NCBI GenBank assembly: GCA_029834535.1
Contig: JAQMWT010000483.1
Location: 1 to 49,515 of the forward strand
Source of the DNA: Chrysophaeum taylorii
Lineage: Eukaryota > Sar > Pelagophyceae > Pelagomonadales > Pelagomonadaceae
Reading direction: 5' to 3'
Length of the DNA stretch: 49,515 bases
Below, in pieces: positions 1-49,515 of the stretch. The position numbers were made by a program, and so were the translations under genes. Positions within the stretch are counted from its first letter, which is position 1, and every line of letters begins with the position of its first letter. The notes below the pieces were generated by a model. The model was not told the DNA's origin. It did not search any database and saw only the letters and a list, made by a program, of their open reading frames with translations.

Positions 1-109
1 TGGGGATCGCCAACGCATTAGGCCGGGCTCGCTGTGCCCTCACCGCCCTCACCCATGTCGCCGCCTCGGGGAACCTCACCCAGGCCGCCCGATCCCAGCA
101 GGACGTCAC
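1..109. repeat. Dispersed repeat module U, copy 1
   Basis: This stretch recurs almost base for base, in the same orientation, at 9497-9606, with a few substitutions and a one-base indel. In the second site it sits directly beside module W (9608-9738). Here it is separated from the W counterpart by about 360 bp. No protein domain is recognisable in it. It begins at the window edge, so its true extent is unknown. Confidence 0.8.
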
Positions 110-256
110 CCTTCGTCGCACGTACGTCCGGCGGCAGCATGCGCACGACCTACGGGCGGGGCCCGTCCTCTCTTCGCCTGCCCCACGACTCGGCGATGAC
201 CCCGACTAGGTCCCGCGTACTTATCTCCGCCCGTCAGGCACATCCCTCCTACCCCA

Positions 257-325
257 CAAACCCACCCACATCCTTCATGCCCCCCACACACCCCCTCTTA
301 GCAGTCGACATTTAAAGACAAACAG
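257..325. repeat. Dispersed repeat module V, copy 1
   Basis: About 70 bp matching 9352-9422 in direct orientation, ending in a run of CAGACAAA units. The order of modules differs between the two sites (U then V here, V then U at 9.4 kb), so the sites are rearranged relative to one another. Confidence 0.75.
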
Positions 326-339
326 ACAAACAGACAGAC

Positions 340-409
340 AAACATCTGTCGATTAGTATAAAAATTGTAATAAGAAACATCTGTCGATTAGTATAAAAAT
401 TGTAATAAG
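340..409. repeat. Perfect 35-bp tandem duplication
   Basis: Two identical 35-bp units (340-374 and 375-409), each beginning AAACATCTGTCGATT and ending GTAATAAG, stand head to tail. Perfect identity suggests a recent duplication or an array that is still slipping. Confidence 0.9.
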
Positions 410-472
410 TGTCACAAGTTTGAGTTGCTTCACATTGCTTTCCTTACCCCTGGCGGTTACCCCTTTCGGTAT

Positions 473-603
473 GAAGCTCGTGGGCAGTTTGAAGGTTGGA
501 CGACAGGAAGGAAGCGCTCCTCAACCCGCTCGGCACCCTCGAGAAGTCAAGGGCACGGTCGAAGCAAGGTAAGAAGTTAGCGCGCATAATCCTTTCCTGC
601 CGC
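473..603. repeat. 131-bp module W, inverted copy of 9608-9738
   Basis: The reverse complement of 9608-9738 aligns here over exactly 131 bp without gaps and with about nine substitutions. The pair brackets about 9 kb as an inverted repeat. It also supplies the first 36 codons of the open frame that starts at 496, so those residues probably belong to the repeat and not to a MULE protein. Confidence 0.85.
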
Positions 604-1167
604 AAGCTGCGCGCTCCAGTCTCAGGAGTTGTTGCCAAGCTAGAGGAGACCGTGCTGCAGACAGAAAGTGCCGCCATGACATCAGTGCCGCCGACGATGG
701 CTCCTGTGTCGCAGAACTTAGCAGCGGTGGCAATCGCGCTCGGCGAGTCGTCGGAGGAGGAGAGTTTTGGGGAGGAAGAGATTGAGCAGGAGGCCGCCGC
801 GCTCGTGCGGCGCGCGGCTTTGACGGAGTCCGAGAAGAAGGCCAATAAGGCCAAGGCTGATAAGGAGCGCAAGGCACGGATCGCGGCGGAGGACGAGGAG
901 CAGTCCTGGCGCGCTCCGCGCTCGCTGAGGGAGCTCAGTACGGTCGACTGGGATAAAGAACTGCGTGCCGAGGAGTTGTTACGAGCGCGCGCCGTGCTGA
1001 ACTCGCACAACGGCGAGAAGGGAGAGTCGGTGGCGAGCTGGAAATCCAAAAAGGGAGCGCTGGTGACGGCGATGGAGTACTCCGAGGCCTCGGGTGCGTC
1101 GTTCCTTACGTTCCTAGACACGGCCCATCCGCGCTCCAAAGTCAAGCCCGTCAACAACCGTACGTAG
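496..1167 (+). CDS. Acidic, coiled-coil-like protein upstream of the MULE transposase
   Basis: A 223-codon frame with no domain I recognise. The first 36 residues come from dispersed module W, so a more natural start is the ATG near 676. The remainder is rich in Glu, Ala, Lys and Arg, with an acidic stretch and a long predicted helix (roughly residues 85-160). It is in the same frame as the transposase frame starting at 1240 and ends at a TAG. The TAG lies inside a possible short intron: GTACGTAG donor near 1160 and CGTCTCAG acceptor near 1232. It may be the N-terminal part of the MULE protein or an unrelated transposon ORF. Expression is uncertain. Confidence 0.4.
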   Translation: MDDRKEALLNPLGTLEKSRARSKQGKKLARIILSCRKLRAPVSGVVAKLEETVLQTESAAMTSVPPTMAPVSQNLAAVAIALGESSEEESFGEEEIEQEAAALVRRAALTESEKKANKAKADKERKARIAAEDEEQSWRAPRSLRELSTVDWDKELRAEELLRARAVLNSHNGEKGESVASWKSKKGALVTAMEYSEASGASFLTFLDTAHPRSKVKPVNNRT

Positions 1168-1239
1168 CTGCGAGCGGCCTGTACGCGGCTGACGTGTCCC
1201 CATTTATTCGACGCCCGCCGCCGCGACGTCTCAGGCGTC

Positions 1240-3115
1240 GTGTCCTGGAGGCTTGTAAACTTCAAGCAACACGACCCGGATTGCGGGATGCTCTCGGTCG
1301 ATGGGCGTCGTGATAGACAAGACGCCGACTCGCACCCGCACCGCGATCGCAGGACGGCTTACTCGGCGGAAGTCTTGGCTCAAGCCGCCGTGCAGTCCCA
1401 AAGGGGAAACCGCATGTCCGTGCCCCGCTCAGGTGACAAGGCGGTACTCGCACCCATTTGTCTTGTGACCCCTTCCGAAGACCGAGTAACGCGTGTGACG
1501 TCGATGGCTGCCCTCCAGCTCCGTGGAAAGCCGAGCGACAACCTGAAGAAAATCAAACCCTACATCCAAGCGCTACAGGACGCGGGCTGGCACGCCAAGT
1601 TGCTCACTGCCACCGCCGATGAAATGAACGCTATCGTCGTAGCACGCGCCAAGGCGGACCTCAAGCACTTAAACAAGGGCCGGCCCCGTGAGAAGCAGGT
1701 CACCCTAGACGAGGCAACGTTGCCGCGGGCCCATCCGGATAAGGTCTATTACAGGGGCTGGGTCGTCGCTCCGCCCACGACCTGGAGGATGCTCCAGGGC
1801 AACTTGATCAAGCCAGTGTTTGCGGCCGATTTCGCCAGGGCCAAGCATGTCGACGGCGGTAATTTCGGCGCCGTGACGGGCTACGACTCGAACTACCACA
1901 TCACTCCCCTCGTCTTCATGCACACCACCGAGAACGAGTCCACGGAGAGCTAGTCGCGACTGTTCCGCGAGGGTAAGGAGTACTACGGCGAGGAAAAGGT
2001 CGACACTGCCACCACCGTGTTCATCGTCGACGGCGATAAGGGCGGTGCTGCCGCTATTCAGAATGAAATTCATCGTGGACGCATGTTTCTGTGCAAGGAG
2101 CACAGAGGAACCTTGCTCGCCGGCAAATCCGGCACCAAGGGAGCCAAGGATCGGTACTTCAACTTCGTATTCGTCCGAGTCTCGCAATGCCGCCTTTTGT
2201 CACTCTCAATGTTGTCAATCTCGTGTTAGCGACAGACGTTTCACAGGTGGAGGCGACGAGCGAGCACGCACAGCAGGTTGCGTACGAGAAGCTCTCGCCG
2301 AAGGAAAAATCGTTCGTGGACAAGTTCCCACGAGATGTTCAGTGCGCGCTGCAGAACGCGGGTCTCCTCCACAAGAAGCACACCTCAAACCAGGTCGAGT
2401 CGCTCTGGTCTCTGTTAAAGGAGGTCCGGAAAATCGAGGACCCGGCTGCTGCATTTGTTCGTTTCGTCGAGATGAGCGAGGAGAAGATTGACAAGTATGC
2501 GGCAGTGGCGAGCAGCATGTCGACATTTGCGACGAAAAAAGCGATCGGCAAGCTCGCCGAGGTCGAAGTGGCCGCGAGGGATCAAGTGACGCGCATCGCC
2601 TGGTCTGGCGGGGGGGGGGCAGGCGCGCGCCTTCTGCAGTCGACGTCTTCCACGTGAATATCCACCATGACTGCCCAACCTGCGATTGTGGCGGACCCCA
2701 ATTTAACGAGTTTCCGCGCATTCACGTTGCCGCTGTTATCAATGAGTGCGCGGGCAAGACGCTGCAGGAGTGCGTCTCGCGCCTCGACACGACGGCCCTG
2801 ATGAAGTCTCAGTATCTTGCCACCGGCCAGTTGCCTGTGCCGGACTTTGGCTCGGTGGTCCCGGCCGAGACGGCCCTTACCAAGCCGCTCGCCGTCCCAC
2901 GGCCTCGCGGAAGGCCCAAAATGAAGCGCGGCGGTGGCCGCAACGACGCCGTCAAGGCCGCTGCGAAGAGGATGAGAGCGGAGCGGAATCACCAACGGAT
3001 GGACGACAGTGGCGACGACGAACCCCACCGTCATCTTCGCCAGACAGCCGCTCGGGCAGCCCATGCCAGCGCTGAGGCTTTTTGCCAGCTCCCGGGTAAC
3101 AACGCCGTTCTCTAA
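1240..3115 (+). pseudogene. MULE (Mutator-like) transposase, broken by a stop and frameshifts
   Basis: Pieces of one MULE transposase lie in order. Frame 1 (1240-2229) carries the first catalytic block (VFAADFARAK followed by the G-x-V-x-G-x-D-S-N motif near 1830-1890), then an in-frame TAG at 1951. The same frame continues into VFIVDGDKGG (second Asp) and the CKEH block. A frameshift near 2150-2230 leads to the C-terminal block with TSNQVESLWSLLKEVR. A second shift at or near a run of ten G (2610-2619) leads to a SWIM-type zinc finger (CDC...PRIH, with the third Cys replaced by Arg) and the GRPKMKR tail. The family cuts and pastes DNA with a DDE catalytic core. With one stop and two shifts this copy cannot make a full protein. 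Terminal inverted repeats were not identified. Confidence 0.8.
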
Positions 3116-3116
3116 A

Positions 3117-4053
3117 CTGGCTCCACTCGCTCACCACCATCACAGTCATTTCAATATCGACATCTTGGACCTCGTCAGCGTCATCATCTTCTTAAGATGA
3201 TTATCATCACCGAAGCAGCTCGGCTCCTCCTACCTCCCTACGTCCCTCCCCCCTGTGTCGCACCTAGCGACTCCAGACAAGTCCGCACAACAACACGCCA
3301 TCGTCACCTGAATCTCAGACTGACGATTCTTCGCTCAACACAAGCGATGTAAAGCGCAAAATTTAATAAGAGGCCGCGAGCTGCTTTGAATGCATGGCAG
3401 GTAGTGCTGGTAAAGCGACGCGCGAGAAAATAACCGAGCGGCGAGCCGTGCCGTGTCGTGTCGTCCTGTCTTGTGACGTGATGTCGCCAGCGCCGTTGGA
3501 GAGAAGAGGATAAGATGGAAGAGCGCGTGCCCGCGCGCCGCAGCAGGCACCCGCGCCGCCTGCTGCGGCGCGCTGCGTTGAGGTGCGTCACCTGCTGCGG
3601 CGCGCTGTGTTGAGTCATCTTATCACGTGACAATAGTGTAGCACTGATAGCAATTATTACACGATACACGACACTTACACGAAGAGCGTCAAAAAAAAGT
3701 GACACTGATAAGAGTTTACAAGAAAGTTGCGACAATACTTAAATTTAAGTGCAAGAGTTGTGACATTTATAACAGTTAATTAAAAAAAAGTGACATATTA
3801 AAATATTAAAAAATTATGACGTGACACTGATAACATTAAAATACAATTTGTGACACACAATACAATTTACATAATAAAGTGACACTTAAAACATTTTATG
3901 TACATAAAATGACACTTATAACAATTAAATGTACTAAAATTTCACATATAACAAATATTATAGTTCATATGACACATATAGCCACCGCGCTGTATTTGAA
4001 ATATGCGTGCGTGAAAATGGGGTAGGTATGCGAAAAATTAGTGATTTAAGCCC
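3117..4053. other. Noncoding stretch between the MULE relic and the pogo element
   Basis: I see no believable gene here. It holds a GC-rich part with two near-identical copies of a 24-bp CTGCTGCGGCGCGCTG unit (about 3559-3583 and 3590-3614), then strongly AT-rich DNA with a periodic motif, described separately. Open frames on the minus strand have no domain and low-complexity composition. Confidence 0.7.
3625..3980. repeat. AT-rich degenerate repeat with GTGACAC-TATAACA core
   Basis: About ten imperfect units, spaced roughly 25-45 bp, share a core like GTGACACTTATAACA followed by A/T-rich sequence. Clear examples lie at about 3700, 3760, 3790, 3820, 3850, 3880, 3908 and 3965. The units are too diverged for a clean period. 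This looks like an old minisatellite, perhaps the AT-rich subterminal part of a transposon. Confidence 0.65.
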
Positions 4054-4055
4054 TA

Positions 4056-6632
4056 CAGGCGGGTCGACACTAAAAATTACTGTTTTGTTGCAAGGGCCGT
4101 ACCATGGACCGAACTCGACCAACGAGCGATGTGAGACGCTCAGGAGTACTCCCGACCACTCTCCTTTCGGACCTGGGGCACGCCATACCCCAGTTTGACG
4201 TGATCGTGGCATGGTGTGGGGTCATGTCTAGGAGTACCCGACACTAAAAATTACACGGCATGATGAAGGGAAGGATGGCCCACTAGGGGCACTAGGCGTC
4301 GAAATAAGCATGACCGTAGCTCCCGGAGTGTCGGTGGGGTCCCTGGGAGCTGCTTTGGGGCGGGTCTAGGTAGCTGGTTGGTTCGTGGCTGGGGTCACCA
4401 ACGGCGGCGACGACCGAATTCGGCGTCGCTGTCCTCCTCGTCCTCATCTTCAGCATCAGCATCATCCGGCACGGCAAATGCAAGATCCTCCAGCGCCTTT
4501 TTGCACGCCTTCTTACTGTACCGCTTCCGTTTGAGGTCCCCGCAGATTTCGCAGTACTTGAGTTTGCTGGCGTCGCATACGGCGCCATAGTCTTTACCGC
4601 AGACGCAGCCGTCCTTGCAGCGCTGCCACGCCTCGAAGCGTGCCGAGAAAGCCGCGTCCATCTCGGCCCGCTTTTGCGTGCGGGCGATGGCACGTCTGCG
4701 CTTGGCATCGCGTTCCTCAGCTCGGGCGGCCTCACGTGCCTTGCGCTTGCCAAGCAGGTCCGACAACTCGACCGAGCCGTGCCCGTCGGTGATGCGGATG
4801 CGGGATATATTCGGCTTCGTCGTCGTTTTCTCGATGGCCATGATACCTGCTTCCTTGGGGTCGACCTCGCGCTCGCTTTGGCCCTTGATGATGGCTTCGG
4901 GCTGGTCCAGCTTGGCCTGGAGGTACTGGACGGTGCCCTTCGGGACACCCTCGGGTGACGTGATGGTCGTGCTGAGCTTTTCGTTCCCACCGACCTTCGG
5001 CGGCGACAGCATGGCGAACTTGGACAGGTCCACATTCTTCCGTTCAAGTTTCGTCTGCTCGATGCCGACCTTACGGAAGGAGTGGACGCGATCGTCTGGG
5101 TCGCTCCAGAACCTGTGGAAGCTCGGATACTGGATACAAATCGAGAAACAAATCGAGACACACGCACGGCCAGATTTCAACGAGTATCCGGAGCTGGTCG
5201 GAGGTGTTCAGGGGCCGAGGCGAGGACAGACGCTTCTTGAAGTGTGACTTGGCCTTGTTGTAAGCCTCGTGGAATTTTTTGTTGTACTGGTCGAGGGCTT
5301 GGAGGAAGCCCGACGTGTTGGACGGTTCGAAGAACAGACAGAAGCCAACCGACCGGCAGAACTCGAGGACGGAAACGTCCTTGCGGCTTGCGTGGTTGTC
5401 AGACATGATGACGATGGGGCGAGGAATGCCGTGTGCCGCGACCTCCTTGTCCAGTATCGTCATCCGATCAAGGAAGGACACGGCGGTCTGGACGCCGCAC
5501 TCTGTATTCGAGATGAGGCCGAACGTGCTGTGCTGAAACTTCTGGTAGATTTTCTTGTCGAAGACCTGGAGTTCCTCCAAGGCGAGGCTCTCCGTGATGG
5601 CCTTGCGCGCAACGATATACTGGAGCCCGTAGTCCATGCCGCACAGGCCCCAGCACATCATGACGGTGTTGCACTCGCGGTTGTCGTAGGCCTCGGCCAA
5701 GCAGACGTCACTTTTGCCGGCCTCAAACTTGGTCTTGGCGTTCCCTTTGTTGTCGGCGTAGTCCACGAACTGGGGCGTCTCGTCGAGGTTCAGTATACGG
5801 CGGGGGTCCGATATGGCGCCGTGCTCGTCCATAATTCCCGAGGCCTTGAGCTCGACGCGAAGTCCGTGGATGCCCTCGAAGTGCTCTTCGACCATCTCGT
5901 CGCCGTTCACGGCGGCGCGCTTCGCCTCGATTTTTTGCTTGATCTTCGTGCTGATCCGGTGCGAGTTGCGAGCGAAGAAACCTACGAAGAATTTGTCCGA
6001 GGGCGAATGGCCGAACACAAGTTTGCAGTTGGCATTGTTGAACGGGATTTTTCTTGCGGCCGCCGGTTCTGAAGTCGACGATTGAGTAAAATATGGCGCA
6101 CTTTGACTCCAATCTCTTCGTAGCTTGGCGCGGCGCGGGCCTTGTTGCTCTCAACGATCCACCTCACAAGCGCCTGCTCCTCCTTCGGCGTGAGCAACGT
6201 CCGGTCCGAGCGAGTGTGCGTAACGGCTGTTTTATCAAACGAAACACGCCCCTTCAGTCTATCGTCGAGCTGTCTCCAGGTGACAAGCTCAATCCATTCT
6301 GGGTGGTCAGTCATGCACTTCTTGGCCCCGACTCCTTCCTTCTCGCAATACGCCGAGGCCTCCGCGAAGACTTTCTGCTGCTCGCGTTTCCTTTCCGAGT
6401 CCATCGCAGCCGTTTTCTTGTTGAAAACTCGCTTCGGAGTCGTTTTTTTCTCGCTGCAGCTTCTCCCGGGCTGTCATTGGGGGCGGCCCAGGCTTCTTCC
6501 GTACCTTGGGGTGCTCGGCCACCTTCGGCTCGGCTCTGGTGGCCTTCCTCGCCGCGGAAGTGACCATTTCGCCGAGATTCGAAAGAGCGGGTAATTTTTA
6601 GTGTCGGGTGATTTTCAGTGTCGACCCGCCTG
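4056..6632 (-). mobile_element. Pogo-like DNA transposon with TA target duplication
   Basis: The left end CAGGCGGGTCGACACT (4056-4071) is the exact reverse complement of the right end (6617-6632), and the match extends to 23 of 25 bases. TA dinucleotides flank both ends (4054-4055, 6633-6634), as expected for the Tc1/mariner/pogo superfamily. A partial extra copy of the end (CCGACACTAAAAATTAC) lies inside the left end near 4230. The right end holds two such copies in tandem (6594-6632). The interior is filled by one minus-strand transposase gene. The element is about 2.58 kb and looks structurally whole, so it could be recent or trans-mobilised. Confidence 0.9.
4395..6567 (-). CDS. Pogo-like transposase with DD35D core, probably one intron and one homopolymer frameshift
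   Basis: Minus-strand gene filling the pogo element. The N-terminal part (6567 to about 5990) has a basic start and a CENP-B-like helix-turn-helix block (WRQLDDRLKG, then LLTPKEEQALVRWI). The core frame (6018-5071) shows Asp in LNLDETPQ, Asp in MSDNHASR and Asp in LQALDQ, with 35 residues between the last two. The C-terminal frame (about 5112-4395) has HSFRKVGIEQ, then a Cys-rich segment and an acidic tail. Removing 5167-5113 as a 55-bp intron (GTGCGT...CACAG) joins core and tail in frame as ILVEIWP-FWSDPDD. A seven-A run (plus-strand T7, 6443-6449) shifts the frame near the N-terminus and could be a one-base error. The join near 6000-6090 is unresolved (intron or shift). The protein cuts and pastes the element in the nucleus. 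Confidence 0.8.
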
Positions 6633-6789
6633 TACTCCGATTTGGTGTGGGCTCTGTGCGCCCCCTAGGTCTGAAACTAGGCCCTATATTTGAAGTTCCG
6701 ACTCGGCTCCCGACGAGCGTCACCGAAAAGCTTAAGTGCACATGGCCAGTATATATCCTTCAATCAGTTCCCCCTCGACCCCCCCGATA

Positions 6790-7445
6790 ATTTCATCGAA
6801 CTCAAGCCTCCATTGACCCCCGCCAAGAACCACGCCTGGGCCGCTGAGGCGCGGGCCTCGGCGTCCCAGGCGCGCACCTCCGCCTCCGAGGCGCGGGCCT
6901 CGGCATCCCGGACGCGCACCTCTGACAAAATCTCGACTCGGTGTCGAGCTCCATCAGCAGCTCGACACAGCGCCTCGAGCTCGCACTCCTGCTTCTTTAT
7001 CGTGCTGGCGTTGAAGGTGACGAGCTCTCGATGCCGGCGTACTTCGACTTGAAGATCGTCGACCTGGTGGTAGGCGGCTAGCTCTGCTGCAGCTTGGTCT
7101 TAACGTCCTCTTTCTCGTACTCGAGGTGCCTGACGCGCGCTCTCAGCCTCGCGATCTCCGTTGAGTGACCCTAGGCTTCGAGCTTGGGCTTTGCCATGAT
7201 GGCCTCGGGTTGCCGGTACGGGGCTGGCGACGGCGTGTCGTCGTACTCCTCGTCCGAATTTGGCGGTGCTTTGTTCGGCGTCGACTGAGCCCGCATCTTG
7301 TTCGTACTCGGCATTGGGTCTCGGTGGAGGCCAGGGCCGTGGCGAAGTCGGGGGCCGCGGCGGGGACTGGGGCCTCCACAGCACGCGGCTTGGGATAGCC
7401 GCCGGCGCCGGCGCCGTACTCCGAGAGCATGGCCCACGTCGCTGT
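6790..7445 (-). pseudogene. Decayed coiled-coil protein gene, minus strand
   Basis: On the minus strand one frame (about 7437 to 7090) reads NKMRAQSTPNKAPPNS, continues to a stop (TAG), and then in the same frame gives EIARLRARVRHLEYEKED, a clear heptad-like segment. Further in-frame or shifted pieces give DDLQVEVRRHRELV and repeated ARASEAEVRAWDAE. The whole reads as a long coiled coil preceded by a Pro/Ala-rich head, interrupted by at least two stops. I do not recognise the family. It adjoins the right end of the pogo element, and its function is unknown. Confidence 0.45.
6846..6926. repeat. Two 42-bp tandem units encoding coiled-coil repeats
   Basis: Units 6846-6887 and 6888-6926 begin GAGGCGCGGGCCTCGGC. 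On the minus strand 42 bp equals 14 codons (two heptads), matching the coiled-coil reading of the host pseudogene. Confidence 0.7.
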
Positions 7446-7655
7446 ATTCGGCCAGTCCCAGGCCGGACAGGTGGGCAGGTGGTTTTGGTCCCGCGGCTTC
7501 CGCCTGCGCCGCATTGGCAATGAATACGGCGGGGGGGGGGTGCCCGTGAACTTCGTCGGGTTACTGCAGTACGACCAGTGCCTCCGGCCAGCCGCATCTT
7601 TGTGGTGCTGCCTTCGAAGAGTCGGACCAAGATCTCTAGTGAGCGTTATCTTAAC

Positions 7656-7737
7656 TAACTTCAGACCTCTCCCGAGGCATGGGAGCCAGAGCATGGGAGC
7701 CAGGCCGGACCGGCAGGAGCCGATCCGGAATCACAGA
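7656..7737 (-). repeat. TTAG-tailed dispersed repeat, short copy A
   Basis: Starts with a short AACT tail (TTAACTAACTTCAGACC) and matches the first about 80 bp of the repeat family seen at 20.6, 21.0, 28.3, 46.1 and 47.8 kb. It contains an internal duplication of GCATGGGAGCCAG. It stops at about the same point as the 80-bp copy at 20995-21074. Orientation is assigned by taking the TTAG tail as the 3' end. Confidence 0.75.
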
Positions 7738-8376
7738 GGAAAATCGCGCAGTTGGGGCAAAGGCGAGGGACGAGGACTGGTTGATTGCGGACCGCCACCG
7801 CGCGCGGTCTTGTGCGAGGTCGTGCAAAAGCGTCGCAGACCGCGGACGTGTTGGTCCACGAACAATCGACCTGTCCGTCGCGTTCTGCCCAACCGAGCGA
7901 ACCCCACCCCAGCGCGGACTTTCCGGGTGCTAACTGGCCAGCCCGGGAGTGAGCGCGGCTTTCGTAGTCCACAGTGAGATTTAGACTCGCACCAACGCGT
8001 CGTGCGAAGCCAACGTCGACTTCCCACCAGCCTTCGGCGTCTAATGCTGTCGCTACCGCACAAATTTGATCCGCAGCCGATGCTGGAAGTACCATAAGGA
8101 CGCGGCCACAGCACACTCCGATTACAACACCGCCTGCCCTCCGCAAAATGGCCTGACCGACAGAGAAGGTCGTGAACTTTCCGTAGACGCAAAGTGCGGA
8201 TAGCGCAGCGCTGCTCCGTTCGCGTGCTTTCCGCGGCCCGAAGTTGGTGTTCGATTTAGAACATATTGTGCCGTCGCAGACGGGGCATCCAGCGGATTTC
8301 CCCACACAGAGATACGGGGGGGCGACACGCAAAGGTTAGCATGCCAACAAATCGATGACTCAGATTAGTTGAGACA
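7738..8376. other. GC-rich stretch with no recognisable gene
   Basis: A long minus-strand frame (8332 to 7661) is open here but runs into the dispersed repeat and shows no domain that I recognise. GC richness alone can keep such a frame open. I see no RNA gene or element ends. Confidence 0.6.
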
Positions 8377-8721
8377 AGTGCAGGCCTGTAAGTTCACCTA
8401 GTCCCAATCTCTAACCGTAGTAAGTTCACCTGGTCCCAGTAAGTTCACCTGGTCAGTTAGTTCACTTAGTCCCAATCTCTATCCCGGCGTAAACCCACTC
8501 GTGCTCACACCCACTCACCCCACTCTCCTTTGAGCTCGTCGCTCTCACCTCCGCTAATCTAAGCTGCTTTGATCCGTACACGCCGCTAGCCTTTGCGTTT
8601 ACTCTAAAAACCCCAGTAAGTTCACTTGGTCCCAGTAAGTTCACCTGGTCACTAAGTCTAAGTTCACCTAGTCCCAATCTCTAACCCCAGTAAGTTCACC
8701 TGGTCCCAGTAAGTTCACCTA
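8377..8721. repeat. Minisatellite-like AGTAAGTTCACCTGGTCCC array, two clusters
   Basis: Units of about 17 bp (AGTAAGTTCACCTGGTC with CTAGTCCCAATCTCTAACC spacers) occur at 8387-8480 and 8612-8721, roughly nine units in all, separated by about 130 bp of unique sequence. The same unit plus spacer appears once, inverted, at about 35404-35437 beside a copia LTR-like region. Confidence 0.8.
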
Positions 8722-8750
8722 TAGTGCGCGTGTAGACGCCGGGAGGGGGC

Positions 8751-9366
8751 TTATCGGTATTGCGCAGCACGTGTGGGGTAGGGTGGAGTCGTCGACCCAG
8801 ATGAGTTTATCCTCGGGGTTGCCGATCGACAGAGAGCCACGTAGAGCTGGACGTGGCAGAAGACGGGCTTGGGCAAGAGGACGCCGACCTCGCGGGGCGT
8901 CTGGCCCTGGCTCTTGTTGATCGTTTGGCGTAGGCGGGCCTTAAGGGATACAGGTTGGAGGAGCCTCGGTGACAACGACACGATCGATCATGTATCTGGT
9001 ACCGTTGCAGTGGCCGTGGGACGGGTCGAGGTTGCGAAGACCTTAAGCTCGCGCTCAAAGTCAGCATGCCGTTGGTTGTCAGGGAGTTGAAAACTCGACT
9101 GTAAAGAGCGAGGCGTCGGCTTCCGACCCAACCTAGTCGGCCGAAAAGAACTCCGACGCCTCGTCTCCGGGAAAGGCCGCGGTCATGCGCGCGTTGTCAG
9201 CATCGACAACATCGTTTCGACGGGGCGTGAGAATGGCGCGCTGAAAGAGCCGCCGCGGGTCGTGGAAATAGTCTGCGAGGTCGCCGTATACGGCTTGGAG
9301 GATCAATGCCTGGCTCGCAGGCCTACCTGATCCTAGCCCTAAATCGGGTAACAAACCCACCCACAT
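8751..9366 (-). pseudogene. Helitron-type PIF1 helicase C-terminal relic
   Basis: Three minus-strand frames give the C-terminal helicase blocks in order. From 9366: RAILTPRRNDVVDADNAR and FFSAD (the I-L-x-P-R-N block of PIF1/Helitron helicases). Around 9000: NCNGTRYMIDRVVV (the C-N-G-T-R block). From about 8945: TINKSQGQTPREVGVLLPK followed by QLYVALCR (motif VI). Frame changes and missing sequence between the blocks show decay. In Helitrons this domain unwinds DNA during rolling-circle transposition. The Rep/HUH part and element ends are not seen. Confidence 0.85.
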
Positions 9367-9422
9367 CCTTCATGCTCCCCACACACACCCCCCTCTTACC
9401 AGTCGACATTTAAAGACAAACA
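9352..9422. repeat. Dispersed repeat module V, copy 2
   Basis: Direct match to 257-325, including the tail ending in AAAGACAAACAGA. It overlaps the start of the helicase relic at its left edge. Confidence 0.75.
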
Positions 9423-9496
9423 GAACCTGAGTGGCAAGCGGCTGCGCCAACTTCACAGAGGCAAAGGCGGCCCAAACTCGCCGCATCTACCGTGAG

Positions 9497-9606
9497 TGGG
9501 GAATCGCCAACGCATTAGGCCGGGCTCGCTGTGCCCTCACCGCCCTCACCCATGTCGCCGCCTCGGGGAATCTCGCCCAGGCCGCCCGATCCCAGCAGGA
9601 CGTCAC
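9497..9606. repeat. Dispersed repeat module U, copy 2
   Basis: Direct match to 1-109. The junction with module W follows at once (9608), which suggests that U and W are parts of one larger repeat, complete here and rearranged at the left of the window. Confidence 0.8.
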
Positions 9607-9607
9607 T

Positions 9608-9738
9608 GCGGCAGGAAAGGATTATGCGCGCCGACTTCTTACCCTGCTTCGACTGTGCCCTCGACGTCTCGAGGGTACCGAGCGGGTTGAGGAGCGCTTC
9701 CTTCCTGTCGATCAACCTTCAAACTGCCCACGAGCTTC
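9608..9738. repeat. 131-bp module W, inverted relative to 473-603
   Basis: Gap-free inverted match to 473-603. The right edge abuts the truncated LTR of gypsy copy 1, which appears to be cut by this junction. Confidence 0.85.
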
Positions 9739-9744
9739 AATCCG

Positions 9745-9918
9745 AAGACTCGTGAAATGATTTATGGTTGAGATTAGTCGATTTGAAAAAGGGGAAACGC
9801 CTGGTGGCGTTGTAATACGTGCGTCAGGGGTTGAAGTAGAGTCCAGTAAACGGGAAGTGGGGTAGAGAACTCGACAGAACTAAGGGGTAAGGATGGCGGT
9901 GTGAGGGTTACCGCCACA
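9745..9918 (-). repeat. Truncated 3' LTR of gypsy copy 1
   Basis: On the minus strand the sequence starts TGTGGCGGTAACCC at 9918, like the TGTGGCGGCAACTCC start of the gypsy copy 2 LTRs. It is preceded by the same polypurine-like CAGGGGAGTC. Similarity decays after the first part and the LTR is cut at module W. The first roughly 60 bp are the best supported. Confidence 0.6.
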
Positions 9919-10007
9919 GGACTCCCCTGCTTTGATAGGAGCTGTCCTCAGCGACGGCGGGGGCGCGATTGAAGCAAGCTTCGGCGCGGACCGTCGGGGG
10001 ACAGGAC

Positions 10008-12713
10008 TTAAGGGCGCGTCTGGTGAGCGCGTTGTTGAGCTTGGATTTGTTCTTGTTCTTGGCGCGCGCGATGCGCGAGGATATCTTTGACTCGCTGGAC
10101 GATCGGGGGAGGAATCGAATTACCCTGGAGCTTGAACCGGGGAACCAGGACGTCGATCTCGTCCGGGGCGAAGTCGGTTACGCAAGAGGCGCACTGAGGC
10201 GCCAGCTTCTCGGAGCGAGTGAAGCTGCGACCGAGTGCCGTCTTGAATTCCGGGCTCAGCGTGCGACCTTCAAGTGGCGAGGTCGGGTCGAAATACGATG
10301 GGTCGTCGCGCGGGCCCAAGTCGGAGTAAAAATGGAGGGCGGCTCTGTCTTGAAGATCATCATAATCCTCGAAAACCTCGGCGACATAAAGCTTCTTGCG
10401 CCAATCGGGGTCTCGGGCCGATGGGATGCGGAAAATGACGAGCTTGCCGCGCTCGTAATCGTCGCGGAACCCGGGGCTCGGACGACGGATCGTGGCGTCG
10501 AGCGCGGGAGGCATAGATACCGGGGTGATCTGTTGGACCGATACGACTCGCTCTTCGGTGGCTCCGTAAACCGACCGGATCTTGTACGAGACGGGTGATA
10601 GGCGCTCGGTGATGAGGAAAGGGCCACGCCACTCCGGTCGCAACTTGTTTTGGGACTGCGGAATGTACAGCAGCACGTGCGAGTTGACGTTGTATTCGAC
10701 ATCGACGTGCTCGGCGTCGTACGCGAGCTTCTGCGACTTCTTGGCCTGCTCATGTGCTTTCGCGACGACCTTTGAGTAGTACTGGAGGTTTTGCTTGATC
10801 TCCAGTAGCGCGTCGGTTCGGGGTCGCGGCAGAACAGGATCAGGCTGAACCAACAAGGCGTAGTCCGTGGGCAACATCGGCTGCCGGTTCAGGCGCAACA
10901 TGAACGGGGAGATTTGCGTGCCGGGGATGAACTTTCGGTTGTAGCAGAACGACACGTACCGGACGAAGGCCGGCCAGTCGGTGATGCTGCGACCCTCGAG
11001 GCAGGCTCGGAGGAACGCCTTGAGGAACCGATTGACTCGCTCTGCGGGGTTCGCTTGTGCGTGGTACGGTATCGTTGTTCTGTACCGGACGTCGAACTCC
11101 ACGAGGAAGGCCCGTAGCAGCCGGTTGACGAACTCGCGACCATTGTCGGTGAGGATCATACGCGGGAGAAATCCCTGAAGGAGGATGTTTCGCACGAAGG
11201 ATTCTAAGATGGCGTCGGCGTGCTTGGTGTTTATGACGTCTAAGACCAGATAGTGCGAGAACGGGTCGAACATCACGAGGATGTATGCGGACTTGCCGAC
11301 GCTCGGCAGGGGTCCGAAAAGGTCCATGCGTAGAACGGCGCCATCTCCGTCGTATATCTGCTGCTGGAGCATCCCTTTTCGCTTTGGCTCCGGGGTTCGC
11401 GATTTCTGGCAGACTAGGCATTCGTTGACGAAGACTCCAACCTGGTGGGACATGCGCGGCCACCAGAACCGTTCGGCGATCGCGTTGACGGTGCTATCGC
11501 GTCCGAGATGTCCTCCCAGGGGCGAACTGTGGTGGATGCGCATGATCCTCTCTCGCAAGGTCGCGGGCGCGACGATCACAGGTCGGAGGTCGATGTCATA
11601 CCGGTACAAAACTCCCTTCCATACATCATATCGGACGTTGGCTCCGAATCGGCGGCGAGCATCGCTTTGGTTCATCCCGGTGCGGATACTATCGCATAGA
11701 GGGTCATCCTTTTGGGCCTCAGCAACCTCTTCCAGGGAGATGTTGTCAGGGATTTTGTCGACGAATTCCTTCTGTAGCCCGACGTCGGTTTGCAACGGCG
11801 GCTTGCGCGACCTCAGGGCCAGTTTCTTGCGATGTTGCGTGGCGTGCGAGGCGGCGTAACCCATCGGATGGTCCGGAGGGTCCTCGAGGTCCTCGGGTAT
11901 CTCTGTCTGCGCCAAGTTGAGAATGACGTGACATCCGGCTTCGCCGTCGGGGAGCGGCAGCTCTTGCACGACCAAGTACGCGTGATTGAGCGGCTCTCCG
12001 AATTCGTCGGTCTCGATGACATGGTCGATCGGATTCCTCGAGAGGCAGTCGGGGATGCTCATCCCCGGGGACTTGCCGGGCTTGTAACCGAGTTCGGGGT
12101 CGAAATTGGCCAGCCGCATTGCCCATCGGGCGAGCTGCCCGGTGGAGTGGGTTGTGTTCCGGAGGAAGGTCAGATTCCGGTGGTCGGTTTCGAGGACGGT
12201 TCGGTGGCCTTCGATGAACGGGCGGAAGTGTTCGAGGGACAGGATCACTCCCAGGAGCTCCAGACGGCGCGGCTCGTAATTACGCATCTCTTTGGGCACC
12301 GCTCGGCTCCAGTACTCGATAACTCGTTCTTCACGACCGGTGTGACCCTTGTCGTCCTGGACTTCGACGATTTGGAAGAGATAAGCACCGAGACCATATT
12401 TGGAGGCATCGGTGCGGATGTGGAAGGGGAGGTCGTAATCCGGATGGTACACTCCGCGGGAGTCCGCTAGTGCGTCGATGATGGTGTCCCATGCCTTTTG
12501 GCACTCTGACGTCCATTTGAACGGCACTTCCTCTAACGTCAGGCGTCGCAAGGGCTCCGCGATCTTGGAGTAGTCCTTGATGTATCTCCGGCAGTAGTTG
12601 CTCATCCCGATGAATGAGCGGATTTGCGTCTTCGGGGAGGTTTTCGGCAGAGTCCCAGGAATCGGCATCTTTCGTAGTGCCTCCGACGTTTTGGGGTTAG
12701 GCTTTAATCCTTC
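10008..12713 (-). CDS. Gypsy copy 1 pol: RT C-terminus, RNase H, integrase (5'-truncated)
   Basis: An uninterrupted minus-strand frame of about 900 codons, homologous to the pol of copy 2 (43-44 kb). Order: RT connection (GLKPNPKT, then FIGMSNYCRRYI), RNase H (RTDASKYGLGAYLFQ; EPRRLELL; LETDHRNL), integrase zinc finger (HHSSPLGGH ... CLVCQK), integrase core (Asp in RMDLFG, Asp in LTDNGREF, Glu in NPAERVNRF), a GPY/F-type block (LRPEWRGPFLI) and a roughly 150-residue tail rich in charged residues. The fingers and palm of RT, protease and gag are missing. Homology to gypsy stops sharply at about 12713, where copia family B sequence begins. Residues read upstream of that point are not gypsy. The frame is clean, but the element cannot be autonomous. 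Confidence 0.92.
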   Translation of the reverse strand, partial: EGLKPNPKTSEALRKMPIPGTLPKTSPKTQIRSFIGMSNYCRRYIKDYSKIAEPLRRLTLEEVPFKWTSECQKAWDTIIDALADSRGVYHPDYDLPFHIRTDASKYGLGAYLFQIVEVQDDKGHTGREERVIEYWSRAVPKEMRNYEPRRLELLGVILSLEHFRPFIEGHRTVLETDHRNLTFLRNTTHSTGQLARWAMRLANFDPELGYKPGKSPGMSIPDCLSRNPIDHVIETDEFGEPLNHAYLVVQELPLPDGEAGCHVILNLAQTEIPEDLEDPPDHPMGYAASHATQHRKKLALRSRKPPLQTDVGLQKEFVDKIPDNISLEEVAEAQKDDPLCDSIRTGMNQSDARRRFGANVRYDVWKGVLYRYDIDLRPVIVAPATLRERIMRIHHSSPLGGHLGRDSTVNAIAERFWWPRMSHQVGVFVNECLVCQKSRTPEPKRKGMLQQQIYDGDGAVLRMDLFGPLPSVGKSAYILVMFDPFSHYLVLDVINTKHADAILESFVRNILLQGFLPRMILTDNGREFVNRLLRAFLVEFDVRYRTTIPYHAQANPAERVNRFLKAFLRACLEGRSITDWPAFVRYVSFCYNRKFIPGTQISPFMLRLNRQPMLPTDYALLVQPDPVLPRPRTDALLEIKQNLQYYSKVVAKAHEQAKKSQKLAYDAEHVDVEYNVNSHVLLYIPQSQNKLRPEWRGPFLITERLSPVSYKIRSVYGATEERVVSVQQITPVSMPPALDATIRRPSPGFRDDYERGKLVIFRIPSARDPDWRKKLYVAEVFEDYDDLQDRAALHFYSDLGPRDDPSYFDPTSPLEGRTLSPEFKTALGRSFTRSEKLAPQCASCVTDFAPDEIDVLVPRFKLQGNSIPPPIVQRVKDILAHRARQEQEQIQAQQRAHQTRP

Positions 12714-14357
12714 TGTTATGCGAGCGGAAATCTCTACGGCACTCAACTCGATATATGAATCTGCTGACTCTTTACTGTTTGTGGAACTTACGACCTTCAT
12801 ATCTATGCGCCTACCCATTACTATATTTTGGGAAGCTGCTCCTGCTATTACTTCTATTGGCTGCTACAGAGGCCCCAAACGCGAACGTTTTGTCCTGTCA
12901 CCCTATTGTACGGAGTGTCTCAACGACTTAGGACAGCCTACATTTCTTGCTTCTACCACATATAATTCGAAGTCACAAGCACCTAGTGAACTCCCCATTG
13001 AAGTGCTGAGTCACCTTAACACAGATGACCACAAGAAGAATGGTCATATTCCCATCTCAACTATCACCGCTAACATTTGTTGTGCTTGTCACAACACCGA
13101 TCAGGCGCCCATACAACCTAACGTATGTGCACGTAATGCTACTTCCTTCCAACCCTCCTGTAACGGGTGCTCAGCTCGTCATATACGCGCAACCATCATA
13201 CGCACGTATCATTTGCCAAAGGAGCCACATCTCTTGACCAGAAATCTAACGCAACATTCGTCACTTGCTCACTTAGTCTTATCAGTAACCGATGCAGCCA
13301 CAGACTCCACTTATTACTCAGATGCACCTGGAGCATCTTAACCTTCTTGTAACGCTCGAGCCAACACAAGCTCGCAAAACTCAGGCTATATGTTCAAGCC
13401 ACCAAATACCACCATGTGATTCATACTGTTATCTGATCGCGTGTACAACATCTTAACAACTACGCATCATCCTCTGATGATACAGAACCGCTATTACTCC
13501 GGGATGTAATGTTCGGCCACACTTATGTTCAGGCAGAACATTAAGGCTTCCTGCACCCCTTCCTTTTTTTTTAACGTTGACCGAAACGTCGTTAAACTAC
13601 TCACACTCCACGCTAGACGCTACTCTGGAGATATCTTCGCCACCGTTACCTACGCCTTCTGCTTCGCTTGCTGATTCCGACTTCTTGTGCCAACAAGTCG
13701 ACCAACTCCAGGAAACACCTCCCTGGAGAACCGGTTCTTCCCTCCTACAGCCAACACCCACGTGTTACTTGTACACTGTACAAGATCACAGAGCTGTTGT
13801 CTCGCTTAATACTCACCGCTCATGATCAACATGCTACCAACTACTCCTCCCCGGACGATCACCTCCTTCATCTACGTGACAAGTTGCTCTCATGCTTCAG
13901 AGCATTCCGTCCGCTCTCATGTGAATCTGAAGACTCTTCTATCTTCGTTCTTCGTTCGCCAAGTCCAACCTTTTTTTTTGGAAAACCAACTGGACGCCTT
14001 TCAACTAGATTCTCTATCGCCATCCATACTGAATGCTCTACTTGCACTCACCCTTCTCTTGGCACCACATCGTTCAGCAGCTATTGGTGTTCACCACCTT
14101 ACAGCAGAAGCTGACGATGATTAATAATCCTAACACACTGTCTGTTGTATCTGTGTTTCTTAATGTTCTGTTTAAAAAGGGTCAAATCGACTCTCAGTTC
14201 CACCAAGTCCAAGTCCAAGTCCTAAGACCCTTATATACTCTTGATACTTCGTATGTGACCTCTGTGACCATCAATACCGTACTCCTTCCTTTTTTTTATT
14301 CATCATCATCTTTCTCAAGAGATGCTCTACAGTCGCACCTTGCGCTTAAGACATCTC
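12714..14357 (+). pseudogene. ORF3 remnant of copia family B (zinc-binding-like), upstream of its 3' LTR
   Basis: The frame that runs to 13341 encodes CTEC (12907-12918), SHLNTDDH and ICCAC (to 13089), then SCNGCSARHIRATIIR. The spacing C-x2-C-x31-H-x5-H-x15-C-x2-C matches ORF3 of copia family A (28748-30739: x32, x5, x15), and the following SC...AHxRAxI block also aligns. After 13341, pieces in changing frames continue, with shifts at poly-T runs near 13565, 13972 and 14290. They include LDSLSPSILN, similar to LDLHTLTPDA in family A. A polypurine tract and LTR follow directly. So this is a degraded second example of the same unknown protein. The 5' boundary is the junction with gypsy copy 1. 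Confidence 0.65.
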
Positions 14358-14364
14358 GAGGGGG
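14358..14364 (+). other. Polypurine tract of copia family B
   Basis: GAGGGGG lies directly before the LTR start (T at 14365). The identical GAGGGGG precedes the 3' LTR of family A at 30867-30873. In LTR elements this tract primes plus-strand DNA synthesis. Confidence 0.75.
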
Positions 14365-14676
14365 TGCAGAGAAATCTGCTGCCTCTTACCCTTATCCGTC
14401 CGTTGAGAACGTGATCTCTTCCTTACCCTTCTTCTTCCTTTCTACACAATCAAATAGTCCTCTGATTTGTGCCTACGCTCATCATCATGGTCTAGCGCGT
14501 CCCGAGGTATGTAGCACTATACACTTAACCTTTCTCGTGTAGTTCTAGATGCCGCCTGTCGTGTTCTGAGGATATAGGGAACATAACCTTCATTCCCCGA
14601 ATTGACCTTCCAGACGCTCACGATGAGACGGGATGGTTTCCCAGGTGACTTACCACTGCTTGCTAAATGCTCTGCA
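14365..14676 (+). repeat. Copia family B LTR (3' copy), 312 bp
   Basis: Begins TGCAGAG and ends CTCTGCA, a TG...CA pair with inverted ends. It matches 33788-34099 in inverted orientation over exactly 312 bp, at roughly 90 percent identity by eye. It follows the polypurine tract, which marks it as a 3' LTR. Confidence 0.88.
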
Positions 14677-14679
14677 GGC

Positions 14680-14935
14680 TGTTCCAGCATCGCCCCCCCC
14701 TCTTTGCATTCAAGGCTCTCGCCAACGCGGTTCCTCACCACATGCTGCAAGCTAAGTACAACGCCGTGCTCACCTTGCACGCGTCGGAACATCATGTGGA
14801 CTTTCAACTCGAATGGGACACCTTACAGCATAGCATTTCCCGCTCTGGAGATATTTGTCACGTCACGGACTTCTTTACTTACTACCGTCTCTGACCGCCT
14901 CCTTTAGCTTGAAGAGCTCAACCTCGGTTTTCTGT
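14680..14935 (+). pseudogene. Copia family C protease-region remnant
   Basis: The reading from about 14667 gives FKALANAVPHHMLQAKYN and then SISRSGDICHVTDFFTYY. The latter resembles the copia protease signature D-S-G-A-x-C-H-V-T-D with the catalytic Asp replaced by Arg. Two stops follow, then LEELNLGFLFGA up to the insertion of element X. Joining across X (one copy of its duplication removed) keeps the frame into VTDACRAALNKFND, so this is the upstream part of the integrase gene at 16386. Confidence 0.55.
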
Positions 14936-14943
14936 TCGGCGCC

Positions 14944-16377
14944 TATGACTCGCGTGTTTCTGGAAATGTGAACAGCCGACCTGGAAATTCCCGGAAATTT
15001 CCATATTTCCCATTTCCATGGGAATTTCCGGGAACTGGAGAGGAGATTTTCGGCCACCTGGCGGACTGAGCCCAAATAGGCTATAACGCTCAATAGAGAC
15101 ACGTGGGTGTCCACTGAGGTGTCTGCGACCGCCACCAGCGCGGGGAGTGCGGTGGTGTGAGCACGCAAGGCGTTCAGTGGTTTTAGGAAAGTCTTTAAAG
15201 GTAACTGCTAAGAGGGGGGGGAGTGCGAACGTGAGCATGCGAACGTGAGCATGCGGGGCGGTCGGTGGCTTGCTTGAGTGTTTAGTTTAACTTTGATTGC
15301 AACGCTAGCAGCGTTCCAGTCGCAACGCTTGAGGCTTTGAGAGCTGCGAACCTCAGTCGTCGAAAAGGCTGTCGTCGATGCGGCTGTGCTGGCGAGGAGT
15401 CTCGTCGACGTCGGCACCATCTAGGATAAGCGGCCGGTGGGAAGAGGCAGCAGAGGCAGAGCGGAGTGTCTTCTTCTAGCACCAGCAACCAGCCTTAACA
15501 GTCGATGCACGACTGTCGTCCACATAGTCTTCGAGTTTAAGCCCGTGCTGACAAGGCGCTGCTGTCCCACTGAACGTCGTAGTTGTAGGACCCGGGCCCG
15601 CGGCTTGAACTTGACCACCCTCCCGAACCACCACAGATGGCTCTCAAAGGTCGTCGTCGTCGAGGTGTCCAAGCAGCAAAGTAGAACGTAGAGCGGGATC
15701 TTTTCGTCCTCGCAGAGAAAGGAAGCCGGCATCTCCACGAACGAGAAGCCTGGAGGAACTTCAAACTCATCGAAGTAGACCGTACCATCTTGCTCTTCGT
15801 CTCTCCCGTCATCGTCGTCTTCCAAATCAAGATCTTCGTCGTCCTTGCGGCCATTGTCGTCATCGTGGCTCTCACCCGCCAGATAGTCCCCGATGTTCGC
15901 ACGTTGAAACTCAAGACCACAATTGGTCCGCCTTGAGCGTCAGCTTTGTCTTGACGTTCGCCGCGACCGTCAACTTCGACGGGGTCGTCCGTGTAAAGGT
16001 TCCAGGGGCGTCCAGCACCGCCTCTTCGCTAAAGAACGCCAACACTTTCAGCCCTTTGTCTCTGAAAGGTTGACCCCTGTAAGCTGTAAGGTTCACTCAG
16101 CGCGCCTTGTGAACCGCGGGGGGGACCTCCCGCCCATCCCACTCGAGCGTGTGGCCCATGACACCAACACGAACGTGCACGCCGGCGCTCTCAACAAGCG
16201 TTCTCACAGTGGGAGAGCGTGGAGGCCTTGCGCGTGCACTACACCTTGCGCGTGCACTACGTACTGAATCATGCTTTGACGCACTTTTCCAGCCTTTGAG
16301 AGGCCCTTGGGAATTTCTCGAAATGTATGGAACTTCCATTTCCAGAAATTTCCATTTTCTTTTCCTCGTGAGTCATA
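14944..16377 (-). mobile_element. DNA transposon X, 1434 bp, 8-bp target duplication
   Basis: A perfect 8-bp direct repeat TCGGCGCC flanks it (14936-14943 and 16378-16385). Inside, the ends are inverted: TATGACTCGCGTG at the left against TATGACTCACGAG at the right (11 of 13). Both subterminal regions are packed with GGAAATTTCC-like palindromes (14970-15045, 16305-16360). An 8-bp duplication fits hAT, P, Merlin or the Zisupton/KDZ group, but the ends do not match any end consensus I know. It sits inside copia C coding sequence, which reads through when X is removed. Strand is given by its only plausible gene. Confidence 0.85.
15421..16096 (-). pseudogene. Unclassified acidic protein of transposon X
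   Basis: Minus-strand pieces read in order. From 16096: TAYRGQPFRDKGLKVLAFFS to LTLKADQ. After a frame change near 15920: RANIGDYLAGESHDDDNGRK, a long Asp/Glu stretch, then VYFDEFEVPPGFSFVEMP and LWWFGRVVKFKPRAR. A further shift near 15600 gives YNYDVQWDSSALSARA and a stop. It looks like the C-terminal part of a transposon protein with an acidic linker and a Trp-rich end domain. No catalytic residues can be assigned. It could be a transposase tail or a captured gene. Confidence 0.4.
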
Positions 16378-16385
16378 TCGGCGCC

Positions 16386-17939
16386 GTCACGGACGCATGC
16401 CGTGCCGCACTCAACAAATTTAATGACGCCTCAGCTAACATCGAAACCGCCCTAGCCGCAGCTGCCTCTGCCAAAATCCGTGTCGACAAGCGCCCAACAC
16501 CAAGCGCCGACACCGGCCCCATGCCTTTCTTTCACAAGCCTGGCACCAAACAGCACGCTCAAAGAGTGCTTCTGGTAACAAGATGGCACCGCACTTACCA
16601 CCAACAGCCCGAAGTTCTTCGTCGCACGATTGCCGCAAATGTGACCAACCTCCAACCTGGTGACGAACGCTATCTGCAAGACTGCCTCGACTGCAAGCGT
16701 TGCAAGTCGCACGTCGGTTTCCCACACCGGCACCCCTCATGGTCTCGCGACGAACTCGCATACGCCCCTGGACAGCACCTACACATGGGCGTCTCATACC
16801 CGAGTGTCAACAAATGTTATGGTGGTTTTCGTTACATCATGCACTTCATTCGTGTCCTCACGGCACATAAATGGGCATACTTCTTACGGAAACTCGACGC
16901 ACAGCATGTCCTAGCCGGCATCCTTTACGTCGTCAATGTCATTAAGCTTGAGTTCGATGTCACCGTCAAGATGATATCCTCAGATGCATTATAGACTTTT
17001 CGATCAGAGGCTTTTCACCCCCTCAAGATACAGCCAGGCATCCAATTTCAGGTTCTTAGTCGTCACCTCCACCAGCGCAACATCGCAGAAAACACCATCG
17101 AGGAGAACACCCGCGGCAGAGTGATCCGTCTTCTCAATCTGCGCCACGTTCGCATTGAAGGGAATCTCATCCGCACCGAGTATTACCATCCATTTGCGCT
17201 ACTGCATAAGATCCAGGCAGACAACCAGCGCTCTCATGGTCTCCCGGCACGCACCCACTTGTCCAGCAGCATCCCCCGACGGATCATGTCACCCAAGGCC
17301 CCGCTTTTGAAGCTCCTGCCCTTTGGCGAACCCGTCACTTTCATGAAACCCGCTCACCACAAACTGGAACCTTCTAGTATGTCTGCCTCATACCTTCACC
17401 ACAGTAACAATTACCTGCCGCGTATGCCTGGCACAGACAGCTTTGTCCGCGATGTTCACGGGTCGATTCTCCTCGTCGATTCTCCTCGTGCATCAAGGGA
17501 AGACAGGACAAATCATTGCCTCGAACGATTTCCACGTCGACGCAGACATGTCAGTAAATCGCAACAGGGAAATAGAACACATCAGGGCACAATACCTGCC
17601 CAAGCAACATGCCCACTCCAAGTAGCATGCCCCGTTCCCCGCTTTTGAGAATCAGACCATCCCTGAACTCAGACAGGACTCGTAAAATGAGGGCGTACCA
17701 CACATTCCCGAAAACGACGATAAAGACGAAGTTAAATAAGAAAATAAGGCAGCAGACTCAGAATCATCCGACCAGCAACATCAGGACGACAGCCCAGCCC
17801 CGGCAGAAGAAGAGCCACCCAAGCAAGACTTTTCTTTCCTTAACCGACCTCCTCCCTCAGATGGAAGTATACCCATGCCCAAGAGGTACGCTCATCTACA
17901 GGTTGTTCTCGACGATTCGGGTTTTACCCCTGTTATTGT
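16386..17939 (+). pseudogene. Copia family C integrase and linker
   Basis: The reading from about 16386 runs through HKPGTKQHAQRVLLV, the zinc-binding block (RTYHHQP-like His region, then CLDCKRCKSH), and the integrase core: GQHLHMGVSYPS (first acidic position replaced), GGFRYIMHFIRVLTAHK, Asp in VKMISSDAL, a stop (TAG at 16992) and then Glu in NIAENTIEENTRGRVIRLL. The downstream part has the copia features KAPLLKLLPFGEPV and YLHHSNNYLPR, followed by a Ser/Asp/Pro-rich linker with stops. It ends where the family A LTR begins (17940). The RT/RNase H part of the same family lies at 34100, consistent with one element split by later insertions. The frame has stops and shifts, so it is inactive. 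Confidence 0.8.
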
Positions 17940-18342
17940 TCCAGAGAGCTACATTATTACGTGTACGACACTGGGACACCTCACTCCTTTCACACCTATC
18001 TCCACTAGAGGGTTTTCTCTCCGCAATACGGCTTTCCCTCTTTCCTTCCTTACCCTTCCGCAATTACTTATTCATGACTATGAAGAACACAGTCTGAAGT
18101 TCACTTCCAACAAGGAGTAGACCTCCAGGTGCGTACCGTCAGGTATGGGGCTGTCTGTTTAATTAATGGGGGCTTCATTCCTCATTGTCAGTGTGAACGC
18201 TTCTACGGGACCTAATGCCCTTAAGGAGTTAGGGCCTAAATCCCTACCTTGTGTAGTAGCATGTGACAAGCGGAATGGTCTGTACACGCCTAAGACTGCA
18301 CGCAGTCTCTACCATGTACCCGGAGAGGGTCAAATCTCTCCA
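17940..18342 (+). repeat. Copia family A 5' LTR, 403 bp
   Basis: Starts TCCAGAGAGC and ends CTCTCCA, immediately before the primer site. It matches the full-length inverted LTR at 31262-31665 (404 bp) and the truncated copy at 30874. The start TC, not TG, is shared by all three copies and is atypical. Contains AACGCTTCTA... and GAGTTAGGGCC blocks conserved in all copies. Confidence 0.88.
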
Positions 18343-18356
18343 GGTTATGGGCCCAG
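18343..18356 (+). other. Primer binding site, half initiator tRNA-Met type
   Basis: GGTTATGGGCCCAG follows the LTR end directly. Its complement CTGGGCCCATAACC is the anticodon arm of eukaryotic initiator tRNA-Met (anticodon CAT inside). Drosophila copia is known to use a 5' half of this tRNA as primer. The same 14 bases follow the family B LTR (33774-33787, minus strand). Confidence 0.85.
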
Positions 18357-18824
18357 ATGCGTAGGTGTGTCAGCCCAACTGTGTTGTGCGTATAATGGAG
18401 CAATCAGTTTGCGCTTGATTACGTGTACAATGCGACAATGTGTTTGGCGGTAGTCTACTATACATATCTGTTGTGTGACGGTATTTGACCACCAGTTAAT
18501 TTGGTTTGTGACCGAGTTGGGTCGGCCACTGGTCATATGCACTCGCATAGCCAATAAAATTAAAATTTTCCCTACACAAGCCGGGGAAACTTGTACGGGT
18601 TTTCCCTTCCATTCCCCAACAAAAGACTGACTGCTCGAGAATTAATCCATTCTTCAGTCTCAAATCATCATGTTTAAATAACATGTTGCATTGTTTGGTC
18701 TTGTACATAAGCTAGCGCTTAAAATAGCGAATTGTACATATTCTTCTACATGTTAGAAGCCCTTCATTCAAACATGTCAACCTGTTTTATCCTTCCTATA
18801 ACCTATTTTCCATAGGTCACGACT
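18357..18824 (+). other. Copia A untranslated leader
   Basis: About 470 bp between primer site and gag ATG. No long frame. Its first part (GTGTCAGCCCAACTG to GCGTATAAT, about 18367-18396) recurs at 31228-31261 and helps to diagnose the damaged 3' LTR. Confidence 0.7.
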
Positions 18825-20652
18825 ATGTCAAAACCAAAACCAATATCCACCACGGATATTTACAAACAAGAACAAATCCTCGTTGATAAACTCAACTCCG
18901 GATTGCGCTTTCAAGACAATTCGACGAAGGTGAGCTTACAACTTGAGATGCTTCGCAGGCATATGACAAGTCCATACGTGGACGCGTTATTCTGCTTCGA
19001 TTCGTATGACGCTTACACCCGGAATGCTCCGGAGTATAACCAACTTCTCGAACACGAAGTTGATATCATTTTCGCTCAATGGAAAGCTGAAAAAATCAAC
19101 GAATTGCATTTACCTAATGAAGATGCCTTGCCTGATCATCTTAAGACTTGGCACGTCAACTCTTCCCATCAACTATCAGTTGATGTTCGTAATAATCTCG
19201 AACGACTGTTCTTTCAAGAGTCATATAACCTTGTTCGTCCCGAATTAAATGAGGATGTTAAGCGTGTTCTTTATTAGATACTCGATTCCCTAAGTCAATT
19301 GTGTATGATTCATCTCTTACTAACATATCCTCTACAGGTCTCTCTAATGCCGGTTGGATCAAACACTGCGAAACTTACGCTGGTTTCTTGTACACATTCT
19401 TCAATCTAGAATCGCAAGAACGCCCCGCTCTCGCTATGTGGCATCAATTAAAGAAAATATATGCACTTACTGCACATCCTAATAAACTACGTGCAGTAAT
19501 GCTTTTAGCTTACAATTACTATGAGACAGTGTCATGTACAGATGTCACTGAGCTTAAATCTCAGTTTAATCGAATGTCCTTAAATGTTAATTGGTATGCT
19601 CATGTATTTGTCGAACAACTCCTTGCTTTCCAAACTCAGGCAAAGCAATTAAATTATGACGAAGCATCAATCCAATTTAATGATTCCATAATCACACTCA
19701 AAGCTCACGAGGAGATCTATCGTCTATATGCTAATCCCTCGGATCACGAGCGCTATTCTCAGTCTTTATTGGAATGGTGTAAACTCTACGAGACACGCTC
19801 TGGGAACAACTCGACTCACGATCCTGAAGTTTTAAAGCTAGTTGATCCTAACGACGTTCGTCCGTTATTGGAGTTCCTGTTAAAGATATATAATGAAACA
19901 AAATTTTCATCTAACCGACGCTTGGATAAACCCGCATCATGGATTCCATACATCCCTGGTACTACCGCCACCAAGCCACCTAAGGTCTTATTGATGGATA
20001 CTATTCATCAATCCCACGACTCTCTAAACAATGCTTACTCATTGTTGGCTACTGTGGCTGGACAGTCCGGCTTTAACGCTCGTAAGCTTCGTAATGCAAA
20101 AGATAAAGCATCGACAATCTCACCCCGTGACACGTCGTACTATCGTTCACCCTCAAATTATAACGTTAAAGGCACCAGTTTCGACCGTCCTGTCTACTCA
20201 CACTCCTCTAACCGCAACTCACGCTCTAACATGTCTCTTATGGACCGGGCCACTTATCAAGTTGATCGTCTTCGCCACCTGTTTGGTAAATTACAGGACG
20301 CGAATCCGAATCCTTCCACCGATTCTAAAATGGTACAGGAAGAAATGAAGAGCTTACTGAGTACCCTTTGGACAACTGCCTCTCAAGCTTCGACACAGTC
20401 TTTAGATCCTGACGAAGCTACTCAAGTTCATCTCTACTTATCTCGAGTTGATACTATGTCCAATACCATATCGAACCTATTAGAAGCCGATAAAGAATCT
20501 CATGTTATAGAAGAAAAGTATCAAGCTGAAACTTCTGCTCCTGAAGCGTCCCCCAGTGATGCGGAGCAGAGGGGGACTGCTGAAACAGAGAAAATGTTTC
20601 ACACTTTTCTGTCCATCAAAGATGATGAAATCGATAACATTCCTCAGCCGCT
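18825..20652 (+). pseudogene. Copia family A gag
   Basis: Starts with ATG at 18825 (MSKPKPISTTDIYKQEQ). The first frame ends at a TAG (19275), but a one-base shift near 19266 leads into a second frame that continues LLDTRFPKSIVYDSS and runs as about 450 codons to the insertion at 20653. It aligns along its length with the gag of family B on the minus strand (33355-31666): KVSLQ, YDSYDAYTR, ETYAGFLYTFFNLES and SRSNMSLMDR against SRSNMKLLDR. No canonical zinc knuckle is visible in this part. The role would be the nucleocapsid shell of virus-like particles. Only the one-base shift and the insertion break it. Confidence 0.8.
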
Positions 20653-20860
20653 ACTAACTAACTAACTAACTAACTTCAGACCTCTCCCGAGCATGGGAGC
20701 CAGGCCGGACCGACAGGTGCCAGTCCGGAATCACGGGCCTGTAGACGAGGAGCGCCGAAAGGTCGGTCGGCGGAGAGTGACCATCAATTGTCGCCATGCG
20801 ACGAGGAGACCGCGATGTGACTGACAACCAACTCGTCGATAACCTTCCGTCTTCGCCCCT
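20653..20860 (-). repeat. TTAG-tailed dispersed repeat, copy B, in copia A gag
   Basis: Begins with ACTAACTAACTAACTAAC (complement of the TTAG tail) and matches about the first 200 bp of the family, ending where homology to the copies at 28.3 and 46.1 kb stops (CTTCCGTCTTCGCCCC). It is cut at the end opposite the tail, the pattern of target-primed reverse transcription. Confidence 0.85.
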
Positions 20861-21373
20861 AAACACATAAACGCCAAAGCCCAGAATGCTATTGTTCGTC
20901 GTCAAGCTCGGGAAACTTCCTCGCACTCCGAGGTCCCCAATACTCAGCCCAACGAAGATAATGAAGATGGTGCAGATCCCCCTGTGTTACTACCTAACTA
21001 ACTAACTAACTTCGGACCTCTCCCGGGCATGGGAGCCAGGCTGGGCCGGCAGTGGCCGGTCCAGGATCACAGAGCTACCGAAATTAAACAATGGTTTTAC
21101 ACTCGTCGTTGTGCCTTCCGAACAAACGCAAAGTTTCATGACACAGTACGTGTTTGGTCAAAGCTCGACACATGCCTGTTATGCAACAATGCTCAAACTG
21201 TACAATGAGTACAATCTACCGCTAATGACTACGCCAGGATATGCTGACACGTGTGCTTCTCAGCATGTATTAATTTTAAACGTCACGCTGATCCAATACA
21301 TATCGTTAAACTACCCGAGTCCTTGTCACCCGCTATCCAGACTGCTACGGATACTTAGAGTATCACACATGCC
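20861..21373 (+). pseudogene. Copia A gag C-terminal region
   Basis: After the insertion the gag reading resumes (INAKAQNAIVRRQARETSS, then EDNEDGADPPVLLP) up to the next insertion. Taking that out with one CTACC copy keeps one frame open to 21377. A neighbouring frame reads WFYTRRCAFR and LDTCLLCNNAQ, and a third reads CFSACINFKRHAD, which together look like a disrupted Cys/His zinc-binding region. Which frame is ancestral is unclear, so small indels are likely. The position (end of gag) fits a nucleocapsid domain. Confidence 0.45.
20995..21074 (-). repeat. TTAG-tailed dispersed repeat, short copy C with CTACC duplication
   Basis: Tail complement TAACTAACTAACTAAC, then TTCGGACCTCTCCCGGGC, 80 bp in all. 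Direct 5-bp repeats CTACC flank it (20990-20994, 21075-21079). It ends at the same internal point as copy A (7656-7737), so these two may be a short subfamily. Confidence 0.8.
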
Positions 21374-22734
21374 ATGATTATAAGAACCGTCATTCCCGCT
21401 CTCCCAAAGCATCCGAACGTGGGATATGTAAAGCTAGATGTTGCGCTTTTCCTACCAAAGCAAAACGACCATAATGATCCCGATCTGCACATCATCAGCA
21501 TGACTCAATGGGGAGAAGATGAACTTGGTATACATCTTTATGGGGTTGAATTTAAAGGACATTCATATATCCAGAGTAAAATTGACGACAACGTCAAGAT
21601 CACTTTGTTTAGATTAAGTAACTTGTTGCCTACTCTCCCAATTTATTCGCTACAACAAGCGAAAGCGCGTAAAATGGAACTTCGCTCATTACAGTTCAGA
21701 TTAAGTGCTTTTAACGAACAACGCGAAATGCTTAAGCTATATTCCAACCTTCTCGAACGCGTAATTTACGTACCATGGCTCAAAACCACATTGGAGTCAA
21801 TGCATTCGCAGCTGCCTTATATACGCAAGCACTTCTCACCTCCTGTATGACGCAAGGTTACTACACGTTTACTTCATACAGTAACTACGTCTCCTAGTTC
21901 ACGAACACCTACTGTAACTCTACTTTGTTCCGGGATGTCCACTCCTGCCTTCTTGGCTTGCGCTTCTAATAACTCGCAAATCAACATAAACGTTAAAGTT
22001 CTTGTTGAGAGCGACGAAAACCTCACGCATATGCTACGAAGACGTTTTGGTAATTCCATCGAAGTTTTCCCATCACTACCCAAGTTTCTCACATATCTCC
22101 ATCGAGCATCGGACACTGAACGTGCAAGATATTACACTGATATAGTGGAACTGACATCCCCATGCACAAATCGCAACATAATCAATGGGAGATCCATTTC
22201 AACTTTCGAGCGTGATATGGACGACTCCTTGTTTCCAAGTGCTCTAAGTGTACTTGAGCTTTTAAAGCCGCTTGTTCTTTTCATGGAAATGACGCCACCA
22301 CACTCCGCATCGTATGAATTTCATATACGAGTTGCTAATCTCATCTTCTCTACGATGCACTATACGGTGGATATATGTGACCGATTTCCATGCTATCTGT
22401 GTGGAGATTATCAAGCCAGAGAAAGATGGATCCTCGTTGCGCGCAAATATAATACCGGCCATCTAGATTTGCTTTCCTGGCCTAACAAACGAGTCACTTC
22501 CTTCCTGGATATCGCAGATCACGCTAACTCCATCAGTCGCAAGTTAATAGTCGACGAACCTTGGACGCAGGTCTTCTCCGACATACCATTCGTGTCCACA
22601 CCTAAAACCTACAACATCTTCAGTCGCACAGGATCCGTTCGTTTAACAGTGACTGAGCTCGAAACTTTAACCATGCTGTTTCTTCGTCTGCACTCAAACA
22701 AAACAGTCGAACATCCAAGTCAAAATGAAATGGG
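21374..22734 (+). pseudogene. Copia A gag-pol middle region, function unknown
   Basis: One frame is open from 21374 to 22756 except for a single TGA (21848-21850). It reads RTVIPALPKHPNVGYVKLDV, later LESMHSQLPYIRKHFSPPV, then after the stop RKVTTRLLHTV and on to CDRFPCYLCGDYQARERW, a possible C-x4-C-x2-C metal site. Removing one unit of the 28-bp tandem duplication (22707-22762) fuses this frame to the pol frame below, so gag-pol was probably one frame here. This region has no family match that I can name. It makes the segment before integrase much longer than the usual copia protease region. Confidence 0.55.
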
Positions 22735-22762
22735 TCGAACATCCAAGTCAAGATGAAATGGA
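22707..22762. repeat. 28-bp tandem duplication that breaks the copia A frame
   Basis: Units 22707-22734 and 22735-22762 (TCGAACATCCAAGTCAA...) differ by two bases. 28 is not a multiple of three. Deleting one unit joins the upstream and downstream frames. Confidence 0.9.
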
Positions 22763-25700
22763 GGGCATTTCCAACTTCCGCCTAGGATTCTTGACTAATT
22801 CAAGAAAACCTCTTGCTTGTATGAGATCTCCTATTGAACTCAAAGCTTTTGTGTTCCCCTATAAGATTATGGGACGTTTATTCTCAAAATCCATCACCTT
22901 ACCTGTGTCCTTTCGTATTACAACTATCGAATCTAACCAACCATCTCACAGCTTATTCTTAAATAAATCCTCTACTTCCTCCATCATTTACATCACCGGT
23001 GGAAGACACACAGGCGGAGACATAACAGTTTCTAACTCCTCTTCTAAATACCAGGCACATATAAATGCATTTGGTGAAACCTATACCTTCCTAACACATG
23101 ATACCGGAATCGATAAGACTGCCTCTCTCGATCCTGTTACCGGTTTTCTTTGGCTTTGCCAAGCATACCATCATAATAATGAAAATCAAGACACGCGTCG
23201 TCTAGTACAAACACTGGTTTCCTATACTTCACCTGTGCTTCACGATTCTTTCGTCTTCTACCCTCAGGAAAATCGTCTCGAATTTATCGATAAAATTTTT
23301 GCTTTAAGTGACATGCATCTGTCTCAAAGCAGATACCTTGGCTTTATTACATCGAGTGATAGGAAGATGGGTGCCAAAGTTCATTCTATATACACTCCCA
23401 CTCCTACCATTCGTGGGTTTGCTAACATGATCTTGTACGATCCACGACTCGATCGCATTCGACATTACTCAACTCGTGAATTGGCACGCGCCAATAATTT
23501 CACAGCGCACCAAATCAATTTTCTTTTGTCTTTGTCCCCGGACCTATGCTGTGACATAATCGCTAATGCTATTCCGGCTGGAACATATCATGTAATTTAT
23601 AAACATTTGTGTCAGCTTGTCTATGACTTGCGTAAATTAACGCTATCACCATCCTTTGACCCTGATCATGCTTCTCTAACCAAAAACTATAGGTCAGCCT
23701 TTTTCACAAATATATTCCCAACAGACACATCCTTAATATTACACCAGAGTTCCATTACAATGTTATACATTTCTAATAAAACACTTCCATGTTGTGATAA
23801 TCTTGCTTCTAACCACGAACTTCCACCTTTTCATCTCGATTCAGTAGCTCATGTCTTCCTCTCTAACACTTCGTCCGCAGATATATCATCTCCTAATAAA
23901 GAAAGACAAATTCCTCTCATAACGCCAAGACAGCTCCATGAGAAGCATGCGCCCTTCGATAAGAAAGTCCATGCCAGGGGCACCCTTGCATTTCGAGATG
24001 CGCAACAGCGAGCTACCAATTTTCACAACATTCACCATTCCAGTGATTATCAAGCCATAAAAGCTGTTCAGGTTATTGCCAGTCCTGGACACCACCCATC
24101 TGACGTACCCTACCGTAAGTTCTGTGTGGATTGTAGGATTCACAAAAAACGCTTTCCTCATCCACTCCACCTTATCAAGCAACCATCATTCGAAAAAAAT
24201 TTTCAACCTGGTGAAGCCTGGGCATGTGACGGTGGTTACGTCTCTGTGCTATCGGAATGGGGGTCCTTTCGACATATCATTGTTTTCAAGTGTCTCATTT
24301 CTAAATTTCTGTTAGTGTACTTTTGTCGTAGCACTAACTCCAGCGAATTTTGTAACGCCCTTGAGTTTGTCCGTAATTTTTGTTCTACTTATGTTCATGT
24401 ACAACTAAAACAAATACATTGTGATTCCTTTAAACCCCATTTATCTCAGCATGTTACAACCCCCTTCCGTGTGGAACATGGTATTAATATGTCCGCGTCC
24501 CCCCCTTACTTACATGTCTTTAATCATGAAGTCGAAGCCGCTGTTGGTCACATAGCCACTGCCGCGTCTACACGACTTAGGCATATCCTTAATGTATCCT
24601 ATAAAGGTCACCCCCTAACAGATCCAGCACCACACTACCCGTGGGCTGTTATACATGCTATCCAATCATATAATCTCCTTCCTAACGCTTCCCTCGAACG
24701 TATTTATAATAAAGTCCTAAGCCCCCAACAAGTTTTGTTGGATCAATGTAATGTTCCCCAACAGGACTACCTCAAACCCTTTGGTTCTGTTTGTTATTCG
24801 CATTTGGAACCCAACGAATTTCATAAATATGAGCCTCGATGTCGTCCTTACATCTATTTATGTGGTGCTAATGTCATAAACCCATTAATAACACCCCAGG
24901 TTAATCATTTAGCTGATGTTGTCCTTAATCCCGAAGGCGGCCAAGTCCGTGTCTCCTCTAAACTTACCTTTCCTCATCTCATTTCTAAAACTCCTCCTGA
25001 TTATGAACAACATCCCCCTCCCGCACCTCCGCCTGACATTCCCTTCTCTGTTCACAGCACCCCCAATGATGCGGCGCAGAGGGGGAATGCTACGTCCACC
25101 GACACTGAACACGAGAGGGGGATTCCTTATAATCTCCTTCCTAACGCTTCCCTCGAACGTATTTATAATAAAGTCCTAAGCCCCCAACAAGTTTTGTTGG
25201 ATCAATGTAATGTTCCCCAACAGGACTACCTCAAACCCTTTGGTTCTGTTTGTTATTTGCATTTGGAACCCAACGAATTTCATAAATATGAGCCTCGATG
25301 TCGTCCTTACATCTACTTATGTGGTGCTAATGTCACAAACCCATTAATAACACCCCATGTTAATCATTTAGCCGATGTTGTCCTTGATCCTGAAAACGGC
25401 CAAGTTCGTGTCTCCTCCAAACTTGCCTTTCCTCACCTAATTTCTAAACCCCCTCCTGATTATGAACAACATCCACCTCCCGCACCTTCACCCGCCATTC
25501 CCTTCTCTGTTCACAGCACCCCCAATGATGCGGCGCAGAGGGGGAATGCTACGTCCACCGACACTGAACACGAGAGGGGGATTCCTTCTTCTCCTACCCA
25601 TGCTCCATCTCCCGTTCCCGCATGTGCTCCAGCTGCTTCTGCACCCGCTGCTTCCGCCACCACACCTCCATCTGAAGTGTCCTCCAACACTTTGCCCCTT

Positions 25701-27833
25701 CTACCATCTTATCGGTCTCTCTATTCCCAGGATGTCCTCTGTCTCACCCGTGGTCCTCATCACCCTCAACCTCGTCGCAAAACCAATCTCAAGGACGTTC
25801 TTACTCGTATTGCTTCGCCAACTGTTGCCGCTTATAAACAAGCTGGTGGTACGCTTGCCGACTTCAAGTATGACCTCTCCAAGCAGTATATAACCTTTTG
25901 CGACCCCACCCTCCACTCCCTTCATATTGCTCATGGCATCCACTGGACGGCTATACCTCCAGAGGGGGAATTCACACAATCCCTTCATCATCACGTTCAC
26001 CAAGCACTTTCTCACTCTTCTTCCGCTCTGTGTCATGGGAGCTTTAGCCATCCATTGCCGGAGATCACTCCTGTTCATCTCTTTGACGACTTCAGCCTTA
26101 CAGACTTTCACCTTCCTCGTGCTCTCGTTCATCTCATTTCCGAACATGCTCACGCTTTTCAAGTTCCTCCCGCTCAATATGCTTATGCTTTGCTCACACC
26201 CCATTCCATTTTGGATCATAATGACGCTTCTTATGGTGCCTCTGAGCCTCACCTCTCCGCCATCGAAGACTACATCCTCGTACAATCTCATTACATTGAG
26301 GCCCACTTTGGCGATGCCCCTCTACTAATCGTTCAACTTGTCGAAGATCCCGATTATGCTCATACTACTGATCAGGTCGCTTCTTACGCAATTACCCATC
26401 TTACGACGGCTAACGACCCCAGCGCTGTTGGTCCGGACGAATACAAAATTCAAGCCAAAGATATCAAAATTGATGAATATGAGTTGAGCTGCCTCAAAGG
26501 TCTCTCAGACGCCGATCGTAAAGCTTACATCTCCGCTCTCTCCAAAGAGATTTTTGATATTGTTAAGTTTGGCTGCTTTAAACTCGCGTTGCCAATGGTC
26601 AACTCAAAGCCTATTGACACCCGCCTCGTCCTACGTATAAAAACCAATGCTGCCGGTCAATATCTTAAACATAAAGCACGCCTGGTCCTACGAGGATTCT
26701 TAGCCTCTCTGGGCACTGATTTTTTCAACACATTCAGCCCCATGGCACAGCTTACTGGCATCCGTTGTGTTCTGGCGCTAGCAGCCCATCTGCGACTTCC
26801 CGTCTACCACGTCGACGTATCTAACGCTTTTGTTCAAGCTCCTATCGACTCTCATGTCTATGTTAAACTGCCACAAGGTATTTACCTTCTCGATCCTGAA
26901 GATACCAAATACCAAGGCCGTCGTCTCCCAAAACTACTTAAATCTCTTTATGGATTACGACAAAGTCCTGCCCTTTGGAATCAAACTATAAATAGCTTCT
27001 TTGATTCCTTAGGCTATACACGCTTCCGAACTGATACGTGCATTTACGCTAAAGTCCAAGCTGACGCTACATTTTTAATTTGCACGCTCTCAGTGGATGA
27101 CGTAGTCATCACTTGCACTTCGGAAACTCTACGTCGTGAATTCCAGCAAGCCCTAAAAAAGGAATACCCAGTCGACACCTTTGAAGAAGTCCATACTCTC
27201 TTAGGCATGCGCATCACGCGTACTACTGACGGTTCTATCTCACTGGACTGTCAAGCTAAACTTGATGCATTGTTCGAAGAGTACCCCATTTTAATGCAGT
27301 TACGTCCCACTTCTACACCGATGTCACCATCAACCACGTATAAAACTGGAGAGCCATCTTCTGACATGGACAAGTTTATTCTTCATGCCTTCTCCACCTC
27401 ACTCGGCAATCTCACTTTTGTACAATTGGCCTGCCGCCATGATCTATCCCAAAGCCTTCGCCGTTGTTCCCGAGGAATGCATAATCCAGCATTTCTACAT
27501 GTTCAAGTACTAACAGGTACGCTCCGCTACTTACGTAAGCCCGAAAATCGCAATCTTCGACTCTGGTACTACTCTGGCTCTTTCGCTCTAATGGACCATC
27601 TTAGACTTCTTATCGGCAATCGCACTGACATGGCAACCATGTTGGATTACACTAAAGAACAAGTCAATTCAGGTAACTTTGATCCATTGGTCGCGTTCGT
27701 TGATGCCGATAACGCACCCTCTTATGAACAAGACCGCAAGTCTACAACCGGTTACGCCATCTTTTTGTTCGGCTCTCTCATCACTTGGAAGTCTAAGCTA
27801 CCGCCTATCACAGCTACTTCTACGCAAGTATGA
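22725..27833 (+). CDS. Copia family A pol: (protease), integrase, reverse transcriptase, start of RNase H
   Basis: A 1702-codon open frame. Residues 1-400 are largely unassigned. A weak protease-like region is RYLGFITSSDRKMG followed by RGFANMILYDPRL. The expected D-S-G-A is not present. Integrase: zinc-binding FCVDCRIHKK, then core Asp in AWACDGGYV (24228), Asp in IHCDSFKP (24423) and Glu in FNHEVEAAVG (24528 or 24534). A 153-residue in-frame duplication follows (24669-25586), then a Pro-rich linker. RT: LVLRIKTNAAGQYLKHKARL, PVYHVDVSNAFVQAPI, SLYGLRQSPALWN and SVDDVVI (27090-27110). RNase H starts with VAFVDADNAPSYEQDRKSTT. The frame ends at a TGA caused by one extra base (27829). It would copy the RNA and insert the cDNA. 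Confidence 0.92.
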   Translation: MKWVEHPSQDEMEGISNFRLGFLTNSRKPLACMRSPIELKAFVFPYKIMGRLFSKSITLPVSFRITTIESNQPSHSLFLNKSSTSSIIYITGGRHTGGDITVSNSSSKYQAHINAFGETYTFLTHDTGIDKTASLDPVTGFLWLCQAYHHNNENQDTRRLVQTLVSYTSPVLHDSFVFYPQENRLEFIDKIFALSDMHLSQSRYLGFITSSDRKMGAKVHSIYTPTPTIRGFANMILYDPRLDRIRHYSTRELARANNFTAHQINFLLSLSPDLCCDIIANAIPAGTYHVIYKHLCQLVYDLRKLTLSPSFDPDHASLTKNYRSAFFTNIFPTDTSLILHQSSITMLYISNKTLPCCDNLASNHELPPFHLDSVAHVFLSNTSSADISSPNKERQIPLITPRQLHEKHAPFDKKVHARGTLAFRDAQQRATNFHNIHHSSDYQAIKAVQVIASPGHHPSDVPYRKFCVDCRIHKKRFPHPLHLIKQPSFEKNFQPGEAWACDGGYVSVLSEWGSFRHIIVFKCLISKFLLVYFCRSTNSSEFCNALEFVRNFCSTYVHVQLKQIHCDSFKPHLSQHVTTPFRVEHGINMSASPPYLHVFNHEVEAAVGHIATAASTRLRHILNVSYKGHPLTDPAPHYPWAVIHAIQSYNLLPNASLERIYNKVLSPQQVLLDQCNVPQQDYLKPFGSVCYSHLEPNEFHKYEPRCRPYIYLCGANVINPLITPQVNHLADVVLNPEGGQVRVSSKLTFPHLISKTPPDYEQHPPPAPPPDIPFSVHSTPNDAAQRGNATSTDTEHERGIPYNLLPNASLERIYNKVLSPQQVLLDQCNVPQQDYLKPFGSVCYLHLEPNEFHKYEPRCRPYIYLCGANVTNPLITPHVNHLADVVLDPENGQVRVSSKLAFPHLISKPPPDYEQHPPPAPSPAIPFSVHSTPNDAAQRGNATSTDTEHERGIPSSPTHAPSPVPACAPAASAPAASATTPPSEVSSNTLPLLPSYRSLYSQDVLCLTRGPHHPQPRRKTNLKDVLTRIASPTVAAYKQAGGTLADFKYDLSKQYITFCDPTLHSLHIAHGIHWTAIPPEGEFTQSLHHHVHQALSHSSSALCHGSFSHPLPEITPVHLFDDFSLTDFHLPRALVHLISEHAHAFQVPPAQYAYALLTPHSILDHNDASYGASEPHLSAIEDYILVQSHYIEAHFGDAPLLIVQLVEDPDYAHTTDQVASYAITHLTTANDPSAVGPDEYKIQAKDIKIDEYELSCLKGLSDADRKAYISALSKEIFDIVKFGCFKLALPMVNSKPIDTRLVLRIKTNAAGQYLKHKARLVLRGFLASLGTDFFNTFSPMAQLTGIRCVLALAAHLRLPVYHVDVSNAFVQAPIDSHVYVKLPQGIYLLDPEDTKYQGRRLPKLLKSLYGLRQSPALWNQTINSFFDSLGYTRFRTDTCIYAKVQADATFLICTLSVDDVVITCTSETLRREFQQALKKEYPVDTFEEVHTLLGMRITRTTDGSISLDCQAKLDALFEEYPILMQLRPTSTPMSPSTTYKTGEPSSDMDKFILHAFSTSLGNLTFVQLACRHDLSQSLRRCSRGMHNPAFLHVQVLTGTLRYLRKPENRNLRLWYYSGSFALMDHLRLLIGNRTDMATMLDYTKEQVNSGNFDPLVAFVDADNAPSYEQDRKSTTGYAIFLFGSLITWKSKLPPITATSTQV
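24669..25586. repeat. 459-bp in-frame tandem duplication inside copia A pol
   Basis: 24669-25127 and 25128-25586 are near-identical direct copies (153 codons each) that begin YNLLPNASLERIYNKV and end TDTEHERGIP. The few differences include many silent changes and a few replacements (PPPDIP against PSPAIP). The unit covers the C-terminal integrase tail and a linker. The reading frame is preserved. Confidence 0.95.
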
Positions 27834-28272
27834 GAGTGAACTCATTGCCCTTAATATGTGTGCCGATGATGTGGTCTGGTTACGCAAATTGTTAACGGAA
27901 ATGGCATTCGCTATAAATCCTCAATACTATCTTCGTCAACCTTCAGGGAAAGATTTGTTACTAGATTATGATGCTCACGACAACCCCCTCCCATCGGACA
28001 TGTCGTTCATACGTAACAGTCCTATACTTGGAGACTCTGCTTCTGCTATCCATCTATCAAATAATCCCGACAGTGCGACTAAGGCCAAAGCTATCAGCAC
28101 ACGCTGGTTCCGTATTCGCGACTACGTACAGCTAAAACGTATACGTCTACATCATGTTTCCGGTACTCAAAACATTGCTGATGGATTTACTAAACCCTTC
28201 GGAGCTCCGCTCTTCAGCAGATTCCGCACGTTACTTGGCTTACAACAACCCATAGTCCAACAAGATGGTTGA
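27834..28272 (+). pseudogene. Copia A RNase H, shifted by one base from pol
   Basis: Continuation of pol in the next frame. STQ followed by YESELIALNMCADDVVWLRK restores the standard copia RNase H sequence if one G near 27829 is ignored. Further motifs: GDSASAIHLSNNPDSATKAK, STRWFRIRDYVQ and HHVSGTQNIADGFTKPF. The domain removes the RNA template strand. Only the single-base lesion separates it from pol, so a sequencing error is possible. Confidence 0.88.
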
Positions 28273-28344
28273 CCCTTACCCTTCACTATGTCCGAAATGA
28301 CGTTAAACTAACCCTCACTTACAACGGACCCGTGGCTCGCTAAG

Positions 28345-28710
28345 AACTAACTAACTAACTTCAGACCTCTCCCGAGCATGGGAGCCAGGCCGGACCGACA
28401 GGAGCCAGTCCGGAATCACGGGCCTGTAGACGAGGGGCGCCGAAAGGTGGGTCGGCGGAGAGTGATCATCAAGCTTGTCGCCATGCGACGAGGAGACCGC
28501 GATGTGACTGACAACCAACTCGTCGATAACCTTCCGTCTGCGCCCCCCGGCCATACCCCGTCCCACTGCGAACGTCCCGGCTGCCAACCGGCCCGCCCGG
28601 GAGGCGAATAGGTGCCAACCTACGCCGGGAGGGCGGATGCCCTCGCAAGGCTCAGGATTCATGACGCACCGTCCTCCATCACAACAACGCGGTCGGCGAT
28701 CAGGGTAAGG
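28345..28710 (-). repeat. TTAG-tailed dispersed repeat, full-length copy D
   Basis: Tail complement AACTAACTAACTAACTT at the left, far end CAGGGTAAGG at the right. It matches copy E (46102-46459) along its whole length, and copy F for the tail-proximal 290 bp. It lies between the pol and ORF3 genes of copia A. On the minus strand a frame ending HARERSEVS is open through it, as in copy F. Confidence 0.88.
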
Positions 28711-28747
28711 TGTGAAATGAAATACGCAATGCGGGGATTTTTCTAAG

Positions 28748-30739
28748 ATGAACCCAACCAAGAATAAGGATGCTGCGAGCCGTCGTTATTCTGTACTGAA
28801 CCGTGGCCGTGGTGGCGTGTCATCCTTATCTCCCCCTTTCAATGCCTTAAATCCAGGCGTTGCTCCGACTAGTTCTCCTAATCGGAAGCATCAAACGTAT
28901 CTGTCGGTTGCTCAAGGAAATCAGTCCACGCCCGTGACGCCCAAGTCATCAACTGCCCAACAGCAAACTAAACCACAAGCAGCAAGACCCGAGTACTTCC
29001 TGCTCAAACACTGTAAGTTCGATGTGATGGCGATGATGTCAGGGAATGTGATGTCGCTTGGTGCCCAGCCACCAAACTTTCTGCTGCCACCACCTAAAGA
29101 TCCTCAATGTTGGCATCAGTCCTTGCAGCAGCTGCTTACGGAAGCACAACAAACAAATTTCGTAGATAATGTCCAGTTCTTGAGCTCCTTGTTATGCGTA
29201 AAGGCAAAGCGCATCAGGAACGCGCCTCATATATCGCCCAATGAAGGTATACGCTACCATCGCTACCCACCCATTAAAGGGGTTGTCAAAGTACATGTGG
29301 CGTGTACCAGGTGCTATAATAAAACCAATACGCCGGGTACACCCCTTGTACTCGTCATATGCACTGAAGATGAGCTTAAAACGGACAAGATAACGAAAAT
29401 CATCGAAGATCATCTCGCGTCTGAACAACATGCATCGCATTGTTTCGACGTACCACGTCCCTTCTTTCTGTTGATTTGCGTCATGTGCAACCTATCCCAC
29501 CACGGGACAGCGTTAATTCGCAACAATCAACAATCTTTTCGTCTTTCATGTTATAATGATCCTGCTGCACACATGAGAGCCATCATTCTCCGCCTTGGAA
29601 AGTCCATTGCTATTAACAAGCTGCTCAAAGAGGCGCTCATGCATTGTATGGCGCGCTTTAACGTCGATGCTTCTAAAATCATCGTCAACCCTGACGCTAA
29701 TGCTCCTCTTTTGCTACAGCTGCCTTATATTTCGAGTGTAAATCTTGAGATTCTTGTAGCAGCTTGGTCCTTACTACAATCTGTTGAGGATAAAGTGTGT
29801 GTAGTGACCAACCCTGATGAGCTACTTAATGTGCTCATCGAACGCTTCGTTAATGACGTTTCTCACCAACTTAACGCGACTTCTTCCGAGACGGTACCGC
29901 CAATGCTTAACTACTTTCGCCAACTTTCACCTGAACATCAATCCTCCTTTAAAAGCGTGCTAGTCCAGGTTGGCTATCCCTCCGCTATAATCGATGCCTT
30001 TTCAGATAATACATTATCGGAAGGTGTAACACCAGCACCAGCCGAAACCCCATCCGCTGAGTCCACGCCAGACACATCTAATGACAACATGGTTGAATCT
30101 CTACGCCAGTTAAAAGAAGAGATTCAATCGTTATCCTCACGTCTCACTAACAGTGAACAGCAATTGATGGCAAAAGATCAACAGTTATCAGTTACGCTAA
30201 AGCAATTAACCCAGGTACAAGAAGCTTACGACAACCTACACACGCAAGTAACTGAAAACATCAAGCATGTCGCGCTTTTAGATAACATACTATCAAGCCT
30301 ACAGATGAATCAAGATAACATTGTACCAACCTTAGCTGTCTTTGTCCACATAATTTCACGATCGCTTATTTCGTCTATAGGACAGTTTCCTCCAAATACC
30401 TATAATGAATCACAGCAAGCTCTAATCGACGATGCAGCGCATAATGTACATGCAGCTATGTCTAATGCACAGAATCGTGTTATCCCGGCACTTGATCTGC
30501 ATACACTAACGCCGGACGCAGCTATGTCCTTCCTCTCGTCTGTTATGGCACCCCTGGTCACCTTGAGTGATGCTATGACTACGAACAATACTGTTAATGA
30601 CCAATCCTCCGAAGATCATGATTCTTCCTCTCCAGAGTTAAAGGAACTGGAAGATAATAGCGAGGATGAATTGGACCACACATCTGATGTTGTGGATACC
30701 GCTTCTTTACGCAATATTACGACACGCCCGACCTCTTAA
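28748..30739 (+). CDS. Copia A ORF3: intact 663-codon protein of unknown function, zinc-binding-like
   Basis: ATG at 28748, stop at 30737-30739, no lesions. It lies between RNase H and the polypurine tract, where some copia and gypsy elements carry an env-like gene. I see no signal peptide or membrane segment. Layout: basic, low-complexity N-terminus (about 1-80); a domain with CTRC (186-189), HLASEQH (222-228) and ICVMC (Cys 244 and 247), the spacing C-x2-C-x32-H-x5-H-x15-C-x2-C; a helical middle part; a coiled coil (about 448-510, QLKEEIQSLSSRL onward); an acidic tail (about 620-655). A degraded relative with the same spacing lies at 12714-13341 in family B, at the same place in the element. 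Retention of an open frame while gag-pol has lesions is notable. It could bind nucleic acid or chromatin, but no function is shown. It is not a known env by sequence. Confidence 0.85.
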   Translation: MNPTKNKDAASRRYSVLNRGRGGVSSLSPPFNALNPGVAPTSSPNRKHQTYLSVAQGNQSTPVTPKSSTAQQQTKPQAARPEYFLLKHCKFDVMAMMSGNVMSLGAQPPNFLLPPPKDPQCWHQSLQQLLTEAQQTNFVDNVQFLSSLLCVKAKRIRNAPHISPNEGIRYHRYPPIKGVVKVHVACTRCYNKTNTPGTPLVLVICTEDELKTDKITKIIEDHLASEQHASHCFDVPRPFFLLICVMCNLSHHGTALIRNNQQSFRLSCYNDPAAHMRAIILRLGKSIAINKLLKEALMHCMARFNVDASKIIVNPDANAPLLLQLPYISSVNLEILVAAWSLLQSVEDKVCVVTNPDELLNVLIERFVNDVSHQLNATSSETVPPMLNYFRQLSPEHQSSFKSVLVQVGYPSAIIDAFSDNTLSEGVTPAPAETPSAESTPDTSNDNMVESLRQLKEEIQSLSSRLTNSEQQLMAKDQQLSVTLKQLTQVQEAYDNLHTQVTENIKHVALLDNILSSLQMNQDNIVPTLAVFVHIISRSLISSIGQFPPNTYNESQQALIDDAAHNVHAAMSNAQNRVIPALDLHTLTPDAAMSFLSSVMAPLVTLSDAMTTNNTVNDQSSEDHDSSSPELKELEDNSEDELDHTSDVVDTASLRNITTRPTS

Positions 30740-30866
30740 ATTAATCTGTCGTGTTAACTCCCCATGTCTTGTTGTTGTTTGTTCACCTGTTCGCTGCTCC
30801 TATGTACATTACCCAAGTTCCGCCTCCAAGAACGTCTGAAACGCATACACCATTCTTTCACACGTT
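30740..30866. other. Short noncoding stretch between ORF3 and the polypurine tract
   Basis: 127 bp without a notable frame, followed by GAGGGGG. Confidence 0.6.
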
Positions 30867-30873
30867 GAGGGGG
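30867..30873 (+). other. Polypurine tract of copia family A
   Basis: GAGGGGG directly before the 3' LTR start TCCAGAGAGC at 30874, as in family B (14358-14364). Confidence 0.78.
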
Positions 30874-31261
30874 TCCAGAGAGCTACACTATTGTGTGTAC
30901 GACACTGGAACTTCTCACTCTTTTCACACCTATCTCCACAAGAGGGTTTTCTCTCCGTAATACGGCTTTCCCTCTTTCCTTCCTTACCCTTCCGCAATTA
31001 CTTATTCATGACTATGAAGAATACAGTCCGAAGCTCTCTTCCAACATGGAGTAGGTCTCCAGGTGCGTACCGTCAGGTACGGTGTTTTCTGTTTAATTAA
31101 CAGAGGCTTCGTTCCTCGTTGTCAGTGTAAACGCTTCTATGGGACTTAATGTCCTTAAGGAGTTAGGGCCTAAATCCCTACCTTGTGTAGTAGCATGTGA
31201 CAAGCGGAATGGTCTGTACACGCCTAAGAGTGTATCAGCCCAACTGCGTTGTGCGTATAAT
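30874..31261 (+). repeat. Damaged copia A 3' LTR joined to a leader fragment
   Basis: 30874-31227 matches the 5' LTR from its first base. Then about 90 bp are missing (the LTR end, the primer site and the first leader bases). The sequence jumps to leader DNA (GTGTATCAGCCCAACTG to GCGTATAAT, matching about 18367-18396). At 31262 an inverted LTR begins. A simple 3' LTR would not carry leader sequence, so this is a recombinant or deleted end. Confidence 0.8.
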
Positions 31262-31665
31262 TGGAGAGATTTGACCCTCTCCGGGTACATGGTAGAGACT
31301 GCGTGCAGTCTTAGGCGTGTACAGACCATTCCGCTTGTCACATGCTACTACACAAGGTAGTGATTTAGGCCCTAACTCCTTAAGGACATTAGGTCCCATA
31401 GAAGCGTTCGCACTGACAATGAGGAATGAAGCCTCCATTAATTAAACAGACAACCCCATACCTGACGGTACGCACCTGGAGGTCTACTCATTGTTGGAAG
31501 TGAACTGCAGATCTAATTCTTCATAATCTGAGAGTAATAATGGCGGAAGGGGTAAGGAAGGAAAGAGGGAAAGCCGTATTGCGGAGAGAAAACCCTCTTG
31601 TGAAGATAGGTGTGAAAGGAGTGAGATGTTCCAGTGTCGTACACATAATAGTGTAGCTCTCTGGA
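31262..31665 (-). repeat. Full-length copia A LTR in inverted orientation
   Basis: On the minus strand this starts TCCAGAGAGC at 31665 and ends CTCTCCA at 31262, 404 bp, matching the 5' LTR at 17940. It sits tail to tail with the LTR/leader at 30874-31261, forming a large imperfect palindrome. On its other side it interrupts the gag of a minus-strand family B element. Confidence 0.88.
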
Positions 31666-33355
31666 CGGATTGCAACAGAGTCTCAAACAACTTGGTGATG
31701 TTCTGTTGTAGCTGAGCCGTGATATCATTATCTGTCACATGCCTTGTAAGTTCACTACACTGCTCTTGCAGTGTATTTGTGGTGTGCTTAGTTCGATCCA
31801 ATAATTTCATATTAGATCGAGAGGACCTGTCGAAAGTGCGAGAGTAAATTGGATGGTCATGGGACTGTCCAGCAGCTTTCTTGGTGACATAAGAATCACC
31901 AGAACGATAATACGATAAGTCGCTGCGAGAGAAAGGCTGGCGTGCATCGTTAGAGTTACGCAAGCGTCTAGCGTTAAATGCGGAGGATGTTCCAGGTTGA
32001 GAAGAAGTAATGGACGCAAGAGCATTTGCAGTTTGAGTCAGACTTTTGTCTGATAGATCCAGCGTGTTTGTTAGTAGTAATTTCCGTTTTGGTTGTGGTG
32101 TCAAACCTTCAACGTAAGGTTGCCAAGAAACAGGGCGTTCTAAGCGACTTTCATTCGACCCATTTGGTACTCCATTATATAAGTCTAATGCGTATTATAA
32201 GATATAGCTAGGGTTGGTAGGATGACACAATCGTTCAGCGTCTGGCGCAGGCCGAGATGAAGATCGAGTTTCATATATATAACACCAGTCTACCCAACCA
32301 CGATCGTATCGATTGTTGCTGGTATTATCGGCATAATGCCGATGTATCTCTTCATAAATTTTCCTACAAAGAGTACCAAAGTCGAAGTGAAGGTCAGTCT
32401 CCTCCTGGTTAAGTTGGTAAGAGATTTGCCTAAATGCTAGGGCAGCTTCAATAAAGACATGGACGTACCAGTTAGGATTATAAACAACAGAGTTAAACTG
32501 CTGTTTCAGGTAGGATACATCAGTAGTCGTAACAGACTCGTAGTGACTAAAGGCAATGAGCATAATGGCGCGAGCCTTGTTGGGTAAATAACTTTTGTTA
32601 TACACCTCAGTGATGACGGGCCAGGCCGCAAGTGCTGGTTTTCAAACACTTTCAAGATTGAAGTAAGTACGCAAAAATGTAGCATACGTGTTCTGATAAG
32701 TGTGCCAATCAGCAGCAGTTAGCGAGAACATGGTAACAGGGGCACGAACGCGGGTGTCAAAAGCTAATGCTTTCGGGTGCGCGCGATTTAAGATTCGTTC
32801 CTCTTCTAAGAAACGAACATTGATTTCAGGGCGTAATGCCTTGACTTCATTGTCGTAACAGACAGTAGCTAGCTGAGCTACGTCTGCGTCTGTTAAGTTG
32901 GGGAAAGCTTCGTTGGTGAAGTGCCATTCCTGATACTCAGGGGGCAATTCATCAACAGCTAAATGGAGATCAGCAGCCCTATCGGTCTTCCATTCCAGGA
33001 AAACGCGATCGAGAATTTGATTCCGAAAGATCTCGTAGTCCTTGCATGACCGAGTGTATGCTTCGTACGAGTCGTACTCGAGGAAGGCATCGGCATGACT
33101 GGACCGTAAGAGTTGTTTAATATGCTTGATTTGCAAGGACACCTTGCGAGTTTGAAGCTGAAATCGATTTCCTTCGTTGAGAAACTCAACTACAGGAGCT
33201 TCGAGCTTCAGTATGTCCGCACCTGTGATCGCCTTGGGTGCGGCTCGTGCTGCGTGTTCTGCCATAGCAGTAGACGGGGAACCTGTGGGTTCAGTCACGC
33301 AGCTGACACTGTCTAGACATTCTGAGGGGGTCTGTCTATAGGTGTCTATGTACAC
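31666..33355 (-). pseudogene. Copia family B gag, minus strand, truncated by the LTR insertion
   Basis: A single minus-strand frame runs from 33355 (or the better ATG near 33265, MAEHAARAAPKAITGAD) to 31666, broken only by two in-frame stops (32642-32644 and 32195-32197). It aligns with the gag of family A from end to end: KVSLQIKHIK, YDSYEAYTR, YATFLRTYFNLES, NKARAIMLIAFSHYESV, AFNARRLRNSND and RSNMKLLDRT. The reading enters LTR sequence after LFETLLQSV. The rest of the element (pol) is missing on this side. It is the gag of a related but distinct copia family. Confidence 0.82.
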
Positions 33356-33773
33356 TCATGCGTTATCGATGGAAAGACGTCTATTTGATAACTGTGCAAG
33401 CTGAGAGTCCAGAGTAGTTCCGCGAAGCGTAGTCACTCATGGCAGCTGGTTATTTTGGTGCTCTCAAGGAGCTTGGTAGGTGCATTGTCATGGAATGTGC
33501 GAGTGCACGTACCCAAAATATTCCATAACATGTGTGCAAGAGTACAGGTTAGCCAACTTACAAACACATCAACATTAACATGACAACACGATACTATGAA
33601 CAGGTGCACACAAGGTTACACGATCACGTGTGCAAAATATGCTATATACAGCCCGATGGTAATGACGTTATATAAACAAGCGTGTTTACGTGGCGAGGCT
33701 GGACTGGCGCGGTAACAGTCCAAAACCCATAGGTTACGTGCGCGCTTTAACACATGGGTTCCCAGGGACCCGC
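33356..33773 (-). other. Copia B untranslated leader
   Basis: About 420 bp between the primer site and gag, comparable in length to the leader of family A. No convincing frame or RNA gene. Confidence 0.65.
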
Positions 33774-33787
33774 CTGGGCCCATAACC
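33774..33787 (-). other. Primer binding site of copia B, half initiator tRNA-Met type
   Basis: On the minus strand GGTTATGGGCCCAG follows the LTR end CTCTGCA directly, identical to the family A site at 18343-18356. Confidence 0.85.
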
Positions 33788-34099
33788 TGCAGAGCATTTA
33801 GCATGCAGTGGTAAGTCACCTGGGAAACCATCCCGTCTCATCATGAACGTCTGGAAGGTTAATTCGGGGAATGAAAGGTATGTTCCCTATATCCTCAGAA
33901 CACGACAGGCGGCATCTAGAACTACACGAGAAAGGCTGAGTGTATAGTGCTACATACCTCGGGGCGCGCTAGACCATGATTATGAGCTTGAGCACAAATC
34001 AGAGGACTAGTTGACTGTGTCGAAAGGAGGAAGAAGGGTAAGGAAGAGATCACGTTCTCAACGGACGGATAAGGGTAAGAGGTATCAGATTTCTCTGCA
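33788..34099 (-). repeat. Copia family B LTR (5' copy), 312 bp
   Basis: Starts TGCAGAG (34099) and ends CTCTGCA (33788) on the minus strand. Same length as the 3' LTR at 14365-14676 and clearly homologous. Followed by the primer site, so it is a 5' LTR. It abuts copia C coding sequence at 34100, which marks the insertion point. Confidence 0.88.
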
Positions 34100-35167
34100 G
34101 TGGCATGACAACATCAGATCATTTCTTGGCATCGATGTTCACTACAATGTCTCCGCTGGTCATCTCACTATGAATGTAGCAGCGAAGATCACCAAGATGC
34201 TTGCTGAGCATAAGCTCAACCTACATAGTCTAGACGTCCCCTATTCGGACATCCTCACCCAAAAACCTTCTACTAAACTTCTCTCAGACTTGGCTACTAC
34301 CTTAGACGTATTACGCCAAAACTTCCCTTTCTACTGTGGCACCAGCATTTACTTGTCTGTCACATGTCGGCCTGATATCACCACCTTGTGCAACAAATGC
34401 TGCAAGGGGATGCACAACCCCGACCAAACACGCCTTCTGTACTTATATGTTTTACTTCGCTACTGAAAGGGCACTCCGAATGATTCACTCGACTATTCAT
34501 CCGCCAGCCCCTCTATTACCCCCTTCATTCAGCATCTGATCACCCGCTACCCTGAACTGCATCACCTTCGTTCACCTATTATTTGTTTTACTGATGCAAG
34601 TTTCCTGATCGTTCTGACACTCGCTTGCAATCCAATTCTGGTGCATGTATCTTCGACTTTGGCAATCTCGTATTTTGGTCTAGCAAACGACAAACTCTTA
34701 CTGCCAAAAGCACCATGGAAGCTGAACTCATCGCCGCCAGCGCAGCCGCCGATGAATGTCACTGGTTTTACAAGCTTTTCTCCTCTCACCCTTATATGTT
34801 TTCGTGTGATCAAGCTCACGCTATTCCATTGCCTATTGATAACCCTAGCGCATTACATGTCGCTAATCATCCTAAAGTCAGTGCTCCTTCTCGTCATATC
34901 AACTTACGAGAATTTCGCATTCGTGACTACCAAGCTAATTCGATCACTAGACCTCTCTGGTGCCCTACTCTCTACCAGGTCGCTGATCATTCTTCGAAGC
35001 TCCTTCGGCGCAATTTATCCCACAAGTTCAAAAACGCCTACGGTGTTCACTCCACCTCATCCTCACCACCATCACATCAAGTTGCTCTTTCGGCTACTCT
35101 CCCACCGTACGACTCTGTCCAGAACACTCTCTACATTCTTGTCGATGGTAAGACGCTTCCTGCTTAG
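34100..35167 (+). pseudogene. Copia family C RT C-terminus and RNase H
   Basis: The reading begins WHDNIRSFLGIDVHYNVSAG and continues through the copia block TCRPDITTLCNKCCKGMHNP to a stop near 34464. The same frame goes on through ICFTDASF, then shifts. A frame open to 35167 has NSGACIFDFGNLVFWSSKRQ, TLTAKSTMEAELIAASAAAD (the RNase H Glu block), IDNPSALHVANHPK and RHINLREFRIRDY. It lacks the RT fingers and palm. Together with 14680-17939 it probably represents one family C element split by the family A and B insertions, with the middle lost. Inactive. Confidence 0.82.
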
Positions 35168-35189
35168 TTTGATCCAGATTTCGCTCACC

Positions 35190-35416
35190 GCGTTCAATCT
35201 GTGAGGGCGTAGAGATAGAAAATCCGAATTAGGGTTAGTACCCCCTATTCTAGGGGTAGTTCCCTTAACTTTGCCACCTTTTGATTTAAGAAAACGCTGT
35301 GTTATTCACACCTGCTGTCCTCGATTAGGAGATAGATTCGAGGACAGACTACCACTGTTCTCACGCTCTGCTGAAGGGTAACACAGTTGTGATTACTGTT
35401 CTCTAGGGTTAGAGAT
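35190..35416 (+). repeat. Copia family C LTR-like region, copy 1
   Basis: Directly downstream of the family C RNase H. Resembles 48866-49073: shared blocks CCAGATTTCGCTC, GTTCAATCTG-GAGGGCGTAG, TTAGGGTTAGTA and TTTACTGTTCTCTAG. The position and the second copy suggest an LTR, but exact ends (TG...CA) could not be fixed. Confidence 0.55.
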
Positions 35417-35437
35417 TGGGACTAGGTGAACTTACTG
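35404..35437. repeat. Single inverted unit of the 8.4-8.7 kb minisatellite
   Basis: The complement reads CCAGTAAGTTCACCTAGTCC followed by CAATCTCTAACC, the unit and spacer found many times at 8377-8721. Confidence 0.75.
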
Positions 35438-35799
35438 GCCTGCGCTTGTTTATCTAAAATCAGAGTGGAATGTTTTAAAGCAGGGTTGTGCATTTACTCA
35501 AGCTAGTAAAAATTACCTGATTTCTTAACTTTACCTGTTTTGCATTACTTTGGCATTAGTGAGGTTCCGCAAGACTGAAACCCTAAAAAAAAAAAGCGAA
35601 CCGTCATTCAACGACTCTAAAACGGCTACGTAACGGCTCTACAAACTTATCGAAAATGTCAGCACAGAAAACTTGCTTTCAATGTCGACCCTTTCGATAA
35701 CTTCAACCAAATGCTTCAACAAAAGCAGCGGTTGGCTACGGCGGGCGCCGTGATACGGTTTGAGATGTTCTTCGCGTCTAAGTTGTCGTTCAGTAGCAG

Positions 35800-36361
35800 C
35801 ACCTGGCGGACCCGAGGATCAAGGAGACCTTCGTCCGCAACTGGGTGGCCTTCGACCCGTTCAACGCGAGGAAGGACAGCACGAAGATGTGGGGGGACTT
35901 GTGCGCGGAGTTCACCAAGGCCACCAACATTGGCGTTACCAAGCCGACGTACGAGAAAAAGATGAAGTGGTTGATCAAGGAGCGGATGAAGGCTGTCGCC
36001 GAGCAGGCGGAGGCGAAGGACACGGCAACAATGACAAGGAGGACGTGAATGAGTACGAGCATGTGCTGGACGAGGCGGTCGAACAGCAACGGCAGGCTGA
36101 GGAGAATAAAGACCGCTCGGCCGCTGAGCGGAAAGAGAGGGCCGCCGAGCAGGAGAAGATCGAGTCTATCGGCAACGCTGCGTTGAACACCGCCATGCAA
36201 CGAATGGGCGCAAAGACGAAGGTTTGGGACGTCGCTGGCGACTAGGAGGAGAACGACGACGACGACTACGAATTCGATCGGGATTGCGGGTCGGGTGGGC
36301 AGCCGAAGAAGAAGAGAGCGAAGGTTCCCCGGTCGCGTGCGGCTCGCATGGTCGACTTGAC
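35800..36361 (+). pseudogene. Harbinger Myb/SANT-like accessory protein, left part
   Basis: Reading about 35800-36048: IKETFVRNWVAFDPFNARKD, then MWGDLCAEFTKATNIG and YEKKMKWLIKERMKAV, a Trp-containing helical block as in Myb/SANT-like proteins paired with Harbinger transposases. A frame change near 36045 leads to an acidic coiled coil (EQQRQAEENKDRSAAERKER) and, past an in-frame TAG (36243), to KKKRAKVPRSRAARMVDLT. Gypsy copy 2 is inserted right there. The frame resumes at 44893. Such proteins bind the element ends and bring the transposase into the nucleus. Broken here by a shift, a stop and the insertion. Confidence 0.7.
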
Positions 36362-36640
36362 TGTGGCGGCAACTCCTGACCGCTAAGGCTTACCCTCCCT
36401 TCTCGAAGCTTGATACCCGTTCAACGGGACGCCTTTGCCTACTTTCCTAGTGACATCATACCTCTCCCTCGAGAGAAGCATTCTTGTCGCATTCTTGCTA
36501 TCATATACCACCTCTCCATCTTGTTGAGAGGCTTGATGAGGCCCCGAGTCCGTGTTTTCCTCGTTCAATGAGGTCTAGGACGAGTCGGTGAGTACCCCCT
36601 TTGTCACCAGGGGGTCGGGAGTGTTTTTTCTGTGCCGCCA
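36362..36640 (+). repeat. Gypsy copy 2 5' LTR, 279 bp
   Basis: TGTGGCGGCA at the start and TGTGCCGCCA at the end, TG...CA with inverted ends. It matches the 3' LTR closely, apart from a roughly 30-bp segment present only in the 3' copy (near 44760-44793). The primer site may begin at TGGTGGAGG (36645). The tRNA was not identified. Confidence 0.92.
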
Positions 36641-37070
36641 TACGTGGTGGAGGATATGAGATCGTGCGACTATATCGGTCGCCGACGAGCGAGTGCCGCC
36701 GTACGTATTGTATTACGTGGTCCGGATTTGCACGTGTGCCCTGATCAAGCACGCGGAGTTCAAGTGGACCGGTTTGCGTTGAGAATATACGCGGACTTTG
36801 TTTTGTTCGTGCGTTCCGAGAGACGACGAACACGCGTGCGAGTTGGAAATCGCAGCGCATTCACCCGGGAATTGATTTTGGTATAGCTGAACGGCGGAAG
36901 CTGTTAGCGAGTGGGATCGCTACCCACGGGCATTTTTGGATTGCCAGCGGATCAGAATTCCGTGAGTGCTGTTTTTACAGCGACAGATAGCGCTGTTGTG
37001 ATCAACGTGCGTTACTTCTAGTGATCGAATCCGGACTTGTTTCGAGATTCCTCATCGACATTGATACAAT
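36641..37070 (+). other. Gypsy copy 2 leader
   Basis: About 430 bp between the LTR and the first small ORF. No gene seen apart from the putative primer site at its start. Confidence 0.6.
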
Positions 37071-37175
37071 ATGGGTACAGACGCAGACGTGCGTGAGGAC
37101 GAATCTCCTCCAGTGCTTCCCGCCGCCTCTGAGATAGGCCGCGAGGAAGGTGAATTACGGGAGGTCGAGCTATGA
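37071..37175 (+). CDS. Small 34-residue ORF ahead of gypsy gag
   Basis: ATG at 37071 encodes an acidic 34-residue peptide (MGTDADVREDESPPVLP...). Its stop overlaps the next start in CTATGACT (ATG 37172-37174, TGA 37173-37175). No domain. It could be an upstream ORF that tunes translation of gag, or the N-terminal part of gag moved out of frame. Confidence 0.4.
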   Translation: MGTDADVREDESPPVLPAASEIGREEGELREVEL

Positions 37176-37909
37176 CTTCCGATCAACAAGCTAAGCAAGA
37201 TGCGGATAAGCCGTCTGGGAATACGGTTCCGCTGATCTTACGAGATCCTTCTTGGTGGTGCAAGAAGACGTGCAAGGAGTGCGGATACTTCTGGTCCACC
37301 CATGATGAAGATGAACACGGAAATCGCGTGGTTTGCAACCGCGATCCGGACCGTTATCACTGTGCGATGTGGAAGCGCATTCGGAAATACAAAAAGCAAC
37401 CCATATCGTGTTCCGATTGGGAGAAGCGTGACGATGCATCTAGTGCGCACGCCACGCGCGGATCGGAACCTACAAATGAAATACAAACGGCCCTCACCGA
37501 GCTTGGAACCACGATGGCGACCATGGTGAGCGAGGTCAGAGGCATCAAAGATAGCAAGTCGTCTTCTACACGACAGCGAGACAGCGAGACGGACGATCAC
37601 CTTCTAGACGATCGTCGCGCCGACACCGAAGTAAGAGCCTTGATCAAACGGCCAATAGTCTTATATCAAGCCCGAGCCCCCGCCGTCGCCGCCATACCCG
37701 GAGCTCTAGTCGCAATTCGCGCCGGCGCAGACGTCATCGACAGCGCGATGACGAATATGACGGAGGCCGATATCAGGATAGTTCGGGACATTCGAGCGCA
37801 ACTTTCGCGTTCCAATCTCTATGCGAAGCGCGGCCATCGTCGGGAGTTGTTCTTTACCCGACGGCGCGCCCCGCCCGAGTCTCCGATGATGTTGCCGATG
37901 CCGCTGTGA
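37172..37909 (+). CDS. Gypsy gag-like protein with Cys-rich N-terminus
   Basis: 245 codons. Residues 29-64 are Cys/His-rich (WWCKKTCKECGYFWSTH, then VVCNRD and YHCAMW), a possible metal-binding fold unlike the usual CCHC knuckle. The middle part is charged and Ser-rich, the end Arg/Pro-rich. The position between leader and protease makes it the gag candidate. The start overlaps the preceding small ORF, and its stop overlaps the next frame (GTGATGAGC, 37906-37914). I cannot identify a capsid fold by eye. Confidence 0.55.
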   Translation: MTSDQQAKQDADKPSGNTVPLILRDPSWWCKKTCKECGYFWSTHDEDEHGNRVVCNRDPDRYHCAMWKRIRKYKKQPISCSDWEKRDDASSAHATRGSEPTNEIQTALTELGTTMATMVSEVRGIKDSKSSSTRQRDSETDDHLLDDRRADTEVRALIKRPIVLYQARAPAVAAIPGALVAIRAGADVIDSAMTNMTEADIRIVRDIRAQLSRSNLYAKRGHRRELFFTRRRAPPESPMMLPMPL

Positions 37910-38595
37910 TGAGCAGCCATCGCTTGCAAATGGAGCAAAATACCACCAACGCTCGGATCGTTCGGTGGCCTTCTACATCGTATGTGGAAGCAATATCAGA
38001 TGCAACTTTGGATTCTCCGCGCTACTGGGAAGACTCAGACTCGGAGACCGACGAACCCATGCCGCAGGTTCCAGTGTCCCCCCATTCTTCAATGTGCATG
38101 TCTTGCAGGGCAGTTCACGATGATGACGTTAGACCTTTTGAGTTGACGTCGGGGACGACGTCTTCTTTTCCTACGGGGCCCCCCGAAACTGTTTTAGCCG
38201 ATGTTTTAGCCGATACAGTTTTGGTCGCAGCAGAGCAGACCACAGCGGCGCCGATGGAGGAGAAGTGGACGGGAATGTCCGATTTGATGGACGAGAAACG
38301 AAAATTGTCAGAGGAGATAAAGGAGGAAGTATATGTGCCTCCGATTGAGAAGTGTCAGAATTTGTTGCCAGCGAAACTGGGGAATGAGGAAGCAGCCGAA
38401 ACGGCGAGCGCCAATATAGATTCAGAGGCGAGATGTGGAACGCCAGATATGGCGGCGGTGACGATGCAGATGCCGGGCGATGCGAAACCGGAGATACGAT
38501 GTCATCACACTGCACTTTCGCCGAACGATGGGGAAAGATCGAGCAAGACCTCATCACCATCGGTTGTCTGGACCCTGGTACACTTACGTTCATAG
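37909..38595 (+). CDS. Gypsy gag/pol linker ORF, acidic
   Basis: Frame starting at ATG 37909, overlapping the previous TGA in TGATGA. Acidic, Ser- and Glu-rich, with CMSCRAVH and no known domain. It overlaps the protease-containing frame that is open from about 38433. It may be the C-terminal part of gag or a separate small protein. Confidence 0.4.
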   Translation: MSSHRLQMEQNTTNARIVRWPSTSYVEAISDATLDSPRYWEDSDSETDEPMPQVPVSPHSSMCMSCRAVHDDDVRPFELTSGTTSSFPTGPPETVLADVLADTVLVAAEQTTAAPMEEKWTGMSDLMDEKRKLSEEIKEEVYVPPIEKCQNLLPAKLGNEEAAETASANIDSEARCGTPDMAAVTMQMPGDAKPEIRCHHTALSPNDGERSSKTSSPSVVWTLVHLRS

Positions 38596-39640
38596 TTGGA
38601 CATATTTACAGACGACGAGACAGGCCGAAGTTCGCAACGACTTTAGGCGTGGATGGAATGGCTGATGTCTCCTATATTTGTCGTGGGATGGTCGACAAAC
38701 TGACAAAGGATAATATAATCCTCGACCGAGGCGATCTCCCAGTCGAGCGCACCCTGTACGGGTCAGGATTGAATAAGACGACTATCCACAAATGGGTCGC
38801 ATTGCGAAATGCGCTCGCGGACGACAGTTGCCATTGTGGCCGATACTAATCACCTATTTCTGCTGGGAGCGCGCGATATTCGGGTGTTGGGAGCCATAGT
38901 GGACTACCCGCGAAATCGCATTGCGTTTCTCCGCACACAAGTCGCCTATGGGCGCAAGAAGTTAAAGGTGCAGGATCGACGAGTCGATTCTCCGATTTTG
39001 AAGTTCAGAACAACTTATGACGAGCGCAACCCCGTGGTAGTTCAGGTTTATGGGCAACAGCACCATGCGATGCAAAAGAGCCTGAGCACAGTTGAGAACC
39101 GCGTTTACGCTCGCTTGTGCAAGATTGAAGACCTCCAGCGTCCACCGCCGAAACGAGCGGGAGCTTCGACGACTTGGGGAGTCCCTACAGTTACGACTTC
39201 TCAAAGTTCGAACAGCGATGCCTATGAAGTGGTAGCCTATGCTGCACGCACGATGAAGGTCGAGCCTGGGCGCACTTACTGCGTGCCAGTCGCTCTTTCA
39301 AAGCCCATGGAAACTGGGCAAGTTTTCGTTGCTACGTCTTCTGGATACGAGCAACTTGGGGTAGTCGATGGAATGTGTTCTGCTCCTGAGGATCACGATA
39401 AGTTCGCAGCTCGAGTGGCGATATCCTCTACCCAGGATGTGCCGACCGTGATTACTCAAGGTGAAGTTCTCGCTTTGGGCGATATTGTTCGTTTTGATGA
39501 CGAGCTGAATGCTGAGACGGTCGACGATTTAACGAAGGATGGTGAAGCCGAATCTGACAAGGCTAGCCTATCGTTCACTGTTTCGGTCGCAAGCCATCTG
39601 ACTCAAGGCGATGCGGCTCCCGAACCGATGCTTTTGAGCT
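38433..39640 (+). pseudogene. Gypsy aspartic protease and pre-methyltransferase region
   Basis: Two frames join near 38820 by a one-base shift. The first has RPKFATTLGVDGMADVSYI, in the place of the retropepsin D-T/S-G-A motif but reading D-G-M-A. The second begins TVAIVADTNHLFLLGARDIR and continues GAIVDYPRNRIAF, the second half of a retropepsin (the I-L-G-x-D and A-x-x-D-x-x block). A segment typical of gypsy pol between protease and RT follows (KVEPGRTYCVPVALSKP, then ITQGEVLALGDI). Another frame change near 39600-39640 leads to the methyltransferase frame. The role is polyprotein cleavage. The altered active-site triplet may mean it is inactive. Confidence 0.7.
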
Positions 39641-39797
39641 CGGTGCAGAGGCGTCTCCTTCTGCCGATAAGAATAAGAATTCTAGTCGAGAATCGCTCGG
39701 TAACGACGATTTCGACCGACGAACCGACGAGGAGGAAAAGAAGTGCCGAGAAGTTACAGAAGGCGAGATTCGCCGAAGGTTTGAAAAAGTCCACTGG

Positions 39798-40979
39798 GTG
39801 CCGATCACGTATCGCAAGGTTGTGATGCTTTTTAGCGGCGCCGGTGGCAGTACTTTAGGACTGCAACGAGCGAATGAGTTGTGCGGGACGTCGTTTCGAG
39901 TCGTCCTTGCTCTTGACTCTTCAACAGCTGCCAACAAGATTCATCAGAAGAATTTTCCGAAGATACCTGTGGTTCAGCACACGCTCTGCGGACGATATGA
40001 CTCGACCCTCCGATTGATCAAGGCTTATTTGCCTGAAGCGGAATGGTCATCGTCGATGTGTATAGCGTCTCCACCCTGCGTTCATTCAGCACTCTGCAAC
40101 TTGACATCCAGAGATGTTGGCAGGGGAGTTACGGCCACTAATTGGACGATGAAGCTGTGCAAAATGGCTGGCTTCATGATGTGGCTGATTGAACAGGAGG
40201 CGTCCATTATTTCTTATATAGCGCGCTTACACCCTTACGTGTACGTCGTCAATTTTCATGATATCACGCCCACTTTGATGAGCTCTCGCGTGCGATTGTT
40301 GGTTTCCAGTCACCCACTGCACTTGCAAGAGGCTCCGAAGACATGTGCGAATATGCAACAAAAATTTGCTGCAGCTTTAGGTTACGCTCATGAACGCCAC
40401 CTGCTCCAGCTGAATAATCTCGGCTCGTCCCGAGAAGCAACAGATACGGCTTACACCGTTACGCGAGTTCCTCTTCGTTTGGGACCGCACCGCTCGGACA
40501 CTCAGCCTTTGACTCTCGAGATGACGGCCGAGTTGCTCACGATGCCGCTGGACCATGATTGGGCTGGCTTGTCTAAGACAGATTCGTTCAAGCATTTAGC
40601 GTCTGTCGTCCCTCCAGACACTCTTGCGATTTTAGCAGTCGATCTGCACAACTCCGTGACCAGAGGTTTCCGCCAAAGTGGCGAAGTCCTGCCGACCGCG
40701 TTGAGCCCGACAGATCGATCCTTTGAGCAGTATTTGCGAATTACCGACACCACCCTTCGTCACGTGCAGATTCCGCTGTTAAATACGCGTACTCGTGTCG
40801 TTAAGTGGGTGTCAAAAGATGATCTCCAGGATCCCACTAAATGGGAACCGCCAGAAGTCCCTATGCTTCCGCTTCCAACAGATGCGCCGGGGACGGCTCA
40901 TGCTTTTTCTGCTGCCCCCCCCGACAATCAAAAGTGGACGTTCCGCCGGATCCTGAACCTGAACAGGAGCCGAAAGTAA
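39798..40979 (+). CDS. Cytosine-C5 DNA methyltransferase domain of gypsy pol
   Basis: Frame open from about 39600 (ESLGNDDFDRRTDEEEKK upstream); numbering here is from 39798. Motif I VVMLFSGAGGSTLGL (8-22, AdoMet loop); acidic residue of motif II in VVLALDSS (35-42); motif IV IASPPCVHSA (89-98) with catalytic Cys94 (codon 40077-40079); motif VI as WLIEQEAS (129-136, Glu for the ENV motif); motif VIII SSRVRLLV (162-169); motif IX QPLTLEMTAELLTMP (236-250); motif X LASVVPPDTL (267-276). Length and order fit a compact Dcm/DNMT catalytic domain. It would methylate C5 of cytosine in DNA. It lies between protease and RT, and the frame passes into RT by a -1 change at a C8 run (40915-40922), so it was probably part of the polyprotein. 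No chromatin-reader domain is visible. Methyltransferases captured by retrotransposons are known from dinoflagellates and charophyte algae. Confidence 0.9.
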   Translation: MPITYRKVVMLFSGAGGSTLGLQRANELCGTSFRVVLALDSSTAANKIHQKNFPKIPVVQHTLCGRYDSTLRLIKAYLPEAEWSSSMCIASPPCVHSALCNLTSRDVGRGVTATNWTMKLCKMAGFMMWLIEQEASIISYIARLHPYVYVVNFHDITPTLMSSRVRLLVSSHPLHLQEAPKTCANMQQKFAAALGYAHERHLLQLNNLGSSREATDTAYTVTRVPLRLGPHRSDTQPLTLEMTAELLTMPLDHDWAGLSKTDSFKHLASVVPPDTLAILAVDLHNSVTRGFRQSGEVLPTALSPTDRSFEQYLRITDTTLRHVQIPLLNTRTRVVKWVSKDDLQDPTKWEPPEVPMLPLPTDAPGTAHAFSAAPPDNQKWTFRRILNLNRSRK

Positions 40980-43210
40980 GGAGCGAGCCGAATGTGCGCG
41001 TCAAAGGTGAAAAGATCAATAAGAGCCACCCTGAGGTGAGGTTCAAATACGAAGAAAAGTTCGATGTGCCATGGAAGGATGCGCCGCGCGACGCGGACGG
41101 TGTACCGTTACCGCAGACTCCGGAGCACGTCAAGGACAATGAGGCGATGAAAGTCGTAACTCCGACGAAGGAAGAAGTCGAAAAGGTTGTTCGAGAACTG
41201 GGAATTCCCGACAACCCGCATCTGGATGAGGATGCGAAGATGATGTTGAGCCACTGCGTGCAATACGCGTGGGCCTTTTTTGATCCGATTATGAGACCCG
41301 TGGACTCGCCACCGGTTTCTCTACGATTTAAAGACGCAAACCCACGACCGATCAAGATGACGCCTTATAGGTTGACGCCAGCAAAGCTCGAGTGTCTCAG
41401 AAAGCAGATCACTGAGTGGTGTCGCGATGGAGTCATCCGACCGGCGAACTCTCCGTGGGGATTCCCTGTACTGATGCTGCCTAAGAAGGGAGCAGAGGCC
41501 GGGACGTCGAATGCTTTTCGTGCTGCAGTTGACTTGCGTCAGCTCAATGATCAGCTGGTCAATGACAGTTGGCCGAATATTCGTCAAGATGATGCTTTGG
41601 CTTTTCTTGCCATGCGCCGTTGGCGGACGTGCATTGATATTCGATGGGGTTATCATAACCTACGTTTGGACGCCGCCGCTCAGGACGCCGTTACGATGGT
41701 TAGTCCACTTGGAGCCCATAGTTTCTTGCGCTTGCCTCTGGGAGTAAAAACAGCAGGAGCTCTCTTCTGTAAGCAGATGGCTAGCGATTTGTCCACATGG
41801 ATGTATAAGGACTTGGTCGCGTTTGTCGACGATATTATGATGGGATCGGATGAACTCCACCGACATTTACAAGTCTTGATTGAAGTGCTGTGCCATTTAG
41901 CGCAGCGAGGATATAGTGGACGAACTTCGAAGTTCCACCTCCTCAAGGATGAAATCGAGTTTTTGGGACACATTTCGACTCCGGAAGGCTTGAAGCCGAA
42001 TCCCAAGACGTTAGAAGCGTTGCAGCAGATGCCGATTCCCGGTACGTTGCCGAACACGTCCCCGAAGACCCAGATTCGATCTTTCATCGGCATGAGCAAC
42101 TATTGCCGCCGATATGTGAAGAATTATTCGAAGATTGTGGAGCCGCTGAGGCGATTGTGTCTTGAAGGCGTTAAGTTTGAGTGGACGCCTGAGTGCCAAA
42201 AGGCATGGGACACGATCATCGAAGCTTTGGTGGACTCTCGCGGAGTTTATCATCCTGACTACGATCTTCCTTTTCAGATCCGCTCGGATGCTTCCAAGGA
42301 TGGTCTGGGCGCGTATCTTTTTCAGCTCGTGGAAGTCAAGGACGAAACCGGCAAGGTGACACGAGAGGAACGAGTAATTGAGTATTGGAGCCGAGCTGTG
42401 CCGAAAGAGATGCGGAACTATGAGCCTCGCCGGCTAGAGCTACTGGCGGTTATTCTTTCTCTTGAGCATTTCCGCTCTTATATCGAAGGTCACAAGACGA
42501 TCCTTGAAACGGATCATCGCAACTTGACGTTTTTACGAAAGGCGAAGCACTCGTCTGGGCAGTTGGCTCGATGGGCGATGCGGCTCACCAATTTTGATCC
42601 TGAATTGGGTTACAAACCAGGGAATTCGCCGGGAATGAGTATCCCTGACTGTCTCTCTCGCAATCCTATCGATCATGTCATCGAGACGGATGAGTTTGGT
42701 GAACCCTTGAACCACGCGTATCTAGTGTGCCAAGAACTCCCTCGCCCTGTCGATGATGAAGGAGTACCTTTACCTGCGTGCCATGTCATTCTGTCGTTTG
42801 TTACGACTGAGTTACATGTGGAGGAAGAAGAAGAGGATCTCGATTATCCGATGCAATTGGTCACGTCTCATGCTACGAGACAACGTCAGAAGCAACGTCT
42901 GCAGACCCAACCTAGTATTTTCCGTGATGCCGATGATTACCAAGAGTACATCGACAAGATCCCGGATAATTTGACTTTGGAAGAGATAGCCAAAGAGCAG
43001 ATCACTGATGCTACTTGCGAGGACATTCGTTATCGCATGGCTCAGGGCCATTCTCTTCGTCGGTATGGAGCCAATTATCGCTATCAAGTGGTGAAAGGAG
43101 TTCTCTACCGTGCCGCACCTGACTTGCACCCGATGATAGTCGCACCCCGAACTTTACGGACGCGCATCATCCGATTGTACCATGAATCTCAATGGTGGTC
43201 ACATGAGTCG
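40920..43210 (+). CDS. Gypsy copy 2 reverse transcriptase and RNase H
   Basis: After the C8 run the frame gives VPPDPEPEQEPKV and a linker, then RT: PYRLTPAKLECLRKQI, GVIRPANSPWGFPVLMLPKK, RAAVDLRQLND, CIDIRWGYHNLRL, FLRLPLGVKTAGALF and the catalytic FVDD box (41822-41833), followed by GLKPNPKT and FIGMSNYCRRYV. RNase H: RSDASKDGLGAYLFQ (Asp), EPRRLELLAVIL (Glu) and LETDHRNL (Asp). A roughly 190-residue linker leads to the integrase zinc finger, where the frame is lost near 43195 (YHESQWW). About 90 kDa in length, as usual for gypsy. Copies RNA to DNA. The sequence is closely related to copy 1 where they overlap. Confidence 0.93.
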
Positions 43211-44203
43211 TCAAAGTACAGTGCAGTCGATACTTGAACGTTTTCGGTGGCCCCACATGTCTAATGAGGTGGGTGTTTATATTGCTGGTTGCATAGTGTG
43301 CAAGAAAGCTCGAACGCCTGAACCAAAGAGAGCAGGTCTGCTTCAGCAACCGGTGTATGATGGTGATTGCGTCGTCCTTTGTATGGATTTGTTTGGACTT
43401 TGCCCAGTGCTGGTCCAGAGACATATCTGATCATTTTTTTTGATCCATTTTCTCATTTCTTGATTCTTGACGTACTACACCATAAGACTGCTGAGTCAAT
43501 CCTCGAGTCTTTTGTCGCGAATATATTACTCAAAGGTTATCTACCTCAGAGGATTCGTACCGACAATGGGAAAGAGTTCGTCAACAAGTTGATGGAAGAG
43601 TTTTGTCATCTCTTCAATGTTCGGTATAGTACCACGATTCCGTATCATGCTCAGGCTAATCCTGCGGAAAGGGTCGACCGCTTTATCAAGGCTTTCCTCC
43701 GTGCGTGTCTTCAAAACCGCAAGATCACGGACTGGCCCGAATTCGCGGAGTACATTGCTTTTTGCTACAATCGTAAGTTTGTTCCGTGAACTCAGATTTC
43801 ACCTTTCATGCTTCGTCTCAACCGGCAGCCTCTATTGCCAACAGATTATACGATCATGGATCTTGATGTCCGCCGCCTGCCGAAAACTTGCTCCGATGTT
43901 GTGGCAGAGACTCACGAGAGGTTGAAATTCTATGCCGCTACGGTGAACGAAGCTCGCGAGAAGGCTCTTCGTAAACAACGTCTCGCTTACAATGCGGACC
44001 GTGTCGATGTGGAGTATGAAGAAGGTTCACATGTTCTGCTCTACATCCCTTTCCTTCCGAACGAGCTTCGACCGGAATGGCGGGGTCCATTCGTCATTTT
44101 GGAACGCTTGTCTCCGGTCACTTACAGGATTGAGTCTCTTGATTCTCCTCCTGAACGCCGCTGTGTTCATGTCAGTCAGATCACCCCTGTGAGAAGTTTA
44201 TGA
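43182..44203 (+). pseudogene. Gypsy copy 2 integrase, two shifts and one stop
   Basis: Frame 43182-43430 carries GGHMSRQSTVQSILERF and the zinc-binding CIVCKKARTPEPKR, then MDLFG (first Asp). After a shift near 43400 the core continues: ETYLIIFFDPFSHFLIL, RTDNGKEFVN (second Asp) and NPAERVDRFIKAFL (Glu). A TGA at 43787 replaces the Gly of copy 1 (FIPGTQISPFML), and the frame resumes at once through LRPEWRGPFVIL (GPY/F-type block) to 44203. DDE integrase that inserts the cDNA. Inactive as it stands. Confidence 0.88.
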
Positions 44204-44553
44204 GCCCTATGATTTTGTGAATGATCGAGTCGCTCTGCATTTTTATGCTGATCTTGGTCCCCATGACAAGGTTTCTTATTACAAGCCTACCTCACATCTC
44301 TATACTCGCAAGCTTAAGCCGGAATACAAGGACGTGGACGGTCGCAGTTTCACCGACAAGTCCAAGGTCAACAACAGTACCACTCCTTGTGTCACCCACC
44401 GACTTCGTCCCGCATGAGATCGATGTGCTAATTCCTAAGTTCACTTTGCGTAGTGGACGCGTTCCCGAACCTGTCGTTGAACGTGTCTACAAGAAGATTC
44501 GTTCCCGAGATGCTCATTCAGCCAAGGCCCGTGATTCTCGCCGGACTCGCTGA
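44204..44553 (+). pseudogene. Gypsy integrase C-terminal tail, shifted
   Basis: DRVALHFYADLGPHDKVSYY and then, in the neighbouring frame, DFVPHEIDVLIPKFTLRSGR and VVERVYKKIRSRD. These match the uninterrupted tail of copy 1 (ALHFYSDLGPRDDPSYF; DEIDVLVPRFKLQ), so this is the normal C-terminus with small lesions. Confidence 0.75.
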
Positions 44554-44583
44554 GGGCAGCTCGTATTCTCACCAGGGGAGTCT

Positions 44584-44892
44584 TGTGGCGGCAACTCCTG
44601 ACCGCTAAGGCTTACCCTCCCTTCTCGAGGCTTGATACCCGTTCAACGGGACGCCTTTTCCTACTTTCCTAGTGACATCATACCTCTCCCTCGAGAGAAG
44701 CATTCTTGTAGCATTCTCGCTATCATATACCACCTCTCCATCTTGTTGAGAGGCTTGGTGAGCGTGAGCAAGGTGTGTGGCGAGCATATCCGACCCCGAG
44801 TCCGTGTTTTCCTCGTTCAGTGAGGTCTAGGACGAGTCGGTGAGTACCCCCTTTGTCACCTGGGGGTCGGGAGTGGTTTTTCTGTGCCGCCA
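44584..44892 (+). repeat. Gypsy copy 2 3' LTR, 309 bp
   Basis: TGTGGCGGCA start after the polypurine-like CAGGGGAGTCT, and TGTGCCGCCA end. Nearly identical to the 5' LTR, with an extra roughly 30-bp segment (GTGAGCAAGGTGTGTGGCG... near 44760-44793). The differences show that the copy is not brand new, or that LTRs recombined. Confidence 0.92.
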
Positions 44893-45123
44893 TATACGAA
44901 CCTGTGTGTGGACGACGACGGCGATTTCGACAAGGCTTTTGCCAAGTACCGGGAAAAGAAGGCAGAGGCCGAAGAAAAGAAGTTGGAGATGGAGAAGGAG
45001 CGGATGGAAGTGGATAAGGCGCGGATCGAGAAAGATGCAGCGAACGAAGCGGCCAGAATCGCAGTGCAGGCAAAGCAGATGGAACTCATGATGGCAATGT
45101 TTAACCAGAAGAACCAGTCTTAG
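44893..45123 (+). pseudogene. Harbinger Myb-like protein, right part (coiled coil)
   Basis: Frame TNLCVDDDGDFDKAFAKYRE, then a long Lys/Glu coiled coil (EEKKLEMEKERMEVDK) and the end MFNQKNQS with TAG at 45121. It continues in frame the left part that stops at 36361 once gypsy copy 2 is removed. Coiled coils at this place are usual for the Harbinger accessory protein and serve dimerisation. Confidence 0.75.
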
Positions 45124-45236
45124 TCCCCCCCCCCCTCTCCACTAAGACCGCAAACAAGACCTCCCTTCACCTCCCTTCTCATCACCTCGGAGCTCTCCCT
45201 CCAACCCTTTTCCACAAAAAACACTGCCGACGATAC

Positions 45237-45919
45237 TTAGATGGCGCTAAGAGATACGAGGTAATCCGAGAGATCTGGGGCGGGGCAGCCGAAGTAGCTG
45301 GCAGTTTCATGGCCGTAGAAGCAGACATGGCAGTTTCGGAGGAAGGTCGCGACGTGGAAGAACTTGCCGCAGGGCTGAAGGCCCATCTTGATGTTCTTCT
45401 TGAAGTCGACAAAGGCGAAGTAGCGGAGCACATCACCGAAAGCCCATTCCACGGGGACGCGGATCCGAGCCATGAGATAGTTGAACCGCGTTTCGGCATC
45501 GGTGGGGGAAACGCCCTTGAAAGGAGTTTGGAGGACGTCGTTGCGCGTGTAGCCCAGGTCGCCGAACATGATGTACCGGGCCCCGTCCAGAACAGCTATA
45601 AGTCGAAACTCCTCCACAATACCTGCTTCCTGTCGCCGACGTCAACAATCCTGTCGAGATCGAGATGGTGGACGAGCTCCTCGAAGCTTTCCGGCTCGAA
45701 GCGGAAATGAGAGTAGAACTCCTCGCGGGACAACAGCGGCTGCAGGTTGGCTCCATAGTCGCTCGAGGCGCCGTAGAGAACAGGCTTGTACTTGCGTCGC
45801 TTCCCATCGCAAGCGAACTTCGGCGCACGTTTCAAGGCCGCGATTCGAAAGCCCGTGCAGTCCGCACGCAGCTCCCTCAACTTCCTCATGTGCCGGTAAA
45901 TGAAGACGGAGAAATCCAT
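45237..45919 (-). pseudogene. PIF/Harbinger DDE transposase, internally deleted
   Basis: The N-terminal frame (45919-45596) reads MDFSVFIYRHMRKLRELR and FYSHFRFEPESFEELVHHLD, the usual helical start. The C-terminal frame (45617-45237) reads VLDGARYIMFGDLGYTRNDV, LQTPFKGVSPTDAETRFN and RVPVEWAFGDVLRYFAFVD, the last catalytic block with Glu in VEWAFG. The part with the first catalytic Asp residues is missing at the junction near 45600, so the protein cannot be active. The gene converges on the Myb-like gene, as in other Harbinger elements. Confidence 0.85.
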
Positions 45920-46101
45920 GTCGTCCTCCTAAATTGCTTCAATCAACAAGAAGGTAAGTCGCCTCCACCTGCGCCGTTCAGCCCCCGTCAAGTCTCACAG
46001 GGACCCTCGGCAGCGGCCTTGCCACCGTAGGACGCCGCACGGCGCGCGTCGCCCTGTGGAGGTTGCGGCGGATTGTGCGCGCCATATTTGTTGAAGTACT
46101 T

Positions 46102-46459
46102 CCCTTACCCTGATCGCCGACTGGGGTTGCGATGGAGGACGGTGCCCCATGAATCCTGAGCCTTGCGAGGGCATCCGCCCTCCCGGCGTAGGTTGGCACC
46201 TATTCGCTTCCCGGGCGGGCCGGTTGGCAGCCGGAACGTTCGCAGTGGGACGGGTATGGCCGGGGGCGAAGACGGAAGGTTATCGACGAGTTGGTTGTCA
46301 GTCACATCGCGGTCTCCTCGTCGCATGGCGACTAGCTTGATGGGCACTCTCCGCCGACCGACCTTTCGGCGCTCCTCGTCCACAAGCCCGTGATTCCGGA
46401 GTGGCTCCTGTCGGTCCGGCCTGGCTCCCATGCTCGGGATAGGTCTGAAGTTCGTTAGT
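46102..46459 (+). repeat. TTAG-tailed dispersed repeat, full-length copy E, TACTT duplication
   Basis: Starts CCCTTACCCTGATCGCCGAC and ends GGTCTGAAGTTCGTTAGT. Direct repeats TACTT flank it (46097-46101, 46460-46464). 358 bp, homologous to copy D over its full length. It lies between the Harbinger transposase relic and the right end of that element. Confidence 0.88.
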
Positions 46460-46735
46460 TACTTGCGTAACCGCACACGTGTCACGCTTTTCCAGGCGTT
46501 CTCGGAAAAGCAACGGACTATAAACGGCTCTATTTTATTTTTTTCGGCTCTATTTCATATCTATCCTGTGGAACCTCACTATTACTTTACTGTGGAGCCA
46601 AAAAAAATGGTAAAGTAGAACTTTTACATTACAAAGTCTGTCCGGTACGTCACCCAAGTCGATCAATCGAGTTGAAAGGTACGTCTAAACGTCACCCAAG
46701 TCGTCCAATCGATGGCTGGGCCAAGCCTGTAGACG

Positions 46736-47464
46736 ATGGCTGCGTTACGGACCCCGCATGCGACGGCCAGGCCGGCCGACGCGGAGCAGTCGCCTCCGGT
46801 GGCGTGTCACAACGTGGAGGATGAGAGCGAGGGTGATGCTGATGACGACGGTGAGGAGGACGGCAACGCCTTCATGCGCGGGGACCAGTTCGGCGACAAC
46901 ACACCTAGAAGGGGGGCAACGTCAATTCCTCAGCCCGAGGAGCAGCAGCAGCAGCAAACTGGGGATTCGGAGGGGGCGATGCCGGACTTCAATGTGGAGT
47001 TCGAACGCGTCTCGTGAACTGGGTCCAGTATGCTCGCAGCATTGATTGGCCCAAGGAGTTTCCTGCCCAAGGAGTTTCCTGACGACCTCTCGGATTTCTC
47101 CAAAACCTCCAGGATCCCCAAGCTCTTGGACCTGATGATGCTCAACGTCGGCAAGCTCTACACGCGAATCGAAGGCAACCAGGAGTACGGCTACCTTCCG
47201 GACATGGCACGAGGTTCGAAGGGCAATATCGGCGCGCTGCCTGCTGCGAGCTTCTGCGAGCGCATCATCTTAGCTGCCAACATCGTTATGACCGATGGCA
47301 ACACCCTCCTGAGCGACGTGGATCTGGACATGCTTGTGACCCTGCGCATGCACAGGGAATTTGTTAAGTGGGCTCGAAACAAGTACGGCCACATCCTCCA
47401 GAAGTTCAAGTTCAAGTCTGAGATCATCCCCATCGATGAAAACTTCGAAGAAGACGACGATTGA
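46736..47464 (+). pseudogene. hAT transposase C-terminal remnant
   Basis: The first frame gives a Glu/Gln-rich segment (CHNVEDESEGDADDDGEED) and FERVS. After a shift near 47012 the reading NWVQYARSIDWPKEFP appears. A 16-bp tandem duplication (GCCCAAGGAGTTTCCT, about 47047-47080) then returns to the first frame, DDLSDFSKTSRIPKLL, then GNIGALPAASFCERIILAAN and LLSDVDLDMLVTLRMHREFV. The last part matches the hAT dimerisation domain (P-A-S-S-x-x-E-R block and the L-x-x-L-R-x-N-like block). This is the only coding DNA that belongs to the surrounding hAT element. The N-terminal catalytic part is absent. Confidence 0.7.
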
Positions 47465-47847
47465 ACCACAAAATAACCATTCAAACTTATCCCAGTTGCT
47501 CTTGACATAGTTGTGTAAGGCACGAGGCTGGCAGTGGAATCGTGGCGATGCACCAAACTAAATTTTCAGCCCGAACAGCCTTTACATTACTTTGCGCGAC
47601 ACACCGTTGTGATGCCCGATCTTTACTTTGCTTATTACTTCATTCAAAAAGTTTGTAATGTAATGTCGTTACTTAACTCAAAGTATTGAGCAAATGCACA
47701 ACCCTGTTTTAAAGTGCTTCTTACGGCTCTGTGGGGCCAGGCGTACGGCCGGGGGACTAAACCCGCCCATGGGTCGCGAAGCGACACCACACCACACAGC
47801 CCCGCCTTGCACGCCATCACTACGACGATTACCTTACCATGTCGAAA
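47465..47847. other. hAT right end and flanking DNA
   Basis: 47465-47706 is AT-rich subterminal DNA of the hAT element with GTAATGTAA-like motifs. 47707-47714 is the target duplication. 47715-47840 is GC-rich unique DNA with no gene. 47841-47847 is GTCGAAA, the duplication of the next repeat. Confidence 0.7.
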
Positions 47848-48134
47848 TCCCGGCGTAGGTTGGCACCTATTCGCCTCCCGGGCGGGCCGGTTGGCAGCCG
47901 GAACGTTCGCAGTGGGACGGGGTATGGCCGGGGGGCGCAGACGGAGGGTTATCGACGAGTTGGTTGTCAGTCACATCGCGGTCTCCTCGTCGCATGGCGA
48001 CAAGCTTGATGGTCACTCTCCGCCGACCGACCTTTCGGCGCTCCTCGTCTACAGGCCCGTGATTCCGGACTGGCTCCTGTCGGTCCGGCCTGGCTCCCAT
48101 GCTCGGGAGAGGTCTGAAGTTAGTTAGTTAGTTA
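47848..48134 (+). repeat. TTAG-tailed dispersed repeat, 5'-truncated copy F, GTCGAAA duplication
   Basis: Begins inside the family sequence (TCCCGGCGTAGGTTGGCACC) and ends GGTCTGAAGTTAGTTAGTTA. Perfect 7-bp direct repeats GTCGAAA flank it (47841-47847, 48135-48141). A tail at one end, variable truncation at the other and a target duplication are the signature of target-primed reverse transcription. Confidence 0.92.
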
Positions 48135-48141
48135 GTCGAAA

Positions 48142-48600
48142 CCGATTGGTTTAACGGTCACATCTCTTCATGGGATAACGCTGCCGCTCCGTCTCATCGT
48201 CACACCTTTACTAGCCCAACTTTAGTCACAATAGAATCTCATCCCGACGGCCACTCTCACTATTCGCCTTTCGATCAATCATTGGTCTGCTGCACAATTC
48301 ACCACTGCCTGACCTGACCCATGATCCCTACTGTTGTAATCAGTTAGACCACCTGTTATACTACGAGGATCCCCCAGCCACTTAGCATTTATCCACCCGC
48401 ACGCACCGTCGTCATATGTCACGGAACACCCACGACTTAATGCGTGCGACTCTCGACTTTAACTATGGCACTGTTACACTCGCTTATTCTTCACGATATT
48501 GTCATTACATCCTTCTTTCATCAGTCACTGAACAAGATGATGGCCTGATCTCTCGTACAGAACTCGCCATAGTTCACCATTAGCCCACCTAGCATCTTCC
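48142..48600 (+). pseudogene. Decayed coding DNA of unknown type
   Basis: Short frames look protein-like: from 48136 ETDWFNGHISSWDNAAAPSH onward for about 60 codons; later DPYCCNQLDHLLYYEDPP; then LMRATLDFNYGTVTLAYSS for about 50 codons, each ended by stops or shifts. Composition resembles the copia readings of this window, and an LTR-like piece follows. The family cannot be named. Confidence 0.3.
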
Positions 48601-48865
48601 TCCACGTTTCCTCTTCTTTACGATCGAAGCCTTTTTCTTTTTCGATTATGCGCCTCCTCTTGCAATATCCTTTTCATCACCTCTCAGCCTATGCCACGTT
48701 CAACTTCGCGCTCCTTCTCCTTTCTCACTCACACTCACCTGCTACTCCGCTCTACTCTATCTTCTCTCGTGCACTTCGCACACTTCTCATTCCACGCCTC
48801 CTCACAACTCAACGTCTATTTGTCCCTGGCCAGACATTTTTTCGTTTGTTCCAGATTTCGCTCGT

Positions 48866-49073
48866 CACCGAGTTCAATCTGCGAGGGCGTAGGGATACAA
48901 ATTCCATTTAGGGTTAGTAACCCCCCTCTCTATCACACTCAGACCCGATAACGAACAAATCGCTGTGTCGAACACCGTGCCGCTCTTTGTGTCGTAAGAG
49001 GACAGGACAAGCAGGGTGGCACTAGCACTGCCATCATTCTCTACTAGGGCACCGTGATTTTTACTGTTCTCTA
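48866..49073 (+). repeat. Copia family C LTR-like region, copy 2
   Basis: Resembles 35190-35416 and its upstream flank (CCAGATTTCGCTCGTCACC; GCGAGGGCGTAGGG; TTAGGGTTAGTAACCCCC; TTTTTACTGTTCTCTAG). Ends are not determined. Confidence 0.5.
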
Positions 49074-49199
49074 GTTACGTTCTTTCGATGTGGGAGACCT
49101 GGCCATTAAGGACACTCCTCTACCACCGCGTGAGAATGCCGGTTCTTTCTGCTGCGAAATGTTTGAGTGCTTCCATTCACGTGAGAGAACAAGATGGCA

Positions 49200-49515
49200 G
49201 AAGCAACGAGCAGATAATACTTGTCCGTATCAGAAGACGGCTCTCCAGTCTGATAAGTAGCAGACGGCGACATATGGGTCAAGGAGGGCTTACGCTTTTG
49301 AAGGGCAGTATGATCTTCAAAGATGGTATCAATTTTAGCTTGACAATCCAGTGAAATGGAGCCATCTGAAGTTCCGTAACGCGCATACCAAGTAGAGTGT
49401 GAACTTCTAAAAACGATTCACAGAGTAGTCCTTCCTCATGGCACGTTGGAACTCAAGACGAAGTACTTCAGAAGTGCAGATGACGACAACGTCGTCTACG
49501 GATAAAGCACACAAA
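49200..49515 (-). pseudogene. Copia reverse transcriptase fragment, minus strand, running off the window
   Basis: From the window end on the minus strand: CALSVDDVVVICTSEVLR (the catalytic DD box), EFQRAMRKDYSVNRF, then a stop and frame changes. The continuation reads GSISLDCQAKIDTIF and ATYQTGEPSSDTDK. It aligns with 27090-27370 of copia family A and so belongs to that or a close family. Only the part after the DD box is in the window. Confidence 0.82.

Follow-up and report, generated by a model that had tools for sequence, protein, structure and literature searches.

The window analysed here, the 49,515-nt contig JAQMWT010000483.1 from the 70.8-Mb genome of Chrysophaeum taylorii, carries on its forward strand a Ty3/gypsy LTR retrotransposon whose gag-pol polyprotein includes a C5-cytosine methyltransferase (MTase) after the protease-like part and before the reverse transcriptase (RT). 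The element is bounded by direct repeats, the 5' LTR at 36362..36642 (ends TGTGGCGG...CCGCCATA) and the 3' LTR at 44584..44894, which differ by 9 mismatches over 281 aligned bases and by one 30-base indel; no target-site duplication was seen around them. The gag-like region contains a Cys/His-rich cluster (37271..37363), read from the sequence as a possible zinc knuckle, for which no Pfam match above cut-off was obtained. It is followed by a protease-like region (38649..38929), recognised by its motifs (VDGMADVSYI ... LLGARDI..GAIVDY) and split over two frames, by an open frame of 470 residues with the PF00145 MTase (39567..40979), and by a C8 run (40915..40922) where, in this copy, the frames of MTase and RT diverge. 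Further downstream, Pfam identifies the RT (RVT_1, 41480..41974, in the ORF 40841-43237), RNase H (RT_RNaseH, 42257..42595), the integrase core (rve, 43400..43648, with the frame broken on either side) and the integrase C-terminal domain (Integrase_p58_C, 44084..44179). A protease match in Pfam was found neither in the window ORFs nor in the protein of a second genomic copy, L063, and the order PR-RT-RNase H-IN that, with the LTRs, defines the element as Ty3/gypsy therefore includes PR by motif only. An earlier note on this DNA had placed a methyltransferase between the protease and RT of an LTR-bounded gypsy element, and the PF00145 match, the downstream RVT_1 and RNase H matches and the LTRs bear out this arrangement. 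The window copy is defective: frame changes break up the protease region, the sequence leading into the MTase, the junction of MTase and RT, and the integrase region.

The MTase domain, whose borders were set by eye, covers 39816..40661. Motifs I (39819-39869), II (39906-39923) and IV (40068-40079, SPPC with the catalytic Cys) have profile support and are, as sequence assignments, secure. Because the C-terminal half lacks profile support, the VI-like (LIEQEA, 40185-40202), VIII-like (SSRVRLLVS, 40281-40307), IX-like (40509-40550) and X-like (SVVPPDTL, 40602-40625) motifs are a reading by eye, helped by spacing and conservation. The series I, IV, VI, VIII, IX and X proposed in the earlier note thus stands for I and IV, including SPPC, and is a reading for VI to X, with motif VI being EQE and not the ENV expected of PF00145 enzymes. 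The Glu of this motif lies 38 residues from the catalytic Cys (37-47 residues in the reference enzymes, of which 13 of 14 could be measured) and 32 residues from the RxR (33-52 in the references). An alternative motif VI offered by the aligner, at a spacing of 58 residues, was judged less likely than the EQE site. Conservation was scored over 50 copy rows, comprising 30 of subfamily 1 (the window and one near-duplicate pair included) and 20 of subfamily 2. Of these rows, 50/50 have the catalytic Cys, 49-50/50 the motif-I glycines, 49/50 the motif-VI Glu and 50/50 the two motif-VIII Arg. Homology with the other copies mostly begins at residue 28 (39648) and runs to about 40922, so that the first residues of the ORF starting at 39567 are probably out of register.

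Profile and pairwise comparisons indicate that the gypsy-borne domain is, almost certainly, a diverged C5-cytosine methyltransferase. The earlier note had named PF00145 as the model against which 39600-40980 should be checked, and this family matched the window protein at 24.5-25.4 bits (cut-off 22), over residues 84-140 only. It was also matched by all 21 domains of alignment A1 (E<=1; best 2.7e-6), which holds 21 of the 50 copy rows, L047 having been taken out for a stop codon. Within the 2933-aa protein of L063, the MTase scored 18.5 bits, under the cut-off. A weak match to DUF4964 was seen as well for 14 of the 21 A1 domains (best E 0.0025; where tabulated, the score fell short of the DUF4964 cut-off). 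Searched by tblastn with the window domain, plasmids yielded six records at E<=0.1, all six annotated as DNA cytosine methyltransferases, the best at E 1e-4 over residues 12-143; phages yielded two at E<=1, each a DNA methyltransferase (E 0.03 and 0.2). Comparison of A1 with 14 reference enzymes (nine from phages, four from plasmids and the host DNMT2) by hhalign gave a probability of 96% and an E of 2.9e-9 across motifs I-IV, a score that benefits from the four plasmid references having been chosen for resembling the query. A profile of the 14 references scored 36.8 bits on the N-terminal part, a value reached by 0/200 shuffles, and -0.9 and 0.0 bits on the C-terminal part of subfamilies 1 and 2 (2 and 3 of 200 shuffles, respectively). 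With the four plasmid enzymes left out, the remaining 10 references still gave 20.5 bits on the N-terminal part (0/200 shuffles), and -2.4 and -1.2 bits on the C-terminal part (30 and 7 of 200). The C-terminal half is where the target-recognition part should sit.

The gypsy MTase family has at least 90 copies in the genome, which fall into two main subfamilies and match at 74-97% identity. Had the domain been absent from other copies of the element, it could not have been regarded as part of it; a genome search with the MTase matched all of the best 90 of 1361 candidates that were scored, that is, the window and 89 other places. A single open frame, 2933 aa long in the sequence retrieved (3063 aa in the genome search), encodes the gag-like, protease-like, MTase, RT, RNase H, H2C2 and integrase core parts of L063 (the same copy as L059); motif I is at residue 1353, and ~300 residues separate the MTase from the protease-like motif. 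Five further RT copies were taken from outside the MTase list, and four of these have MTase sequence upstream; three of the four lack 73 to 184 N-terminal MTase residues and the other has a frame change. The fifth copy, L082, has an internal deletion that removes protease and MTase. Of 30 subfamily-1 copies examined (the near-duplicates L008 and L009 both counted), 20 could be resolved and 9 have MTase and RT in one frame; of 20 subfamily-2 copies examined, 19 were resolved and again 9 have a shared frame. In this frame comparison, 10/30 and 1/21 rows, respectively, were unresolved. The length of the C run at the junction could be read in 26 of 31 rows, where it ranges from 5 to 11; the other 5 rows had no anchor. 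Given the variable run length and the number of copies with both domains in one frame, the junction does not act as a constant frame switch, and the idea of a programmed frameshift fixed at the C run was rejected. The proposal of the earlier note that the MTase is part of the pol polyprotein, its frame passing into RT at a C8 run, holds in its first part, given the single frame of L063, and the frame does change at C8 in the window, whereas C8 itself is not a fixed feature.

The MTase is under purifying selection similar to that on protease and integrase. Between subfamilies, the MTase core has a dN/dS of 0.070 (Nei-Gojobori, median of 600 pairs), a value that is approximate because dS is about 1.6 and near saturation; the stretches on its two sides have medians of 0.13 and 0.28. 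Between L063 and L064, dN/dS is 0.46 for the gag-like part, 0.079 for PR, 0.071 for the MTase, 0.026 for RT and 0.091 for RH-IN, and the linkers before the MTase (overlapping its start) and after it are both at 0.19. A second copy pair gave 0.43, 0.098, 0.062, 0.016 and 0.121 for the same five parts. Pooled pN/pS of the MTase core between subfamilies is 0.16, the C half being at 0.19 vs 0.13 for the N half. Within subfamilies, the pooled values rise to 0.27 and 0.20, as expected because many copies are already decaying. In a sliding window, pN/pS dips to 0.13-0.20 over the MTase between shoulders of 0.30-0.37, and constraint is already looser in the window with motifs IX-X (0.30). The near-duplicate L009 was retained in the dN/dS and pooled pN/pS values, as in the motif, C-run and frame counts. 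Its place in Pol, this constraint and the kept catalytic residues together argue that the MTase very likely serves the element.

The gypsy MTase appears to belong to no recognised DNMT class, judged from matches to solved structures and from a tree with the host DNMT2 and DNMT5. The nearest solved structures are DNMT2 enzymes, matched weakly (E 0.09-0.19) over 59-89 residues at the N-terminal end; two PDB searches each gave four matches at E<=1, none of them a DNMT3 chain. A full-length likeness to DNMT2, such as that of the host's own DNMT2 (L031; E 4e-39), was not found for the gypsy MTase. The second host-type enzyme, L032, matches PDB chain 7r76 at E 3e-143; the chain is deposited as 'DNA repair protein Rad8' and is one that we take to be Cryptococcus Dnmt5, and L032 is accordingly identified by likeness as the host DNMT5. 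Both host enzymes share PF00145 with the gypsy MTase, and it nests with neither of them in the tree, where support is weak and branches are long.

PF00145 gave at least 57 matches above cut-off in the genome (among the best 123 of 474 candidates), none of them at the gypsy MTase places. No host-type DNMT beyond DNMT5 and DNMT2 was recognised among the 24 of these 57 that were read. All 22 read of the other 55 belong to one further family, termed family A (Copia-A), and the 33 unread matches align with a comparable portion of the profile. In family A, the C5-MTase-like nature of the domain is secure: LPC is present in 10/10 and an ENV-like motif in the 10 longer loci, and the 14- and 10-reference profiles score 32-33 bits (0/200 shuffles). 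Its median dN/dS is 0.165 (10 copies). It is called Copia-related because one relic (16113-16988) matches the integrase region of a Copia element in the window over 116 aa at E 1e-8. A proven Copia status was set aside, as no RT or integrase was found by Pfam in the relics tried, namely three window ORFs (relics or Copia-like) and two more; downstream of locus L042, no RT was seen by eye, and its ORF had no match to the Copia integrase region.

The Copia element of the window, whose integrase and Ty1/copia RT lie in one ORF (22671..27830, forward strand; RVT_2, 145 bits), has a domain of its own (21851..22753, same strand) with the motifs SG, SPC, ME and QARER. This family B, which can tentatively be read as C5-MTase-like, occupies at least 131 genome places, all scored places having matched, the window included. 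Its domain had no Pfam match and no plasmid match at E<=1, and hhalign gave a probability of 6.8%, yet motifs I, II, IV, VI and VIII align. The profile scores are 5.8 bits with 14 references (0/200 shuffles) and 2.3 bits with 10 (1/200), and median dN/dS is 0.048 (16 copies). The gypsy MTase has no detectable likeness to family B (hhalign 0.4%) or to family A (BLASTP E 0.17). In the tree, the only place where A and B were compared, these two are joined at 95/86, both on long branches, and A, B and the gypsy MTase weakly at 65/80. Given this lack of likeness and the weak tree, the MTase-bearing families may reflect one, two or three gains.

Retrotransposon-borne methyltransferases of dinoflagellates and charophytes were named in the earlier note, and both are on record, in Symbiodinium and Klebsormidium nitens (PMC5890265, in the portions available). 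The closest parallel described there is KnitGypsy-Dnmt3 of K. nitens, likewise an LTR Gypsy element with an MTase in the Pol ORF, several copies and purifying selection; the MTase of L063 is similarly in the Pol frame. In contrast to the present family, the KnitGypsy-Dnmt3 domain is a recognised DNMT3, for which no structure appeared here at E<=1, and its repeats are DIRS-like instead of simple LTRs (PMC5890265, same portions). Its host is a charophyte, whereas C. taylorii is a probable ochrophyte with further MTase-bearing families in the same genome. Symbiodinium also has many retroelement DNMTs in one algal genome and in more than one retroelement class, and those of SymbioLINE are likewise an orphan class; its carriers are, however, DIRS and LINE and not Gypsy, and its Copia elements are given as free of any DNMT in the available text (PMC5890265). 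A 2025 survey that cites de Mendoza et al. 2018 (PMC5890265) mentions DNMT3 as present in 'LTR Copia and DIRS' elements (PMC12344493, excerpt); PMC9998398 (excerpt) cites de Mendoza et al. 2018 as well. Another captured nucleic-acid methylation enzyme is the AlkB m6A demethylase of a Phalaenopsis Ty3/gypsy element; unlike the gypsy MTase, it erases an RNA mark and is encoded by an additional ORF of a 25-kb plant element (PMC9289625, excerpt). In Ectocarpus, an N4C- or N6A-type methyltransferase is reported in a Sola1 element (PMC12477816, excerpt).

The open-licence literature searched turned up no account of ochrophyte LTR elements that carry a C5-MTase. Homologues elsewhere were found neither in a protein search with the window ORF at E 0.001 nor with the A1 profile at E 0.01 (the best 7996-7997 of more candidates in both cases), nor with the MTase region of L063 at E 0.01. 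A pattern scan of IMG/VR returned 23 stretches, none of which was confirmed.

The preferred explanation, to which we assign a probability of roughly 0.55 as a whole, is that the MTase marks the element's cDNA. Once translated, the MTase would enter the particle together with RT and integrase, where the protease might cut it free, and would methylate cytosines of the new cDNA, or of the RNA-DNA intermediate, no later than integration, giving a copy that is marked when it joins the genome. The DNMT5 of the host, an enzyme of maintenance type elsewhere, could make the mark heritable, and a copy with an inherited mark might look like resident chromatin or be restrained in cis. For its substrate, the element's cDNA stands at a little under even odds. 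Methylation of cDNA has been argued for SymbioDIRS, in which the MTase lies beside RT in Pol as here (PMC5890265, in the part available), and DNMT5a is described as a maintenance enzyme in Cryptococcus, while in Phaeodactylum CG methylation disappears when it is lost (PMC9998398, excerpt).

Methylated copies might be expected to bear a footprint, and neither strong CpG depletion nor singleton C>T changes clearly enriched at CG were found in the copies examined. CpG o/e is 1.17 for the window element and 1.16 and 1.34 for two other copies, compared with 1.26 and 1.46 for two host gene loci, which are richer in GC than the elements; because the elements are at or below the host loci (lower in two of three cases), a mild CpG effect is possible. 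The LTRs have a CpG value of 0.78, but GpC is also low at 0.71. In subfamily 1, singleton C>T occurs at 12 of 4986 CG copy-sites (0.0024) vs 0.0027-0.0048 in CA, CC and CT. In subfamily 2, the CG rate (16/3896, 0.0041) exceeds those of CA (0.0022) and CC (0.0012) and not that of CT (0.0044). These are raw rates without a significance test, and L009, as a near-duplicate of L008, was left out of them. The points counted against the cDNA reading are the CpG o/e values, the C>T spectrum, the C half without profile support, EQE, the looser IX-X region and the L082 deletion.

A substrate of RNA is a less likely alternative, with perhaps one chance in several. Acting like DNMT2/TRDMT1, the MTase would then methylate the primer tRNA or the genomic RNA of the element, stabilising the RNA or tuning reverse transcription. 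Such a role is consistent with the weak structural likeness to DNMT2 (E 0.09-0.19) and with copies that lack a clear mutational sign of DNA methylation, and RNA methylation has been raised for a LINE-borne DNMT (PMC5890265, in the part available). However, the tree, although weak, does not group the gypsy MTase with the host DNMT2, and the six plasmid matches are annotated as enzymes acting on DNA cytosine. More doubtful still is a catalytically dead domain that serves as a nucleic-acid-binding part or structural spacer between PR and RT. EQE in place of ENV, a C-terminal half beyond profile recognition and its somewhat lower constraint (0.19 vs 0.13) would fit a dead domain, yet the near-invariant motif-I glycines, Cys and Glu and the usual Glu-Cys spacing of 38 speak against it. 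That a host gene landed by chance in a single copy, or that the domain reflects assembly artefact or contamination, has nothing in its favour beyond the broken state of the window copy and is ruled out for practical purposes by matches at 90 places spread over many contigs and two subfamilies, by the purifying selection seen in dN/dS and by the single uninterrupted frame of L063.

C5-cytosine methyltransferases are the type of enzyme that hosts use to silence jumping genes. The gypsy family is an independent case, after those of dinoflagellates and charophytes, of a retroelement that carries the type of enzyme used to silence it. What is new here is an apparently unclassed MTase in a Gypsy element, a probable ochrophyte host and two further MTase-like retroelement families, one secure and one tentative, which make MTase carriage recurrent in one genome. 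This genome is compact, and its own repertoire seems to consist of a maintenance-type DNMT5 and DNMT2. As these two alone were recognised, and Gypsy, Copia and Copia-related families have C5-MTase-like domains of their own, it is conceivable, if improbable, that retroelements are the host's only source of new cytosine methylation, set de novo in cis and remembered by the host. The role of such MTases for the element becomes directly testable in this genome by comparing young with old copies. As a side observation, a 17-base Aureococcus rRNA primer had no match in the genome; as the one match of a universal SSU site was mitochondrial and no nuclear SSU turned up, this negative carries no weight for the host's identity. 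The probable ochrophyte placement comes from a permuted 5S rRNA (RF02547) on the mitochondrial contig, a form that has been described for brown algae (PMC11528492, excerpt).

The two LTRs of the gypsy element that carries the C5-cytosine methyltransferase (MTase) within Pol (36362-36642 and 44584-44894) differ by a 30-base indel, and a target-site duplication flanking them was looked for and none was seen. Together, these features form a sequence pattern such as would be expected after recombination between copies. A second gypsy copy, spanning RT to integrase on the minus strand at 10011-12863 (DNA 74% identical over 770 bases), is truncated upstream of RT, and no MTase is detectable for it within the window. 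Several window elements are adjoined by a dispersed repeat of ~200-360 bases, present in both orientations at 20657-20859, 28345-28710, 46103-46464, and 47848-48133, with copies 94-98% identical.

Two further repeat families are associated with MTase-type domains. The window Copia element (19262-28269, plus strand) encodes, upstream of its integrase/RVT_2 ORF, a domain at 21851-22753 (plus strand) that is tentatively C5-MTase-like. At least 131 genome places, window included, match this domain (all scored places matched in the genome search), and its median dN/dS is 0.048 (n = 16 of the matched places). The other family, termed family A, combines a protease-like DGGAS motif with a clear downstream PF00145 domain bearing LPC and ENV motifs, and appears to be Copia-related, as judged by its integrase region only. 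All 22 loci read (L033-L042 and L101-L112, taken from 55 PF00145 places among the matches listed) belong to family A, relics of which lie at 14676-16652 of the window.

Among the 24 read of 57 PF00145 matches listed, the only host-type C5-MTases recognised were a DNMT5-like gene with a 2086-aa frame (locus L032, contig C621) and DNMT2 (locus L031, contig C634). Separately, locus L100 (contig C696) is mitochondrial, with a permuted 5S rRNA (RF02547 match, 44.5 bits) directly after the SSU rRNA.
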